Shown here piece by piece: positions 1 through 64,000 of a stretch of DNA of 64,000 bases; positions within the stretch are counted from its first letter, which is position 1; every line of letters begins with the position of its first letter. Made by a program: the position numbers and the translations under genes. Below the pieces are notes generated by a model. The model was not told the DNA's origin. It ran no database searches and worked only from the letters and a program-made list of their open reading frames with translations. Origin of the DNA: Streptomyces sp. NBC_00285 (GTDB lineage Bacteria; Actinomycetota; Actinomycetes; Streptomycetales; Streptomycetaceae); NCBI RefSeq assembly GCF_036174265.1, contig NZ_CP108055.1:8246001-8310000 (forward strand). The letters are read 5' to 3'.

Positions 1-3000
1 GGCACCTGATCGTCGGACCGCAGATGGGCCAGGGCCCGCTGAGCGGCCAGTGTCCTTGGATGGCGTAGCCCGAGAACCTCCTCGCAGGCCTCCCGCACCT
101 CCACGAACTCCGCCTCGGCCGCAGCGAGTTCACCCTTCAGGCACAGCAGATCGGCCAGGTTGTGCCGGACCGCGAGGGTTCCCGGGTGCCGTGGCCCCAG
201 CGTCTCCACGCAGTCCGCGAGCACCGTGCGGTACTCCGCCTCCGCCTGCTCGACGTGCCCGCGCAGATGAAGGACGTGGGCTGCGCCGTGCCGTACGGAC
301 AAGGTGAGCAGGTGCTGCTCGCCCAGCACGGTGCGGCGGGCCTCGTACACCTCCCTGAACTCCTGTTCCGCCGCGGCCAGCCGGCCCTGGTCCTTGAGCA
401 GGTCGGCGATGTTGTGGCGGACCGCGAGGGTGCCGGGGTGGCGGGGACCGAGGGTGTCGACACAGTCCGCCAGGACCGTGCGGTACTCGGTCTCGGCCCG
501 GTCGGTGCGGCCCCGCAGATGCAGGACATGGGCGGCGCCGTGCCGTACGGACAGCGTGAGCAGGTGCTGTTCGCCCAGCACTTCACGGCGAGCCGCGTAC
601 ACCTCCCTGAACTCCGCCTCGGCGGCCTCCAGTTGACCCCGCTCCATCAGCAGGTCGGCCAGGTTGTGCCGGACCGCCAGGGTGTGCGGGTGCATGTCGC
701 CGAGCAGCCTGCGGCGGACCTCGAAGACCTCCCGGAACTCGGTCTCCGCGTCGCCGGGCCAGCCCCGGTCGCGCAGCACCGTGGCCAGACCGTGCCGGGC
801 GGCCACGGTCTCCGGATGGTCCTCACCGTAGGCGTCGGCGCGCAGCCCGAGCACCGTACGGAACTCGTGCTCGGCCTCGACCAGGAGGCCGCGGTCGCGC
901 AGGACGTCCGCGAGGTCATGGCGCACGGCGAGCGTGTTCGGGTGGCGCTCGCCCAGCACGTCGGCGCACTCCCGGTGGGTTTCCCGCAGTTCCTGTTCCG
1001 CCTGCCGGAACATGCCGCGCTCGTGCAGCACCTGGGCCATCTCGTGGCGGGTGACCAGGGTGTCGGGGTGGCTCGCGCCGAGAGTCTCGCGGTAGGCGTC
1101 CAGGACCAGACGGTAGTCCTCCTCGGCCTCCGCGAGCAGCCCTCGGTAACGGGCCATCCAGGCCACGCCCTTACGGGCCGCGAGGGTCTGGGGGTCGCGC
1201 TCGCCCAGCAGCACGCGGCGTGTGGCGTGGACCGCGCGGTACTCGGTCTCCGCCTCGACCGGGCGACCCCGGTCGCAGAGCAGGTTCGCGAGCGCGTACC
1301 GGGCGTCGGCGGTCTCGCCGGCCTCGTCGCCGAACAGCGCCCGGGTGTCCTCGAGGACGGTACGAAGGAGCGACTCGGCCGCCGGCAGCCGCCCGCGCTG
1401 CTGGAGCAGATGAGCGGCGGCGGACCGTACTTCGAGCGCGTCCGGATCGCGCGGCCCGCAGGCCAGCACGACCGGCTCGCACGCCTCCAGCACCTCCTCC
1501 GCCCGGTCCAGCCAGCCCCGCCGGAACAGGTGCCGGGCCCCGGCGGCCGCTGCCCTGAGCGCCTTCGAGACAAGCGCGTCGTCCGCCTCGTACGGGTCGC
1601 CGATCAGCGCCAGCGGGGCGTCGCAGTGCGGCAGCAGCAGCCGCCAGCGGGGCCAGTCGCGCGGGTCGTCCTCGCTCAGTTCGGCGGTGGCGCAGACGAC
1701 CAGGTCGGCGACGACGGCCGCATACTCCCGCATGTGCTCGGCGAGGTCCCGCTGGAGCCTGCCGGCGTCCCGGACGAGCGGGTGCATCAGCAGGGTGCGC
1801 GTGTGGTCGTCGCCGCCGCGCGGGGTGTGCAGCTCGATCAACCCGAAGTCGGCGAGCGAGGTGAGCGCCGTGAACAGCTCCTGGGGCGTGACGCCGGGCA
1901 GCAGCGACGAGTCCGCCAGCCGGTCGGGGCGCATCAGACCGACCAGCGGGACGGGCGCCTCGCCCAGACAGCACAGCAACCGCATCAGCGGCCGGGCCTG
2001 GGTGATGCCCCGCCGCTCCAGGAGGTCCAGCGACAGCTCCCACGTGCCGGTCACCGGGACCGAGTAGTCGCTGCCCGGCCGTCCGGGCGGGTGCTCGTCG
2101 AGGAGTTCGGTGAAGCGCACGTCGAGGGCCGCGCGGTAGTCGGCGTACGTCCGCACGGTCGTCGTGCCCGGCCAGGCGGGGAAGGCCGAGGCCGCCGCGA
2201 GATGCGAGCCCGCGATCCGCAGGGCCAGCGGCAGTCCGCCGAGCCGCCGGGCCAGGCTCTGCGCGTCCTCACGCGAACCGGCCCGCTCCCCGGCGAGATC
2301 CCACAGCACCTCGGCCGCGTCGGCCTCCTCCAGCGCGTCCACGGGATGCAGGGTGGCCCATGGACCCCACGTCGTCGGGCTGCTGTCCCTGCTGGTGATC
2401 AGCACCAGACCGGGCAGCTCCGCGGCCGGCCTGATCCAGCCGGTTCCCTCCGACAACCGGCCGTACGGGGCCAGGTGTTCGGGTTCGTCGGCGTTGTCCA
2501 CCACCAGCAGCCACGGGCTCGCGGTGTCGCACAGCCGCCGCCACAGCAGATCCGTCGCACTCGAACGCCCGGACCAGGCACGGTCGATGAGATCCGCGGG
2601 CGTGCCCAGCGCGGCCACCACCTCACGCATCCCGGCGCTCAGCGCGGCCGGGTTCTTCGCGGTCACCCACCACACGTCGACGTTCAGCGCGGCGGCGTAC
2701 GCGGCGATCTCCAGGGCGACCGTCGTCTTGCCGCCACCGCCCATGCCGTGCAGCACCCGCACACCCGAAGTCGGCTTGCCCACCAGCTGTTTGAGCGTGT
2801 CCAGCAGTGGCCCACGGCCCCGGACCCGCCGGTCCAGGCGCCCCAGCGGAGGAGCCACGGTCAGCGCGCCGGGGGCGCGGGCCTCCAGGGCGACCGGTTG
2901 CTGCTGGATCTGGATGAAGACCGGGGGGCGGGCCACCACGCCTGAGAACTCCTGCACGAACTCGGTCAGCAGACCGGACAGCGCGGGGTCACGGGCCAGC

Positions 3001-3236
3001 AGACCGCGCAGCGTCGCGTCCCACTCGTCCCGCTGCTCCCGCAGGATGATCTCCTGCCGGCCCGGCGGAGCCGCGTCCAGCGCCGCCCGCGCCTGGTCGA
3101 GCCGTGCCACGTCCTCCCGCCGCAGGATCCGCGAGATCCTGTGCCGGGCCACCTGCCAGGCATCCGTGGTCATCAGCCCGACCATCGTGCCCGCGGCGGC
3201 GGCAGCGGTCTGGGTGAACAACTCTGCCCCGAACAT
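1..3236 (-). CDS. NB-ARC / TPR STAND-type protein (3' end cut by window edge)
   Basis: Large signal-transducing NTPase with C-terminal tetratricopeptide repeats. The frame is open from an ATG at 3236 to base 1 with no stop, so at least 1,078 residues are present and the C-terminus is missing. A GGGGGG ribosome site lies about 6 bases before the ATG. Visible: Walker A GMGGGGKTT near residue 160, Walker B WLLVVDNAD near 240, and GLPLA near 330, as in NB-ARC ATPases. From about residue 600 onward there are tandem 42-residue TPR units with the LGxxHPxTLxxRHxLAxLL consensus of the TPR_10/TPR_12 class. The first 25 residues are alanine-rich and may be a small effector-associated or membrane-proximal segment. 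Such STAND proteins act as regulators or immune sensors; the ligand and effector function here are unknown. The last repeats are nearly duplicated at DNA level. Confidence 0.9.
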   Translation of the reverse strand, partial: MFGAELFTQTAAAAAGTMVGLMTTDAWQVARHRISRILRREDVARLDQARAALDAAPPGRQEIILREQRDEWDATLRGLLARDPALSGLLTEFVQEFSGVVARPPVFIQIQQQPVALEARAPGALTVAPPLGRLDRRVRGRGPLLDTLKQLVGKPTSGVRVLHGMGGGGKTTVALEIAAYAAALNVDVWWVTAKNPAALSAGMREVVAALGTPADLIDRAWSGRSSATDLLWRRLCDTASPWLLVVDNADEPEHLAPYGRLSEGTGWIRPAAELPGLVLITSRDSSPTTWGPWATLHPVDALEEADAAEVLWDLAGERAGSREDAQSLARRLGGLPLALRIAGSHLAAASAFPAWPGTTTVRTYADYRAALDVRFTELLDEHPPGRPGSDYSVPVTGTWELSLDLLERRGITQARPLMRLLCCLGEAPVPLVGLMRPDRLADSSLLPGVTPQELFTALTSLADFGLIELHTPRGGDDHTRTLLMHPLVRDAGRLQRDLAEHMREYAAVVADLVVCATAELSEDDPRDWPRWRLLLPHCDAPLALIGDPYEADDALVSKALRAAAAGARHLFRRGWLDRAEEVLEACEPVVLACGPRDPDALEVRSAAAHLLQQRGRLPAAESLLRTVLEDTRALFGDEAGETADARYALANLLCDRGRPVEAETEYRAVHATRRVLLGERDPQTLAARKGVAWMARYRGLLAEAEEDYRLVLDAYRETLGASHPDTLVTRHEMAQVLHERGMFRQAEQELRETHRECADVLGERHPNTLAVRHDLADVLRDRGLLVEAEHEFRTVLGLRADAYGEDHPETVAARHGLATVLRDRGWPGDAETEFREVFEVRRRLLGDMHPHTLAVRHNLADLLMERGQLEAAEAEFREVYAARREVLGEQHLLTLSVRHGAAHVLHLRGRTDRAETEYRTVLADCVDTLGPRHPGTLAVRHNIADLLKDQGRLAAAEQEFREVYEARRTVLGEQHLLTLSVRHGAAHVLHLRGHVEQAEAEYRTVLADCVETLGPRHPGTLAVRHNLADLLCLKGELAAAEAEFVEVREACEEVLGLRHPRTLAAQRALAHLRSDDQV
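161..664. repeat. Two near-identical 252-bp direct repeats inside the TPR region
   Basis: Bases 161-412 and 413-664 are direct copies offset by exactly 252 bp, or 84 codons (two TPR units). They share long identical stretches such as the one around 286-315 and 538-567. This is recent intragenic duplication of a TPR pair and a likely site of copy-number change. Confidence 0.8.
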
Positions 3237-5847
<2,611 letters not shown>

Positions 5848-6219
5848 GGCGGTTCCTCCCGCGGGGCTGCCCTGCCTCTCCGGCCGTCCGCGTGCACATG
5901 CGCGGTCGGCCGGAGCCCGCCCCGCGAGCCGGCAGCACCGCGTCGGCGCCCGGCCGCGGTTCGTCCGCCGGCGACGACTCCGTCTTGTACGGCGCATCCC
6001 GCAGCGCGAGTCGACGTCGTACGGCGCACCGGTCCGGACCCGGCGGTCTCGAACTGGTGTACGCGGGTTCACCTGACGGAGTGGCGGCGGACGTCGTCGA
6101 CCTGCCGGTTCCCGGCGCTTCCGCTCCTGATCTGCCGGCAGTCTCACTCGTTCGTGGCTCGTCGGGCGCCGGTGCGCCGGGTAGGCACCAGCCGGTGGTG
6201 ATCCAGCCGGAGGCGATCC
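5848..6219. other. Intergenic region between geoA and the PDZ gene
   Basis: 372 bp. It holds the geoA terminator hairpin at 5878-5915 and, near its 3' end, the GGAGG ribosome site (about 6209-6213) of the next gene. I see no credible gene or clear promoter elsewhere in it. Confidence 0.5.
5878..5915 (+). terminator. Rho-independent-type hairpin after geoA
   Basis: Arms 5878-5886 and 5907-5915 pair perfectly (CTCCGGCCG with CGGCCGGAG). A T-T mismatch and a further 5-bp stem (5888-5892 with 5901-5905) enclose an 8-base loop. The hairpin lies 30 bases after the geoA stop. There is no U tract, as is common in Streptomyces. Confidence 0.75.
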
Positions 6220-6804
6220 ATGGAACAGACTGCGTTGCGCCCCAAGCCCATGCCCGGTCAGGAGTCCGACGGCGCCCGGAAGTCCGGGCCCGCCCGGCGT
6301 CCGCATGCCACGCGCCGGCGTGGGCGTCGGCTCACGACCCTGCTGCTCGGCCTGTTCGCCGCAACCGTCCTGCTGTTGTCGGGGGTGGGTCTCGGGACGG
6401 TGGGTGCCACGGTGATCGGCATGAGCAGACTGGCCGAATTCCGGCAGCGGGCGGGAGTGCACCCCGGCGGCCCGGCCACGTCCGCACACCCGGTCCCCGC
6501 TCCGTCCTCCGCGAAGCAGACACCCCGCCCCACGCACGCCGCCGCGACCCTGGGGCTTGAGGCCGTCGACGCCGAGAAGGCCGGGGCCCTGGTGGTCGGC
6601 GTCCACATCCCGGGCCCGGGCTACACGGCGGGCCTGGTCCGGGGCGACGTACTCCTCGCCCTCGGCCGGACCCGGATCGACACGGCCGACGACCTCGCGC
6701 GAGCCGTCGCCGCTGCCCGCCCCGGACGCGAGCTCGTCCTGACGGTCCGGCACCGCAGCGGCGGGTACCAGCAACTGACGGCGGTACCGGGCGTCGTCAC
6801 GTGA
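6220..6804 (+). CDS. Membrane-anchored PDZ-domain protein
   Basis: 194 residues. An Arg-rich cytoplasmic N-terminus (to about residue 37) is followed by one membrane helix (about 39-62, TTLLLGLFAATVLLLSGVGL), a Pro/Ala/Thr-rich linker, and a C-terminal PDZ domain (about 110-190). The PDZ domain carries GPGYTAGLVRGDVLLALGR, as in HtrA/DegP PDZ domains, which bind protein C-termini. No protease domain is present, so this is a substrate-binding or scaffolding protein facing outward rather than an HtrA protease. The ATG at 6220 has a GGAGG site 6 bases upstream. No operon partner is evident: geoA upstream is closed by a terminator and over 400 bp follow before the next gene. The partner protein is unknown. 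Confidence 0.8.
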   Translation: MEQTALRPKPMPGQESDGARKSGPARRPHATRRRGRRLTTLLLGLFAATVLLLSGVGLGTVGATVIGMSRLAEFRQRAGVHPGGPATSAHPVPAPSSAKQTPRPTHAAATLGLEAVDAEKAGALVVGVHIPGPGYTAGLVRGDVLLALGRTRIDTADDLARAVAAARPGRELVLTVRHRSGGYQQLTAVPGVVT

Positions 6805-7217
6805 ACGCACCCACTTCAGGGCCGACGCCCAGGAGAGCCACTGCCACCAGTACCAACGGCGTACGACGGCCAAGTACATGGAGTCCTTTTCCGCAGCGCC
6901 GAGGACACGGTTCACCAGTCCAGCGGTGAGGGCTCCGCCGTGAGCACCCGGAGAGCGACCGCCAGGCCCTCGACGCCGGCAACCGCGCCCGGGCCAGGGA
7001 CGGGAACGACTGCCCCGAGCCGTCCCTCCGGATCAGGACCGCCGAACAGGTCCTCGACTCCCGCGCCGCCTCCTCCGACGAACCTCCGGCACAGGACACC
7101 CGCGTACGGCCTGCGCCGCGTCCGGACCGTCCGAAAGTCGTGTCGACCGGCTCGCGCGCCCCACGCCGTCCGGGCAGGATGCTGCCCACAGACCTTCGTC
7201 CGCCCCAGGAGGACCGC
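6805..7217. other. Gene-free stretch, possible decayed coding sequence
   Basis: 413 bp. Short stretches in two plus-strand frames have protein-like composition (for example LRIRTAEQVLDSRAAS around 7030-7077), but each is soon broken by a stop or a frame change and no start or ribosome site fits. The last 15 bases hold the AGGAGG site of the M24 gene. It is best called non-coding, or a remnant. Confidence 0.35.
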
Positions 7218-8342
7218 ATGACCGGCACCGCAGCACCCTTCGCCGCCGACGACTACAGGGCCCGCATGGAGCGCGCGGTCCGGTCGGCGCACGAGGCCGG
7301 GCTGGCAGGTCTCCTGGTGGCCCCGGGGCCCGACCTGGTGTGGCTCACCGGCTACGCGCCCCCCGCGGTCACCGAACGGCTCACCCTGCTGGTCCTCGCC
7401 CCCGGACAGGACCCCGTCCTCGTCGTCCCCACCCTGGAGGCCCCGGACGCCGCCAAGGCCGCCGGCGCGAGCGCCCTGACCATGCGGGACTGGACCGACG
7501 GCAAGGACCCCTACGCCGCCACCGCCGCCCTCCTGGACGCCGACGGCCGGTTCGGCATCAGCGACAACGCCTGGGCCATGCACCTGCTGGCCCTGCAGAA
7601 GGCCCTGCCCGGCACCTCGTACGCCTCTCTCACCGACGCCCTGCCGATGCTCCGGGCCGTCAAGGACGCGGCCGAGCTGGAACTGCTGACCGCCGCCGGC
7701 GCTGCCGCGGACGCGACGTTCGAGGAGATCCGGAAGGTTCCCTTCGGCGGCCGCCGGGAGTCCGAGGTGGCCGCCGACCTGGCGGAACTGCTCCGCCGCT
7801 TCGGCCACTCCCAGGTCGACTTCACCATCGTCGCCTCGGGGCCCAACGGCGCCGACCCGCACCACGAGGTGGGCGACCGGATCATCGAACGCGGCGACAT
7901 GGTCGTCCTCGACTTCGGCGGCCTCAAGGACGGCTACGGCTCCGACACCTCCCGCACGGTCCACGTCGGCGAGCCCACCGACGAGGAGCGCCGGGTGCAC
8001 GACCTCGTGCGCGCGGCCCAGGAGGCGGGTTTCCGCTCGGTACGGCCAGGAGTGCCGTGCCAGGAGGTCGACCGGGCCGCCCGCGCGGTCATCGCCGACG
8101 CCGGGTACGGCGAGTACTTCATCCACCGCACCGGGCACGGCATCGGCGTCACCACGCACGAACCGCCGTACATGATCGAGGGCGAGGAGCAGCCCCTGGT
8201 CCCGGGCATGTGCTTCTCCGTGGAGCCCGGTGTTTATCTGCCGGGCCGTTTCGGGGTACGCATCGAGGACATCGTCACGGTCACCGAGGACGGCGGCCGC
8301 AGGCTCAACGACACGACCCGCGAGATGGTCATAGTGGACTGA
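7218..8342 (+). CDS. M24 family metallopeptidase (Xaa-Pro aminopeptidase/dipeptidase type)
   Basis: 374-residue cytoplasmic pita-bread peptidase, predicted to cleave Xaa-Pro bonds. It has an N-terminal creatinase/prolidase-like domain (about 10-150) and a C-terminal M24 catalytic domain (about 160-370). All five metal ligands are visible: Asp in VVLDFGG, Asp in GSDTSRT, His in HRTGHGIG, Glu in FSVEPGVY and Glu in RIEDIVTV. The ATG at 7218 is chosen because an AGGAGG ribosome site lies 5 bases upstream. The frame is also open upstream of this ATG, but that stretch has no ribosome site. A phosphotransferase-like gene follows 45 bp downstream and may be cotranscribed. Confidence 0.93.
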   Translation: MTGTAAPFAADDYRARMERAVRSAHEAGLAGLLVAPGPDLVWLTGYAPPAVTERLTLLVLAPGQDPVLVVPTLEAPDAAKAAGASALTMRDWTDGKDPYAATAALLDADGRFGISDNAWAMHLLALQKALPGTSYASLTDALPMLRAVKDAAELELLTAAGAAADATFEEIRKVPFGGRRESEVAADLAELLRRFGHSQVDFTIVASGPNGADPHHEVGDRIIERGDMVVLDFGGLKDGYGSDTSRTVHVGEPTDEERRVHDLVRAAQEAGFRSVRPGVPCQEVDRAARAVIADAGYGEYFIHRTGHGIGVTTHEPPYMIEGEEQPLVPGMCFSVEPGVYLPGRFGVRIEDIVTVTEDGGRRLNDTTREMVIVD

Positions 8343-8387
8343 CCGAGCCCAGGAGCCCTCCACCCCTCGAGCGACTACGGCGCGACC

Positions 8388-9332
8388 ATGACCCAGGCAC
8401 CGACACCCACCGCGGACACGGTCCGCCGACTGGTCCGTTCCCTGCTCAAGGACGGCACGCCCGGCGCGGGCGGACCCGAGATCCGGCCTGTCGTCGCGGG
8501 CGGACAGCACTCCACGTGGTGGGTCGGTACCCGCCATGTGCTGCGTCTTGCCCCCGACCGGGCGGCCTCCGTCCGCCGGCGCCGCGAGCTGCGCCTGCGT
8601 GACCTGGTGCGCGCGCATCTGCCGGTCGCCGTGCCCGCAGGCGTCGCGCACGGCGAGTGGGAGCCGGGGCTGGCCTACACCCTGGACACCAGGCTGCCCG
8701 GCGGTTCGGCGGAGGAGCACGACGTGTCCGCAGTCGGCGAGGCCGACCTGGCCGGACTGCTCACGGGACTGCGCGAGGTGCCGGTACGGCAGGCAGAGGC
8801 GCTCGGCGTCCCGCGCGTCGCCCCGCGCTCACTGGAGGCGCTGCGCCGTGAGGCCGGACGGGCCGTCGAGCGCCTCCGCGCGGCCGACGAGTTCGACCCG
8901 GCCCGCCTCCAGCAGCTCACCTCCGCGGCCGCCGTCCAGCTCGCCGCGCAACCGGGCGGCGCGGTCCTCGTGCACCACGCCCTGACCGGGGAACACCTCG
9001 TGGTCGGCGCCGACGGCCGGGTGCGGGGCGTCCTGGACTGGACGGCCGCGGTCGTCGGCGATCCCGCCGAGGACATCGCGGGCCTCGCCCTCGCCGTCGG
9101 CTCACCCGCCGCCGTCCGCGCCGCCACCCTCGCCGGTTACGGTGCCCGCCCCTGTCTGCGCGGCCTCTGGCTGGCCCGCTGCGACACCGTGATCCACCTC
9201 GCCGCGGGCCTGAAGGGCCGCGGGGACGCTTCGCCGGGCCTGCTCAGGACCCGCCTCGGCCGCGCCTGGGAGGCGATCCTGCTGGAACGGGTCACGGAGC
9301 TGCGGGACGAGCCGCACGACACGGAGGCGTAG
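8388..9332 (+). CDS. Aminoglycoside-phosphotransferase-like protein with degenerate catalytic loop
   Basis: 314 residues with the overall order of the APH/choline kinase fold: an N-terminal nucleotide-lobe region (VVAGGQHSTWWVG...VLRLAP), then a C-lobe with the catalytic loop and the metal-binding loop GVLDWTAAVVGDPAEDIA. The catalytic loop, normally HGDxxxxN, reads HHALTGEH at 196-203. The catalytic Asp is Ala198 and the Asn is His203, while the DFG-equivalent Asp217 is kept. The usual Lys position looks like Arg53. It is therefore probably a pseudokinase or an ATP-binding protein with altered chemistry. A true APH-like kinase with an intact HGDALPRN loop lies at 26752-27606 for comparison. 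It sits 45 bp after the M24 peptidase. Confidence 0.75.
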   Translation: MTQAPTPTADTVRRLVRSLLKDGTPGAGGPEIRPVVAGGQHSTWWVGTRHVLRLAPDRAASVRRRRELRLRDLVRAHLPVAVPAGVAHGEWEPGLAYTLDTRLPGGSAEEHDVSAVGEADLAGLLTGLREVPVRQAEALGVPRVAPRSLEALRREAGRAVERLRAADEFDPARLQQLTSAAAVQLAAQPGGAVLVHHALTGEHLVVGADGRVRGVLDWTAAVVGDPAEDIAGLALAVGSPAAVRAATLAGYGARPCLRGLWLARCDTVIHLAAGLKGRGDASPGLLRTRLGRAWEAILLERVTELRDEPHDTEA

Positions 9333-9447
9333 GCGGCTCCACATGGCACACGGCCTTCGGCGAGGTCGTCGTCCGCGGTCTGCGCATACCTGCCCGTCAC
9401 CAGGCACCGGCCGCCCTGTCCGCCCTCGCGTGAGCCGGCCCGTCGGG

Positions 9448-11193
9448 TCACGACTGCAGCAGCACCACGCACGACTCCCCGGGCATCTGCAGCACCCCGT
9501 CCGCGCCCGGTGCCTCCACGGGCTCCCAGGCCGCCAGGACGCGCGCCTCGCGGGGGCCCAGGGGGATGGCCGCCGTCGACTTCGCGAGGTTCACGGCGAC
9601 CCGGACGTCCCCGCGGCGGAAGGCGAGCCAGCGCTGGGCCTCGTCGTGGGCGACCTTGGTGTCGGCGAGGTCGGGATCGGTCAGGTCCGGCTGTTCGTGC
9701 CGCAGTGCCAGAAGCCGGCGGTACCAGGCCAGGACGCGCGCGTGCGGCTCGCGTTCGAGCTCGGACCAGTCGAGACAGGACCGGTCACGGGTCGCCGGGT
9801 CCTGTGGGTCGGGCACATCCTCCTCGGCCCAGCCGTGCTCCGCGAACTCCCGTCGTCTGCCCCTGCGTACGGCCTCCGCGAGCTCGGGATCGGTGTGGTC
9901 GGTGAAGAACTGCCAGGGGGTGCCGGCCGCCCACTCCTCGCCCATGAACAGCATCGGCGTGAAGGGTGCGGTCAGCGTGAGCGCCGCCGCACAGGCCACC
10001 AGGCCGGGGGAGAGGGACGCCGCCAGCCGGTCGCCCTGGGCGCGGTTGCCGACCTGGTCGTGGGTCTGGGAGTAGCCGAGCAGCCGGTGCGCCGCCACCC
10101 GCGTCCGGTCCAGCGGGCGCCCGTGGCCCCGGCCGCGGAAGCTGGAGTACGTGCCGTCGTGGAAGTAGCCGCCGGTGAGCGTCTTGGCGAGGGCGGTGAG
10201 GGGTGCGCGGCCGAAGTCGGCGTAGTAGCCCTGGTCCTCGCCGGTGAGCGCGGTGTGCAGGGAGTGATGGAAGTCGTCGTTCCACTGCGCGTGCAGCCCG
10301 AGCCCGCCCTGCGCGCGGGGCGTGATCAGCCGCGGGTCGTTCAGGTCCGACTCGGCGACCAGGAACAGTGGCCGCCCCAGATCGGTCGCGAGGGCGTCGA
10401 CGGCGGTCGACAGCTCCTCCAGGAAGTGGCACGCGCGCGTGTCGGCCAGCGCGTGCACGGCGTCCAGACGCAGCCCGTCGATCCGGTAGTCCCGCAGCCA
10501 GGAAAGGGCGCTGCCCAGCAGATAGGTGCGCACCTCGTCCGAGCCGGGCGCGTCCAGGTTGACCGCGGAACCCCAGGGCGTGTGGTGCGTGTCCGTGAAG
10601 TACGGACCGAACGCGGGCAGGTAGTTGCCGGACGGCCCCAGATGGTTGTGCACCACATCCAGGACCACCCCGAGACCCAGCTCGTGGGCACGGTCGACGA
10701 AACGCTTGAGGGCCTCGGGACCGCCGTAGGGCTCGTGGACGGCCCACAGGGAAACGCCCTCGTAACCCCAGCCGTGTCGCCCGGGGAAGGGACACAGCGG
10801 CATCAACTCGACGTGCGTGACGCCGAGTTCGACGAGGTGGTCGAGGCGGGCGGCGGCCGCGTCCAGGGTGCCCTCGGGCGTGTACGTGCCGACGTGCAGC
10901 TCGTACAGGGCCGCGCCCGGCAGCGGGCGGCCCGCCCAACGCGTACGCCATGCGTACCGTTCGTGGTCGACGACCGCGCTGAGGCCGTCCGGGCCGTCCG
11001 GCTGACGGCGCGAGCGCGGGTCGGGCAGCACGGGGCCGTCGTCCAGCGCGAAGCCGTAGCGCGTGCCGTCCCCGGCCGCCGCCTCCGTCCACCACCATCC
11101 CGCGCGCTCCGGATCGCGCTCCAACGCGCGTGCGGCGCCCTCGCAATGGAGCGTCACTCGGCCGGCCTGCGGTGCCCACACCTCGAACTGCAC
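9448..11193 (-). CDS. treZ: Malto-oligosyltrehalose trehalohydrolase
   Basis: GH13 enzyme that releases trehalose from maltooligosyltrehalose, the last step of the TreX-TreY-TreZ glycogen-to-trehalose route. 581 residues, the family length. The N-terminal carbohydrate-binding domain begins FEVWAPQAGRVTL, followed by the (beta/alpha)8 barrel. DGLRLDAVHALAD carries the nucleophile region and FLVAESDLNDPRL the acid/base Glu region; HNHLGPSGNYL and TPMLFMGEEWAAGTPW are also typical. The GTG at 11193 is chosen because it starts directly at the conserved domain and has a GAAGGGGA site upstream. It is divergent from the FHA gene and about 4.3 kb away from treY and treX, which it normally accompanies, so it has its own promoter in 11194-11366. 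Confidence 0.95.
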   Translation of the reverse strand: MQFEVWAPQAGRVTLHCEGAARALERDPERAGWWWTEAAAGDGTRYGFALDDGPVLPDPRSRRQPDGPDGLSAVVDHERYAWRTRWAGRPLPGAALYELHVGTYTPEGTLDAAAARLDHLVELGVTHVELMPLCPFPGRHGWGYEGVSLWAVHEPYGGPEALKRFVDRAHELGLGVVLDVVHNHLGPSGNYLPAFGPYFTDTHHTPWGSAVNLDAPGSDEVRTYLLGSALSWLRDYRIDGLRLDAVHALADTRACHFLEELSTAVDALATDLGRPLFLVAESDLNDPRLITPRAQGGLGLHAQWNDDFHHSLHTALTGEDQGYYADFGRAPLTALAKTLTGGYFHDGTYSSFRGRGHGRPLDRTRVAAHRLLGYSQTHDQVGNRAQGDRLAASLSPGLVACAAALTLTAPFTPMLFMGEEWAAGTPWQFFTDHTDPELAEAVRRGRRREFAEHGWAEEDVPDPQDPATRDRSCLDWSELEREPHARVLAWYRRLLALRHEQPDLTDPDLADTKVAHDEAQRWLAFRRGDVRVAVNLAKSTAAIPLGPREARVLAAWEPVEAPGADGVLQMPGESCVVLLQS

Positions 11194-11330
11194 GGACGGT
11201 CCCCTTCGTCTGCTCACCGTGATGTAGCCCGTCCATGGTGCTTCAAACGAGATCGGTGCGCCTTTGAATCTTCCCCGTTTGTGACAGGTGTCGCCAGGTA
11301 CGCGCGTGTGGCGGCCGTAGTCTCGTTTTC

Positions 11331-11366
11331 TGGACACCCGGGGTTCACTGCCCGACAATCACCAAC
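11331..11366 (+). promoter_or_regulatory. Candidate promoter giving a leaderless FHA mRNA
   Basis: TGGACA at 11331-11336 and GACAAT at 11354-11359 are separated by 17 bp, close to the housekeeping consensus. The predicted start point (about 11366-11367) falls on the GTG start codon at 11367. No ribosome-binding site precedes that GTG, which fits a leaderless transcript. This is my reading of motifs, not measured. Confidence 0.5.
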
Positions 11367-11918
11367 GTGACGTCGTCCTTCGAGTTCAACACGTACCCCG
11401 CGCGGTTGTCCGACGCGGAGCGCGACAAGGCGCTGAAGGTGCTCCGTGACGGCGCCGCCCTGGGCCGCCTCTCGCACGACACGTTCGTGCGGCGTATGGA
11501 ACTGGCCCTCATCGCGCGCCGGTCCGACGAACTCGTCGCGCTCACCGCCGACCTGCCCCAGGAGAGCCGGGTCTCCCGCCTGGTGTTCGGCACCGTCGAG
11601 GCCGTCTCCGGCTTCACCGTACGGCTGCGCAGGGCGTGGCAGGCCGAGCGCCTGCCCAAGCTGCTGCTGCCGCACCCCGGCAGCGGCCACGCGCTGCGCA
11701 TCGGCCGCGATCCGGCGAACGGCCTGCGGCTGACCCACGAGACGGTCTCCCGTGTCCACGCCGAACTCAGCCGGCAGGGCGGCATGTGGGTCCTGCGGGA
11801 TCTCGGTTCGACCAACGGCACCACGGTCAACGGACGGCGGGTCACCGGTTCCGCCGTCGTCCGCGAGGGCGATCAGGTCGGGTTCGGCCGGATGGCCTTC
11901 CGGCTCGCCGTCAACTGA
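11367..11918 (+). CDS. DUF1707 and FHA domain protein
   Basis: 183 residues. The N-terminal DUF1707 domain (about 8-65, RLSDAERDKALKVLRDG...LSHDTFVRRMELAL) is joined to a C-terminal FHA domain (about 100-180), which binds phosphothreonine. FHA signatures are present: IGRDPANGLRL, the conserved Ser/His in VSRVHAELS, and LRDLGSTNGTTVNG. The phosphothreonine-contacting Arg, Ser and Asn are all in place, so binding is likely. There is no membrane segment. It probably reads out Ser/Thr kinase signalling; partners are not visible here. GTG start without ribosome site. It is divergent from treZ. Following gene: an M14 peptidase 138 bp on. Confidence 0.9.
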   Translation: MTSSFEFNTYPARLSDAERDKALKVLRDGAALGRLSHDTFVRRMELALIARRSDELVALTADLPQESRVSRLVFGTVEAVSGFTVRLRRAWQAERLPKLLLPHPGSGHALRIGRDPANGLRLTHETVSRVHAELSRQGGMWVLRDLGSTNGTTVNGRRVTGSAVVREGDQVGFGRMAFRLAVN

Positions 11919-12056
11919 GCCCAACCTCACCTCTGGCCTGGGCTTTACGTGCCGTCGCGGTTCAAAACCCTTTCCCTCGCGCGGTGTTGACGTACCCCCC
12001 AAGTCGTGACTGACTGTGCGTACACCATGCACACCAGGTGAATCGACGGCACCATA

Positions 12057-13421
12057 TTGTGGAGGTGTGCCCTGCCGCCCCTCCTCCGCTACCCGACCGT
12101 CGACGAGCTGGGCGCACGGGCCGCAGCCCTCGTGGCCCGCCATCCCGCGGACGCCCGACTGCGCCGGGCAGGCACCTCCCGCGCGGGCAACCCCCTGTGG
12201 CTGCTCTCCGTCGGCCACGGCAGCCGCCAGGCACTCGTCGTCGCCGGACCGCACGCCAACGAGCCCGTGGGCGGCGGCACCGTCCTCAGACTGGCCGAGC
12301 GGGCCCTGGCCGACCCCCGGCTCACCGTCGGCGCGGACGCCACCTGGAACCTCCTGCTCTGCCTCGACCCCGACGGCCTGCGCCGCAACGAAGGCTGGCT
12401 GCGCGGCCCTTACTCCCTGGACCGTTACTTCCGGAACTTCTTCCGGCCGGGCTTCGGTGAACAGCCGGAATGGCTGCCCGACGGCGCGGAGGCCGCCGCC
12501 CTCCCGGAGACCCGCACCCTCCTCGCCCTCCAGGACGAGCTGCGGCCCTTCCTCCAGTGCTCCCTGCACGGCGTCGACGTCGGCGGCGGTTTCGTCGAGC
12601 TCACCCACGACCTGCCCGGCATCGCCCGCCGCGTCGCCCACACCGCGGCCCTGCTGCGCATCCCGCGCGAGCTCGGCCCGTACGACACCCTGTACTGGCC
12701 GTGCCTCGGTCCCGCCGTCTACCGGATCCCGCCGCCCCGCCGCGGCGACCTGGCCGCCGCCATCACCGAGGCCGCCGTCGAGTCGACCTGGTACCACCCG
12801 CACCGGTACGGCACCGTGACCGCCGTCGTCGAGGCGCCCATGTGGGGCGTGGCCGCCGTCGAGGACAGCAGTACGCCCGCCGACGCGGCCGCCGTGCTGC
12901 GCACCGTCAGCCACACGCTGCGCCGGGACGCGCGGATCCTGGAGGACGTCCTGGCGCGGATCCGCCCGTACGTCTCGGGTGCCCCGGACGCGGCGCGGCT
13001 GCTCGCCCCGGTCGAGGACTATTTACTGGTCGGCCCCGGACTCGCCGACGCGTGGGACCCCGACGTCGCCGACGGCGTCCGTCCGCTGCCGCCGCTCAGC
13101 ACCGGCCACCTGTCCGCCCTGCGCATCGCGGGGCGCCGCCTCGCCCTGCGCACGGCCGGGCTGCTGCACCAGCTCGTGACCCGCGCGGGCGCCGGCCCGG
13201 CGGGCGCGCTGCCGGAACTGGACCGGCTCATCGACGCCTGGTGCGACGACTACCGCGACGGGTGCGGGGCGCAGTGGATCCCGGTCCCGCGCCAGATCGA
13301 GTACCAGTCGCGGGTCGTGCTCGCCGCGTTCGAACTCGCCGCGCTGCACGCGCCCGCCCGCTCCCGTTCGGGTGAGTCCGGGTGGGGTTCCGAGGCCGCC
13401 GTGCCGATGCATCAGGAATGA
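12057..13421 (+). CDS. M14 family zinc carboxypeptidase-like protein (copy 1)
   Basis: About 454 residues. The N-terminal part is an M14 carboxypeptidase domain. Zinc ligands are HANE (His66, Glu69) and the later His171 in CSLHG; the catalytic Glu259 is in TAVVEAPMWG. The C-terminal 150 residues are family-specific. No signal peptide is obvious, so cytoplasmic action is possible. The start is uncertain: the frame begins at TTG 12057, but a GGAGG site at 12061-12065 better suits an unusual CTG at 12072. No ATG or GTG lies in frame near the conserved LLRYPT start. Its stop overlaps the ATG of the SSI-like inhibitor gene by 4 bases, implying coupled translation. A paralogue lies convergently at 13874-15151. 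Confidence 0.88.
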   Translation: MWRCALPPLLRYPTVDELGARAAALVARHPADARLRRAGTSRAGNPLWLLSVGHGSRQALVVAGPHANEPVGGGTVLRLAERALADPRLTVGADATWNLLLCLDPDGLRRNEGWLRGPYSLDRYFRNFFRPGFGEQPEWLPDGAEAAALPETRTLLALQDELRPFLQCSLHGVDVGGGFVELTHDLPGIARRVAHTAALLRIPRELGPYDTLYWPCLGPAVYRIPPPRRGDLAAAITEAAVESTWYHPHRYGTVTAVVEAPMWGVAAVEDSSTPADAAAVLRTVSHTLRRDARILEDVLARIRPYVSGAPDAARLLAPVEDYLLVGPGLADAWDPDVADGVRPLPPLSTGHLSALRIAGRRLALRTAGLLHQLVTRAGAGPAGALPELDRLIDAWCDDYRDGCGAQWIPVPRQIEYQSRVVLAAFELAALHAPARSRSGESGWGSEAAVPMHQE

Positions 13422-13846
13422 CGTACACGATCACAGCCACAGCAGTACGACGAGCCGCCCGCGCGGGTCTCACGGCGGCGGCCGCCCTGCTGCTCACCGC
13501 GGCGGCCCCCGCGTCGGCCGGAGCCGCGGCCGCCGGGGGCGACTACCTCTACCTCATGGTCACCAAGGGTGACGGCCGCTCCAGCGACACCCGCGGCACC
13601 CTCCTGCTGTGCGACCCGCCCCAGGGACACGGCCGCGCCGCCGAGGCCTGCGCCCAGCTCGACGCCGTCGGCGGCTCCGTCGACGCCCTTGCGCCCGCCG
13701 ACGTCCTCTGCCCCATGCTCTACGCGCCCGTGACCGCCCAGGCGCGCGGGCAGTGGAACGGCCGGCCGGTCGAGTACCGGCAGACCTTCTCCAACGGATG
13801 CGTGATGGGGGCCCGGACCGGGGCGGTCTTCGCGCTGGACGGCTGA
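13418..13846 (+). CDS. Subtilisin inhibitor-like (SSI family) secreted protein
   Basis: 142 residues with a signal peptide (Arg-Arg near residues 11-12, hydrophobic core, Ala-rich cleavage region about 30-39). The mature part has the SSI pattern with four cysteines (65, 78, 98, 128), expected to form two disulfides. The reactive-site loop reads CPMLYAPV; by alignment with SSI (CPMVYDPV) the P1 residue is Met100, predicting inhibition of subtilisin- or chymotrypsin-like proteases. The ATG overlaps the stop of the M14 carboxypeptidase gene (ATGA at 13418-13421), so an extracellular inhibitor is translationally coupled to a peptidase. It ends 27 bp from the stop of the convergent second M14 gene. 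Confidence 0.93.
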   Translation: MTYTITATAVRRAARAGLTAAAALLLTAAAPASAGAAAAGGDYLYLMVTKGDGRSSDTRGTLLLCDPPQGHGRAAEACAQLDAVGGSVDALAPADVLCPMLYAPVTAQARGQWNGRPVEYRQTFSNGCVMGARTGAVFALDG

Positions 13847-13873
13847 CGCCCGCGCGAGTGGAGCGGCGTCGGC

Positions 13874-15151
13874 TCAGCCGGCCCGATCGCGCGCGTGCAG
13901 CGCCACCGCCACGACCGTGCGGGCCTGGTGCTCGATCTGGTGCTCCAACGGCACCCAGCGGGCCTGGAAGCGTTCCGCGAAGGCGTCGCTCCACACCCGG
14001 ACAAGCCCTTCCAGACGCGGCGCGGCACGGTCGTCGGTCTCCCGCAGGACCCGCAGCAGCATGGCCGCCGCCCGCAGCGGCAGCCGGCGGGCGAACGCGT
14101 CCACGCTGCCGATGTACGCCTTCGTGTCGTCGGCAGGGCGCGTGCGGATCCAGTCCGCGGCCAGCCCCGGCACCAGCTCCAGGCTCCATGTGGCGGCCCG
14201 CAGAAGCGGCCCCTCGACACCCTCCAGGCGGGGCAGCGCGTCCGCCAGCACCCGGTCCACCGCCCGTGAGTCCTGCAGCAGGCGGCCGGCCAGCCGCCGC
14301 ATCGCCGCCGCCGGCGCCGGATGCGGCGCCGGGTCGTCCACCAGGTCGCTCGCCCACATCGGCACCTCGACGACCGCGGTGAGACCGCCGTAGCGATGCG
14401 CGTGGTACCAGGTGCTGAGGCGTGCGTCGTCCGGCATGCTCGGGTACGCCGCCCCCGCGCCCGGCGCCGGCATCACATGCACCCCGGGCCCGGACGCGGG
14501 CCAGCCCGCCGCGTCCGAGGCGCCGGTCTCCACCGGAATGTGCAGCTCCGCCGCGGACTTGGCGAACGGCTCGGCGAGCCCGGGGACGTCCTTCGTCAGC
14601 TGTACCCAACTGCCGCCCAGATCGGTGCCGTGCAGGGTCACCTGGAGGTAGGGCCGCAGTGCGTCGATCACCCCGGTCAGGGTGCGGGTCTCGGGCGGCA
14701 GCCGGTCGGGCGGCAGCATCGACGGCGCCCACTCCGGCTGCTCCTCGCCGGCCGGCCGGAAGAAACCCAGGTGGTAGTCGAACAGACTGCGCGGCGCCGG
14801 GGTGACATGGAGACTCGCGCCGTCGGGATCCGCGCACAGCAGGAAGTGCCAGGACGTGTCCGACCTCAACGCCCGCTCGGCCAGCACCCGTTCGGCCACC
14901 GCCAGCGCCGCGGGGCCGCCGGCCGGTTCGTTGGAGTGGGCGCCCGCGACCACCAGGACGGCCCGGCGCGCATCGCCGACCGACAGCAGATGGAGCGGCC
15001 TGCCGGCGCGCGAGACGCCGACCTGCCTCAGGCGGCAGACGCCTGGCCGCAGTGCGGCCAGAGCCCTCGCGGACGCGACAAGTTGGGACACCGTGGGGTA
15101 GCGCAGCTCCGGCAGGAGACTCACCCCCGACACGTCCGCCCGGCTTCGCAT
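13874..15151 (-). CDS. M14 family zinc carboxypeptidase-like protein (copy 2)
   Basis: About 425 residues, homologous along its length to the 12057-13421 protein. Shared blocks are LRYPTV near the start, GAHSNEPAGG (zinc His and Glu), TLHGTDLGG (third ligand), TAVVEVPMWA (catalytic Glu) and the tail RWVPLEHQIEHQARTVVA. The active site therefore looks complete. The start is uncertain: ATG 15151 is given, with GTG 15124 (better aligned to copy 1) and GTG 15166 possible. The gene faces the M14-SSI pair and ends 27 bp from the inhibitor stop, so the two peptidases flank the inhibitor as a convergent cassette. No signal peptide is evident. Confidence 0.87.
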   Translation of the reverse strand: MRSRADVSGVSLLPELRYPTVSQLVASARALAALRPGVCRLRQVGVSRAGRPLHLLSVGDARRAVLVVAGAHSNEPAGGPAALAVAERVLAERALRSDTSWHFLLCADPDGASLHVTPAPRSLFDYHLGFFRPAGEEQPEWAPSMLPPDRLPPETRTLTGVIDALRPYLQVTLHGTDLGGSWVQLTKDVPGLAEPFAKSAAELHIPVETGASDAAGWPASGPGVHVMPAPGAGAAYPSMPDDARLSTWYHAHRYGGLTAVVEVPMWASDLVDDPAPHPAPAAAMRRLAGRLLQDSRAVDRVLADALPRLEGVEGPLLRAATWSLELVPGLAADWIRTRPADDTKAYIGSVDAFARRLPLRAAAMLLRVLRETDDRAAPRLEGLVRVWSDAFAERFQARWVPLEHQIEHQARTVVAVALHARDRAG

Positions 15152-15489
15152 TCCGCAGTACGCCACGGTCCGGTGGACGTGTCAAGGACGCTGTGGGGGA
15201 GGCTCCAGGGGGCGCCCAGGGGCATTTACCGTCAGCCGGTAGGACGGTAGGTGCCAGCAGGGTGGTCCGTGCCGGCGCGCCCGCGACAGCGGACCGCCGC
15301 GGACCGTCGCCGCAGGCCCTTCCGGTGTCACGAACACCTCGCGCACCGTCCGCCGGATACCTGTACCGACCCCGCGGGCCCCGGCGCGGGCAACGCGTCG
15401 TCGCGCGTCACCGCACGCCGGCCGTCCGGCACGGGCCCCGGGAGCGTGTGCGGGCGTGAGCCGGTCGTGAGGACGACGCCGCGGACCGT
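15152..15489. other. Intergenic region between treY and the M14 gene
   Basis: About 340 bp, after the stop of treY and before the start of the minus-strand M14 gene. It contains an inverted repeat at 15227-15249 (TACCGTC paired with GACGGTA around a 9-base loop), which may be a regulatory site or terminator. No convincing gene; readings in all frames are typical high-GC shadows. Confidence 0.45.
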
Positions 15490-17850
15490 TCAGTCCGCGG
15501 TGTCGCCGGCCCGCTCCAGCAGCGCCACCGGCAGCTCCCCGAAAAGCTCCTCCACGCGCGCGTGCCCGGAGAACTCCCGCCCCGGGGTCAGCACATCGGC
15601 CCACACACCGGGCGGCAGCGGCAGCACCGTGTCCCGCCAGCCGCCCGCCTGCGTCAGCCGCAGCGACAGCCTGGTCACCGCGGTGACCACCTCCCCGGAG
15701 CGGGTGAACGCCGCGCAGTGCGCCGCGGCGGAGCCCTCCGCGGCCAGCGGAGCGTATGCCGCCCCGTCCCCGAACACCTCCGGCCGACGCCGGCGCAGCC
15801 GGAGCGCGGCGGCCGTCAGCGCGCCCTTGTCGCCCGGGTCCCGCGGCGGGAACCGAACGGGCCGCCGGTTGTCCGGGTCCACCAGCGCCAGGTACTCGGC
15901 CTCCGTGCCCTGGTACACGTCCGGCACCCCCGGCATCGTCAGCTGCACCAGGGCCGCGCCCAGCACGTTCGCCCGGATGTGCGGCTCCAGCCGGCTCCGC
16001 AGACCGGTCACCAGCTCGCCCTGCGGCCCGCACGGCCCGGCCGCGACGAAGGCCTTCACCGTCTCCTCGTAGGCGGGCTCCTGCTCCGTCCAGCTCGTGT
16101 ACAGACCCGCCTCGCGCACATGCTTCAGCAGCGCCTCCCACACCCGCTCAGGAGCCGCCGGTCCGAGCCCGAACACCGTCTGCCAGGCCGCCCACGCCAG
16201 CTGCGGGTCCGGCACCCCCGCACCGGTGCGGGTCACCTCGGCCAGCGTGTCCGCCCACCACTGCGGACATTCGGTGAGCACGGCCAGGGCCGCTCGTACG
16301 TCGGCACTGCGCTTGGTGTCGTGCGTCGACACCGCGGTTCCCGTGAGCGGCCAGTCGCGCTGCACGCGCGCGCAGTAGGCGTGGAACTCCTCGGGCGGGA
16401 CGGCCGGACGCCCGGGGTTCCCGCCCACCTCGGTCGCCGACAGCAGCGGCACATACCGGTAGAACGCCGTGTCCTCCACGGACTTGGCCCGCAGCGCCGA
16501 CGACGTCTGCGCGAACCGTGTCCGGAACTCCACATGGTCCGGCCCGTCACCGGCCCGCCCCAGCACCAGGTCCCGTACGACGTCGACGGCACCCGCCTCC
16601 TCGGGCACCGCGAACGCCTGCCGGGCCTCGGCCGCGGCCTCCTCGGTGACGACGGCGGCGGCGTCCGAGGAGCCGTAGGGACGGTAGACCTCCATCCGCA
16701 CCAGGAGTTCCTGGAGCGCGGTGCGCAGCGCCCAGGGTGCGCGGTCGCGCAGCGCGGGCTCCGGGGACGTGGCACACACGCGTGCCGCCACCCGGGTCAG
16801 CCGGTCGGTCTCGGCGGCCAGTTCGTGCGTGATCACCTTGTACGCCGCCCGCCGTACCGTGGCGGCCCAGTCGCCGCCGCGGTCCGTCTGCGGGGCCGCG
16901 AACCGCCGGTACTGGCCGAGGAGTTCCCCGGCCCCCGCAGGGTCTGTGAAGAGGCCGTCGACGTGCCTCAGGGCGTCGTAGCCGGTTGTGCCCGCCACCG
17001 GCCAGGAGGCGGGCAGTTGTTCCCCGTCCGCCAGGATCTTCTCCACGACGGTCCAGCGTCCGCCGGTCGCCTCGTGCAGCCGCCTGAGGTAGGTGTCGGG
17101 GTCGGCGAGACCGTCGGGGTGGTCGATCCGTAGCCCGTCGACCACGCCCTCGTGCAGCAGCTGGAGGATCTTGGCGTGGGTGGCCTCGAACACCTCCGGG
17201 TCCTCGACCCGCACCCCGATCAGCTCCGAGATGCTGAAGAAACGCCGGTAGTTGAGTTCCGTACGGGCCAGCCGCCACCACACGGGGCGGTACCACTGGG
17301 CGTCCAGGAGCTGCGGCAGCGGCAGCTCCTCGGTGCCCTCGCGGAGCGGGAACGCATGGTCGTAGTAGCGCAGCACCTCGCCGTCCACCGTGAGGTTGCC
17401 GAGCTCAGCGCCGACCGGGTTGCCCAGGACGGGCAGCAGCACCTGCCCGTCCTGCGTCTCCCAGTCGATGTCGAACCAGCGCGCGTACGGCGACTTCGGG
17501 CCCTCCCGCAGCACTTCCCACAGGGCACGGTTGTGGCGCGGGGACATCGCCATGTGGTTCGGCACGATGTCCACCACCAGGCCGAGCCCGTGCTCCCGCG
17601 CGGTGCGCGACAGGGCCCGCAGGCCCTCCTCGCCGCCCAGTTCGTCACGCACGCGCGCGTGGTCCACCACGTCGTAGCCGTGCGTCGAACCGGGCACGGA
17701 CTCAAGGACGGGGGACAGGTGCAGGTGCGAGACGCCGAGCGAGGCCAGGTACGGCACGGTCGCCGCCGCGGCCGCGAAAGGAAACTCGGGCTGCAGCTGG
17801 AGCCGGTACGTGGCCGTCGGCACCGCCGGGTCGGATCGCTCAGGTGTCAT
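15490..17850 (-). CDS. treY: Malto-oligosyltrehalose synthase
   Basis: GH13 family enzyme that rearranges the reducing-end alpha-1,4 bond of maltodextrins to alpha-1,1, giving maltooligosyltrehalose for TreZ. 786 residues, normal for the family. Hallmarks are TYRLQLQPEFPF near the N-terminus, LSPVLESVPGSTHGYDVVDH, VDIVPNHMAM, GLRIDHPDGLADP with the nucleophile Asp, and the C-terminal MPGVPDVYQGTE. The ATG at 17850 has a GGAG site just upstream. It lies 60 bp downstream of treX on the same strand, so the two are very likely one operon. The enzyme is cytoplasmic. Confidence 0.97.
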   Translation of the reverse strand: MTPERSDPAVPTATYRLQLQPEFPFAAAAATVPYLASLGVSHLHLSPVLESVPGSTHGYDVVDHARVRDELGGEEGLRALSRTAREHGLGLVVDIVPNHMAMSPRHNRALWEVLREGPKSPYARWFDIDWETQDGQVLLPVLGNPVGAELGNLTVDGEVLRYYDHAFPLREGTEELPLPQLLDAQWYRPVWWRLARTELNYRRFFSISELIGVRVEDPEVFEATHAKILQLLHEGVVDGLRIDHPDGLADPDTYLRRLHEATGGRWTVVEKILADGEQLPASWPVAGTTGYDALRHVDGLFTDPAGAGELLGQYRRFAAPQTDRGGDWAATVRRAAYKVITHELAAETDRLTRVAARVCATSPEPALRDRAPWALRTALQELLVRMEVYRPYGSSDAAAVVTEEAAAEARQAFAVPEEAGAVDVVRDLVLGRAGDGPDHVEFRTRFAQTSSALRAKSVEDTAFYRYVPLLSATEVGGNPGRPAVPPEEFHAYCARVQRDWPLTGTAVSTHDTKRSADVRAALAVLTECPQWWADTLAEVTRTGAGVPDPQLAWAAWQTVFGLGPAAPERVWEALLKHVREAGLYTSWTEQEPAYEETVKAFVAAGPCGPQGELVTGLRSRLEPHIRANVLGAALVQLTMPGVPDVYQGTEAEYLALVDPDNRRPVRFPPRDPGDKGALTAAALRLRRRRPEVFGDGAAYAPLAAEGSAAAHCAAFTRSGEVVTAVTRLSLRLTQAGGWRDTVLPLPPGVWADVLTPGREFSGHARVEELFGELPVALLERAGDTAD

Positions 17851-17910
17851 GGAGTTCTCCGTACCCGCCCTGCCGCCTTTCGTGTCATCGCGTGTTCCAT
17901 GTGTGCCCTC

Positions 17911-20040
17911 CTAGACAGGCCGTTGCAGCACGGTCAGGCTGCGGTCCACCAGGGTCAGCCGGTCCCCGGCGTCCACCTTCGCCCCGGTGCCCGGCGGTAC
18001 CCCGTCCGGGCGGGCCGTGTCGACCACGACCTGCCACTGCCGGCCGTGGTCGACCGGCACGACGAAGTCCAGCGTCTTCGGCGATGCGTTGAACATCAGC
18101 AGGAACGAGTCGTCGGTGATCCGCTCCCCGCGGGGGCCGGGCTCGGAGATCGCGTTGCCGTTGAGGAAGGCCGTCAGCGCCGAGGCCTGGGCCCGGTCCC
18201 AGTCCCGCTGTGTCATCTCCTCGCCCTCGGGGGTGAACCAGGCGATGTCCGACAGATCGTCGTGGGTGCCCTCCACGGGCCGCCCGTGGAAGAACCGCCG
18301 GCGCCGGAAGACCGGGTGGTCCTTGCGCAGCCACACCATCGCTCGCGTGAAGTCCAGCAGCTCCGCTCCGAGCCCGGCCCCCTCCTCGGCGCCCTCGGGC
18401 CAGTGCACCCAGGCCAGCTCGCTGTCCTGGCAGTAGGCGTTGTTGTTGCCGTGCTGCGTGCGCGCGACCTCGTCGCCGTGGCTGATCATCGGCACGCCCT
18501 GGGACAGCATCAGCGTGGCCACGAAGTTGCGCATCTGGCGGGCGCGCAGCTCCAGCACGGCGGGGTCGTCGGTGTCGCCCTCGACCCCGCAGTTCCAGGA
18601 CCTGTTGTGGCTCTCCCCGTCGCGGTTGTCCTCACCGTTGTCCTGGTTGCGCTTGTCGTTGTAGGAGACCAGGTCGTGCAGGGTGAAACCGTCGTGGCAG
18701 GTCACGAAGTTGATCGAGGCGAGCGGGCGCCGCCCGTCGTCCTGGTACAGATCGGACGAACCGGTCAGCCGGGACGCGAACTCGGCGAGCGCCCGGGGCT
18801 CGCCCCGCCACAGGTCCCGCACGGTGTCGCGGTACATGCCGTTCCACTCGGTCCACAGCGGCGGGAAGTTGCCCACCTGGTAGCCGCCCTCGCCCACGTC
18901 CCACGGCTCGGCGATCAGTTTCACCTGGGAGACCACCGGGTCCTGCTGCACCAGGTCGAAGAACGACGACAGCCGGTCCACCTCGTGGAACTGCCGGGCC
19001 AGCGTGGCCGCCAGGTCGAAGCGGAAGCCGTCGACGTGCATCTCGGTGACCCAGTACCGCAGCGAGTCCATGATCAGCTGCAGGACGTGCGGGGACCGCA
19101 TGAGCAGGGAGTTCCCGGTGCCCGTGGTGTCCATGTAGTACTGCTGGTCGTCGGTCAGGCGGTAGTACTGCGGGTTGTCGAGGCCCTTGAAGGACAGCGT
19201 GGGCCCCAGGTGGTTGCCCTCGGCGGTGTGGTTGTAGACGACGTCCAGGATGACCTCGATACCGGCCTCGTGCAGCGCCCTGACCGCCGACTTGAACTCC
19301 AGGACCTGCTGGCCGCGGTCGCCCCAGGAGGCGTACGCGTTGTGCGGGGCGAAGAAGCCGATGGTGTTGTAGCCCCAGTAGTTGTTCAGGCCCATGTCGA
19401 CCAGGCGGTGGTCGTTCACGAACTGGTGGACGGGCATCAGCTCCAGCGTGGTGACGCCGAGCTCCACCAGGTGGTCGATGATCGCCGGATGCGCGAGGGC
19501 GGCGTAGGTACCGCGCAGCTCCTCCGGCAGCTCCGGGTGCTGCATGGTGAGGCCCTTGACGTGGGCCTCGTAGATCACCGTCTCGTGGTAGCCGATCCGG
19601 GGCCGCCGGTCGTCGCCCCAGTCGAAGTACGGGTTGACCACGACCGACGTCATCATGTGCGGCGCCGAGTCCAGGTCGTTGCGCTTGTCGGGCTCGTCGA
19701 AGTGGTAGCCGTACACCTCCTCGCCCCAGCGGATGGAACCGCTGATCGCGCGCGCGTACGGGTCGAGCAGCAGCTTCGCGGAGTTGCAGCGCTGACCCCG
19801 CTCGGGTGCGTACGGGCCGTGCACGCGGAAGCCGTAGCGCTGTCCGGGCATCACGCCGGGCAGGTACGCGTGCCGGACGAACGCGTCGCTCTCGCGCAGT
19901 TCCACCGCCGTTTCCGAGCCGTCGTCGTGCAGCAGACACAGCTCTACTCGGTCCGCGGTCTCCGAGAAGACCGCGAAGTTGGTGCCGGCGCCGTCGTACG
20001 TGGCACCGAGTGGATATGCCTCTCCAGGCCAGACCTGCAT
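17911..20040 (-). CDS. treX: Glycogen debranching enzyme (isoamylase type)
   Basis: GH13 isoamylase-type enzyme of 709 residues that cuts alpha-1,6 branches to give linear maltodextrins for TreY; the homologous gene is also called glgX. The N-terminal CBM48 region begins [18 protein letters not shown]. Catalytic signatures are [24 protein letters not shown] (nucleophile Asp), [17 protein letters not shown] (acid/base Glu) and [15 protein letters not shown]. It is the first gene of the treX-treY operon, with its promoter in the divergent region 20041-20234. treZ lies apart at 9448-11193. Confidence 0.96.
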
Positions 20041-20234
20041 GAACCGACTCTTTCAGGTGTCCCGCGCCGCGTGGGGCGCCTTGGCTCCGAGTGTCCACGA
20101 AAGTGAGGGAACCACCTATGACTTACGTCCCTCTTACCCATTGACCAGAGCACAGGACGATCACAGGATCGCTCTGTGCCGAAACATCGGGGCAGACACG
20201 TACTCCCGGGACAGGCCGGGGAGTGGGGGAAGAT
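20041..20234. promoter_or_regulatory. Divergent promoter region treX / secreted protein
   Basis: 194 bp between the treX start (minus) and the GTG at 20235 (plus), which must contain both promoters. The plus-strand gene has a GGGGGAAG ribosome site at about 20225-20232. I cannot assign -35/-10 elements with confidence. Confidence 0.5.
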
Positions 20235-21056
20235 GTGCGCAAGATAGTGCACCGCCACCTCGGGAAGGTGGTGGCGGGTGCGGCGATCGCGGTCACCGGG
20301 ACCGCCGTGATGATCGGGATCACCCTGCCGGGCACGGCGGGGGCCGACGACACCGGCGGCGGCAAGGCTGCGGCGGCGGGACAGTCCGCGGCGCAGGGGG
20401 GACAGGGCGCGGACGGGGCCGTCGCGCCGGGGGTCGTCGAATCGGCGCCGGCCGCCGAGGGCGAGAAGGGCAAGGGCCGCGACCCGCTCACGGACGACGA
20501 GATCCAGCGGGTCGAGCAGATCGCCGTGAACCGGCAGATGTTCAACGCCAGTGAGGACGTCGAGGGCGAGCGCGGCCCCGAGCGGCTCACCGTCGACCTC
20601 GCCGACCCCAAGGTCGACGAACTGGACGACCCGAACGCGCCCCGGCGCGCGGACGTGACGTTCTACGACTACCGGGACGACACCCTCGTCACCCGGACCG
20701 TCGACCTCGACAGCGGAAAGGTCGTCGCGACCGGCACCCAGCACGGCGTTCAGCCGCCGCTGAGCGGCGCCGAGTACGCGGAGGCGGCGAGCCTTCTGAT
20801 CGCCGACCCGCTGGGCGCGGACCTGAAGTCCGACTACAAGGACGCCACCAGCAAGGAACTCGCCTCCCCCGACCAGCTGTTGCTCACCGGCGCGGTGTAC
20901 CGGGCGGTCCCGGGCGGCCAGCCGGCCGTCCTCGACAAGTGCGGCGAGCACCGCTGCGTGCGGCTGTTCCCGAAGGTGAAGAACGGCCCCTGGATCGACG
21001 CCAGGGCCTTCGTGATCGACCTGAGCGCCCGCAAGGTCGCCAAGCTCGGCAGCTGA
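20235..21056 (+). CDS. Secreted protein resembling a copper amine oxidase N-terminal domain
   Basis: 273 residues. GTG at 20235 with a GGGGGAAG site upstream. It begins with a cleavable export signal (MRKIVHRHLGKVVAGAAIAV, hydrophobic core to about residue 30, then AGADD). A Gly/Gln/Ala-rich linker follows, then a domain (about 90-270). Its stretch DVTFYDYRDDTLVTRTVDLDSGKVV with QPPLSGAEYAEAASLL resembles the small N2/N3 domains that precede the catalytic domain in copper amine oxidases. Fifty-nine bases downstream is a protein carrying the catalytic-domain signatures. My inference is that the two form one amine oxidase made as separate chains. The homology of this half is less certain than that of the second. 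Confidence 0.65.
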   Translation: MRKIVHRHLGKVVAGAAIAVTGTAVMIGITLPGTAGADDTGGGKAAAAGQSAAQGGQGADGAVAPGVVESAPAAEGEKGKGRDPLTDDEIQRVEQIAVNRQMFNASEDVEGERGPERLTVDLADPKVDELDDPNAPRRADVTFYDYRDDTLVTRTVDLDSGKVVATGTQHGVQPPLSGAEYAEAASLLIADPLGADLKSDYKDATSKELASPDQLLLTGAVYRAVPGGQPAVLDKCGEHRCVRLFPKVKNGPWIDARAFVIDLSARKVAKLGS

Positions 21057-21115
21057 GCCACCGTCCGTTGGTTCACTTTTCCAACTCGCCCCTTGTGCAA
21101 GGGAGTCATTTCTTC

Positions 21116-22438
21116 ATGCGCGTCAAAAGAATCAGTCGTGCCCGCAGGCACGCGGCGCTGGGCCTGTCGGTGGCCGCGCTGGCCGCCGGCGTCACGACGG
21201 GTGCGGGACCGGCCGCCGCCCAGCCGAAGGCCGCCGCCGCGGCGGCGGCCGCGGAGTGCAGCACCGCCTACAAGATCGAGAAGAAGCTCGCCAGCGGCAC
21301 GACCTGGCGGATGTGCTGGCGCTACGACAGCAAGGCCGGGCTCGTCCTGGAGAACATCTCCTACCAGCCCAAGGGCGAGGCCTCGCCGATCAAGGTCCTC
21401 AACAGCGCCAGGCTCGGCCAGATCCACGTCCCCTACGACGACGGCAGCGTCGAGTACGACGACCTGACGGGCTTCGGCTTCGCACAGGGCCTGATGAACC
21501 TGGACCCGGGCGAGTGTCCCGGCGGCACCATCAAGAGCGTCAAGGTCCCGGACTCCTGGGACCCGGACCACCCGAACGTCAACGGCCTGTGCACCACCAC
21601 GCGTTCGCGCGGCCACGCCTACCGCATGCAGGGCGACAGCGCGAACAAGGTCTTCCAGGCCCAGGGCAAGGACCTCCTCGTCTACTCGGTCAACCAGGTC
21701 GGCTGGTACGAGTACATGACCGAGTGGCGCTTCCAGGACGACGGCACCATCACCATGAACCTCGGCGCGACCGGGAGCCTGTCCTACGAGGACTACGACG
21801 CCGGGGACGGCCGCGGCTGGCCCATCGGCAAGGGCTCCCGCGCCCAGGCCACCAGCCACAGCCACAACGCCTTCTGGCGCCTGGACTTCGCCCTGGACGG
21901 TTCCTCCAAGAACCGGGTCGAGCAGTACGACTCGACGGTCACCGCGGCCGCGCAGGGCCAGCAGACCGCGACCGTCAAGACGACCCGCACCCCGGTCACC
22001 AAGGAACTCGCGGGCGACGCCAAGAGCTACCGCTGGTGGCGCATGGTCAGCGCGGTCGGCAAGAACAAGGACTGGCACCCGCGGTCGTACGAGATCGTCC
22101 CCGGTCCGAGCACCAAGTACCCGGGCCGCAGCTTCACCAAGCACGACGTGTACTTCACCGAGTACAACCCGTGCGAGCAGTTCGCCAGCAACAACACCGG
22201 CAACTGCGGTACCGCGGCGGGCAAGTCCGTCGACAAGTGGGTCAACGGCCAGACCCTCACGCACCCGGTGGTCTGGATGAATGTGGGATTCCACCACATC
22301 GCCCGCGACGAGGACCAGCAGCCCATGCCGGTCCACTGGCAGGGATTCTCCATCGCCCCCCGGGACGTCACAGCTATGAATCCGCTCACTCCCGCCGAGC
22401 TCGCCGGGCAGAACGGACACTGGGAGCCCGGTAGTTGA
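21116..22438 (+). CDS. Secreted copper amine oxidase-like catalytic domain protein
   Basis: 440 residues with an Arg-rich signal peptide (1 to about 35) and an Ala tract. The C-terminal catalytic domain of copper/topaquinone amine oxidases is recognisable. The catalytic base is probably Asp130 (LDPGE), the topaquinone precursor Tyr198 in WYEY, two copper ligands His248 and His250 in TSHSHNAFWRLDF, and the third in GFHHIARDED at 393-394. The tail MPVHWQGFSIAPRD is also typical. The family TPQ motif is Asn-Tyr-Asp/Glu-Tyr; here the Asn is Trp197. These enzymes oxidise primary amines to aldehydes with release of H2O2 and ammonia. The N-terminal small domains are missing but a candidate partner is encoded just upstream. 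An AAGGGA site precedes the ATG at 21116. Confidence 0.78.
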   Translation: MRVKRISRARRHAALGLSVAALAAGVTTGAGPAAAQPKAAAAAAAAECSTAYKIEKKLASGTTWRMCWRYDSKAGLVLENISYQPKGEASPIKVLNSARLGQIHVPYDDGSVEYDDLTGFGFAQGLMNLDPGECPGGTIKSVKVPDSWDPDHPNVNGLCTTTRSRGHAYRMQGDSANKVFQAQGKDLLVYSVNQVGWYEYMTEWRFQDDGTITMNLGATGSLSYEDYDAGDGRGWPIGKGSRAQATSHSHNAFWRLDFALDGSSKNRVEQYDSTVTAAAQGQQTATVKTTRTPVTKELAGDAKSYRWWRMVSAVGKNKDWHPRSYEIVPGPSTKYPGRSFTKHDVYFTEYNPCEQFASNNTGNCGTAAGKSVDKWVNGQTLTHPVVWMNVGFHHIARDEDQQPMPVHWQGFSIAPRDVTAMNPLTPAELAGQNGHWEPGS

Positions 22439-22552
22439 GATTGACCCTGTCCATCCGGCTGCACCGCCGACCGCTCCCGGAGTACCCTTCCTTGATCGTT
22501 GGGTGGGGGCGAACCCCCGGGAGTGCTCGGGGGAGCGGAAGGCGGTGCACGG

Positions 22553-23797
22553 GTGGGCTCCGGAGGGCTGGAGTTGCCCCCTGGTGACGAGGGTCACGAG
22601 GGGAACTCCGCAGACGTCCCGCCCGGCACGGTGTCCCTGGCACGGCCGATGGACGCGGGAGCGACCATCGGGCCGGAGCTGGACTGGGACGCCGACGCCT
22701 GGCGCGAGGTGCGTACACGCGCACAGCGGGCAGGCCGGGCCTACATCTGGCTGAACCTCGTCGAACAGCGGCTGCGGGCCGTCGTGGCCGCTGTTCTGCG
22801 GCCCATCTACCAACCCGTCCACGGCCACGACGACTGGGTGGTCGCCGCCGCCGGACCCGCCGGACAGGAGTGGGTCCAGCGCGCGGTCGCCGTACGCGAA
22901 GTCAGCCGTCGCAAGGGCTACTTGCTCGACCCCGCCGACGACAACGTCCTCAGCTTCCTCACCCTGCCGCAGCTGCGCGAGCTGATGGTGCAGCACTGGC
23001 CGTGCTTCGAGCCCTACTTCGACGAGCGCCGGGACGTCGAACTGGCCCTGGACGAGCTGGAAGTCACCCGCAACGTCGTCTCCCGCAACCGGGCCCTGTC
23101 GGAGGCGGTCCTCGGCCAGGCCGAGCGCGCCTCGGCCAAGCTCCTGGAGATACTCGGCGCCGGCGGCGACGTGCCGTCCGCCCGCAGGCTGCCCGTCGAC
23201 GCGGTCGAGGACCTGGTCGGCGACCGGTACGCCGACGTGGTCGCCGTCCACCCCGACCGGGTGCGGCTGCTGCGGCAGTTCCCCGCCGAGGACATCTTCC
23301 GCGACGCCCGCCGCCTCGACGCCGTCGGCATCGGCCTCAACCTCCTGGTGCAGAACTTCTCCGGCCGGCGTCTGGTCCGGCTGGCCGAGACCGGCTGCCG
23401 GGTGCGGCTGCTGTTCCTGAACCCGGCGTCCAGCGCGGTCAAGCGGCGCGAGCGTGAACTGGGTATGAAGCGCGGCGAGTTGAGTCGTGCCGTGGAGATG
23501 AACATCCTGCACATGCGCCGGGTGCGGTCGAGGCTGCGCGACCCCGGCGCCTTCGAGATCCAGGTCTACGACGACACCCCGCGCTTCACGGCCTACCTCG
23601 TGGACGGCGACGGATCGGACGGCATCGCGGTCGTGCAGTCCTACCTGCGCAGGTCCCGGGGCATGGAGGCGCCGGTCCTGGTCCTGCGCAACGGACACCG
23701 GGTGGTCAAGCCCGGCGACGTGGACGACAGCGGCCTCTTCCCGACCTACCGCGAGGAGTTCGAGACGAACTGGGTGGATTCGCGTCCGGTGTCCTGA
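22553..23797 (+). CDS. SAV2148-type HEPN domain protein
   Basis: 414 residues from GTG 22553, with a GGAAGGCGG stretch upstream. The N-terminal half (about 45-200) is a helical HEPN/Swt1-like domain (WLNLVEQRLRAVVAAVL, LRELMVQHW). The HEPN RNase motif normally reads RNxxxH; here it is RNVVSR at 173-178, so the catalytic His is Arg178. The C-terminal half contains GCRVRLLFLNPASSAVKRRERELG, followed by a beta-rich segment, resembling a domain (DUF5919-like) found on other actinobacterial regulators. It is cytoplasmic. HEPN proteins often act as toxins or RNA-binding proteins; without the His, RNA binding or scaffolding is more likely. No antitoxin partner is visible next to it. Confidence 0.8.
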   Translation: MGSGGLELPPGDEGHEGNSADVPPGTVSLARPMDAGATIGPELDWDADAWREVRTRAQRAGRAYIWLNLVEQRLRAVVAAVLRPIYQPVHGHDDWVVAAAGPAGQEWVQRAVAVREVSRRKGYLLDPADDNVLSFLTLPQLRELMVQHWPCFEPYFDERRDVELALDELEVTRNVVSRNRALSEAVLGQAERASAKLLEILGAGGDVPSARRLPVDAVEDLVGDRYADVVAVHPDRVRLLRQFPAEDIFRDARRLDAVGIGLNLLVQNFSGRRLVRLAETGCRVRLLFLNPASSAVKRRERELGMKRGELSRAVEMNILHMRRVRSRLRDPGAFEIQVYDDTPRFTAYLVDGDGSDGIAVVQSYLRRSRGMEAPVLVLRNGHRVVKPGDVDDSGLFPTYREEFETNWVDSRPVS

Positions 23798-23925
23798 AGT
23801 GTTCCGGTGTGTCTGTCTCCCGAAGTGCCGGGAGCGGTAAGCGGAACGCGGTCCTCTGATTGTCAGTGGCCCATGGGAAGGTGGAGACCACTGGGGGAAA
23901 GCACCACCAAGAAGGGGGACCGCCC

Positions 23926-24648
23926 ATGGGCTGGCACCGAGAGCTGCTGATCGGCTTCGACCTGGAGACCACCGGCACCGATCCGCTCGAGGCGCGCATC
24001 GTCACGGGAGCCGTGATCGAGGTCAGGGACGGGCAGCCCGCCGGGCGCCGGGAGTGGCTGGCCGACCCGGGCGTGGAGATCCCGGCGGACGCGGTCGCGG
24101 TGCACGGCATCAGCAACGAGCGGGTGACCGCCGAGGGCCGCCCCGCCGACCAGGTCGCCGAATCCATCGCGGACGTCCTCGCCGACTACTGGAAGACGGG
24201 CGTCCCCGTCGTCGCGTACAACGCCGCGTTCGACCTGAGCCTGCTCTCCGCCGAGCTGCGCCGCTACGGCCTGCCGTCCCTGCGCGAGCGCCTGGGCGGC
24301 CTCGACCCCGCCCCGGTCATCGACCCGTACACCATCGACCGCTCGGTGGACCGCTACCGCCGCGGCAAGCGCAACCTCGAAGCGGTCTGCACGGAGTACG
24401 GCGTCCCGCTCGACGCCGCCCACGACGCGTCGGCCGACGCCCTCGCCGCGGCGCGGCTGGCCTGCGCGATAGCCGACCGCCACCCCAAGGTCGCCGCCCT
24501 CGGCCCGGCGGACCTGCACCGCCGCCAGATCGAGTGGTACGCGCAGTGGGCGGCGGACTTCCAGAGCTTCCTGCGCCGCAAGGGCGACGCGACGGCGGTG
24601 GTCGACGGCACCTGGCCGCTGCGCGAGCCGGCCGACCACACGGTGTGA
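23926..24648 (+). CDS. DnaQ-like 3'-5' exonuclease (DEDDh)
   Basis: 240 residues, single exonuclease domain. Exo I is FDLETTGTD (Asp12, Glu14), Exo II AYNAAFDLSLL (Asp), Exo III HDASADALAA (His and Asp), so it is a complete DEDDh active site. It resembles the epsilon proofreading subunit and RNase T family but has no polymerase or helicase partner next to it. Possible roles are DNA repair or RNA trimming. ATG 23926 is chosen for the GAAGGGGG site 7 bases upstream. It is convergent with the DMT exporter gene. Confidence 0.93.
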   Translation: MGWHRELLIGFDLETTGTDPLEARIVTGAVIEVRDGQPAGRREWLADPGVEIPADAVAVHGISNERVTAEGRPADQVAESIADVLADYWKTGVPVVAYNAAFDLSLLSAELRRYGLPSLRERLGGLDPAPVIDPYTIDRSVDRYRRGKRNLEAVCTEYGVPLDAAHDASADALAAARLACAIADRHPKVAALGPADLHRRQIEWYAQWAADFQSFLRRKGDATAVVDGTWPLREPADHTV

Positions 24649-24786
24649 GCGGGGGCGGCGCCACCCGCGCCTCGGTGAGCCGCTCGTGGTGGGCGCCCGA
24701 GGCGCGCGGCGACCGGCCGGGGCGGGCTGCGGTGAAGTGCTGCCGGGGCTGTGCCAGCACGCCCGGATCGGCGACGAGCGGGGAGA

Positions 24787-25758
24787 TCAGACGGCCGTAG
24801 GTGTCGTGGCCGGGGATCTGGGGTCCTCTTCGGTGGAGTGAACCTCGTGGCGGCGCAGGGTGGTTGTGCGGTGGGCTCGCTCCACTGACTGCCCCCAGTA
24901 GGTGCCGGTGACCATCATGACCGCGCCGAGTCCGGTCAGCGCGGTGAAGTGCTCGCCGCCCAGCACGACTCCCACCGCGGCGGCCCAGATCGGCTCGGTG
25001 CCCAGCAGCAGGCTGGCCCGGCTGGCCGAGGTGCGCTGCACCGCCCAGGTCTGGGCGAGGAAGGCGAACACGCTGCAGAACAGGGCGAGATACAGCAGCT
25101 GCGTCCAGGTGGCGGCGTCCGCGCGGGCCAGGGTCGGCAGATCACGCCCGGCCGGGACGAGGAACAGTGCCGTGCCGACGAGGGTCTGCAGGGTCGTGAG
25201 GTGCAGTGGCCGTACCGCCCGGCCCGAGGTGAGCCGGCCGACCAGGGCCACATGGCCCGCCCGCACGACCGCCGCGCCGAGCATGAGCAGATCTCCGAGC
25301 CGGGGCGCGTGAAAGCCGCTGCCCGCCATCAGGACCCCGACGGCCAGGACGCACAGCCCGGCGGCGGCGTAGAAGACGGCCGGCAGACCGCCCGCGTGAC
25401 CGGTGCGGTCGAGAAGGGGGGTGAGGACGATGGTCAGGCTGATGATGAGCCCCGCGTTGGCGGCGCTGGTGTGGGCGACGCCGTAGGTCTCCACGAGCAG
25501 GACGGCGGCCTGGGTGAGGCCCAGGGGGATGCCGGCGCGCACTTCGGCCCGCGTCCACCGGCGCGGGCTTCGCCCGCGGGAGGCGACGACACCCAGACAG
25601 GCGACCGCGGACAGGGCGTAGCGGGCGAAGAGAACCAGCAGGACGGGGAGGGCGGACGTCGCCGTCTGGGCGGAGAGATAACTCGATCCCCAGACGATCG
25701 CGACCAGCAGGAGTACCGAGTCGGTACGGCGGGCGTCGGACACCCGCCCACCCTGCAC
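24787..25758 (-). CDS. EamA/DMT family exporter
   Basis: 323 residues with about ten predicted membrane helices in two EamA repeats, starting VLLLVAIVWGSSYLSAQTATSALPVL and, in the second half, LLYLALFCSVFAFLAQTWAVQ...LLLGTEPIWAAAVGVVLGGE. Members export amino acids, metabolites or drugs; the substrate is not predictable. The start could be the given one or the GTG five codons downstream. It is divergent from a LysR regulator, 62 bp away, which is the usual arrangement for a regulator controlling its exporter. Confidence 0.92.
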   Translation of the reverse strand: MQGGRVSDARRTDSVLLLVAIVWGSSYLSAQTATSALPVLLVLFARYALSAVACLGVVASRGRSPRRWTRAEVRAGIPLGLTQAAVLLVETYGVAHTSAANAGLIISLTIVLTPLLDRTGHAGGLPAVFYAAAGLCVLAVGVLMAGSGFHAPRLGDLLMLGAAVVRAGHVALVGRLTSGRAVRPLHLTTLQTLVGTALFLVPAGRDLPTLARADAATWTQLLYLALFCSVFAFLAQTWAVQRTSASRASLLLGTEPIWAAAVGVVLGGEHFTALTGLGAVMMVTGTYWGQSVERAHRTTTLRRHEVHSTEEDPRSPATTPTAV

Positions 25759-25820
25759 CCCTCCGTCTCTGAAGCCCAGAGCGAGTTTCTTAAGCGATCT
25801 TTCAGTACTCCTACACTGTT
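25759..25820. promoter_or_regulatory. Divergent LysR/exporter control region
   Basis: 62 bp, locally AT-richer than its surroundings. It holds small palindromes CTTAAG (about 25788) and AGTACT (about 25805) within a stretch that could be a LysR-type operator. It must contain both start sites. Confidence 0.45.
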
Positions 25821-26720
25821 GTGATGGACGAGAGACAGCTGCGGATCCTGCGGGAGCTGGGCGAACTGGGCAGCGTCACCGCGGTCGCCGAGGCACTGTT
25901 GGTGACTCCGTCGGCGATCTCACAGCAGTTGCGGCTGCTCCAGCGTTCGGCCGAGGTGCCGCTGACCGAGCGCGACGGTCGCCGGCTGGTGCTCACGGAC
26001 GCCGGGCAGGCCCTCGCGGACGCGGCCATCGAGGTGGAGACGGCGCTGGCGCGCGCCCGACACACGGTCGAGGAGTTCGTGGACCGGCCCGACGCCGAGG
26101 TCTCGGTGGCGGCCTTCCACAGCGCCGGCGCGGCCTTCTTCCCGCTTCTGCTGCGCGCCCTCGCCGGACCCGGCACCCCGGTTCCGAGACTCGCCGACGA
26201 GGACGTCCCCCAGGAGGACTTCCCCCGCCTCACCCGCGAGTACGACCTCGTCCTGGCCCACCGCCTCGACCACGCCCCGCCCTGGCCGCGCACGGTCACG
26301 GTGACCACGCTGCTGCACGAACCCCTGGACGTGGCGATGCCCGCCGACCACCCCCTGGCCGCCAAACGCCGGGTGACCCCGCATGACGTGGCCGGCGAGC
26401 CATGGATCACCGTCCACGACGGCTTCCCGGTCATGGCCACCATCGAGGCGATCGCCGCCGCATCGGGTCACCGCCTCCATCTGGCCCACCGCATCAACGA
26501 GTTCGCGGTGGCGGCGGAGGCGGTGGCAGCGGGGGGAGGCCTGGCACTGATGCCCCGCTGGACGACGCGGCGGCATCCGGCCCTGGCACTGAGACCCCTG
26601 AGCGGCGTTCAGGCGAGACGGCACATCGACGCCCTGTACCGCCCGGAGAGGACGGCGAGAAGGGCGGTCCGCACGGTTCTGACAGAACTGAGGAGGGCAG
26701 CACGAAAGGTCCAGGGGTGA
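25821..26720 (+). CDS. LysR family transcriptional regulator
   Basis: About 299 residues. N-terminal winged helix-turn-helix (about 3-62): LRILRELGELGSVTAVAEALLVTPSAISQQLRLLQRSAEVPLTERDG split around the recognition helix SAISQQLRLL. A LysR substrate-binding domain (about 88-290) follows. It starts at GTG 25821 or the adjacent ATG 25824. It is divergent from the DMT exporter and probably its regulator. It is convergent, 31 bp apart, with the APH-like kinase gene. Confidence 0.93.
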   Translation: MMDERQLRILRELGELGSVTAVAEALLVTPSAISQQLRLLQRSAEVPLTERDGRRLVLTDAGQALADAAIEVETALARARHTVEEFVDRPDAEVSVAAFHSAGAAFFPLLLRALAGPGTPVPRLADEDVPQEDFPRLTREYDLVLAHRLDHAPPWPRTVTVTTLLHEPLDVAMPADHPLAAKRRVTPHDVAGEPWITVHDGFPVMATIEAIAAASGHRLHLAHRINEFAVAAEAVAAGGGLALMPRWTTRRHPALALRPLSGVQARRHIDALYRPERTARRAVRTVLTELRRAARKVQG

Positions 26721-26751
26721 CAGGACCCGCCAGGGGCACGGGGAGCGCCGG

Positions 26752-27606
26752 TCAGAACGGATACCACCGCACCATCTCGTCGCCGTCCCGCAAAGACGCC
26801 ACCCGCCGCTCGAACTCGGCCAGCGCCTCGGGATTCGACGGCGCATGCTGAGCGACCCACGCACAGCTCGCCGTCTCCCGAGCCCCCCGAAGCACCGAGC
26901 AGCCCTCCCACTCCCGTACATCCCACCCGTAAGCGGCGGTGAACGAGTCATAGGCCTCGGGCGGCAGACCGTAACGGTCACGGGACAGGGCCATCACCAC
27001 CAGATCGTGCTCACGCAGGTCGGCGGAGAAGGTCTCCAGGTCGACAAGGACAGGCCCGTCCGGTCCCACGTGGACATTGCGGGGAAGGGCGTCACCGTGA
27101 ATCGGCCCCGGCACCAGACGAGGTGAAACCGCGGCCGCGGCCGCCGCGAACCCGTCCCGACGCTCGCGGAGGTACGCCGCGTCAGCGGAGTCGATCGCCT
27201 CGCCCGCGAGCCGCAGCCACCGTTCGACCCCGCCCAGCAGCTCACGGGGAGGCAGGTCGAAGGAGGGGGACGGCAGCGCGTGCACCACCCGCAGCAGTTC
27301 GGCCAAATCCGCCGGACCGGCGGGCCGTACCTGATCGGGGAGCCGGTGCCACACCGTCACCGGATGCCCCTCGACCAGCCGGGCCTTCGGTTCGGCCGCC
27401 CGGACCGCCGGCACCCCCGCCTCGGCCAGCCACCCCGCGATGTCGAGTTCGCGACGGGCTCGGTCGAGGAGTTCGGCGTCGCGCCCCACCTTGACGACCA
27501 GGTCACCGGCGGCGAACACGGCGTTCTCTCCCAGGGCGAGCAGCCGCGCCGACCCCGGCAGCACCTCGGCCGCGGCCAGTACGTCCCGTGCCCGTGCCTC
27601 GTCCAT
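26752..27606 (-). CDS. APH family phosphotransferase
   Basis: 284 residues, aminoglycoside phosphotransferase/choline kinase fold. The catalytic loop is intact: HGDALPRN in GPIHGDALPRNVHV, followed by the metal-binding LVDLETFS. An N-lobe Lys is present in AAGDLVVKVGRD. The substrate is unknown; such small kinases act on antibiotics, amines or sugars. The ATG at 27606 is selected for the GGGAGG site upstream. It is divergent, 211 bp from the sugar ABC importer operon. Confidence 0.88.
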   Translation of the reverse strand: MDEARARDVLAAAEVLPGSARLLALGENAVFAAGDLVVKVGRDAELLDRARRELDIAGWLAEAGVPAVRAAEPKARLVEGHPVTVWHRLPDQVRPAGPADLAELLRVVHALPSPSFDLPPRELLGGVERWLRLAGEAIDSADAAYLRERRDGFAAAAAAVSPRLVPGPIHGDALPRNVHVGPDGPVLVDLETFSADLREHDLVVMALSRDRYGLPPEAYDSFTAAYGWDVREWEGCSVLRGARETASCAWVAQHAPSNPEALAEFERRVASLRDGDEMVRWYPF

Positions 27607-27817
27607 CGTCCGGCCTCCCGGTCCCGACATGCCGCGCATGCCTGTGCATCGCCACCGCGAAACGGCGTCGAGTTCGCGCCATCCTCCCGGCCAGTCTCGC
27701 ATTTCCACAGGTGGACCGGTGTGCGCGCTGCCTTGACGGTGCATACGCCCTTCACGACCATGACGGGGGCCCAGGCCGGGGCCGGACCGTCACGAGCCGT
27801 GCGAAGGAGCCCGTTAC

Positions 27818-28750
27818 TTGACCTTGGTGACCGCGACGAAGCGGCCGGCGCAGGGCCCACCGCGCGCAGAGGGGAAGCGGCCCTCCGAGCGCGGGGCCTG
27901 GTTCCTGGTGCTGCCCGCGCTGATCCCGATCCTGGTGCTGAGCGTGGGGCCCCTGCTGTACGGGATCCTGCTGTCCTTCACCGACGCCCAGTCGGGCCGC
28001 ACGCAGGCCACGCGGTGGATCGGGGGACTGAACTTCCAGGACCTGCTGCACGACACGCTGTTCTGGGAGTCGTTCCGGATCGGCCTGGTGTGGGCGGTCG
28101 GTGTGACCGTCCCGCAGTTCCTGCTGGCGCTCGGCCTCGCACTGCTCCTGGACCAGGACCTCAAGCTGCGCTGGCTCGCCCGTGCCCTCGCGATCATCCC
28201 GTGGGCCATGCCCGAGGTCGTCGTCGGTGTGATGTGGCGGCTCGTCTACAACCCGGATGCCGGTGTCCTCAACGAGACCCTCCGCGGCCTCGGCCTCGGT
28301 GACGGCCGCGACTGGCTCAGCGGCCTGTCCACCGCCCTGCCCGCCGTGATCGTCGTCGGCGTCTGGGCGGGGATGCCCCAGACCACGGTCACCCTGCTCG
28401 CCGGTCTCCAGAACACCCCGCGTGAACTCCACGAGGCGGCCGCGATGGACGGTGCGGGCGCCTGGCGCCGCTTCCGCACGGTCACCTGGCCCGCGCTCAG
28501 ACCGGTGGCCCTCACGATCACCGCGCTCAACTTCATCTGGAACTTCAACTCGTTCGCCCTGGTCTACGTGCTGACCAGCGGCGGACCGGGAGGCCGCACC
28601 CGTCTGCCCATGCTCTTCGCCTACGAAGAGGCCTTCCGCTACGGCCAGTTCGGCTATGCGGCCGCGATGGGCTGTGTGATGGTCGCCGTCGTCTCCGTCC
28701 TCCTCGCCCTCTTCCTCGTCGGCCGCCTCAAGGGAGGTGACGACGCATGA
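27818..28750 (+). CDS. Carbohydrate ABC transporter permease 1 (MalF type)
   Basis: 310 residues with about six membrane helices. The inner-membrane EAA loop reads EAAAMDGAGAWRRFRTVTWPALRP, shown here in part, and contacts the ATPase. It starts at TTG 27818, which has an AAGGAG site at optimal distance; GTG 27827 is an alternative. Its stop overlaps the ATG of the second permease (ATGA at 28747-28750). Together with the next two genes it forms a CUT1-type sugar importer without its own ATPase; in Streptomyces such systems are energised by the shared ATPase MsiK. Confidence 0.93.
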   Translation: MTLVTATKRPAQGPPRAEGKRPSERGAWFLVLPALIPILVLSVGPLLYGILLSFTDAQSGRTQATRWIGGLNFQDLLHDTLFWESFRIGLVWAVGVTVPQFLLALGLALLLDQDLKLRWLARALAIIPWAMPEVVVGVMWRLVYNPDAGVLNETLRGLGLGDGRDWLSGLSTALPAVIVVGVWAGMPQTTVTLLAGLQNTPRELHEAAAMDGAGAWRRFRTVTWPALRPVALTITALNFIWNFNSFALVYVLTSGGPGGRTRLPMLFAYEEAFRYGQFGYAAAMGCVMVAVVSVLLALFLVGRLKGGDDA

Positions 28751-29580
28751 GGACCAGCACCACCGGTCGCGTCGGCCAGTACGCCGCGCTGCTCGCGTAC
28801 CTCGTCTTCCTTGCCTTCCCCTTCCTCTGGCTGCTCTCCACCGCCTTCAAGTCCCCGCGCGAGCTGGGCAGTCTGCACCCCACCTGGATCCCCCGGGACC
28901 CCACCCTCGACAACTTCCGCCAGGCCTTCGACGAGCAGCCCCTGCTGCGCGCCGCAGGCAACTCCCTGCTCGCCGCGCTCGCCGCCGCCGTGATCGCCGT
29001 ACTGATCGCCACCCCCCTCGCCTACGTCATGGCCCGCCACCGCACCCGGCTCGCGAAGGCCGCCACCGGCTGGGTGGTGGTCAGCCAGGCCTTCCCGATC
29101 GTCCTGGTGATCATCCCGCTGTTCCTGGTGCTGAAGAACCTGCGGCTGATCAACTCCCTGACGGGCCTGGTGATGGTGTACGTCGTGTGGGCGCTGCCGT
29201 TCGCGCTGTGGATGCTCGTCGGATACGTGCGTGCCGTGCCGACGGAGCTGGAGGAGGCGGCGGCCGTCGACGGGGCCGGGCGTCTGCGGACCCTGGTGTC
29301 GGTGACGGCACCGCTGCTCGCGCCGGGGCTCGTGGCGACGGGACTGTTCGCGTTCATCACCGCGTGGAACGAGTTCTTCTTCGCGCTGGTCCTGCTGAAG
29401 ACGCCGGAGAAACAGACCCTGCCGGTCGTCCTCACCCACTTCATCGGTGCGGAGGGTGTCGCCGACCTCGGCCCGCTCGCGGCGGCCGCGTTCCTCGCCA
29501 CCCTGCCCTCACTGATCATCTTCGCGATCATCCAACGACGTATCACGGGCGGCATGTTGACCGGGGCGGTGAAGAGCTGA
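28747..29580 (+). CDS. Carbohydrate ABC transporter permease 2 (MalG type)
   Basis: 277 residues, six predicted helices. It begins QYAALLAYLVFLAFPFLWLL and includes the EAA loop ELEEAAAVDGAGRLRTLVSV and the typical ITAWNEFFFALVLL. Its translation is coupled both ways: the ATG overlaps the upstream stop by 4 bases, and its own stop overlaps the ATG of the binding-protein gene by 1 base. It forms the membrane channel with permease 1. Confidence 0.94.
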   Translation: MRTSTTGRVGQYAALLAYLVFLAFPFLWLLSTAFKSPRELGSLHPTWIPRDPTLDNFRQAFDEQPLLRAAGNSLLAALAAAVIAVLIATPLAYVMARHRTRLAKAATGWVVVSQAFPIVLVIIPLFLVLKNLRLINSLTGLVMVYVVWALPFALWMLVGYVRAVPTELEEAAAVDGAGRLRTLVSVTAPLLAPGLVATGLFAFITAWNEFFFALVLLKTPEKQTLPVVLTHFIGAEGVADLGPLAAAAFLATLPSLIIFAIIQRRITGGMLTGAVKS

Positions 29581-30851
29581 TGCGTGCACGGTGGATCGTC
29601 GTCCTGATGCTGCTCCTCGCGGGCTGCACCAGCGGCACGACGTCCGGGGACGGCCCCGTCACCCTCCGCTTCCAGTCCCTGGCCTGGCAGGAGGAGTCCG
29701 TCGCGGCCAACAGGGAACTGGTGAAGGAGTGGAACGCCGACCACCCCGACATCAAGGTCGAGTACGTCCAGGGGAGTTGGGACAGTGTCCACGACCAGCT
29801 GCTCACCTCCTTCGAGGGCGGCGAGGCGCCGGACATCATCCACGACGCCTCCGACGACCTCGCGGACTTCGCCTACGGTGGCTACCTCGCGGATCTCAGG
29901 GACCTGCTGCCCGAGCGGCTCATGTCGGACATCCCGCAGCGGAGTTGGGACACGACCACCTTCGACGGCGGCGTCTACGGTGTGCCCTTCCTCCAGGAGC
30001 CCCGCGTCCTGATCGCCAACGCCGACTGGCTGAAGAAGTCCCGCGTACGGATTCCCACCCCCGAACACCCCTGGAGCTGGGCCGAGTTCCAGCGGATCAC
30101 CGACCGGCTCAGCGGCGGCGGCAAGTACGGCGTGGCCTGGCCGCTGAAGGAACCCGTCTCCGCGACCCTCAACCTGTCCCTGTCGGCGGGGGGACAGCTC
30201 TTCCACCGGGGCGCCGACGGCAAGGTCGCCATCCGGTTCGGGAAGGCCGACGAGACCGTGCCGCGCACGATCCACGATCAGGCGAACACCGACCACAGCG
30301 CCTCACCCACCACGCTCGGCAGCGGCGGTTCCGACACCCTGCCCGGTTTCTTCGGCGGCAGGTACGCGATGGTCCCGCTGGGCTTCTCCTACCGCCAGCA
30401 GATCGCGCAGCAGGCCCCCAAAGGCTTCAGGTGGCAGGTGCTGCCCGCCCCGGCGGGTGCCGACGGACTCACTCAGGGCGTCAGCCCGCAGACCCTGTCC
30501 GTCGCCGAGGACAGCCCGCACAAGAAGGAGGCCGCCGCGTTCGTCGACTTCCTGCTCCAGCCGAAGAACATGGTCCAGCTGGCCCTCGGGGACTGGATGC
30601 TGCCCACCGGCACGAAGGCGCTCGGCGATCCCGCCCTGCACACCGCGAAGGACGGCTGGGCGACCGGCACCGCCCTCGCCTCCCACCTCCGGTCGGCGCC
30701 GGCGCAGTCCGTGCGCGGTTACCCCGAGTGGAAGGACAAGGTCGCCACTCCCGCCTTCCAGGAGTACTACAGCGGCGCCATCGGTCTCGCCGACCTGCGC
30801 AAACGACTTGAAGAGGACGGGAACCTGGTGCTCGCCCGCTATCAGCGCTGA
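29580..30851 (+). CDS. Sugar ABC transporter substrate-binding lipoprotein
   Basis: 423 residues with a lipoprotein signal ([16 protein letters not shown], lipidated Cys16). The mature part is a family 1 extracellular solute-binding protein: [38 protein letters not shown] and [15 protein letters not shown] are typical of sugar-binding proteins. It is the last gene of the three-gene operon; more often the binding protein comes first. No glycosidase or regulator is adjacent, so the sugar cannot be guessed. It is followed by a strong terminator hairpin. Confidence 0.94.
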
Positions 30852-30863
30852 GAACCCGTCGCC

Positions 30864-30899
30864 CGGGCGGGACCCACCCCTGTCGCAAGGTCCCGCCCG
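30864..30899 (+). terminator. Terminator hairpin of the sugar ABC operon
   Basis: Perfect 11-bp stem: CGGGCGGGACC at 30864-30874 with GGTCCCGCCCG at 30889-30899, around a 14-base loop, 12 bases after the stop codon of the binding protein. Confidence 0.85.
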
Positions 30900-30935
30900 T
30901 TCCCCGCGCCCCGGAGTGCCTCCGACGCATTCAGG

Positions 30936-30965
30936 TTGTACGAGACGTCTCGTCTCGCATAGCCT
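30936..30965 (+). promoter_or_regulatory. Promoter and TetR-like palindromic operator of the glycosyltransferase
   Basis: A perfect 14-bp palindrome ACGAGACGTCTCGT lies at 30940-30953. It overlaps a plausible -35 element TTGTAC (30936-30941) and stops short of a -10 element TAGCCT (30960-30965) with an 18-bp spacer. The predicted start point (about 30972) is at the ATG at 30973, so the mRNA may be leaderless. Position and symmetry fit a TetR-family repressor site; no TetR gene is adjacent. Confidence 0.6.
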
Positions 30966-30972
30966 CCTCGCC

Positions 30973-32166
30973 ATGACCACTCGCTCGCACATCGCCATGT
31001 TCTCCGTCGCCGCCCACGGCCATGTGAACCCCAGCCTGGAAGTGATCCGCGAGCTCGTGGCGCGGGGGCACCGGGTCACGTACGCCATCCCGCCGCTGTT
31101 CGCCGGGACGGTCGCCGGGACCGGGGCCGAGGTGAAGCTCTGGAACTCGACGCTTCCCGGGCCCGACGACGACCCGGCGGCCTGGGGCACCGAACTGCTC
31201 GACCACGTCGAGCTCTTCCTCGCCGACGCGATCCAGGCGCTCCCGCAATTGGCCGAGGCGTACGACGGTGACGAGCCGGATCTCGTCCTGCACGACATCA
31301 CCGCCTACCCCGCCCGCGTCCTTGCCCACCGCTGGGGCGTACCGGCGATCTCCCTCTCGCCGAACCTCGTCGCCTGGGAGGGTTACGAGGAGGAGGTCGC
31401 CGAACCGATGTGGGCCGAGCCGAAGCGGACCGAACGGGGACAGGCCTACTACGCGCGCTTCCAGGGCTGGCTGGCGGAGAACGGCGTCGCCCTGCACCCG
31501 GATCCCTTCGCCGGCCGCCCCGACCGCTCCCTCGTCCTGATCCCGAAGGTGCTCCAGCCGAACGCCGACCGGGTCGACGAGAGCGTGTACACCTTCGTCG
31601 GCGCCTGCCAGGGCGACCGTGGTGCGCAGGGGGACTGGCAGCGGCCGGTCACCGCGGAGAAGGTGGCCCTCGTCTCCCTCGGCTCCTCCTTCACCAGGCA
31701 GCCGGGTTTCTACCGGGAGTGCGTCAAGGCGTTCGGTGACCTGCCGGGCTGGCATCTCGTGCTCCAGATCGGCAAGCACATCGACCCTGCCGAACTGGGT
31801 GCCGTACCGGACAACGTCGAAGTGCGGTCCTGGGTACCGCAGTTGGCCATCCTCAGGCAGGCCGACCTGTTCGTCACGCACGCCGGCGCGGGCGGCAGCC
31901 AGGAGGGACTGGCGACCGCCACACCGATGATCGCCGTACCGCAGGCCGTGGACCAGTTCGGGAACGCGGACATGCTCCGGTCCCTCGGAGTGGCCCGCCG
32001 GATCGACACCGAGGAGGCGACCGCCGAAGCACTGAGGGCAGCCGCCCTCGAACTCGTCGACGACCCCGACGTCGCCCGGAAACTCAAGGAGGTCCAGGCG
32101 GTGATGGCCCAGGAGGGCGGCACCCGCAGGGCGGCCGACCTCATCGAGGCGGCGCTGCCCGCATGA
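30973..32166 (+). CDS. mgt: Macrolide-type glycosyltransferase (OleD/MGT family)
   Basis: 397-residue GT1 enzyme with GT-B fold. Very similar in sequence style to OleD and macrolide glycosyltransferases that inactivate macrolides using UDP-glucose. The N-terminal AAHGHVNP (near residues 14-20) includes the catalytic His region; [20 protein letters not shown] is family-typical. The C-terminal nucleotide-sugar site has [21 protein letters not shown] and [11 protein letters not shown]. Its likely role is intracellular resistance to, or detoxification of, macrolides and other acceptors. Monocistronic: terminators lie on both sides, and a palindromic operator overlaps its promoter. Confidence 0.94.
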
Positions 32167-32167
32167 G

Positions 32168-32206
32168 TGAGGGCCCGTTGGCTCCCCGGTGGCCAACGGG
32201 CCCTCA
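32168..32206. terminator. Bidirectional terminator between mgt and the MMPL gene
   Basis: 15-bp perfect stem: 32168-32182 pairs with 32192-32206 (TGAGGGCCCGTTGGC with its complement), 9-base loop, placed between two convergent stop codons (32166 and 32219). Confidence 0.9.
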
Positions 32207-32218
32207 GTACAAGGGGGT

Positions 32219-34483
32219 TCAGACCTTCACGCGCTCACCCTCGTCGTCCCGCGCCACGGGCAACGCCACGGCGTCCGCGGCCTCGTCGTGGGTGAGGTCC
32301 GGCAGCCGGTTCAGCCACTTGGGCAGGTACCAGTTGCGCTCGCCGAGCAGTGCCATCACCGCCGGGAGCAGTACACCCCGGATGATCGTCGCGTCGATGA
32401 GCACCGCGGCCGCGAGACCCACGCCCATCTGCTTCATGGACTGCATGGACAGCGTCCCGAAGATCGCGAACACGGCGACCATGATGACGGCGGCGCTGGT
32501 GACGACACCGGCCGTGGTGACCACGCCGTGCTGGATCGCGTCCTTCGTGCTGCGGCCCCGCAGATGTGCCTCACGGATCCGCGAGACGACGAACACGTGG
32601 TAGTCCATCGACAGGCCGAACAGGATCACGAAGAGGAACAGCGGCAGCCAGGTGATGATGGCGCCGACGCCCTCCGCGCCCACCAGGGACGCGCCCCAGC
32701 CGTGCTGGAAGACGGCGACGAGGATGCCGTAAGCGGCGCCCACCGACAGCAGGTTGAGCACGATCGAGGTGATCGCGATCGTCAGCGAGCGGAACGACAG
32801 CAGCATCAGCCCGAACGCGAAGACCACGACGAACGCGAAGACCGGCACGACCGCTCCGGCCAACTGGTCGTTGAAGTCCTTGGAACCGGCCACCTCTCCG
32901 GTGATCGGCGCCTCGACGCCGTCGACCTTGCCGAGCGTGGCCGGCCGCACCTCGTCGCGCAGCTTGTCCAGGCTCGCGCCCGCCTTGTCGAGGTCGGAGC
33001 CGCCCACCAGCGGGACGTACACGAACGCGAGGTTCTGCGCGTCGTGCAGCTTGATCTCGACCGGGCCGCGCGAGGCGCCCGAGGAGATCGCCTTCGCCTT
33101 GAAGTCGGCCAGCGCGCCGGTGACTTCGGGGGAGTTGATGTCGGCGGCCTTCACGACCACCTCGGCCGGCGCGGAGCCGCCGGGGAAGGCGTCGTTGACC
33201 CGGTTGTAGGTCCCCACGATGGGCAGCGAGTCGCCGAACTGCTGGTCCAGGGTGAGGTTCTGGGTCTTCATGCCGAGGGCGGGCGCCGCGATGGCGAGCA
33301 GCGCACCGGCCGCGACCACGACCGAGAGCACGGGCTTCGCGAGGACGCCCTTGAGCACGGCGGTCCAGAACCGGCTCTCCTGGTTGCCACGCCGCTTGCG
33401 GCGCAGCCGGCTCTCGGGGTGCAGATAGGGGATCTTGCCCTTCTCGACCCGCTCGCCCAGCAGCGAGAGCAGCGCGGGCAGCACGGTGATGGAGCCGATC
33501 ATCGCGACCGCCACGACCATCAGCGAGGCCAGGCCCATCGCCTCGAACTCGGCGAGCCCGGTGAACAGCATGCCCGCCATCGCCACGCACACCGTGACAC
33601 CCGAGACGATGATCGCGCGGCCACTGGTGGCGGCGGCGATCCGCAGAGCGGTCTGCGGATCCCGCCCGGCCTGCCGCTCCTCACGCTCGCGGCGCAGATA
33701 GAACAAGCAGTAGTCGACCCCGACGGCCAGACCGACCAGCAGCATCACGGAGTTGGCGGTGTCGCTCATCGGCATGACATGGCTGACGATGCCCATCAGA
33801 CCCATCGTCGCCATGATCGCGGTGACGGCGAGCAGCACCGGCAGCAGGGCCGCGACCGCGGCACCGAAGGCGATGAGCAGGATGCCGAGGGCCACCGGCA
33901 CCGCGGAGAGCTCGGCCTTCTCGAAGTCGTCCCCGAACGCGTCGGCGAACGTCTTCATCATGCTGGCGCCGCCGATCTCCTCGATCCGCAGCGACTCGTG
34001 CTCCTTCTGCACCCCTTCGACGGCCTTCAGTACCGGATCCACCCGGTCGCCCGCGGTGTCCGCCTCGCCGCGCATGTCGAACTGCACGAGCGCGCTGCGG
34101 CCGTCCTTGGAGATCGTGCCCGTGTCGTACGGCGAGGTCACGTCGGTGACCTTTCCGGTGCCCTCGACCGCCTTCACGACCGCGGTGACGGCGGCCCTGA
34201 AGTCGGCGTCGGTCGCCTTGCCGCCCGCGTCCTTGGACTGGATCAGCACCGTCTCACTGGCGGGCTCGTCGATCCCGGCGTCCTCGATGATCTTCGCGGC
34301 GGTGTGGGTCTCCCCCTTCAGCTGGTCGCTGTCCTTGACGTCGACCCGGCCCGCCGCCGAGCCGATTCCCATCGCCAGGACGACGAACAGCACCCAGATG
34401 CCGACGGCAGCCCATCGGTGCCGCGCGCTCCAGCCGCCGGCCCGGGCGGCCAGGCCCCGCACCCGTGTATCTCCGTTCGCCAT
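32219..34483 (-). CDS. MMPL family RND-type transporter
   Basis: 754 residues with about twelve membrane helices in two halves, each preceded by a large extracytoplasmic loop. The first half includes VPVALGILLIAFGAAVAALLPVLLAV and NSVMLLVGLAVGVDYCLFYLRREREE; the second has LFGLSMDYHVFVVSRIREAHLRG. The intramembrane Asp residues in GVDYCLF and SMDYHVF are the proton-relay positions of the family. Exports lipids or drugs by proton motive force; the cargo here is unknown. ATG 34483 is chosen for the GAGGGGG site upstream. A near-palindrome lies about 45 bp upstream. Confidence 0.93.
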   Translation of the reverse strand: MANGDTRVRGLAARAGGWSARHRWAAVGIWVLFVVLAMGIGSAAGRVDVKDSDQLKGETHTAAKIIEDAGIDEPASETVLIQSKDAGGKATDADFRAAVTAVVKAVEGTGKVTDVTSPYDTGTISKDGRSALVQFDMRGEADTAGDRVDPVLKAVEGVQKEHESLRIEEIGGASMMKTFADAFGDDFEKAELSAVPVALGILLIAFGAAVAALLPVLLAVTAIMATMGLMGIVSHVMPMSDTANSVMLLVGLAVGVDYCLFYLRREREERQAGRDPQTALRIAAATSGRAIIVSGVTVCVAMAGMLFTGLAEFEAMGLASLMVVAVAMIGSITVLPALLSLLGERVEKGKIPYLHPESRLRRKRRGNQESRFWTAVLKGVLAKPVLSVVVAAGALLAIAAPALGMKTQNLTLDQQFGDSLPIVGTYNRVNDAFPGGSAPAEVVVKAADINSPEVTGALADFKAKAISSGASRGPVEIKLHDAQNLAFVYVPLVGGSDLDKAGASLDKLRDEVRPATLGKVDGVEAPITGEVAGSKDFNDQLAGAVVPVFAFVVVFAFGLMLLSFRSLTIAITSIVLNLLSVGAAYGILVAVFQHGWGASLVGAEGVGAIITWLPLFLFVILFGLSMDYHVFVVSRIREAHLRGRSTKDAIQHGVVTTAGVVTSAAVIMVAVFAIFGTLSMQSMKQMGVGLAAAVLIDATIIRGVLLPAVMALLGERNWYLPKWLNRLPDLTHDEAADAVALPVARDDEGERVKV

Positions 34484-34526
34484 GATGGGCTTGCCCCCTC
34501 GTGAGCGGTGACAGCCCCCTGCCGTC

Positions 34527-34544
34527 ACCTTTCGTTACGAAGGT
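34527..34544 (-). promoter_or_regulatory. Candidate operator upstream of the MMPL gene
   Basis: ACCTTTCGTTACGAAGGT is an inverted repeat that is perfect apart from one extra T in the left arm. It overlaps a possible -10 element TACCTT read on the minus strand. A repressor, for example TetR-type, is plausible; none is encoded next to it. Confidence 0.4.
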
Positions 34545-34642
34545 ATGGCGCGGATAAACGCGTCTCGTCGTGCTGTCCGGTGAGGTGTGGGGGCCGCGGG
34601 CTACTCCCAAGGGACCGCGTGCCCTCCACACTGGGGAGGACC

Positions 34643-34708
34643 ATGACCCTTACATCTAACGGACCTTCTGCGGGGAGGCGGTCGGGGTCCGCGCCGGAGC
34701 CGACCTAG
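34643..34708 (+). CDS. Possible 21-residue leader ORF
   Basis: ATG at 34643 with a good GGGGAGG site 3 bases upstream, reading MTLTSNGPSAGRRSGSAPEPT and a stop 9 bases before the DUF1697 start. There is no recognised family. It could be a chance ORF or a short upstream peptide that couples translation of the next gene. Confidence 0.3.
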   Translation: MTLTSNGPSAGRRSGSAPEPT

Positions 34709-34717
34709 GGTGTGCGG

Positions 34718-35266
34718 ATGACGACGACCTATGCGGCGCTGCTGCGCGGAATCAACGTCGGTGGCAACAGGAAGGTCCCCATGGCCGACCTGCGGGCGCT
34801 GATGGAAGGCCTCGGACACGGCGGTGTACGCAGCTACCTCCAGAGCGGCCAGGCGGTGTTCACCAGCGACCACGGCGACGAGGAGTCTCTGACCGCCGAG
34901 CTCGCGGAGGCGATCGAGGAGCGGTTCGGCTTCGCGGTCGACGTGATCGTCCGCGACCACGCCTATCTGAAGGCGATCGCCGAGGACTGCCCGTTTCCGG
35001 CCGCCGAGCTGGAGGGCAAACAGCTCCACGTCACCTACTTCTCGGCACCCGTCGACGCGGACCGCTTCGCGGAGATCGACCAAGCCGCCTATCTGCCCGA
35101 GGAGTTCAGCCTCGGCGACCGCGCCCTGTACCTGTACGCCCCGAACGGCCTCGGCCGCTCCAAGCTCGCCGAACACCTGGCCAAGCCGCGGCTGACCAAG
35201 GGCCTGATCGCCACGAGCCGCAACTGGAACACCGTCGTCAAGCTGGTGGAGATGACCGGTGGCTGA
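34718..35266 (+). CDS. DUF1697 family protein
   Basis: 182 residues. The family N-terminal signature YAALLRGINVGGNRKVPMAD and the downstream GVRSYLQSGQAVF are clear. The structure of the family is ferredoxin-like; its function is unknown. ATG 34718, or GTG 34712 two codons earlier. The next gene overlaps its end by 8 bases, so the two are likely cotranscribed. Confidence 0.88.
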   Translation: MTTTYAALLRGINVGGNRKVPMADLRALMEGLGHGGVRSYLQSGQAVFTSDHGDEESLTAELAEAIEERFGFAVDVIVRDHAYLKAIAEDCPFPAAELEGKQLHVTYFSAPVDADRFAEIDQAAYLPEEFSLGDRALYLYAPNGLGRSKLAEHLAKPRLTKGLIATSRNWNTVVKLVEMTGG

Positions 35267-35633
35267 CCATGGCTCGGCCGTCGAGTCCGTCGCGGCCGCC
35301 GTGGAAGGGGAGTTGAGGCTGCTCGACCCTGAAGTGCGGGCCTCGCCCGAGCTGGTGGGCGCGCTGCTGCACCCGGAGTTCCATGAGTTCGGTGCGTCGG
35401 GCAGGCGCTGGGACCGGTCGTCGGTCATCGTCGCCCTCGCGGAGGCCGCGGAGGCGGGAGCCGCACCGATCCGGGCGTCCGGCATGAGGGGGGTCGAGCT
35501 CGCTCCCGGTCTGGTCCATCTCACCTTCGACACCGAGCACAACGGCAGCCGCGCACACCGCAGTTCGCTGTGGCGGCTCACGCGGACCGGGTGGCTGCTC
35601 TACTTCCACCAGGCGACGCCCTTCGCAGAATGA
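35259..35633 (+). CDS. NTF2-like (DUF4440-type) small protein
   Basis: 124 residues. The layout ELRLLDPEVRASPELVGALLHPEFHEFGASGRRWDR, shown in part, followed by VHLTFDTEH and SSLWRLTRTGWLLYFHQATP, matches SnoaL/NTF2-like DUF4440 proteins. These form a cone-shaped pocket; the ligand or reaction is unknown. GTG 35259 overlaps the DUF1697 stop. Its 3' end overlaps the convergent transglutaminase-like gene by 56 bp (35578-35633). Confidence 0.82.
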   Translation: MADHGSAVESVAAAVEGELRLLDPEVRASPELVGALLHPEFHEFGASGRRWDRSSVIVALAEAAEAGAAPIRASGMRGVELAPGLVHLTFDTEHNGSRAHRSSLWRLTRTGWLLYFHQATPFAE

Positions 35634-36468
35634 CCTGCCGTACGCCGCCATAGGTGGTGTACGAGGTCACCGCGTCCGGCACGGTCAGGCGAGGGTGCGC
35701 GTACAGCCGCCGCAGGTCCGCCTCGTCGTCCGCCCGGGCGACGGCGTCGGCCAGCGCCAGATCCTCCCCGGTGAGGGAGGCGTCGTCGAGGATCTCGGGA
35801 CCCCAGCCGTCCCACGGCAGGACCTCGACGCCGTTCAGGGCGGCCAGGTCGTGCAGGACGGCGAACCGGACGTACCAAAGGCCCCTGATCCGGTCGAGCC
35901 AACTGACGCCGAACGTCGCAGGATCGGCACGTCCCTCGCGGCAGGCCCGCCAGGCGTCCCCCGCCACCAGGAACCGGTTACGCGGCACATCCAGCGGATC
36001 GAAGTCCAGGTCGTACCCCGGGTGCAGCACCTGCGGGTCGGCCAGCCGCCAACTCCCGTCCGGCAGCCGGTACTCGGTGACCCAGTGATCCTCGTGGAAG
36101 CCGTCGAGGAAGTATGTGGCGAAGCCTCCGCGCACCCGTGCCGGGGTGCCCGTCGCCCGCAGCAGCGAGACATGCAGCAGGGCGAAATCCCGGCACGTCC
36201 CGACGAACCGCTCGCCGTACGCCCGGGGTTCGGTGAGCGGCCGGTCCGAGCGCTCGCGCAGGATCCGCAGGAGTTCGCTGACGTACCGCGACTCGGCGTC
36301 GTGGTGCAGCCGTTGCCGCGGGATCTCGTGCCGCAGACGCTCGCCCTCCCCGCGGTGGATGATCAACCCCCGTACGAGACGGGCGAGTTCACCGGGATCA
36401 CGCGGCAACCCGCTGATGTCCGGGTCCCCAGGGTCGCTGTACGGAGTGTGCTTCAGGTGGCTGTCCAT
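35578..36468 (-). CDS. Transglutaminase-like domain protein
   Basis: 296 residues with a transglutaminase-like core. The putative catalytic triad is Cys in RFVGTCRDFALLHVSLLRA (shown in part), His in HEDHWVTEYRL, and Asp in WRLADPQVL. The C-terminal part (about 190-290) is family-specific. No signal peptide or membrane segment. Bacterial members are often cysteine proteases or amidases; the substrate is unknown. ATG 36468 is chosen as the first codon after which the protein aligns well; the frame is open further upstream. Its 3' end overlaps the convergent NTF2-like gene. It is divergent from the ketopantoate-reductase-like gene by 61 bp. Confidence 0.85.
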   Translation of the reverse strand: MDSHLKHTPYSDPGDPDISGLPRDPGELARLVRGLIIHRGEGERLRHEIPRQRLHHDAESRYVSELLRILRERSDRPLTEPRAYGERFVGTCRDFALLHVSLLRATGTPARVRGGFATYFLDGFHEDHWVTEYRLPDGSWRLADPQVLHPGYDLDFDPLDVPRNRFLVAGDAWRACREGRADPATFGVSWLDRIRGLWYVRFAVLHDLAALNGVEVLPWDGWGPEILDDASLTGEDLALADAVARADDEADLRRLYAHPRLTVPDAVTSYTTYGGVRQVILRRASPGGSRAATRSA

Positions 36469-36529
36469 GCCGAGGACCCTCGACCCTGCCCCAGGGACAA
36501 GGTCAACACCGCTGTGCGAAGCTCGTCCC

Positions 36530-37543
36530 ATGCGCTACGTCATCATCGGGGCAGGAGCGGTCGGCGGGGCCGTCGGCGGGCGGCTCGCGGGGGCCGGACA
36601 CGAGGTCGTGCTGGTCGCGCGCGGCGCTCACCACGCGGCGCTGCGGGACGGCGGACTGCGACTGCGGGTGCCGGACGGCGCGTTCACGTACCGGCTGCCG
36701 GTCGTGGACGGACCGGCCGGGCTCGGCGTACTGCGCGCCGACGACGTGCTCGTCCTCGCCGTGAAGACCCAGGACACGGAGAGCGCCCTGGACACCTGGG
36801 GACCGGCACCGGTCGAGGGCGGCGGCACGGCGGCCGGGCGACTGCCGCTGCTGTGCGCGCAGAACGGCGTGGAGGGACAGCGGATCGCCCTGCGCCGCTT
36901 CCGGCACGTGTACGGCGTCTGCGTCTGGCTGCCGGCGACCTTCGTGGAACCCGGGGCCGTATCCGCCGCGGGCAGTCCGCTCACCGGCATCCTCCACCTG
37001 GGCGTCCACCCGCACGGCACGGACGAGACCGCCCGGCGGATCGCCGCCGACCTGGAGAAGGCGCCGTTCGAGGCGCCGGTCGTGCCGGACCTCTCGCGCT
37101 GGCAGTACGCCAAGCTGCTGTCCAACCTCGCCAACGCCGTCGAAGCTGTCACCGGCCCGGTCGAGGGCGAGGAGGCGCTGACGTTCGTCGACCGGGTACG
37201 GGCCGAGGGCGCGGCCGTCCTCGACGCCGCCGGGATCGCCTACGCGAGCGCCGACGAACAGCGGGCCGTACGCGGCCACAAGGTCGACCTCGTGCCGCTG
37301 GACGGCACCCCGCGCGGTGGCGGCTCCTCCTGGCAGTCCCTCACCCGCAACACTGGCACCATCGAGGCCGACTACCTCAACGGCGAGATCGTGCTGCTGG
37401 GCCGCCTGCACGGTGTCCCGACGCCCCTGAACGAACTGCTCCAGCACCTGGCCAACACCTTCGCCCGAGAGCGCAGGGCGGCCGGGTCGATGCCCTGGGC
37501 GGAACTCGCACGGCTGGCCGACGTGGCCTGCGGCGCGGGCTGA
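36530..37543 (+). CDS. 2-dehydropantoate 2-reductase family protein
   Basis: 337 residues of the ApbA/PanE family, NADPH-dependent reduction of a 2-oxo acid; ketopantoate is the classical substrate. The Rossmann motif GAGAVGGAVGG lies at residues 7-17. The catalytic Lys is in WQYAKLLSNLANAVEAV and a conserved Glu in TGTIEADYLNGEIV. Several paralogues occur in Streptomyces, so pantothenate synthesis is not certain. It is divergent from the transglutaminase gene and ends 12 bp from the convergent chelatase gene. Confidence 0.88.
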   Translation: MRYVIIGAGAVGGAVGGRLAGAGHEVVLVARGAHHAALRDGGLRLRVPDGAFTYRLPVVDGPAGLGVLRADDVLVLAVKTQDTESALDTWGPAPVEGGGTAAGRLPLLCAQNGVEGQRIALRRFRHVYGVCVWLPATFVEPGAVSAAGSPLTGILHLGVHPHGTDETARRIAADLEKAPFEAPVVPDLSRWQYAKLLSNLANAVEAVTGPVEGEEALTFVDRVRAEGAAVLDAAGIAYASADEQRAVRGHKVDLVPLDGTPRGGGSSWQSLTRNTGTIEADYLNGEIVLLGRLHGVPTPLNELLQHLANTFARERRAAGSMPWAELARLADVACGAG

Positions 37544-37555
37544 GGCCTCAGGGCC

Positions 37556-38290
37556 CTACGCGCTCACCGACAACAGCACCCGCGCCGACGCGGAGTCGTA
37601 CCGGCGCAGCACCACACGCGCCACCTCAGGAGCCGCCCCCAGCACCTCGGCCAGGACATCCGCCTCGGCCGCGCCCCGTGCGATGCGGTCGGGCAGGAAG
37701 CCGGGCGCCAGGACGTACGGCGCGACCGCGACCCTCGCACAGCCCAGGTCCCGCAGTTCCCGCACCGCGTCCTCGGTGCGGGGCAGAGCCGCGGAGGCGA
37801 ACGCAGGCCGCACGGCGCACCAACCGGTGTGCCGCCACTCCCGCGCGATGTCAGCGATCACTGCGATCGCCTCCGGGTCGGTGGACCCCGCCGAGGCCAG
37901 CACGACCCCGGTCGAGGCCTTGTCGGCGGGCGTCAACCCCGCCTCGTACAAACGCCGTTCGAGCGCGGAGAGCAGCAGCGGGGACGGGCCGAGCACCTCC
38001 GCCTGCCGGATCCGCAGCTGTGGCGGCGCGTCCCGCAGCACCGCGGGGATGTCGGCCTTGGCGTGGAACGCACGCGTCAACAGCAGCGGAAGCGCGACGA
38101 CATCACGCACGCCCTCCGCCGCCAGCGACTCCAACACGCCCTGAACCGAAGGGATGTTGAAGTCCAGGAAGCCCGTCTCCACCCGCACACCGGGGCGCAG
38201 CGAGCGCACCCGGCGTACGAGGGCCTGCACCGTCGCGGCATGCCGCGGGTCGCGGCTGCCGTGGGCGATGACCAGGAGAACGGGCTTCAT
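37556..38290 (-). CDS. CbiX/SirB-like chelatase (sirohydrochlorin chelatase family)
   Basis: 244 residues in two homologous halves, the long CbiX form. The N-terminal IAHGSRDPRHAATV carries the metal-binding His, with LPLLLTRAFHAKADIP the second His region. The C-terminal half repeats the pattern in weaker form (VAPYVLAPGFLPDRI). Inserts Fe or Co into sirohydrochlorin. As the last gene of a sulfur-assimilation block that contains a sulfite reductase, ferrochelation to siroheme is the best guess. It starts 5 bp after the ABC permease stop, so it is in the same operon. Confidence 0.88.
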   Translation of the reverse strand: MKPVLLVIAHGSRDPRHAATVQALVRRVRSLRPGVRVETGFLDFNIPSVQGVLESLAAEGVRDVVALPLLLTRAFHAKADIPAVLRDAPPQLRIRQAEVLGPSPLLLSALERRLYEAGLTPADKASTGVVLASAGSTDPEAIAVIADIAREWRHTGWCAVRPAFASAALPRTEDAVRELRDLGCARVAVAPYVLAPGFLPDRIARGAAEADVLAEVLGAAPEVARVVLRRYDSASARVLLSVSA

Positions 38291-38295
38291 GGGAC

Positions 38296-39174
38296 TCAGC
38301 TCTTCACCAGCAGCCCGCGGCTGCGCAGCACCCACCGCTCCAGCGGGCTGAAGATCAGCAGGTCGATCGCGATACCGACGAACAGGATGAGAAGGATGGC
38401 CTCGAAGACCATGGCCATGTCGCTGTTGGTGCGGCCGTTCTCCAGCAGTTGACCGAGACCCACGCCCAGGTCGGGGAACTGGGCGATGATCTCCGCGGCC
38501 ATCAGCGAGCGCCAGGAGAACGCCCAACCCTGCTTGAGACCCGCGACATAACCGGGCAACGAGGCGGGCAGGGTGACGTGCCAGATGCCCTGGATGCCCG
38601 TAGCCCCCATCGTGCGGCCGGCCCGCAGGAACAACGGGGGGATCTGGTCGACACCGGACACCAGGCCGTTGGCGATGGACGGAACCGCGCCGAGCAGGAT
38701 CACCGCGTACATCATGGAGTTGTTCAGACCCAGCCAGATCACGGCCGGCGGCACCCACGCCACCGACGGCAGAGACTGCAGGCCGGACAGGATCGGTCCG
38801 ATGGCTGCCCGGATGAACTTCACCCGGGCCACGATCAGACCCAGGGGAGTGCCGATGAGCAGCGCGAAGAAGAAGCCGAGCAGGCCGCGCGAGACGCTCG
38901 TCCAGATGTAGCCGAGCAGGTCGCCCTGGAGCCAGGCGTCCTTGAACGTCGCGCCCACGGCGGCCGGCGAAGGCAGCTTGGACGGGTCGTCGACGACCGG
39001 GTACAGCAGCGCCCAGACCACGAGGACCACCGCGAGCGCGATGACCGGGGGCAGAACCTTGTTGACGAGGGTCTGGCGGAGGGTGGGGCGACCGGTGGCG
39101 TGGGTCTCCAGTGCGTCGAGGCCTGCCTCCACGCTCCCGGCGTCCTGGACCGGTGTCGTGTCAGTGCTGGCCAT
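38296..39174 (-). CDS. ABC transporter permease (sulfonate/taurine/nitrate type)
   Basis: 292 residues, about six membrane helices, BPD_transp_1 fold. The SsuC/TauC-like features VAWVPPAVIWLGLNNSMMYAV and the EAA-like loop RAGRTMGATGIQGIWHVTLPASLPG (in part) are visible. It overlaps the ATPase gene by 14 bases. The substrate is inferred from the sulfur-assimilation neighbours: probably aliphatic sulfonates, taurine or sulfate esters. Confidence 0.9.
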   Translation of the reverse strand: MASTDTTPVQDAGSVEAGLDALETHATGRPTLRQTLVNKVLPPVIALAVVLVVWALLYPVVDDPSKLPSPAAVGATFKDAWLQGDLLGYIWTSVSRGLLGFFFALLIGTPLGLIVARVKFIRAAIGPILSGLQSLPSVAWVPPAVIWLGLNNSMMYAVILLGAVPSIANGLVSGVDQIPPLFLRAGRTMGATGIQGIWHVTLPASLPGYVAGLKQGWAFSWRSLMAAEIIAQFPDLGVGLGQLLENGRTNSDMAMVFEAILLILFVGIAIDLLIFSPLERWVLRSRGLLVKS

Positions 39175-39946
39175 GACGGCGGATCTCCCCACGCAGTTCT
39201 TCGGTGATCTCACGGGCCAGTTCGGCCACGGGTGCGTCCTCGATGCGGCGCGGCTGCGGGATGTCGACCGTCCACTCGCGCGCGATCCGACCGGGGCGGG
39301 AGGACAGCAGGATCACGCGCTGCGCGAGCCGGACCGCCTCGCGCACATTGTGGGTGACGAACAGGACGGAGAGCCCGGTCTCCTCCCAGATCCGGGTGAT
39401 CTCGTCGTGCAGCACGTCCCGCGTGATGGCGTCGAGCGCCGCGAACGGCTCGTCCATCAGCAGCAGGTTGCTCTCCTGGGCCAGCGCGCGGGCCAGTGCC
39501 ACCCGCTGCCGCATACCGCCCGACAGCTCGTGGACGCGCTTGCCGTACGCGCCCTTCAGCCTCACCAGTTCGAGCAGTTCCTCGGCCTTCGCGCGCCGAT
39601 CGGGCTTGAGAACTCCCCTGAGTTTCAGGGCGAGTTCGATGTTCTTGCCGGCGGTCAGCCACGGGAAGAGGGCGTGCTCCTGGAACATCAGGGCGGGGCG
39701 GCCCTCGGTCGTGATGGAGCCGGCGGTCGGTCCGTCGAGCCCCGCCACCAGGTTCAGCAGCGTGGACTTGCCGCAGCCCGAAGCTCCCAGGAGGGTGACG
39801 AACTCGCCCGGCGCGACATCGATGCTGATGTCGTCCAGGACGAGCTGCTGCCCACCCGGTCCCGCGAAGGACTTGGAGACGTGCTCGATGCGGGCGGCGT
39901 ACTCGACGGACTCGTCGGCCTTGGCGAGCGTTGTGGTCGTAGCCAT
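39161..39946 (-). CDS. ABC transporter ATPase (sulfonate/taurine/nitrate type)
   Basis: 261 residues. Walker A GASGCGKST, Q-loop FQEHALFPW, signature LSGGMRQRVALARAL, Walker B LLLMDEPFAALD, H-loop FVTHNVREA are all intact. Closest in style to SsuB/TauB. The ATG at 39946 has an AGGAGGTGAC ribosome site. It lies 36 bp after the binding-protein gene and overlaps the permease gene. Confidence 0.95.
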   Translation of the reverse strand: MATTTTLAKADESVEYAARIEHVSKSFAGPGGQQLVLDDISIDVAPGEFVTLLGASGCGKSTLLNLVAGLDGPTAGSITTEGRPALMFQEHALFPWLTAGKNIELALKLRGVLKPDRRAKAEELLELVRLKGAYGKRVHELSGGMRQRVALARALAQESNLLLMDEPFAALDAITRDVLHDEITRIWEETGLSVLFVTHNVREAVRLAQRVILLSSRPGRIAREWTVDIPQPRRIEDAPVAELAREITEELRGEIRRHGQH

Positions 39947-39982
39947 GGTCGTCACCTCCTGGGAACTCATCGGGGACCGGGG

Positions 39983-41086
39983 TCAGCTGGTGCCGAGACC
40001 GGCGGCGTCGACCGTGGACTCACCGTCGGCCTTGAGGACCTTGTTGAGGATCGTGAGGTCGTAGATTCCGCTCAGGTCCGGCTTCTTCAGCAGACCGGCC
40101 TTGACCGCGTGCTCCGCCTCGGTGTTGAGCGTGGCGGCCAGCGGGTCGTTGGTGAACTGGATCGACTTCCACGCCGGGTCCAGGACCGCGGGCTTGAGCG
40201 CCTTGCCGGAGTCCGCCTCAAGCTGCTTGTTCGCCGCCGCCTTCGCCGCGTCCGGGTTGGCGTTGATCCACTTGTTGGCCTCCACCGACGCCTTCAGGAC
40301 GGCCTCGACCGCCTTCGGGTGCTCCTTGAGGAAGTCCTGCCGCACGATGATGTTCGTGATCACGAACTTCTTGTCGGGCCACAGCGACGCCTCGTCGAGC
40401 AGCACCTTGCCGCCCTCCGCGACCAGCTTGGACGCGGTCGGCTCCGGCACCCAGGCGCCGTCGATGGAGCCGGCCTTGTAGGCGTCCGGCGTGATCTTGT
40501 TGTCGGTGCGGACGACGGTGACGTCACCCTTGCCGCTCTGCGCGTCGACCTTCCAGCCCTGGTCGGCGATCCAGTTGAGGAACGCCACGTCCTGAGTGTT
40601 GCCCAGCTGCGGCGTCGCGATCTTCTTGCCCTTGATGTCCTTGAGGGACTTGATCTTGTCCGGGTTGACGACCAGCTTCACACCGCCGGACGCCGAACCG
40701 CCGATGATCTTCAGGCTCTTGCCGCCGGACTTGACGTAACCGTTGATCGACGGAGAGGGGCCGATCCAGCCGATGTCGATCGACTTGGAGTTGAGCGCCT
40801 CGATCTCGGACGGTCCCGCGTTGAAGGTCGCGTACGACGCCTTGGTGGCGCCCAGCTCCTTCTGGAAGAAGCCCTTGTTGACGCCCACGAGCGCGGTGCC
40901 GTGGGTCAGGTTGCCGAAGTAGCCGATCTTGACGGAGTCGAGACCGTCGATCTTCTTGGCCCCGGCGGCGACCTTGGCGGAGCTGTCGTCCTTGGCGTCG
41001 GAGCCGTAACCGCACGCGGCGAGGGTCAGCAGAGGGAGCGCGGCGATGACCGCGAGGGCGCGGCGAAGAGCGGATGAAGCAGGCAC
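39983..41086 (-). CDS. ABC transporter substrate-binding lipoprotein (sulfonate type)
   Basis: 367 residues with a lipoprotein signal (lipobox LTLAAC, Cys25). The mature protein resembles SsuA/TauA/NrtA: VKIGYFGNLTHGTALVG, NAGPSEIEALNSKSIDIGWIGPSPSING (in part), IATPQLGNTQDVAFLNW. GTG 41086 is chosen for the GAGAGGA site upstream. First gene of the binding protein-ATPase-permease set. 222 bp separate it from cysN, so it may have its own promoter. Confidence 0.92.
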   Translation of the reverse strand: MPASSALRRALAVIAALPLLTLAACGYGSDAKDDSSAKVAAGAKKIDGLDSVKIGYFGNLTHGTALVGVNKGFFQKELGATKASYATFNAGPSEIEALNSKSIDIGWIGPSPSINGYVKSGGKSLKIIGGSASGGVKLVVNPDKIKSLKDIKGKKIATPQLGNTQDVAFLNWIADQGWKVDAQSGKGDVTVVRTDNKITPDAYKAGSIDGAWVPEPTASKLVAEGGKVLLDEASLWPDKKFVITNIIVRQDFLKEHPKAVEAVLKASVEANKWINANPDAAKAAANKQLEADSGKALKPAVLDPAWKSIQFTNDPLAATLNTEAEHAVKAGLLKKPDLSGIYDLTILNKVLKADGESTVDAAGLGTS

Positions 41087-41308
41087 GGGAGGTGTTCCTC
41101 TCGGAGGCCCGGCGGTCACGGTCTCTCAGGTCGTGGCCGGGAGGTCGGCAGGTCTGCGTCTACGGCTGTGGGGGGACAGGGCGCGCAAGCGGTGCGCGTA
41201 CGTCAGCGCACACATCGCGCCACCCCGCCCTGCCCGCTGCCGAGCGCGCCGCTGCCTACGCGGCCGCCCTCCTTCGCGAACGTGGAGTAGTAGTCGGTGG
41301 AGTTCATG

Positions 41309-42646
41309 TCAGAAGTCCCACCCGTCGTCCTCGGACTCGTCCTTGACGGGCTCCGGGGACGCGAACGACTCGCCGACCATGCCCGCGGTGAGCGTGGTGC
41401 CGTCGTTCGGGTCGATCAGGATGAACGAGCCGGTGCGGCGCGAGTCGGAGTAGGAGTCGACGGGCAGCGGCTCCGCGGCACGGATCTTCACGCGGCCGAT
41501 GTCGTTGGCGACGAGCTGTCCCGGGTGCGGGTGCAGGGACAGGTCGTCGAGCGTGAGACGGGACGGGATGTCCTTGACGATCGCCTTGACCGTGCGGGTG
41601 CCGTGCTTGAGCAGCACCCGGTGGCCGACGGTCAGCGGGGCGTCCGCGACGTGGCACACCGTGGCCTCGATGTCCTGGGTGGTCGGCGGCGCGTCCTTGC
41701 TGGGCACGAGCAGGTCGCCGCGCGAGATGTCGATGTCGTCCTCCAGGAGGATCGTCACCGACTGCGTGGTCCAGGCGACGTCGACCGGCTTGCCGAGCAG
41801 GTCGATGCCGGCGATCTTCGTGGAACGGCCCGAGGGCAGCACGGTGATCTGCTCGCCGACGTGGAAGGAACCGGCGGCGATCTGGCCCGCGTAACCCCGG
41901 TAGTCGGGGTGCTCGGCGGACTGCGGGCGGATCACGTACTGCACGGGAAGGCGCGCGTGGCAGTGGCTCAGGTCATGGGTGACCGGGACCGTCTCCAGGT
42001 GCTCCAGCACGGTCGGGCCGCCGTACCAGTCCATGTTGGCGGAGGGCTCCACCACGTTGTCACCGGCGAGCGCGGAGATCGGGATCGCGGTGACCTCCGG
42101 GACGCCCAGTTCGAGGGCGTACGCCGTGAACTCCTCGGCGATCGCCGCGAAGACGGGCTCCTGGTAGTCGACCAGGTCCATCTTGTTGACGGCGAGGACC
42201 ACATGCGGCACCCGCAGCAGCGCAGCGAGAGCCGCGTGCCGGCGGGTCTGCTCCACGACCCCGTTGCGGGCGTCGATCAGGATCACCGTCAGCTCGGCCG
42301 TCGAGGCACCCGTCACCATGTTGCGGGTGTACTGCACATGGCCGGGGGTGTCGGCGAGGATGAACCGGCGCCGGGGCGTGGCGAAGTAGCGGTAGGCGAC
42401 GTCGATGGTGATGCCCTGCTCGCGCTCGGCGCGCAGCCCGTCGGTGAGAAGGGCCAGGTCGGGGGTCTCCTGGCCCCGCGACGCCGACGCCCGCTCGACC
42501 GCTTCCAACTGGTCGGTGAGGATCGACTTGGAGTCGTGCAGCAGGCGGCCCACGAGGGTCGACTTGCCGTCGTCGACGGAGCCGGCGGTGGCGAACCGCA
42601 GGAGGGTGGTCTCCGTGAGGCCGAGTTCCGTGGTGGTGGTGCTCAT
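41309..42646 (-). CDS. cysN: Sulfate adenylyltransferase subunit 1 (GTPase)
   Basis: 445-residue GTP-binding subunit of ATP sulfurylase that couples GTP hydrolysis to APS formation by CysD. G1 GSVDDGKST near the N-terminus, DTPGH (G3) and NKMD (G4) are intact, followed by elongation-factor-like beta domains. There is no fused APS kinase; that activity is encoded separately by cysC. It starts 2 bp after the cysD stop, so coupled. Confidence 0.97.
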   Translation of the reverse strand: MSTTTTELGLTETTLLRFATAGSVDDGKSTLVGRLLHDSKSILTDQLEAVERASASRGQETPDLALLTDGLRAEREQGITIDVAYRYFATPRRRFILADTPGHVQYTRNMVTGASTAELTVILIDARNGVVEQTRRHAALAALLRVPHVVLAVNKMDLVDYQEPVFAAIAEEFTAYALELGVPEVTAIPISALAGDNVVEPSANMDWYGGPTVLEHLETVPVTHDLSHCHARLPVQYVIRPQSAEHPDYRGYAGQIAAGSFHVGEQITVLPSGRSTKIAGIDLLGKPVDVAWTTQSVTILLEDDIDISRGDLLVPSKDAPPTTQDIEATVCHVADAPLTVGHRVLLKHGTRTVKAIVKDIPSRLTLDDLSLHPHPGQLVANDIGRVKIRAAEPLPVDSYSDSRRTGSFILIDPNDGTTLTAGMVGESFASPEPVKDESEDDGWDF

Positions 42647-42648
42647 GG

Positions 42649-43587
42649 CTAGAAGTACCCCTCGCGCTTGCGGTCTTCCATCGCGGCCTCGGACATCTTG
42701 TCGTCGGCGCGAGTGGCGCCGCGCTCGGTGAGCCGGGATGCGGCGATCTCCGTGATGACCTGCTCCAGGGTCACGGCGTCGGAGTCGACGGCGCCCGTGC
42801 AGGACATGTCACCGACGGTCCGGTACCGGACCTGGCGCTTCTCGACGGTCTCGCCGTCCTTGGGGCCGCCCCACTCACCGGCGGTCAGCCACATGCCGGC
42901 GCGGGCGAACACCTCACGCTCGTGCGCGAAGTAGATCTCCGGGAGTTCGATGTTCTCGCGGGCGATGTACTGCCACACGTCCAGCTCGGTCCAGTTGGAC
43001 AGGGGGAAGACGCGGACGTGTTCGCCGGGTGCGTGGCGGCCGTTGTACAGGTTCCACAGTTCGGGGCGCTGGCGGCGGGGGTCCCACTGGGAGAACTCGT
43101 CGCGCAGGGAGAAGACGCGTTCCTTGGCGCGGGCCTTCTCCTCGTCGCGGCGGCCGCCGCCGAAGACGGCGTCGAACTTCTCCGCCTGGATCTTCTCGGT
43201 CAGCGGGAGGGTCTGCAGCGGGTTGCGGGTCCCGTCGGGGCGTTCCTTGAGCACACCGCTGTCGATGTAGTCCTGGACGGAGGCCACATGAAGGCGCAGA
43301 CCGTGCTGCGCGACCGCGCGGTCGCGGTACTCCAGGACCTCGGGGAAGTTGTGTCCGGTGTCCACGTGCAGCAGCGTGAAGGGCACCGGGGCGGGGGCGA
43401 ACGCCTTCAGGGCGAGGTGCAGCATGACGATGGAGTCCTTGCCGCCGGAGAACAGGATCACCGGCCGCTCGAACTCACCCGCCACCTCACGGAAGATGTG
43501 CACCGCTTCCGACTCGAGGGCGTCCAGGTGGGACAGGGCGTACGGGGCGTCCGTGCCCTCGTCCACCGTGGCAACGGTCGTCGTCAT
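42649..43587 (-). CDS. cysD: Sulfate adenylyltransferase subunit 2
   Basis: 312-residue catalytic subunit of ATP sulfurylase (ATP + sulfate to APS + PPi), PAPS-reductase-like fold. The PP-loop SGGKDSIVMLHLALKAF, HVDTGHNFPEV, and the C-terminal KMSEAAMEDRKREGYF are family hallmarks. ATG 43587 overlaps the cysC stop (ATGA). Confidence 0.97.
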   Translation of the reverse strand: MTTTVATVDEGTDAPYALSHLDALESEAVHIFREVAGEFERPVILFSGGKDSIVMLHLALKAFAPAPVPFTLLHVDTGHNFPEVLEYRDRAVAQHGLRLHVASVQDYIDSGVLKERPDGTRNPLQTLPLTEKIQAEKFDAVFGGGRRDEEKARAKERVFSLRDEFSQWDPRRQRPELWNLYNGRHAPGEHVRVFPLSNWTELDVWQYIARENIELPEIYFAHEREVFARAGMWLTAGEWGGPKDGETVEKRQVRYRTVGDMSCTGAVDSDAVTLEQVITEIAASRLTERGATRADDKMSEAAMEDRKREGYF

Positions 43588-44120
43588 GCCAGTCCCCTCT
43601 CGGTGAGCAGCGCGTGGACCGCCGCTGCGGACTCCTGGACGGTCTGGTTCTGCGACTCGATCCGCAGATCGGGTGACTCGGGCTCCTCGTACGGGTCGTC
43701 GACGCCGGTCAGCCCGGACAGCTCGCCCGCCGCCTGCTTGGCGTACAGGCCCTTCACATCGCGTACGGAGCACACCTCGACCGGGGTCGCCACATGGATC
43801 TCCAGATATCCGGCGCCGCTCTCCTGGTGGCGCTTGCGGACGGCTTCACGGCTGTCGGCGTAGGGCGCGATGACCGGGACGAGCGTCTTGACGCCGTTGC
43901 GGGAGAGCAGTTCGGCGAGGAAGCCGATGCGCTGCACGTTGGTGTGCCGGTCCTCGCGGCTGAAGCCGAGGCCCGCCGAGATGAACTCGCGGATCTCGTC
44001 GCCGTCGAGCACCTCGACGAGGTGGCCCTCCTCGCGCAGCCGGCCTGCCAGCTCGTACGCGATGGTGGTCTTGCCGGCACTCGGCAGACCCGTGAGCCAG
44101 ACGGTGGCTCCGGTCGTCAC
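43584..44120 (-). CDS. cysC: Adenylylsulfate kinase
   Basis: 178-residue APS kinase (APS + ATP to PAPS). P-loop GLPSAGKTT, then LDGDEIREF, and the mobile-lid region near VDDPYEEP. GTG 44120 is chosen because an AAGGAG site lies 7 bases upstream. An in-frame ATG at 44147 overlapping the cysH stop by one base would add nine residues and cannot be excluded. Confidence 0.95.
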   Translation of the reverse strand: MTTGATVWLTGLPSAGKTTIAYELAGRLREEGHLVEVLDGDEIREFISAGLGFSREDRHTNVQRIGFLAELLSRNGVKTLVPVIAPYADSREAVRKRHQESGAGYLEIHVATPVEVCSVRDVKGLYAKQAAGELSGLTGVDDPYEEPESPDLRIESQNQTVQESAAAVHALLTERGLA

Positions 44121-44146
44121 GTGCGACTCCTTGTCAGTGGTGGTCA

Positions 44147-44854
44147 TCAGTGCAGCCCGCACTCGGTCTTGGCGCTTCCGGCCCAGCGGCCGGCGCGCGC
44201 GTCCTCGCCCTCGAGGACCCGACGGGTGCAGGGGGCGCAGCCGACGGAGGCGTAGCCGTCCATCAGGAGCGGGTTGGTGAGAACGCCGTGTTCGGTGACG
44301 TACGCGTCCACGTCGTCCTGGGTCCAGCGGGCGATCGGGGAGATCTTGACCTTCCGGCGCTTCTCGTCCCAGCCGACGACCGGGGTGTTCGCCCGGGTCG
44401 GGGACTCGTCGCGGCGCAGGCCGGTCGCCCAGGCCAGGTAGTTCTTCAGGCCCCGCTCCAGCGGCTCGACCTTGCGCATCCTGCAGCAGAGGTCCGGGTC
44501 GCGGTCGTGCAGCTTGGGGCCGAACTCGGCGTCCTGCTCGGCGACGGTCCGCGTCGGCGACAGCGTGATGACGTTGACGTCCATCACGGCCTCGACCGCG
44601 TCGCGGGTGCCGATGGTCTCCTCGAAGTGGTAGCCGGTGTCGAGGAAGACCACGTCCACGCCGGGCCTGGCCCGGGACGCCAGGTGGGCGACGACCGCGT
44701 CCTCCATGGAGGAGGTCACGCAGAAACGCTTGCCGAAGGTGTCGACCGCCCACTGGAGGATCTCCAGTGCGGAGGCGTCCTCCAGGTCGCGGCCCGCCTG
44801 CTCGGCGAGGGCCTTTAGATCCTCGGTCGTGCGCTCTTCCTGAACCGCGGTCAT
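44147..44854 (-). CDS. cysH: Phosphoadenylyl/adenylyl-sulfate reductase
   Basis: 235 residues. It carries the four-Cys pattern Cys123-Cys124 (DLCCRMRK) and Cys206-Cys209 (CAPC), which binds a [4Fe-4S] cluster and in other bacteria marks APS-preferring reductases. The redox-active Cys232 is in the C-terminal ECGLH. A separate APS kinase (cysC) follows directly, so both APS and PAPS may be available; substrate preference cannot be read from sequence alone. The ATG overlaps the stop of the small zinc-ribbon gene. Confidence 0.95.
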   Translation of the reverse strand: MTAVQEERTTEDLKALAEQAGRDLEDASALEILQWAVDTFGKRFCVTSSMEDAVVAHLASRARPGVDVVFLDTGYHFEETIGTRDAVEAVMDVNVITLSPTRTVAEQDAEFGPKLHDRDPDLCCRMRKVEPLERGLKNYLAWATGLRRDESPTRANTPVVGWDEKRRKVKISPIARWTQDDVDAYVTEHGVLTNPLLMDGYASVGCAPCTRRVLEGEDARAGRWAGSAKTECGLH

Positions 44855-45039
44855 ATCTGATCTCCCCCTGCTTCGCCGTGCCGAAGACCCCGGGCGAGCA
44901 GCCCGAGGAACTTCAACTGGAATGCGCGATTGCATGCCGCGCATTCCCACGCGCCGTGGGCGCCTTCCAGGGCTTCGCTCGGACGCAGGTCCTCGTCGCC
45001 GCAGTAGGGGCAGTAGAAGGGGGCGGCCCGCTCACTCAT
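44851..45039 (-). CDS. Small zinc-ribbon/rubredoxin-like protein
   Basis: 62 residues. Two CxxC pairs, CPYC (residues 10-13) and CAAC (about 33-36), should bind one metal, zinc or iron. It lies between sir and cysH with a 31-bp gap upstream and an ATGA overlap downstream, so it is translated with the reductases. A role as a redox partner or assembly factor for sulfite or APS reduction is plausible but unproven. I recall a small protein at this position in other Streptomyces sulfur operons. Confidence 0.85.
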   Translation of the reverse strand: MSERAAPFYCPYCGDEDLRPSEALEGAHGAWECAACNRAFQLKFLGLLARGLRHGEAGGDQI

Positions 45040-45070
45040 GACCCCTCCTTTCGCTGTCGTTCGCTGACGC

Positions 45071-46768
45071 TCACGACAGTGCCTCCTCGGACGCGCGGGA
45101 GGCCCAGGCGGCGAACCGCTCGCCGTCCTCGCGCTCGGCCTGGAACCGCTTCAGGACCCGCTCGACGTAGTCGGGCAGTTCCTCGGAGGTGACCTTCAGG
45201 CCGCGCACCTTGCGGCCGAACCCGGCCTCCAGGCCGAGCGCGCCGCCCAGGTGCACCTGGTAGCCCTCGACCTGCTCGCCCCGGTCGTTGAGCATCAGCT
45301 GGCCCTTGAGACCGATGTCCGCCACCTGGATACGGGCGCAGGCGTTCGGGCAGCCGTTGAGGTTGATGGTCAGCGGCTCGTCGAAGTCCGGGACGCGGCG
45401 CTCCAGTTCGTCGATCAGCTGGGAGCCGCGCGCCTTGGTCTCGACGATGGCGAGCTTGCAGTACTCGATGCCGGTGCAGGCCATGGTGCCGCGCCGGAAC
45501 GGGGACGGCTTGGCGGTGAGGTCGAGCGCCTGCAGGGCCTCGACGAGCGGCTGGACCTGCGACTCCTCGACATCGAGGATGATCATCTTCTGCTCGACGG
45601 TGGTCCGGACCCGGCCCGAGCCGTGCGTCTCCGCGACCTCGGCGATCTTCGTCAGGGTGGCGCCGTCGACACGGCCGACACGCGGGGCGAAACCGACGTA
45701 GAACAGACCGTCGTTCTGGCGGTGCACGCCGACGTGGTCGCGCCACTGGCCCGCGGGCTCGGCGGGCGCGGGACCGTCGACCAGCTTGCGCTCGAGGTAG
45801 TCGTCCTCCAGGACCTGGCGGAACTTCTCCGGGCCCCAGTCGGCGACGAGGAACTTCAGACGGGCACGCGTCCGCAGCCGCCGGTAGCCCCAGTCCCGGA
45901 AGATGCCGACCACGCCGGCCCACACGTCGGGCACCTCGTCCAGCGGCACCCAGGCGCCGAGCCGGACGCCGAGCTTGGGGTTGGTGGACAGGCCGCCGCC
46001 GACCCACAGGTCGAAGCCGGGGCCGTGCTCGGGGTGCTCGACGCCGACGAAGGCGATGTCGTTGATCTCGTGGACCACGTCGAGCAGCGGCGAACCTGAG
46101 ATCGCCGTCTTGAACTTGCGGGGCAGGTTGGAGAACTCCTTGCTGCCGATGTACCGCTCGTGGATCTCGTCGATCGCCCAGGTGCCATCGATGATCTCGT
46201 CCTCGGCGATCCCGGCGACCGGCGACCCGATGACGACACGCGGGCAGTCGCCGCAGGCCTCGGTGGTGGAGAGACCGACCGCCTCCAGGCGGTTCCAGAT
46301 CTCCGGGACGTCCTCGATGCGGATCCAGTGCAGCTGGATGTTCTGCCGGTCGGTGATGTCCGCGCTGCCGCGCGCGAACTCCTCGGAGATCCCGCCGATC
46401 ACACGCAGCTGCTGGGTGGTGAGGCGTCCGCCGTCGATCCGCACCCGCAGCATGAAGTACTTGTCGTCCAGCTCCTCCGGCTCCAGGATCGCGGTCTTGC
46501 CGCCGTCGATCCCGGGCTTGCGCTGGGTGTACAGCCCCCACCAGCGCATCCGGCCGCGCAGGTCGTTGGGGTCGATCGAGTCGAAGCCCCGCTTGGAGTA
46601 GATCGTCTCAATGCGTGTCCGCACGTTGAGACCGTCGTCGTCCTTCTTGAACTGCTCGTTGCCGTTCAGCGGGGTGTGGTGCCCCGCGGCCCACTGACCC
46701 TCACCGCGGTGACGGCTCACCTTGCGGCGGGGCGCTGCGGCGGCAGGGTTCTGCGGGGTGGCGGCCAT
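45071..46768 (-). CDS. sir: Sulfite reductase (ferredoxin type, siroheme/4Fe-4S)
   Basis: 565-residue nitrite/sulfite reductase family hemoprotein. Two ferredoxin-like half-domains alternate with two siroheme domains. The cluster/siroheme cysteines are in MACTGIEYCKLA (near 430) and LNGCPNACARIQ (near 470). It reduces sulfite to sulfide with six electrons from ferredoxin. It is first of the block sir-(zinc ribbon)-cysH-cysC-cysD-cysN. ATG 46768. A cysteine-containing leader peptide and two inverted repeats lie upstream, suggesting control by cysteine supply and by a repressor. Confidence 0.96.
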   Translation of the reverse strand: MAATPQNPAAAAPRRKVSRHRGEGQWAAGHHTPLNGNEQFKKDDDGLNVRTRIETIYSKRGFDSIDPNDLRGRMRWWGLYTQRKPGIDGGKTAILEPEELDDKYFMLRVRIDGGRLTTQQLRVIGGISEEFARGSADITDRQNIQLHWIRIEDVPEIWNRLEAVGLSTTEACGDCPRVVIGSPVAGIAEDEIIDGTWAIDEIHERYIGSKEFSNLPRKFKTAISGSPLLDVVHEINDIAFVGVEHPEHGPGFDLWVGGGLSTNPKLGVRLGAWVPLDEVPDVWAGVVGIFRDWGYRRLRTRARLKFLVADWGPEKFRQVLEDDYLERKLVDGPAPAEPAGQWRDHVGVHRQNDGLFYVGFAPRVGRVDGATLTKIAEVAETHGSGRVRTTVEQKMIILDVEESQVQPLVEALQALDLTAKPSPFRRGTMACTGIEYCKLAIVETKARGSQLIDELERRVPDFDEPLTINLNGCPNACARIQVADIGLKGQLMLNDRGEQVEGYQVHLGGALGLEAGFGRKVRGLKVTSEELPDYVERVLKRFQAEREDGERFAAWASRASEEALS

Positions 46769-46893
46769 CGTTGTACGTCCTTCGGGACAGGCGGGAAGCG
46801 GCTCTTACCTGCGGGTACGGGCGCATGGGTGTACGTGCGCGTCCTTGCGCACGACGGAGAACGGGAGAATGTGCCGGGTGACGCTGCGGCTCG

Positions 46894-46953
46894 TCAGCGC
46901 ACCGGACAGATGGCGCTGGACATGCGGCCGAGATCGACGTGCCGCCGACTCAC
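46894..46953 (-). CDS. Cysteine-containing leader peptide (attenuator)
   Basis: GTG start, 19 residues beginning MSRRHVDLGRMSSAIC, with a single Cys at position 16 three residues from the end. It matches the short 'putative leader peptide' class found upstream of sulfur and cysteine genes in Streptomyces, with the RRHVDL...SSAIC pattern. Cysteine-responsive leader ORFs are established in actinobacteria: ribosome stalling or termination at Cys codons alters expression downstream. Here it should adjust the sir-cys operon to cysteinyl-tRNA supply. It is too short for usual gene finders. Confidence 0.85.
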   Translation of the reverse strand: MSRRHVDLGRMSSAICPVR

Positions 46954-46999
46954 CAAGGCAATTCCAGTTCCAGACATGACGGAAGCGTGTCACGGCGTT

Positions 47000-47032
47000 C
47001 TGGACACAGTCCAGCTTTATCCACCATGTGGA
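47000..47032 (-). promoter_or_regulatory. Paired inverted repeats near the sulfur operon promoter
   Basis: CTGGACACAGTCCAG (47000-47014, perfect 6-3-6) and TCCACCATGTGGA (47020-47032, perfect 5-3-5) are 5 bp apart and share a GGAC/GTCC-like core. Read on the minus strand, a -10-like GGATAA lies between them, so a repressor bound here would block initiation. These are the best operator candidates for the cys operon. Confidence 0.5.
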
Positions 47033-47104
47033 CACCCTTGTCTCGTCAGGCGAGACGATGGTGTCGTTGGTCACAAAGATCGCGAGCCCTCTTGTTCTCG
47101 CAGG

Positions 47105-47677
47105 TCAGGCTGGGTAGGCCCCGGGCCAGGGGCCCGGCGGGGGCGCCTCGGCCTCCTCCTCGACCTTGGTGTCGAACAGCTGGAAGCCACGGCGCAGGTA
47201 GTTGCCCATGGCGTGCTCGCCGTCCTTGCTGCACGTGTGCAGCCAGACCCGCTTGGTGTCCGGCATACCGGGCCATCGGTCCGCGAGGTCCCAGGCACGG
47301 GCGGTGCCGTACGAGAGGAGGTGGCCGCCGATCCGCCTGCCGCGGAACGCCGGGATCAGGCCGAAGTACTCGATCTCCACGACACCGTCGTCCTGCGGGC
47401 CGAGTTCGGCGTAACCGGCGGGGGTGCCGTGGTCGTACGCCACCCAGGTCTCCACGCCGGGACGCTCCAGATGGTGCTGCCACTGCGCGTACGTCCAGGA
47501 GAGCCGGTCGGTCCAGAGGATGTCACCGCCGACGGACGCGTAGAGGTACCGGCTGAACTCGGGGGAGGGCACCTCGGAACGGACGATCCGGATGTCGCCC
47601 GGCGGGACTTCGGCGGGCAGGAGATCGGTGGGGGCGGTCTGTTCCAGGGACCAGGTGGTCACGGCGATGTTCGGCAT
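47105..47677 (-). CDS. GNAT family N-acetyltransferase
   Basis: 190 residues. The acetyl-CoA binding motif A is in FGLIPAFRGRRIGGHLLS (R/QxxGxG/A pattern: RGRRIGG), preceded by the core strand VVEIEYFGL. It transfers acetyl groups to an unknown amine. ATG 47677. It is transcribed alone on the minus strand, away from the secreted-protein gene (109 bp gap), and reads toward the sulfur operon promoter. Confidence 0.9.
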   Translation of the reverse strand: MPNIAVTTWSLEQTAPTDLLPAEVPPGDIRIVRSEVPSPEFSRYLYASVGGDILWTDRLSWTYAQWQHHLERPGVETWVAYDHGTPAGYAELGPQDDGVVEIEYFGLIPAFRGRRIGGHLLSYGTARAWDLADRWPGMPDTKRVWLHTCSKDGEHAMGNYLRRGFQLFDTKVEEEAEAPPPGPWPGAYPA

Positions 47678-47785
47678 GCCGGTCAGGGAATCATCCGCGC
47701 GGCCGGTCTGTCGATCGCGCGGCTGCCCCCGCGACCAGCCGCTCACGGGGCGGGGCCGCAGGTCGACACGGCCCGCGGCCGTTCC

Positions 47786-49081
47786 TCAGCTGAGTGACTT
47801 CTCGACCGAACCCAGGGGCAGTGCGAACAGGGCCCGGCCCGACTGGGACCACACGTCGCCCGTCTGTTCCCAGTACGACAGGGACTCCGACTCCCCGCTC
47901 CAGCAGTTCCGTGTCTCGTCCGCGCCGCAGCGGGTGGCCTTCGCGGGGTTCGAGGTGTTCTGGCGCCACAGGGTCCCGTGGTCGCCCTCGGTCTCCGCGG
48001 GGCGGCTCAGGTACCACTGCGAGTCGTACGACAGGACGGGGCCGGAGCCGGACGCCTTGGAGGCGTAGGCCTCGGCCACGTGCGCGTACCCGCCGGCGTC
48101 GGTGGCCAGCAGTCCGGAGCGGCCGGGGTTGCTGCTGTAGTCGTAGCGCCACAGCCGGGCGGCCGCGTCGCCGTCCCCGGAGGTCCACTCGCTCGCGACC
48201 AGACTGTCCGGGACGGTGCTGCGGTCCAGGGAGAGATAGTCGGGGCGGGCCGCGCCCGCCCCGCCGGCCAGGCGGTAGGAGCCGACGGCGGGAAGCACCC
48301 ACTGCTCGCCGTGCGCCGACCAGCCACCGCGCACCCTGCCGACCGCGCTGCTGTCGACGGTGGCGCGCTGGACGCGGTTCATGTCGTAGACGTACAGCGC
48401 GTCGCCGCCGTCGCCGCTCGCGGTCACCAGCAGCTTGTTCTCGTACCAGACCATGCCGGAGACCTGGGAGACGAGGCCGCGGTAGTCGCGACCGCCGTCG
48501 ACCGGGACGGCGAGGAGGACCCAGGAGTAGGTGAGCCGGTTCAGATCGTTGGCGTCGACGAACGCGACCCGGGCCAGGCCCCCGCCGCGTTCCGCGGTGC
48601 CGGTGCGGCTCCACGCGGAGAGGATCACGCGGTTGGCGCCCCACAGGCCGTCGTCGTCGGCGTCCCCGGAGGTGGTGACCGCGCCTGCCCGCCAGGACCG
48701 GGTGTCGGCGGCGTCCCAGCAGTACGCGGCGGTGGCCGAGGGTGCCACGGGCAGTGCCCGGCGCTCGTCGGCCGTGCAGCCGATCGCGTCCTGCAGGCTC
48801 CGGTCGGCGGAGTCGAGGACGGCGGAGACTCCGACGGGACGGCCCATCGAGGAGGAGAGCCGATCCAGGGAGCGCTGCGGGACCTGGGTCTCCTTCAGTC
48901 GCAGCGGGGCGGTCTCGGCGGCCGAGGTGAGCGGCTTCAGGGTCCCGGGGTTGGCGGCCACCGTGGCCTGCGAGGCGCTGATCATGGTGGCGGCGCCGGT
49001 CAGCGCGAGGGCGGTCCCGGCCAGGAAGGCTCTCAGCGCCTGGCCCCGCCTGCGCCTGCGGTGTCTGCCACGATGCTTCAT
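47786..49081 (-). CDS. Secreted protein, probable beta-propeller
   Basis: 431 residues. Very Arg-rich N-terminus, hydrophobic core (about 17-36), and an Ala-x-Ala-type cleavage region: an export signal. The mature region has repeated WxYD, Gly-Asp and aromatic patterns (GMVWYENKLLVTASGDGG, ALYVYDMNRVQ, RLWRYDYSSNPG) spaced like propeller blades, and two Cys pairs. No catalytic motif recognised. Function unknown; I recall similar secreted hypotheticals in other Streptomyces. The next gene upstream on the same strand is a GAF regulator 149 bp away. Confidence 0.8.
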   Translation of the reverse strand: MKHRGRHRRRRRGQALRAFLAGTALALTGAATMISASQATVAANPGTLKPLTSAAETAPLRLKETQVPQRSLDRLSSSMGRPVGVSAVLDSADRSLQDAIGCTADERRALPVAPSATAAYCWDAADTRSWRAGAVTTSGDADDDGLWGANRVILSAWSRTGTAERGGGLARVAFVDANDLNRLTYSWVLLAVPVDGGRDYRGLVSQVSGMVWYENKLLVTASGDGGDALYVYDMNRVQRATVDSSAVGRVRGGWSAHGEQWVLPAVGSYRLAGGAGAARPDYLSLDRSTVPDSLVASEWTSGDGDAAARLWRYDYSSNPGRSGLLATDAGGYAHVAEAYASKASGSGPVLSYDSQWYLSRPAETEGDHGTLWRQNTSNPAKATRCGADETRNCWSGESESLSYWEQTGDVWSQSGRALFALPLGSVEKSLS

Positions 49082-49230
49082 AACGTCCTCCCGAGGCGGG
49101 CCAACTGCGCCTGATGATCTGTACGTTGACCGAGGAGCAGGTGGGGTGACCCGTAGGGGATGCTACGGCAGTGGAGCGCCGATGGGGACGAAGACCCTGC
49201 AATTATGCGGAAGTCGCACACTCGGGATGC

Positions 49231-50520
49231 TCAGTTCGCCTCTTCGGAGGCACGGGCGCCGAGCACGGCGGGGGCCGTGGAGTGCGGCAGGAGATCGCCC
49301 GGGCGGCCCGGCAGCAGCACCTCGACCTCGGCGTCCTCGCAGAAACGATACGGCCGGTGTTCCAGGAACGCCCCGAGATATCGCCGCACTCGGGACATCT
49401 CCGCGCGGACGGTCACCGTCCGGGCCGGGTCGCCGAACATGTCCTCGGCCAGGCCCGCCGCACTGCGGCCCGAACGGTGCAGAGCCAGCAGGTAGAGCAA
49501 CTCGGCGTGCCGAGGGCTCAGTTCGTGACTCCAGGTGCCCGCACCGCCCGAGACCGTCATCGTCCAGCGGCGCGGCTGGGCGAGGTCCAGGACGATCCGG
49601 GTGGCGCCGGGCGGCTCCGGCTGGTCGGCGGCACGCAGCAACCAGCCGCCTCCCAGCGGCTCCAGCGTGCACAGACCGAGCGCCGGCAGCCACCGGCGGC
49701 CGGGCGACGGCGACTTGGGCAGCGCGATCCGGGGCGCATACGGCATTCCGGTCACCGCGGCCGTCCAGCCGTCCCGGTCCACCACCAAGGCCCGGCCGAC
49801 GAGCCGCGCGAGCACCGGCGCCGCCACGGCGCGCAGTTGCTCCAGCGAGGTCAGATGCAGTTCGCGCAGCCGTGACTCGGCGAGCTTGGCGACCGAGTCC
49901 ACCCAGGCGAGCGTCGCCGGGTGCATCGTGTCCAGCGGCCCGCTCACGTCGACCACGCCGATCAGCCGGCCGTCCCGGGGATCCTTGATGGGGGCGCCGG
50001 TACAGGTCCAGGAGGTCTGCGAGCGCACGAAGTGCTCGGAGGCGAACACCTGGACGGGTCGGCGCACCACGGCCGGGGTGCCTATGCCGTTCGTGCCCAC
50101 GACGTCCTCCCGCCAGTCGGCGCCGAGTTCGAATCCGGTGCCGTCGGCCTTGCGCAGCACGGGGGAGCTGCCGTCCCGCCACAGCACCCGGCTGTCCTCG
50201 TCGGCGACCACCATGATGTGGTGGGCGACGTCCGCGACCGACAGCAGCCCCTGGCGCAGCACCGGCAGGATGTGCCGGAGCTGGGTGCCCTCCCGGCGCC
50301 GCTGCACCTCCTCGGGAGGCAGCAGCCCTGACCGGAAATCGTGGTCGGGGTCGACGCCGCCGCGCAGCATGCGGCTCCAGGACTCCTCGATCACGGGGCG
50401 CGGGGCCAACGGCGCGCGTCGGCCTGACAGCGTGGCGGAGCGGACCTCGCTCAGTACCCGGGCCGCGCGTGCCGAGTCCATGGCGGCAAGCTGGGTCACG
50501 TGTGTCGGCGAGAGCGGCAC
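49231..50520 (-). CDS. GAF domain transcriptional regulator
   Basis: 429 residues. The N-terminal half resembles the sensory part of AcoR-type activators: ESWSRMLRGGVDP, then a GAF domain including VVGTNGIGTPAVVRRPVQVFASEHF (in part) and TCTGAPIKDPRDGRLIGVVDVSG. Unlike AcoR there is no AAA+ sigma-54 domain. Instead a C-terminal winged-helix-like segment follows (HAELLYLLALHRSG...RAEMSRVRRYLG). It is probably a ligand-responsive DNA-binding protein with an unknown ligand. GTG 50520 with a GGGAGGA site. Confidence 0.88.
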   Translation of the reverse strand: MPLSPTHVTQLAAMDSARAARVLSEVRSATLSGRRAPLAPRPVIEESWSRMLRGGVDPDHDFRSGLLPPEEVQRRREGTQLRHILPVLRQGLLSVADVAHHIMVVADEDSRVLWRDGSSPVLRKADGTGFELGADWREDVVGTNGIGTPAVVRRPVQVFASEHFVRSQTSWTCTGAPIKDPRDGRLIGVVDVSGPLDTMHPATLAWVDSVAKLAESRLRELHLTSLEQLRAVAAPVLARLVGRALVVDRDGWTAAVTGMPYAPRIALPKSPSPGRRWLPALGLCTLEPLGGGWLLRAADQPEPPGATRIVLDLAQPRRWTMTVSGGAGTWSHELSPRHAELLYLLALHRSGRSAAGLAEDMFGDPARTVTVRAEMSRVRRYLGAFLEHRPYRFCEDAEVEVLLPGRPGDLLPHSTAPAVLGARASEEAN

Positions 50521-50709
50521 AGATCCTCCCGGTCTCCGGTCCGTTGACTGTTCGTCTCATAGTGCAGGTCGTGTACCGGAAAGGAGTACGGTCCGACCAC
50601 AGACGCCAGGAAGTTGCAACCCCCTGCAACCCTGTTGGTGCGCTCCGGTCTGGTTGAAACTTGGGCCGACGCCGTCTCGCAGCGGCGTGTTTCGGCCTCT
50701 GAGGGCCGC

Positions 50710-50749
50710 AACGGGGGTGGTGCCGTGTCGGCGCAGCACCACCCCCGTT
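50710..50749. terminator. Terminator downstream of the acyl-CoA dehydrogenase gene
   Basis: Perfect 14-bp stem: 50710-50723 (AACGGGGGTGGTGC) with 50736-50749, 12-base loop, 22 bases after the stop of the minus-strand dehydrogenase gene and upstream of the GAF regulator promoter. Confidence 0.88.
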
Positions 50750-50771
50750 CTGTCTCGTGGCGCCGCACGGC

Positions 50772-52406
50772 TCAGGCCCCCGGATCGGCCCGGTCCACCA
50801 CGCTCGTCAGATCCAGGCTCGTCGGCAGTGTGCCGAAGGCCGCTCCCGCGTCGCCGCCCAGGCGGGACGCGCAGAACGCGTCGGCCACCTCCGGGGGCGC
50901 GTGGCGGACGAGCAGGGAACCCTGCAGGACCAGCGCGAGGCGTTCCGTCACACGGCGGGCACGGCCCTCGATGCCGTCCAGATCGGCCAGTTCGGTGAAG
51001 AGGTCCTTGGTCGCCGCGTCCAGGCGGTGGTCGGCGCCCCGGGACTCGCCGATTTCCAGAAGGTAGGCGTTCAGGGCCTGGGGTTCTCGTCGCAGGGCCC
51101 GTACGACGTCCAGTGCCTGGACGTTTCCCGCGCCCTCCCAGACCGAGTTCAGAGGTGATTCGCGGACCAGGCGGGGCAGGCCCGACTCCTCCACGTAGCC
51201 GTTGCCGCCCAGGCATTCGGCGGCTTCCGTGGTGAGGGGCGTACAGCGTTTGGTGATCCAGTACTTCGCCGCCGGGACCGCGATCCTCAGGAACGCGTGC
51301 TCCTGTTCGCCGCCCGTGTCGTAGGCGGCTGCCAGACGCAGGGCGAGGGTGGTCGCGGCTTCGGACTCCAGGGCCAGGTCGGCCAGGACGTTGCGCATCA
51401 GCGGCTTGTCGACGAGTTTGCCGCCGAAGGCCTCGCGGTGGGTGCAGTGGTGGATCGCCTGGGCCACGGCCTGGCGCATCAGTCCTGCCGAGCCCACGGC
51501 GCAGTCGAGGCGGGTCGCGGCGACCATCTCGATGATGGTGCGGACCCCGTCCCCCTCGTCGCCCACCCGGCGGGCCCAGGTCCCGTCGAACTCGACCTCT
51601 GCGGAGGCGTTGGAGCGGTTGCCGAGTTTGTCCTTGAGGCGCTGGAGGAGAAACGTGTTGCGGGTGCCGTCCGCCAGGACGCGGGGGACGAGGAAGCAGG
51701 TGAGTCCGCCCGGGGCCTGGGCGAGGACCAGGAAGCCGTCCGACATGGGGGCCGAGCAGAACCACTTGTGGCCGGTCAGCTCGTAGGTCTCGCCGTCGGG
51801 CAGCGGCCGCGCGGACGTCGTGTTCGCCCGGACGTCGCTGCCGCCCTGCTTCTCCGTCATGCCCATCCCGAACAGGGCCCCCGCCTTGAGATGGGCGGGC
51901 CGCAGTCCGCGGTCGTAGACCGTGGAGGTGAGGCGGGGTTCCCACTCGGCGGCGAGGTCCGGGTCGGTGCGCAGGGCGGGTACCGCCGCGTGGGTCATCG
52001 ACAGCGGGCAGCAGTTGCCGGCGTCGACCTGCGTCCACAGCAGGAACGCGGCCGCCCTTCGCACATGCCCGCCGGGGCGGGTCCAGGCGGCGGTCAGGCC
52101 CGCGGAGACGCCCTTGCCGAGCACCCGGTGCCAGGCCGGATGGAACTCGACCTCGTCGATCCGGTGGCCGTGGCGGTCGTGGGTCCGCAGCCGGGGCGGG
52201 TTGTCGTTGGCCTGGGCGCCCCACTCCTGCACCTGTGCGGAGCCGCAGGCCCGGCCGAGCGCCGACAGCTCGCCGTCGACCTCGTCGAGCAGGTCCGGGT
52301 CGAGGTGCCGTTCGACGGCCGCCGTCAGGGCGCGGTCGGCGCTGTAGACGTCGTAGCCCGTCAGGGGCGGGGGCTGGTTGGTCACGGTGTGCGTGGTGCC
52401 TGCCAT
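50772..52406 (-). CDS. Acyl-CoA dehydrogenase, AidB-like
   Basis: 544 residues, longer than ordinary acyl-CoA dehydrogenases and of AidB (alkylation-response) type. MTEKQGGSDVRANTT and HKWFCSAPMSDGFLVLAQ are the FAD-contacting blocks of AidB proteins; CLGGNGYVEES is the C-terminal signature, and ESPLNSVWEGAGNVQALDVVRAL is typical. AidB binds DNA and FAD and is linked to resistance to alkylation; the enzymatic substrate is not known. ATG 52406. Monocistronic with terminators at both ends. Confidence 0.9.
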   Translation of the reverse strand: MAGTTHTVTNQPPPLTGYDVYSADRALTAAVERHLDPDLLDEVDGELSALGRACGSAQVQEWGAQANDNPPRLRTHDRHGHRIDEVEFHPAWHRVLGKGVSAGLTAAWTRPGGHVRRAAAFLLWTQVDAGNCCPLSMTHAAVPALRTDPDLAAEWEPRLTSTVYDRGLRPAHLKAGALFGMGMTEKQGGSDVRANTTSARPLPDGETYELTGHKWFCSAPMSDGFLVLAQAPGGLTCFLVPRVLADGTRNTFLLQRLKDKLGNRSNASAEVEFDGTWARRVGDEGDGVRTIIEMVAATRLDCAVGSAGLMRQAVAQAIHHCTHREAFGGKLVDKPLMRNVLADLALESEAATTLALRLAAAYDTGGEQEHAFLRIAVPAAKYWITKRCTPLTTEAAECLGGNGYVEESGLPRLVRESPLNSVWEGAGNVQALDVVRALRREPQALNAYLLEIGESRGADHRLDAATKDLFTELADLDGIEGRARRVTERLALVLQGSLLVRHAPPEVADAFCASRLGGDAGAAFGTLPTSLDLTSVVDRADPGA

Positions 52407-52539
52407 GCCTGCGAACGTACCCTGGGGCCCCCTGCCGCTCCCCTCACGGACACGGCGCCCGACCGGCCGGTGGGTGTGGTGTGGCGGTGACGGCTCGCGG
52501 GGCCCGGTGTGGGCGCGTCATGCCTTGCGGCACGGCACG

Positions 52540-52573
52540 GCGCCCGGTCGCCGTGTGGGGGCGTGCCGGGCGC
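52540..52573 (-). terminator. Terminator of the diaminopropionate/NRPS operon
   Basis: Inverted repeat GCGCCCGG (52540-52547) with CCGGGCGC (52566-52573), with further pairing possible in the loop, located 16 bases after the sbnA stop. Confidence 0.65.
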
Positions 52574-52589
52574 TGTGGGGGAGGGGCTC

Positions 52590-53573
52590 TCAGGCGAGGT
52601 GGGCCATCACCTCCGCCGGCTCGTGCACCGGGTCCACCTCGGGGACGCCGTGCGGCCAGCCCGCCTGGTACACGGTGTCGAGGTAGCGCTCGCCGAGGTC
52701 CGGGGCGATCCCGACCGCGGTGATGCCGCGCCGGCCGTGGGCGGACAGCCACTGCTGGGCGCCGCTGACGACCGTGCCGGTGGAGCCGCCGAACAGGAAA
52801 CCCCGGGCGGCCATCCGGCGGCACGCCTGCAGGGTGTCCGGTTCCTCGACGAGCACCACGTCGTCGATGTACGACCTGTCGAGCAACTGCGGTCGCACGC
52901 TGGTGCCGAGCCCCGGGATCATCCGGACGCCGGGCGGCCCGCCGAAGGTGACCGAGCCGACGCTGTCGACGGCCACGATCCGCACCGGGCGCCGCCACTG
53001 CCAGAACCAGCGGGCGCAGCCCATCAGGGTCCCGGTGGTGCCGGCCCCGACGAACAGGACGTCCAGGTCGGGGAAGCGGCGCGCGATGTCCGGCGCGGTG
53101 GTGCGGTAGTGCGCCCGCCAGTTCCCCTGGTTGCTGTACTGGTTGAGCCACACGTACCGCTCGTCCGAGGCGCACAGCGCGCGCACGTACGCGAGCCGGG
53201 CGCCCAGGTAACCATCGTGCAGGTTCGGCTTCCTGACGACGTGCACCCGGGTGCCGAGTGCCTCCATCAGCCGGATCGTCACCAGGTTGCACCGGGTGTC
53301 GGTCACGCACAGGAACCGGTAGCCCCGGCTCGCCGCGATCATGCTCAGGGCCACTCCCAGGTTCCCCGACGACGACTCGACCAGGATCGACCCGGGCCGC
53401 AGGGTCCCGTCGCGCTCGGCGGCGTTCACCATCTCGCGGGCCGCCTTCAGTTTGATGGACCCGGCGAAGTTGAAGCCCTCGCACTTCAGGAACAGCGGTA
53501 GCTCCAGCGCCGCCCGCAGGTCGACGTAGAGGTCGGACTCGTTGAACTCCGAAGGATCGGATATGACGGGCAT
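52590..53573 (-). CDS. sbnA: N-(2-amino-2-carboxyethyl)-L-glutamate synthase, SbnA-like
   Basis: 327-residue PLP enzyme of the cysteine synthase superfamily. SbnA joins O-phosphoserine and glutamate to N-(1-amino-1-carboxyl-2-ethyl)-glutamate, the first step to L-2,3-diaminopropionate. The PLP Lys is Lys41 in FNFAGSIKLKAA; the substrate loop is SSSGNLGVALS and the phosphate-binding Gly loop FVGAGTTGTLMG. The ATG at 53573 has a GAGGAGGGGG site. It is last of a six-gene operon and 31 bp after sbnB. The pairing with sbnB separates it from ordinary CysK/CysM. Confidence 0.95.
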   Translation of the reverse strand: MPVISDPSEFNESDLYVDLRAALELPLFLKCEGFNFAGSIKLKAAREMVNAAERDGTLRPGSILVESSSGNLGVALSMIAASRGYRFLCVTDTRCNLVTIRLMEALGTRVHVVRKPNLHDGYLGARLAYVRALCASDERYVWLNQYSNQGNWRAHYRTTAPDIARRFPDLDVLFVGAGTTGTLMGCARWFWQWRRPVRIVAVDSVGSVTFGGPPGVRMIPGLGTSVRPQLLDRSYIDDVVLVEEPDTLQACRRMAARGFLFGGSTGTVVSGAQQWLSAHGRRGITAVGIAPDLGERYLDTVYQAGWPHGVPEVDPVHEPAEVMAHLA

Positions 53574-53604
53574 GACGCCCCCCTCCTCATGCGCCACTGA
53601 TCGT

Positions 53605-54636
53605 TCAGCCGTACCGGCGCAGCTCGTTGAAGAACCCGTCGACGACGTGCAGTTCGCCGCTCCGGGCCAGTTCGTCGTGGACGAACCTGCCGACGGCGAG
53701 GTCCAGGACCCCCAGTCCGAAGGGCGAGAACACCACCGTCCGGTCCGTCGGGACGGTCACCCGTCCGGTCAGCACGTCGTCGAGCGTGCCGTCGATGAAG
53801 TCCCTGCTCCCCGTGAGCTGTTCGGCCAGATGCGGGGAGGTCTCGGCCTTGAGGCAGTGCTCGACGTCGTCGACGAAGTTGGCGGACGCGAGCAGGATCT
53901 CCGGGTCGAGATCACGCAGGGAGACATGCAGGACCAGGGGGTGATGGCCGAACCACGACGGATCGTGGACGTGCGGTGCGCCGGCGACCGTGGCGAAGAC
54001 CACCAGGTCACTGGAGCGGATGAGGGACTCGGCCGTGTCGTGCACGGTGACCTTGCCCGGGGCGCCGGACCGCTCCAGATAGCCGCGGAACCCGGCGGCG
54101 CTCCCGGCGGACAGGTCGTGCACGCCGGTCTCCTCGAACTCCCAGCCGGTGGCGGTGAGATGGGTGTGGATGTAGCGGGCGATGAGGCCGGTGCCGATGA
54201 ACCCGACGCGGGCGGGGCGGACCCGGCCCGCACTGAGCCTGTCGGCGGCCAGAGCCGCGGACGACGCCGTGCGCGTGGCGCTGATGACCGAACTCTCCAG
54301 ACAGGCGAACGGATAACCGGTGTCCGGGTCGTTGAGGATCAGCACCGCGGATGCCCGCGGCAGCCCGGACTCGATGTTCCCCGGGAAACTGGAGACCCAC
54401 TTCAGACCGTCCACCCGCAGCGGTCCGCCCAGCGAGGCGGGCAGCGCGATGATCCGGGACGACGGGCGGTCCGGGAACTTCAGGAAGTACGACGGGGGGT
54501 TCACCGAGTCGCCCGCGCCGTGCAGCCGGTACACGGCCTCGACGAGGTCCGCGATCTCCGGTTCCCGTCCGTACAGGGCCTGTTGGACCTGCTTGCCGGT
54601 GACGAGCGCGAAGGAGGGAGCGCCGACGGTGCTCAT
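53605..54636 (-). CDS. sbnB: N-carboxyethyl-glutamate dehydrogenase, SbnB-like
   Basis: 343-residue member of the ornithine cyclodeaminase/mu-crystallin family. SbnB oxidises the SbnA product with NAD+, releasing L-2,3-diaminopropionate and 2-oxoglutarate. The NAD motif GFIGTGLIARY lies near residue 145, with substrate-side GLKWVSSFPGN near 78. The ATG overlaps the end of the dioxygenase gene (4 bases). The 2-oxoglutarate released is a cosubstrate for that dioxygenase. Confidence 0.95.
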   Translation of the reverse strand: MSTVGAPSFALVTGKQVQQALYGREPEIADLVEAVYRLHGAGDSVNPPSYFLKFPDRPSSRIIALPASLGGPLRVDGLKWVSSFPGNIESGLPRASAVLILNDPDTGYPFACLESSVISATRTASSAALAADRLSAGRVRPARVGFIGTGLIARYIHTHLTATGWEFEETGVHDLSAGSAAGFRGYLERSGAPGKVTVHDTAESLIRSSDLVVFATVAGAPHVHDPSWFGHHPLVLHVSLRDLDPEILLASANFVDDVEHCLKAETSPHLAEQLTGSRDFIDGTLDDVLTGRVTVPTDRTVVFSPFGLGVLDLAVGRFVHDELARSGELHVVDGFFNELRRYG

Positions 54637-55619
54637 ACGCCGCTCACCTCGCCGTCGGTCCGCAGTACCGGGTCGCCGAGCGCGGCCAGCACCTCGCGCG
54701 GCCCCTCGAAGGGCTCGCGGCTGTGCGCCGTACGGATGTTGTCGACGAGCAGCAGGTCACCGTCCTGCCACGGCTCGCGCACGGTGTGGGCGTCGTACAC
54801 CTCGTTGATGATCCGTACGACGTCCGCGTCGATCGGATCGCCGTCCCCGAAGCGGGTGTTGAAGGGCAGTCCGTCAGGTCCGTACACGTCCAGCAGGTAC
54901 TCACGCACTTCCGGCTCCATGGTCCACTCGTTGAGGAACGCGATCTGGTTGAACCAGCAAGGCAGGTCGCCGGACGGATGCCTCAGCACCGCGCCGCGCC
55001 GCTGCCGGGTGTGCAGCGAGCCGTCGCTCTGCCAGGCGCACTCGATGGCGTGCCGGCGGCAGTAGCGCTCGACGGCCGCGCGGTCGTCCGTGCCGAAGGC
55101 CTCCTCGACCGACGCGCCGATGTCCTCGTGGTACGACCGGGTCAGCAGCCAGCCCTCCCGCTCGAAGCGGGAGACCAGGTCGCGGGGCAGGTCCCGCAGC
55201 ACCGCCGACGCGTCGGCGAGCGCGGTCGCGCCCCCCGATGCGGGCGCCTCCAGACAGGCGAACAGCAGCAGACCCGGGAACTCCAGGCCGTAGCTGATCT
55301 CGTGGTGCATGCACATCTGCTGGGTCGGCGGCCACTTGGTCGACGAGTACACGCCGTCCGCGTAGCGGCGCCGGGGTGCGAAGGGCTCACGGTCAGCCAT
55401 CAGGCTCTCCGTCAGCAGCCGGAAGACGCCCTCGGCCGTCGTGGGGTCGGCGAGACCGAGCCCGCGCACCAGGACACAGCCGTGTTCGAGGACCAGGGCC
55501 CGCAGCGGGTCGCGGTGCGCGGCGACCCAACTCGCCGGGTCGTCGCCGTACTTGGCGTTCAGGAGCGGCGGGCTGCCCGGAGCGAGGTCGAGGTGCGGAA
55601 GGAGACTCGTGGATGACAT
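54633..55619 (-). CDS. TauD/TfdA-type Fe(II)/2-oxoglutarate dioxygenase (SyrP-like)
   Basis: 328 residues. The facial triad is His105-x-Glu107 (MHHEISY) and His299 (TAHSREPF), with the 2-oxoglutarate-binding Arg probably in GPREVL (Arg308). LEFPGLLLFACLEAPASGGATAL is typical of the SyrP/clavaminate synthase-like branch. SyrP hydroxylates a carrier-bound amino acid in NRPS pathways. The triad acidic residue is Glu rather than Asp, as in some SyrP-like enzymes. Placed between the adenylation-carrier gene and sbnB, it probably oxidises the activated amino acid or the product. ATG 55619 with an AAAGGA site. Confidence 0.88.
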   Translation of the reverse strand: MSSTSLLPHLDLAPGSPPLLNAKYGDDPASWVAAHRDPLRALVLEHGCVLVRGLGLADPTTAEGVFRLLTESLMADREPFAPRRRYADGVYSSTKWPPTQQMCMHHEISYGLEFPGLLLFACLEAPASGGATALADASAVLRDLPRDLVSRFEREGWLLTRSYHEDIGASVEEAFGTDDRAAVERYCRRHAIECAWQSDGSLHTRQRRGAVLRHPSGDLPCWFNQIAFLNEWTMEPEVREYLLDVYGPDGLPFNTRFGDGDPIDADVVRIINEVYDAHTVREPWQDGDLLLVDNIRTAHSREPFEGPREVLAALGDPVLRTDGEVSGV

Positions 55620-55632
55620 CTCGGTGTTCCTT

Positions 55633-57720
55633 TCAGCTGTTCCGGTCGAGCAGGCCCGCCAGGTCCGCGAGGACCGGGTGGCGGACGACGTCCTTGAGGG
55701 TGATCGCCCGGTCCAGGGCGATCGCGAGACGCACGGCGGACAGCGAGCTGCCGCCGCGGTCGAAGAAGTGGTCGAGGCGGCCGACGCGGTCCACCGGGAC
55801 ACCGAGCACCTCGGCCCAGGCGTCCGCCAGCCGTCGCTCGCCCGCCGTCACGGGCTCGTCCGCCGCGCCGGCGTCGAGGCCCTCGGCGAGCGCGGTGAGC
55901 GTGCGGCGGTCGGTCTTGCCGTTGGCGGTCAGCGGCAGGTGCTCCCGCCAGTGCACGACGGCCGGCACCATGTACGACGGCAGCGACACGGCCAGCCGTT
56001 CGCGCACCGCGTCCGCGCCCACCGGCTCGGTCCCGGCACAGAACGCGGCGAGCTGAGTGCCCCGCACCACCACGACGGCCCCGTCGCGCACCCCGTCCAC
56101 CCGCAGCAGCGCGTTCTCGATCTCGCCGATCTCCACGCGGAACCCGCGGATCTTGACCTGGGTGTCCCTGCGGCCGAGGAACTCCAGCCTGCCGTCGGGC
56201 CGCCAGCGCCCCACGTCGCCGCTGCGGTACAGCCGCTCCCCGGGCCGGTGGGGGTCCGCCATGAACGCGGCCGCGGTGCGTTCGGGGTCGTTGACATACC
56301 CGCGCCCCACGCACACCCCGGAGAAGACGATCTCGCCCGGCGCGCCCAGCGGCACGGGGACCAGGTTCTCGTCGACGACGTACACACGCACATTGCGCAC
56401 CGGCCGGCCGAGCGGGACCCGGTCGCCGTCCGGCACCCGGTCCATGACCTCGTGGTTGGTGTCGTCGGAGGTCTCGGTGAGCCCGTAGGCGTTGGCGAGG
56501 CGGATCCCGGGCGCGGTGGCGAACCATCGCTGCACCAGCTCCCGCTTCACCGCCTCGCCGGTCACCGACACACAGCGCAGGTCGGCCAGTTCACGCGGCC
56601 GCTGCCCCAACTCCGCGAGCACGGCCTCCAGATACGACGGCACGACCTGGAGCACGTTGACCCGTCCCCGGACCACCGTGTCCACGAACCGCGGGACGTC
56701 GAGGATCGTGTCCTGCCCGATCAGCAGGGTCCGCCCGCCCACGAGGGTGGCGGCCAGCAGCTGCCACAGGGAGATGTCGAAGCACTGCGGCGCGGTCTGC
56801 GCGACCACGTCCCGCTCGCCGATCCCCAGGTCCTCGACCTTGGCGAGGACGTGGTTGACGAAGCCGGCGTGCTCGCACATCGCGCCCTTGGGCTCGCCGG
56901 TGGAGCCCGACGTGAAGTAGATGTAGGCCAGTTGGTCCGCCGAGACCGGGATGGCGAGATCGCCGTCCGGGTGGCCCTCGGCGTACGCGTCGGCCACGAA
57001 CAGGGTCCGGGCCGGCGTACCGGAGAGCGAGCCGGTGCTGCCGTGCTCGGTGACGACGAGTTCGCAGCCCGCCCGGGACAGCGTCCTCGCGACCCGCTCG
57101 GCCGGGAAGTGCGGCTCGACCGGCAGGTACACCCCGCCCGCCTTGAGCACGCCGAGCACCGCCGCCATCCAGTCCAGGGTGCGCTCCATGACGACGGCGA
57201 CGACACCCTCGGCCTCAAGTCCGCGGGCCAGCAGCGCCCGACCGACCTGGTTCGCGCGGGAGTTGAGCTCCGCGTACGACCACTGCCGTTCGCCCTCCAC
57301 GGCCGCCACGGCGTCCGGGTGCTTCTCGACCCGCTCCTCGAAGAGCTCGTGCACCCGCCGGTCCGGGAGTTCACGGACCGGGCCCGCCAACTCCTCCAGC
57401 TGGAAGCGGAGTTCCTCCTCGGACAGCAGGCTCGTGCGGTCCGGGTGGGCGAGCGCGGTGAGGTGGTAGCCGGCGATGCGGGCGGCGGCAGCGGCGTCGA
57501 GGACGCCGGTGCGGTGACGCAGCCGCAGGGTGCCGTCGGTGACGCTGACCCGCAGGTCGTCGCCGGGCGTGCCCTCGGCCTCGCCCGAGAGGGCGGCGAG
57601 GACCCTGGCGTGGGCCGTCAGCAGCGAGGTCGGGTCGGTCGGTGTGCCGTCGGGCAGTGGGACCGCGTACTCCGTGACGTCCGGTGTCGGACCGGATGCC
57701 GGGTGCGGAACTGGTTCCAT
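55633..57720 (-). CDS. NRPS adenylation-carrier protein (A-PCP)
   Basis: 695 residues. About 100 N-terminal residues look like the tail of a condensation-type domain (ARIAGYHLTALAHPD). An adenylation domain (about 115-605) follows with core motifs YFTSGSTGEPKG (A3), NAYGLTETSDD (A5), YRSGDVGRWRPDGRLEFLGR (A7 region, in part) and NGKTDRRTL (A10 Lys). The carrier domain has the phosphopantetheine Ser in DRGGSSLS (near 657). By hand alignment to PheA the pocket residues read D, I, W, Q, S, T, A, D, D, K; I cannot assign this code. The first Asp indicates an alpha-amino acid. L-2,3-diaminopropionate is the expected substrate from the neighbouring genes. No condensation or thioesterase domain and no MbtH protein nearby. 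Confidence 0.93.
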   Translation of the reverse strand: MEPVPHPASGPTPDVTEYAVPLPDGTPTDPTSLLTAHARVLAALSGEAEGTPGDDLRVSVTDGTLRLRHRTGVLDAAAAARIAGYHLTALAHPDRTSLLSEEELRFQLEELAGPVRELPDRRVHELFEERVEKHPDAVAAVEGERQWSYAELNSRANQVGRALLARGLEAEGVVAVVMERTLDWMAAVLGVLKAGGVYLPVEPHFPAERVARTLSRAGCELVVTEHGSTGSLSGTPARTLFVADAYAEGHPDGDLAIPVSADQLAYIYFTSGSTGEPKGAMCEHAGFVNHVLAKVEDLGIGERDVVAQTAPQCFDISLWQLLAATLVGGRTLLIGQDTILDVPRFVDTVVRGRVNVLQVVPSYLEAVLAELGQRPRELADLRCVSVTGEAVKRELVQRWFATAPGIRLANAYGLTETSDDTNHEVMDRVPDGDRVPLGRPVRNVRVYVVDENLVPVPLGAPGEIVFSGVCVGRGYVNDPERTAAAFMADPHRPGERLYRSGDVGRWRPDGRLEFLGRRDTQVKIRGFRVEIGEIENALLRVDGVRDGAVVVVRGTQLAAFCAGTEPVGADAVRERLAVSLPSYMVPAVVHWREHLPLTANGKTDRRTLTALAEGLDAGAADEPVTAGERRLADAWAEVLGVPVDRVGRLDHFFDRGGSSLSAVRLAIALDRAITLKDVVRHPVLADLAGLLDRNS

Positions 57721-57792
57721 GACTTTCTTCCCCCTGTGTCTTCTCCGTGCAGGTCGTGCAGGTGGTGCGGGTCGTGCGGGCGGTGCGGCGGT

Positions 57793-60261
57793 TCAGGCGC
57801 GGCGCGGTGCCACCGCCGGGTTGCCGCCCCAGTGCGCCCCCGGCGGCATCTCCTCGCCCTTCATCAGGAAGGAGTCGGCGGCGAGTACGGCGCCGTCGCC
57901 CATCGAGACGCCGTAGTGGACCAGCGCGCCCGCCCCGAGGGTGCAGCCGTCGCCGATGACGATGTGGTCGGACTTGAAGGTGCCGTCCTCCTGTGAGTGG
58001 GCCTGCACCTTGGAGTGGGCGCCGAGCGTGGTGTCGCTGCCGATCGAGACCAGCGTCCGCTCGGTGACGTAAGCGCCGTCGTCGAAGACCCGGTGGCCCA
58101 GGCGCATCCCGAGCGCCCGCCAGACGAGGTTCTTGAACGGGGTGCCGTTGAACACGGCGAGGTGGTGGTCGGGCACCTTCCACAGCCGCTCGTGCCACCA
58201 GAAGTACGGGTCGTAGATGGAGCACAGCCGTGGCTGGAGCGGCCGGAACCGGGTGATCACGCGCTCCACCAGCGCCCAGTAGGAGGTGGTCAGCAACAGG
58301 CCGGCGATCAGGTAGCCGCCGATGAGCAGGCCACCGCGGGCGCCCTGGCCGCCGTAGAGGTCGACGGCCGCGAAGCCCAGCACCGTCAGCAGGAACCAGT
58401 GCAGCCACCGCAGGAACAGGAACAGGGCCATCGTGCGGGCGTTGGAGCCGTTCTTGGCCGAGAGGCGGCGGCCCAGCTCGTCGCCCTCGCGGAGGTGGTC
58501 GAAGCGGGTGTCGCGTTCCACAGTGCGCGGGATCTCGAAGGGGGGCGAGCCCAGGAGGCCCACGCCTTCGCGGAGTTCACCGTCGAGGGGTACCAACACC
58601 TTGGTGGCGAGCAGGCAGTTGTCGCCGGTACGGCCGCCGACCGGGTAGGCGATGTGGTTGCCGAGGAAGTTGTGCGCCCCGATTGCGACCCGCGAGATGC
58701 GGAACGAGGTGCTGGAGTACTCGGCGTTGAGGACCGAGAGCCCGTCGGCGACCATCGTGCCGCTGCCGACGGTGGCCAGGTACGGCGTCTCGTGCGAGAC
58801 CTCGGTGCCGAAGTTGGAGCCGGTCTGCTCGACGGTCGACAGGTTGTAGCCGATGGACCGCAGGTAGGGGACGATGTACGAGCTGTCGCCGCACAGCCAC
58901 TTGAAGAACCTGATGTTGGTCAGGCGGGCGATCGCGCGCTGCACCGAGTAGTGGAAGCCGTACAGCGGATAGACGCGGTCCGCTCGCAGCGTCAGGTTCA
59001 GCAGCCGCGGCAGCACGGTCACGGTGACGAGGCCCACGAGGATCGCCCCGACGAAGAAGGCGACGGACAGGGCCAGCGCCTCGCCGTAGAAGGCCGTCGA
59101 CTGCAGTTCCTTGGCGTTCGGTTCCAGGAGCGGGTCCAGCGCCGGTACCAGGTCCAGCACCAGGAAGGTGCCGCCGAGGCCGAGCGGGACGTACACCAGC
59201 AGTGTCTGCAGCAGGGCCACCAGCGCGTAGCCGGCCCGGCGCGGAGTGGTGCAGCGGGCCGCGGGGACGCGGATGTGGTCCACGTCGGTGCGGCGGGCCG
59301 GGGAGCCGTGCCAACGCTGGCCGGCGGGGATCGCGGCGCCGTCGTACAGCGCCGAGGAGTGGCCCAGCTGTCCTCCGTTGCCGATCGAGGTGCCGATGTC
59401 GAGGACGGTCTTCTCGCCCACGAAGACGTCCCGGCCGAGGGTGACAGGGCCGGTGCGGATCCGGCCCGCGTGCGCCCGGTAGCCGAGGAACAGGGCGTCC
59501 TTGCGGATCACCGTGCCGGCGCCGACGGTCAGCAGGTCGGTGCAGACCGGCACCGAGTGGGACAGGATCGTGACGCCCGGACCGATACGGGCACCGAGGG
59601 CCCGCAGGTAGAGGACGTACAGCGGGTTGCCGGTGAACAGGATCATCGGGTTGGCGTGCAGCAGCACCTTGACGGTCCAGAAGCGGACGTAGGCGAGGCC
59701 CCACACCGGGAACTCCGTCTCCTTCCACCGGCCGACGAGCACCCACTTCGCCACCACGGGCAGCGTGCACACCGCAAGGAAAAGAGCACCGCCGAAGACC
59801 AGCGAGCGCAGATAGACGGAGAGGACGCCGTCGCCGCCGGATATCCAGGAGTACCCCTCGGCCATGGCGGTCCCGGCACCGAGGCAGTACACGGCGAAGA
59901 CCAGGAACTGCAGTACGCCGCACAGAACATAGCGCGCGGTGCTGCCCGGCGGCGGAGGCGGCTCGGCGGGTCGCGCGGGAGCCGGTGCGACGGCCGGGGC
60001 CTCGGTGAGCGCCGCCGCCAGAGCGCGGATCGTCGGGTGGCCGTAGACGTCCCTCATCGACACCGACGGCAGGTCGTCCCGCTTCCTGACCCGGGCGCAG
60101 AACTGCGCCATGACCAGGGAGTTGGCGCCCAGGTCGTCGAAGAAGTGGCTGTCGAGGGGGACATGCTCGCTCTTCACGACCCCGGCCAGCACCTCGGCGA
60201 AGACCTGTGCGGTCCTGTCCACCGGGGCGACTGTCGTGATCTCGCCGGGATTTACCACCAC
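57793..60261 (-). CDS. Pls-type carrier-membrane-acyltransferase-like NRPS protein
   Basis: 822 residues. An N-terminal carrier domain (Ser48 in DDLGANSLVMAQF) and a Pro-rich linker are followed by six membrane helices in three pairs. After each pair is a soluble domain with left-handed beta-helix character (GAGTVIRKDALFLGYRAHAG, GGRTGDNCLLATKVLVPLDG, GDGCTLGAGALVHYGVSMGDG). This is the TIGR02353-type C-terminal architecture of epsilon-poly-lysine synthetase (Pls) and poly-diaminopropionate synthetase, where the three domains act as amide-forming condensation sites. In Pls, adenylation, carrier and membrane parts are one chain of about 1,300 residues. Here the adenylation part is a separate protein, and the length equals Pls minus its A domain. 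It starts 36 bp after the DUF418 gene. Confidence 0.93.
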   Translation of the reverse strand: MVVNPGEITTVAPVDRTAQVFAEVLAGVVKSEHVPLDSHFFDDLGANSLVMAQFCARVRKRDDLPSVSMRDVYGHPTIRALAAALTEAPAVAPAPARPAEPPPPPGSTARYVLCGVLQFLVFAVYCLGAGTAMAEGYSWISGGDGVLSVYLRSLVFGGALFLAVCTLPVVAKWVLVGRWKETEFPVWGLAYVRFWTVKVLLHANPMILFTGNPLYVLYLRALGARIGPGVTILSHSVPVCTDLLTVGAGTVIRKDALFLGYRAHAGRIRTGPVTLGRDVFVGEKTVLDIGTSIGNGGQLGHSSALYDGAAIPAGQRWHGSPARRTDVDHIRVPAARCTTPRRAGYALVALLQTLLVYVPLGLGGTFLVLDLVPALDPLLEPNAKELQSTAFYGEALALSVAFFVGAILVGLVTVTVLPRLLNLTLRADRVYPLYGFHYSVQRAIARLTNIRFFKWLCGDSSYIVPYLRSIGYNLSTVEQTGSNFGTEVSHETPYLATVGSGTMVADGLSVLNAEYSSTSFRISRVAIGAHNFLGNHIAYPVGGRTGDNCLLATKVLVPLDGELREGVGLLGSPPFEIPRTVERDTRFDHLREGDELGRRLSAKNGSNARTMALFLFLRWLHWFLLTVLGFAAVDLYGGQGARGGLLIGGYLIAGLLLTTSYWALVERVITRFRPLQPRLCSIYDPYFWWHERLWKVPDHHLAVFNGTPFKNLVWRALGMRLGHRVFDDGAYVTERTLVSIGSDTTLGAHSKVQAHSQEDGTFKSDHIVIGDGCTLGAGALVHYGVSMGDGAVLAADSFLMKGEEMPPGAHWGGNPAVAPRRA

Positions 60262-60297
60262 TTGAGCTCCTAGATCATTACTTTTTGTCTTATTGGG

Positions 60298-61506
60298 CTA
60301 TTCGATGTACTTGGTAAGTCGGGCCGGGCTCTCCACCGGTTCCGGGGACCGGGGTGGTGTTACGGCCTCGCGACACCGTCGGGCCGCGCCTGCGACGACC
60401 GTTTCCAGCGGGCCACGTCCGACGTGCCGCCACGAGAGGGCGAATAGGAGCGCTCCGGTGCTCATGACGGCGTAGAGGAGCTCGGGGGAGCCGGAAAGCG
60501 CGCCGGTGGCGAGAAGGAGCACGTGGGCGGTGTAGAGGGTCAGCGGCATGCTGCCCGCCGCCGCGAGCGGTGTGAGCACCCGCGTGAGAGGGGCGCTCCT
60601 GGTCAGCAGCAGGGCGCCGCCGAGGATCGCCGCAGCCGAGCCCAGGGTGAGGAGCATGTCGAACGGCGTGGTGGTGTGCGGCGCGCGGGAGAGCAGCGCC
60701 CACCAGGTCGCGCCGTCGGGGCTGTCCCACAGCGCCTCGGCGCGGGAGGCGCCCGGGAACTCCGCGCTCCACAGGTGTCGTAGCCCGTCGAACCGGAACA
60801 GGACCAGGGAGGACACCAGCCAGACACCGGCAAACAGGGCGAGGCCGCCCCCGAGCAGTCGGGGCGCGACCCTTCGTGACGTCAGGTCCAGTCGGCCGAG
60901 GGCGAGTCCGGCGCACAGATAGGCGGTCCAGGCGAGCACCGGGTAGGCGCCGTGCACGAGCAGGTCGGACACCAGTCCGAGCGGATCGGTGACCACGTCC
61001 TGGAGGGTCGGATCGCCGTCGAAGGCGGGCTCCGGCAGCACACCCCGCAGCGCGTGGACGGCGAACGGCGCCCCCACGGCCAGGAACAGCGAGAGACAGG
61101 CCAGGAACCGGGGGCCGAGGCCCAGCAGCGGGATCGCGATGAGGAACAAGAGGGCGTAGAACACCAGGATCACGTCGACGTCCAGGTCCGCGGCGCGCGA
61201 GGCGTAGCCGAGCAGCAGCCCGATCAGTGCGATGACGCCGGCCCGCACCGCCACCGCGACGGTCGCGGGCCGTCCGGTCGCCGGCCACCGGCCGCCCGTC
61301 GTGAAGGCCAGCCCGATCCCGGCCGTCACGGCGAACGTCGCCGAGGAACGGCCGCCCGCGAACATCCAGGCGTACGTGGGCGATCCCGTCGCGTCGAATG
61401 CGCCGAACACATGAACGGAGAACATGCCGAGCAGGGCGAGGCCCCGCGCCACATCGACCCCCACGATTCGCGGCACGGCATGCTTCGGTGCATACGGAAC
61501 AGGCAT
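60298..61506 (-). CDS. DUF418/DUF1624-type membrane protein (acyltransferase-like)
   Basis: 402 residues with about ten membrane helices. The N-terminal VGVDVARGLALLGMFSVHVFG is the signature of the DUF1624/DUF418 heparan-alpha-glucosaminide acetyltransferase-like superfamily, whose members move acyl groups across membranes. First gene of the six-gene operon, 36 bp before the Pls-type gene. Roles to consider: acylation or capping of the product, export, or self-protection. ATG 61506 with a TGGAGA site; a 10-bp palindrome GAGAATTCTC overlaps the ribosome site (61507-61516). Confidence 0.85.
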   Translation of the reverse strand: MPVPYAPKHAVPRIVGVDVARGLALLGMFSVHVFGAFDATGSPTYAWMFAGGRSSATFAVTAGIGLAFTTGGRWPATGRPATVAVAVRAGVIALIGLLLGYASRAADLDVDVILVFYALLFLIAIPLLGLGPRFLACLSLFLAVGAPFAVHALRGVLPEPAFDGDPTLQDVVTDPLGLVSDLLVHGAYPVLAWTAYLCAGLALGRLDLTSRRVAPRLLGGGLALFAGVWLVSSLVLFRFDGLRHLWSAEFPGASRAEALWDSPDGATWWALLSRAPHTTTPFDMLLTLGSAAAILGGALLLTRSAPLTRVLTPLAAAGSMPLTLYTAHVLLLATGALSGSPELLYAVMSTGALLFALSWRHVGRGPLETVVAGAARRCREAVTPPRSPEPVESPARLTKYIE

Positions 61507-62090
61507 GAGAATTCTCCAGAGAGGTGTACGAAGGAATACCGCGCGTTGTTCACCGCGCAGCGGAGAATCATGATGCAGAACCCCCGTGCTTCCGGTGTGC
61601 CGGAAGAAAGAGAAGTGCCGTGAGACACTGAATGAAATAAGAGGAGAAGCGGTTCGTGATGTGCCTGGAGTGACCACGTGGCGGGGGCGAGGTGGCCGTT
61701 AGGGGCCTTGGTCAGGGCCCTGAGTATGCAATCCGAATTGTTTCGAGGCGCTCATGAACGGGTCAAGCACGTTTCGATCAATGGCGCTTTCTCGCTCGTC
61801 GGCCGCGCGTTGCCGTTATGGCCCGTCCGGTCCGTTCGGCGGTGTCACCGGGGAAATCGCCCGGACGGTGGTGCATATGTCGTCGGGCGTTCCGTTTTTC
61901 GGGGACTCGAATTTCAGCCATCGGGTTCATGACAGAAAAGGGGTTCGATTTCCTTGAGGATTTCCGCGGAGTTGCCCGGCGTTTTCCGCGGTATGACGGA
62001 ACCGAACGCGAGGGAGCGTTCTCCGCACGGGTGTGCCCGGACCGGGACCGGGGGATGAGTGCACGCTCCCACGGCGGATACCTTTAGGTC
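61507..62090. other. Long AT-richer intergenic region, control region of the NRPS operon
   Basis: 584 bp between divergent genes, noticeably less GC-rich than its surroundings. It holds the palindrome at 61507-61516, the hairpin at 61589-61606, and, at the plus-strand end, a -10-like TACCTT (62079-62084) just before the GTG of the BrkB gene. A 52-codon ATG frame at 61929-62087 has no good ribosome site and I do not call it a gene. The minus-strand operon should start within this region. Confidence 0.55.
61589..61606. repeat. Inverted repeat upstream of the NRPS operon
   Basis: CTTCCGG (61589-61595) and CCGGAAG (61600-61606) around a 4-base loop, about 85 bp before the first gene of the operon. 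Candidate operator or leader hairpin. Confidence 0.5.
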
Positions 62091-63233
62091 GTGCAGTCAG
62101 CAAGCGAATCCACTCAGCAGACCTCCGGGCGGCTCCACCGGGCGCGTGCCCTCTACCGGAACGTCTCGAAGCGCAGGACCGCCTGGCTGCTCGTCAAGGA
62201 CACCGTCAACTCGTGCATCGAGTACCGCATCCTGGGTCTCGCCGCGGAGGCCGCGTTCTTCTCGCTGCTGTCCGTGCCGCCGCTGCTGCTCAGCCTCATC
62301 GGACTGCTCGGCTACGTCGACGACTGGACCGGCACCGACAGCATCAGCAGCCTGGAGGCCAACCTCCTGGACGCCGCGCGCACGGTCCTCTCCGACAAGG
62401 GTGTACGGGAGATCGCGCAGCCGATCCTCACCGACGTGATGAAGGGCGGCCGTCCCGACGTCATCTCCGTCGGCTTCCTGTTCGCCCTGTGGTCCGGTTC
62501 GCGCGCGGTCAACGTCTTCATCGACACCATCACCGTCATGTACGGCCTCGACGGGGTCCGCGGCATCGTCAAGACCCGGCTCGTCGCGTTCGCGCTGTTC
62601 GTCGCGGCGCTGCTGATCGGCTCGATCGCGCTGCCGTTGATGGTGGCGGGGCCGGACGCGGTGGTGCGGATCGTGCCGTGGTCGGCGACGGTCGTGCAGG
62701 TCCTGTACTGGCCCGTGGTGATCATCCTGTCCGTCGCCTTCCTGACGACGCTGTACCACGTGTCGGTGCCGGTGCGCTCACCGTGGATCGAGGACGTCCC
62801 CGGCGCCCTGGTGGCGTTGGCCATGTGGGTGCTGGGAAGCTTTCTGCTGCGCATCTACCTCCAGAGCACCATCGAGGGCGCGACGATCTACGGCTCGCTG
62901 GCCGCGGCGGTGGCGGTGCTGCTGTGGATCGGGGTCTCGGCCTTCGCGGTGCTGGTGGGCGCCGCGATGAACGCCGCGATCGACCGCGTGTGGCCGGCGG
63001 CGTCCACGGCGGCGGCACGTGCGGCCAACGAGCGGTTGCGGGAGGCGCAGGTCGCGGAGTACGTGGCCCGGGCGGCCACCGTCCACGACACGGACCCCGA
63101 TCCCGACGACCCGGACATGCCCTCGGAGTTCCCGGAACGCTGGTCCCGCTTCCTTCCTCCGGAGGACGTGACCTCCCGCTTCCGGACCCACGCGAGGACG
63201 ACCCACCCCCCGCGGAAGCCGGAGGGCTCCTGA
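62091..63233 (+). CDS. YihY/BrkB family membrane protein
   Basis: 380 residues with six predicted membrane helices. The family N-terminal block LGLAAEAAFFSLLSVPPLLLSLIGLLG (in part) and the later IYLQSTIEGATIYGSLAAAVAVLLWIGVSAFAVLVGA (in part) are clear. Hydrophilic acidic C-terminus (DTDPDPDDPDMP). Once called ribonuclease BN by mistake; the role is unknown, perhaps transport. GTG 62091 lies 7 bases after a TACCTT -10-like element, so the mRNA may be leaderless. Confidence 0.93.
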   Translation: MQSASESTQQTSGRLHRARALYRNVSKRRTAWLLVKDTVNSCIEYRILGLAAEAAFFSLLSVPPLLLSLIGLLGYVDDWTGTDSISSLEANLLDAARTVLSDKGVREIAQPILTDVMKGGRPDVISVGFLFALWSGSRAVNVFIDTITVMYGLDGVRGIVKTRLVAFALFVAALLIGSIALPLMVAGPDAVVRIVPWSATVVQVLYWPVVIILSVAFLTTLYHVSVPVRSPWIEDVPGALVALAMWVLGSFLLRIYLQSTIEGATIYGSLAAAVAVLLWIGVSAFAVLVGAAMNAAIDRVWPAASTAAARAANERLREAQVAEYVARAATVHDTDPDPDDPDMPSEFPERWSRFLPPEDVTSRFRTHARTTHPPRKPEGS

Positions 63234-63242
63234 GGGGCAGGT

Positions 63243-63261
63243 CGTCGGCCGCGCGCCGACG
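63243..63261. terminator. Small hairpin between convergent genes
   Basis: CGTCGGC (63243-63249) with GCCGACG (63255-63261), 5-base loop, in the 49-bp gap between the BrkB stop and the NmrA-like stop. Confidence 0.5.
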
Positions 63262-63282
63262 GGGCCGGCCACAGCCCCGGGG

Positions 63283-64000
63283 TCAGCCCTTCCAGGTCCC
63301 CGCGGCCGCCGCATCCCTCGCGAAGTCGCCGAAGTCCCGCGGCTCCCGGCCCAGCACCTCCCGTACGCCGTCCGACAGATACGCGTTACGGCCGTCCAGC
63401 AACTGCTCGAACGCCTCGACCAGCGCGCCGGCCGCCGCCTCCGGCACCCCGAACCCCGCAAGGCGCTCCCCGTACGCCCGCGCCGACACCGACCGGTACG
63501 TCAGCTCACGCCCCGTCGCCTCCGCGATCTCCGCGACCGCCTCGCCGAACGTCAGCAGCCGCGGCCCCGAGACGGCGAGCGTCTGTCCGGCATACCGGTC
63601 GCCCGATGTCAGCGCGGCCACCACCACGTCCCCGATGTCCCGCACATCCACGAACGGCTCCCGCACCTCACCCGCCGGGAACACCAGCTCCCCGCTCAGC
63701 CGCAACTCCTCCACCAGCGGCCCCTCGCTGAAGTTCTGCGCGAACCAGGCGGCCCGTACGACCGTCCAGTCCGCCCCCGACGCGTGCAGCGCCTCCTCCG
63801 CGTCCCGCGCCCGGTCCTGCCCCCGCGACGACAGCAGCACCAGCCGCCGTACGCCGGCCCCCACCGCCTCCCGCGCGACCGCCCCGACCGCCTCGGCGAC
63901 GCCGGGGGCACCGATGTCCGAGGGGTACACCAGATAGGCCGCGTCCGCGCCCCGCAGCACCCGCGCCCACGTCGACCGGTCCTGCCAGTCGAACCCCTGC
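63283..64000 (-). CDS. NmrA-like NAD(P)-binding protein (5' end cut by window edge)
   Basis: At least 239 residues; the frame is open to base 64000, so the N-terminus with the GxxGxxG motif lies outside. Visible: ADAAYLVYPSDIGAP, VRRLVLLSSRGQDR, WTVVRAAWFAQNFSEGPL and EPFVDVRDIGDVVVAALTS, the standard order of NmrA/HSCARG-type atypical short-chain dehydrogenases, which sense or reduce with NAD(P)H. Function not predictable. It is convergent with the BrkB gene. Confidence 0.88.
   Translation of the reverse strand, partial: QGFDWQDRSTWARVLRGADAAYLVYPSDIGAPGVAEAVGAVAREAVGAGVRRLVLLSSRGQDRARDAEEALHASGADWTVVRAAWFAQNFSEGPLVEELRLSGELVFPAGEVREPFVDVRDIGDVVVAALTSGDRYAGQTLAVSGPRLLTFGEAVAEIAEATGRELTYRSVSARAYGERLAGFGVPEAAAGALVEAFEQLLDGRNAYLSDGVREVLGREPRDFGDFARDAAAAGTWKG

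Follow-up and report, generated by a model that had tools for sequence, protein, structure and literature searches.

Natural cationic homopolymers are few. SyrB1/SyrB2/SyrC is a tether-tailor-shuttle system, consisting of a stand-alone A-PCP, a non-haem iron enzyme and a carrier-to-carrier transfer. In the parts of the reports considered here, each Pls-type synthetase is one chain and offers no separate tether on which a residue could be tailored before it is polymerised (PMC4668381, PMC10522769). The PDAPs of Streptomyces albulus PD-1 is a single A-PCP-TM chain that makes a polymer of L-2,3-diaminopropionate (Dap), and the plain Dap polymer displays a mass spacing of 86.05 Da (PMC4668381). 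Pls-type A domains show a Glu at code position 3 that is conserved across all enzymes of the class; in other A domains the acid sits at other code positions (PMC10522769). In the formation of the epsilon-oligo-beta-lysine of streptothricin, a stand-alone A domain, ORF19, extends the chain begun on the ORF18 carrier (PMC9606270). Oligomer systems divided over separate proteins are thus already known. In capreomycin synthesis, CmnA-A1 loads Dap in trans onto CmnI (PMC12400406).

The window analysed here is a stretch of 64,000 nucleotides from Streptomyces sp. NBC_00285. An initial annotation of this DNA had proposed six co-directional genes, and all six were confirmed by profile searches and the open reading frame list on the minus strand at positions 52590–61506 (Table 1). 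Intergenic gaps are short and the SbnB gene has a 4-base overlap with the oxygenase gene, thus the arrangement is operon-like. Supply of Dap by SbnA and SbnB, also claimed at the outset, agrees with both proteins scoring above the curated TIGR cut-offs, and this SbnA is the sole TIGR03945 match above cut-off in the genome. The domain matches bear out as well the proposal of a TIGR02353 protein that lacks an A domain but has its own carrier, next to a separate A-PCP protein, i.e. two carriers. By sequence reading, the phosphopantetheine serine is kept in both (GANSL in PCP2, GGSSL in PCP1).

Table 1. Features of the locus, in window coordinates.
Feature	Positions	Strand	Remarks
SbnA homologue, L-2,3-diaminopropionate supply	52590..53597, alternative ATG 53573	-	TIGR03945, 378 bits vs cut-off 350
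SbnB homologue, L-2,3-diaminopropionate supply	53605..54636	-	TIGR03944, 402 bits vs cut-off 327
TauD-family Fe(II)/2-oxoglutarate oxygenase, 328 aa from likely ATG	54633..55619	-	TauD, 149 bits
A-PCP protein, 695 aa	55633..57720	-	AMP-binding, AMP-binding_C, PP-binding; code DIWQSTADDK
PCP1 on A-PCP protein	55648..55833	-	Pfam PP-binding, residues 630-691; GGSSL serine
Membrane synthetase without A domain, 822 aa	57793..60261	-	PCP + TIGR02353 region
PCP2 on membrane protein	59992..60207	-	Residues about 19-90; Pfam PP-binding 23-85; GANSL serine
DUF418-like accessory membrane protein, possible acyltransferase	60298..61506	-	HGSNAT_cat, 31 bits vs cut-off 22

The sixth gene had been annotated as a DUF418 membrane protein belonging to the set. 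There is no DUF418 model among the profile matches of the protein encoded at 60298..61506, which shows Pfam HGSNAT_cat instead, and a relative was found, anywhere in the locus, in 14 of 110 loci. The gene is situated outside the conserved unit and was dropped from it. An acyl-CoA dehydrogenase was also rejected as a member; it is absent from many or most loci.

The 822 aa protein matches the full TIGR02353 model over residues 113–816 (760 bits, cut-off 423) and gives no profile match to an AMP-binding domain. Its AlphaFold2 model (mean pLDDT 78, pTM 0.81) displays the carrier followed by three pairs of long helices (108–141/146–176, 339–371/389–422 and 593–636/641–669), with a beta-rich domain after each pair. 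These are the three transmembrane pairs and three tandem soluble domains of a Pls-type membrane region. The C-terminal soluble domain shows a match to hexapeptide acyltransferases, and ordinary condensation and thioesterase domains are absent from the membrane region. One N-terminal carrier is found in 123 of 130 membrane-protein frames, a count that includes the window's own frame more than once. Two frames carry two carriers (L166, L207), one carries three (L207) and four carry none: L054, L126 and L190 (cut at the locus end) and L208.

In 89 of the 96 loci whose downstream flank reaches 7.5 kb or more, the membrane gene is accompanied by all four of A-PCP, oxygenase, SbnB and SbnA. This conservation excludes a chance association. 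Gene order is identical in 91 of 95 five-gene loci; in the other four SbnA is inverted and upstream, thus gene content is kept despite the change of order. The initial annotation had raised the question of whether TIGR02353 proteins without an A domain always neighbour an A-PCP. They do so nearly always but not always. Two of the seven incomplete loci, L162 and L163, are single-chain enzymes, and three (L166, L167 and L180) are orphan copies without an A domain, whose genomes carry a second copy of the membrane protein, that of L180 being the full cassette L189. In L170, whose start is a contig end, the oxygenase is present but no A-PCP matches. L184 has the membrane gene, A-PCP and SbnA, with no match for the oxygenase and SbnB; this locus speaks against the reading preferred below. 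A relative of the membrane protein turned up in 50 of the 150 genomes sampled from the genus (two of the 50 with the single-chain form only), thus the product should be findable. The form with a separate A domain is common, not singular.

The pocket code DIWQSTADDK is present in 102 cassette A domains, rows being chosen by the start of the code, and the last letter is unread in one more. No second code was found among cassette A-PCPs in a listing of all A domains. The single-chain frames carry DAESIGTVVK (37) and DFECLSVVTK (L162, L163). The cassette code has the Asp at position 1 of the Pls-type codes but Trp in place of Glu at position 3, a Trp which presumably recalls Ser and Thr codes. Its two Asp would suit a short cationic side chain. 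No published meaning of DIWQSTADDK was found in the open-licence papers searched.

An architecture comparison of A-PCP relatives shows condensation-like, A, PCP and often thioesterase regions. The three condensation-like matches are all below the Pfam cut-off, two of them without a stretch of their own, and Pfam gives no condensation match in the window's 695 aa protein. Judging from the relatives, the segment N-terminal to the A domain is probably what remains of a condensation domain, in shortened form. A thioesterase region is found in 55 of 103 A-PCP proteins and could free a monomer or a short product, a point against the preferred reading. Many relatives have an alpha/beta hydrolase region with a Ser motif, which reads GHSSG in 49 of the 56 rows. 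No thioesterase/hydrolase region was found among the 32 loci examined of the window's branch (L043 is cut at a contig end), thus release there is independent of a fused thioesterase.

The locus had been termed a split Pls. The description holds in that the membrane half is without an A domain and the A-PCP is separate; the implied fission is not supported, the architecture of relatives and the pocket code being better explained if an NRPS module was recruited. A, PCP and membrane region do not share one polypeptide here, the A domain being on a separate gene, and the sole one-frame relatives are L164, with the membrane part first, and the single-chain L162 and L163. In a re-rooted FastTree tree, in which the distant single-chain type is poorly aligned, the membrane proteins without an A domain form one branch adjoining L162/L163 (support 0.93; joint node 0.61). 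The branch of 3.3 between epsilon-PL-type and cassette membrane regions is to be read with care given the poor alignment; column alignment of the two gives 9 shared conserved columns and hhalign aligns the last 87 columns only. The free tree of A domains (12 cassette, 10 single-chain, 22 NRPS and 3 outgroup domains) parts cassette from single-chain domains (SH-aLRT 94 and 95), but a joint clade of cassette and Pls A domains is not rejected by the AU test (p 0.208). The A-domain tree leans toward recruitment, with common descent staying compatible. A recruited NRPS module as the activating half appears to fit the architecture and code better than fission of a single Pls gene, which the tree and code disfavour. 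No earlier description of a split Pls system was recognised among the open-licence papers listed by the literature searches. Three observations on the A-PCP protein run against the preferred reading: the pocket without the class-conserved Glu at position 3, the AU value of 0.208 and the sub-cut-off condensation-like matches.

The oxygenase, labelled SyrP-like in the initial annotation, shows the fold and the HxE/D...H metal triad of the Fe(II)/2-oxoglutarate oxygenases of the TauD superfamily, and the triad is intact in 97 distinct sequences. Fold comparison places it at superfamily level and indicates no specific reaction. L164 contains one open frame of 2,323 aa that runs from the carrier and the membrane region through A and PCP to TauD, and in L174 A-PCP and TauD are fused in one frame by a short linker. 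These shared frames are indirect evidence that points to a carrier-bound substrate. Hydroxylation of Dap at C3 should lead to an unstable hemiaminal, thus the reaction should be another one.

Gene content, domains, conservation, intact motifs and shared frames, all observed directly, are consistent with a five-gene cassette whose product would be an oxidised cationic oligomer or polymer derived from Dap, a reading to which we give a probability of about 0.5. SbnA and SbnB would form Dap, which the A domain would activate and load onto PCP1; Dap is probably the substrate. The TauD-family oxygenase would alter Dap while bound to PCP1, a likely site of action judged from the shared frames. The aminoacyl group may then pass from PCP1 to PCP2, a transfer we consider rather likely, and the TIGR02353 region would link residues via the side-chain amine, like single-chain Pls-type enzymes. 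That the product is a polymer or oligomer also seems rather likely, and it is probably an undescribed, chemically modified one of cationic type. A Pls-type enzyme would have lost its A domain and would now be fed by a recruited NRPS module, i.e. the system would be reassembled, not cut, and such a module would provide a separate tether for the oxygenase. More tentatively, at somewhat less than even odds, a polymerase without an A domain, fed by an NRPS module that carries each Dap while it is oxidised, may yield modified poly- or oligo-Dap of a new class, made by approximately a third of Streptomyces species. If true, the cassette would show an oxidation step inserted into homopolymer synthesis; loading would be uncoupled from polymerisation, and the membrane region could take defined aminoacyl carriers in vitro.

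A split Pls that makes plain poly- or oligo-Dap, its A domain loading both carriers directly and the oxygenase acting elsewhere or only at the chain end, is unlikely. Capreomycin offers the precedent of one A domain that loads two carriers in trans (PMC12400406), plain poly-Dap is made by Streptomyces albulus (PMC4668381), a joint A-domain clade with Pls is not rejected, and L184 carries an A-PCP with no oxygenase match. However, the oxygenase accompanies the synthetase genes in 89 of 96 loci with its triad kept and twice shares a frame with the A-PCP, and the pocket code is unlike DAESIGTVVK and DFECLSVVTK.

It is also improbable that there is no polymer and that the membrane protein moves one or a few, possibly oxidised, Dap residues onto a cell-envelope or small-molecule acceptor. 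The logic would be that of D-alanylation of teichoic acid, with its ligase, carrier and membrane acyltransferase. The hexapeptide acyltransferase likeness of the C-terminal domain, the lack of an exporter among the five conserved genes and the thioesterase region in 55 of 103 A-PCP proteins agree with it, but the membrane architecture is wholly retained, the multiplied carriers in a few copies suit chain growth, and the characterised enzymes with the same membrane region, Pls, PDAPs and PosA, are polymerases in the parts of the reports considered (PMC4668381, PMC10522769). Quite improbable, too, is a membrane protein that performs a single condensation on the way to a small non-polymeric Dap metabolite, such as a dipeptide, a heterocycle or a dehydro-Dap product: oxygenase and thioesterase resemble the enzymes that tailor and release products in small-molecule NRPS pathways and there is just one A domain per unit, but the polymerase relatives, the kept membrane architecture and the multiplied carriers in a few copies again stand against it, as does the window's branch, where no thioesterase region was found in any of 32 loci, one of which (L043) is truncated by a contig end.

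A cassette for an oxidised Dap oligomer or polymer shares features with several known systems. Like SyrB1/SyrB2/SyrC, it combines an A-PCP with a non-haem iron enzyme and would pass its substrate from carrier to carrier, and many relatives carry an alpha/beta hydrolase region; unlike it, the receiver is of polymer synthetase type, and the hydrolase region displays a Ser motif, with none found in the window's branch. As in CmnA-A1/CmnI, a Dap-specific A domain would serve the carrier of another protein, but CmnI has a condensation domain (PMC12400406), whereas in the cassette a TIGR02353 membrane protein is the recipient. Streptothricin ORF18/ORF19 likewise forms a diamino-acid oligomer from separate proteins; there ORF19 itself drives chain growth, and the portion of that report considered mentions no TIGR02353 protein or monomer oxygenase (PMC9606270).

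The PDAPs system has the same kind of Dap pair, cysteine-synthase-like and ornithine-cyclodeaminase-like, and a membrane region with three tandem domains, but its Dap genes are located elsewhere (PMC4668381), whereas those of the cassette belong to the operon and its A domain is separate. The S. albulus PD-1 genome also encodes a verified Dap enzyme, NjxB (EXU92121.1), and an NRPS (EXU92123.1) predicted for glutamine (PMC4668381). As a lead only, the proximity of these accessions would fit the cassette order SbnB, TauD, A-PCP; against it, NjxA is EXU92816.1 and another NRPS in the same table is also predicted for glutamine (PMC4668381). With the Pls-type synthetases in general (epsilon-poly-lysine synthetase, PosA; TIGR02353) the cassette shares the carrier, the six-helix membrane region and the three tandem soluble domains. 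It differs from them in that no A domain precedes this carrier, the A domain being found elsewhere with Trp and not Glu at position 3, and in that a second carrier and an oxygenase are part of the unit.

All six genes that the initial annotation described in the operon are present, on the minus strand. SbnA and SbnB match their family models over curated cut-offs, and family models also place the oxygenase in the TauD family and bear out the domain makeup of the 695 aa A-PCP protein. In the 822 aa membrane protein, the same models find a carrier at the N terminus followed by TIGR02353 over its full length, and no AMP-binding domain. An AlphaFold2 model of this protein (48 sequences, mean pLDDT 78, pTM 0.81) shows the carrier and then three long-helix hairpins with a beta-rich domain after each; the last domain resembles hexapeptide acyltransferases in both sequence and fold. 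With its helices in pairs, the protein should have its carrier and soluble domains all facing one compartment, presumably the cytoplasm.

Membrane synthetase, A-PCP, oxygenase, SbnB and SbnA form a cassette that is real, conserved and common. A scan of named species genomes gave 152 relatives of the 822 aa protein, the best 80 being from Streptomyces (79) and Kutzneria (one). These 80, plus 30 hand-picked from a 150-genome sample of the genus, many of them divergent, make up a set of 110 loci in which near relatives shared between both subsets were kept. The four partner genes are all present in 89 of 96 loci where 7.5 kb or more of sequence follows downstream of the membrane gene. One common gene order is found in 91 of 95 five-gene loci, with SbnA inverted and upstream in the other four. 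In a 20-locus comparison (six loci listed), almost every other locus shares the five genes, and fewer share the flanking ones. The DUF418-like gene, previously counted as part of the set, does not belong to it, with a match somewhere in just 14 of the 110 loci. An AidB-like acyl-CoA dehydrogenase gene downstream of SbnA is found near the closest cassettes and is missing from many others.

The expectation that an A-less TIGR02353 protein always neighbors an A-PCP thus holds for nearly all loci, but orphans exist. Seven of the 96 loci are without the full set. L162 and L163 encode single-chain enzymes. L166, L167 and L180 are orphans in genomes that each have another copy of the membrane protein, and the L166 orphan displays two carriers. 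L170, where a contig ends at the locus start, has the oxygenase and no matching A-PCP. L184 shows neither an oxygenase nor an SbnB match at the locus and is possibly a reduced cassette.

Coordinates of the window operon, its neighbors and unusual loci
Feature	Position	Strand	Remarks
Window operon	52590-61506	-	
AidB-like acyl-CoA dehydrogenase	50772-52406	-	
565 aa frame	45071-46768	-	resembles, presumably, nitrite/sulfite reductase
Single-chain Pls-type enzyme, window's genome	G000:C1:2319434-2321452 (L192)		code DAESIGTVVK
Orphan A-less membrane synthetase	L166:8167-11505		no A-PCP match nearby
Orphan A-less membrane synthetase	L167:8532-11351		no A-PCP match nearby
Orphan A-less membrane synthetase	L180:8696-11596		no A-PCP match nearby
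L184 genes	7703-13038, 6308-7501	+, -	membrane gene, A-PCP, SbnA
Fused frame	L164:4161-11132	-	2,323 aa: PCP-membrane protein, A-PCP, TauD oxygenase
Single-chain TIGR02353-type enzyme	L162:8381-15412	-	code DFECLSVVTK

In the genus sample, 50 of 150 genomes carry a relative at E ≤ 1e-100, a figure for membrane-protein matches, with neighboring genes viewed in part of them. Two of the 50 (G060, G096) have it as a single chain of ~1,400 aa and G105 in a 2,327 aa frame; frames in the rest are shorter. In a phylum sample, matches at E ≤ 1e-60 occur in 5 of 346 genomes, three within the genus and two outside. Both of the latter also show SbnA and A-PCP frames, and one a TauD frame. Two loci of one genome outside the genus (L207, L208 of G399) display multiple membrane-protein and A-PCP frames close by, with tandem carriers, two and three; the arrangement is uncertain, L208 being a short contig and L207 including 130 N. 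The window's own genome (10.3 Mb) also encodes one single-chain TIGR02353 Pls-type enzyme, with a 1,323 aa frame.

The pocket code DIWQSTADDK is found in 102 cassette A domains, and one more has its last letter unread. These were chosen by code start, and the full list of A domains read contains no cassette A-PCP starting otherwise; the exception adjoining a membrane gene is the L170 AMP-binding protein, which falls outside the NRPS group. Single-chain enzymes carry DAESIGTVVK (37 frames) or DFECLSVVTK (L162, L163). The PosA paper (PMC10522769) describes the Pls-type class as conserving Asp and Glu at positions 1 and 3, respectively, with Phe at position 2 in PDAP synthetase, and other A domains as possibly placing the acid elsewhere. 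The cassette code, in contrast to that class, has Trp at position 3. Its positions 8 and 9 are both acidic, which may fit a small cationic side chain. Codes with Trp at position 3 also occur in the window's genome, and we take these to be Ser and Thr types. The strongest evidence for L-2,3-diaminopropionate (Dap) as the predicted substrate is the presence of SbnA and SbnB. In capreomycin synthesis, Dap is reported to be loaded onto the carrier of a second protein (PMC12400406).

The A-PCP relatives suggest an NRPS origin. Two of three scanned carry a C-terminal thioesterase domain over the Pfam cut-off, and all three an N-terminal weak match (24–29 bits, below the 30.6 cut-off) covering the latter half of the condensation model; the window's protein gave neither match. 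By phmmer, 55 of 103 A-PCP proteins contain the thioesterase region, the other 48 including L043 and L102, both cut at a contig end. It is absent from 32 of 32 examined loci of the window's branch, a count that includes L043 and leaves out ten further members, the window among them. Its distribution on the tree requires at least four changes. An A-domain tree built from 12 cassette, 10 single-chain, 22 NRPS and 3 outgroup sequences puts all cassette domains on a single branch (100), which lies outside the domains of NRPS and Pls enzymes (94); the Pls domains cluster with some of the NRPS ones (95). Constraining cassette and Pls domains together costs 15.8 log-likelihood units, but an AU test does not reject such a joint clade (p 0.208). 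A recruited NRPS module would be the preferred history of the cassette A-PCP, because of architecture and code more than the tree. The initial annotation's split Pls is apt for an A-less membrane half with a separate A-PCP, but the architecture and code of the latter fit a recruited module better.

In a FastTree phylogeny of the membrane region (support as printed following re-rooting), the A-less proteins and the fused L164 frame, first to branch, form one group (0.93). This group adjoins single-chain L162 and L163 (joint node 0.61) and is distant from 31 other single-chain enzymes. L162 neighbors an amino-acid kinase and a class III aminotransferase, which would suit Dab supply, and is perhaps a poly-diaminobutyrate cluster; L163 neighbors a reductive-aminase-like protein and transporter genes.

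Parts of earlier papers describe sbnA/sbnB in Saccharopolyspora clusters (PMC11162802) and a Streptomyces scabies SbnB homolog, near sbnA and an NRPS gene, produced with potato tuber (PMC11479980). No description of a split TIGR02353 enzyme was found in the portions covered of these two, PMC4668381, PMC9606270, PMC10522769 and PMC12400406. Known polymers listed in PMC9606270 and PMC10522769 include a comb-like Dap polymer, and PDAPs, as described in PMC4668381, is single-chain with Dap genes at another genome site. For the oligo-beta-lysine of streptothricin, PMC9606270 has a stand-alone A domain extending a chain held on another protein; therefore a two-protein oligomer maker, of another type than the cassette, is already known. 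The cassette is a new form of Pls-type system and no new category.
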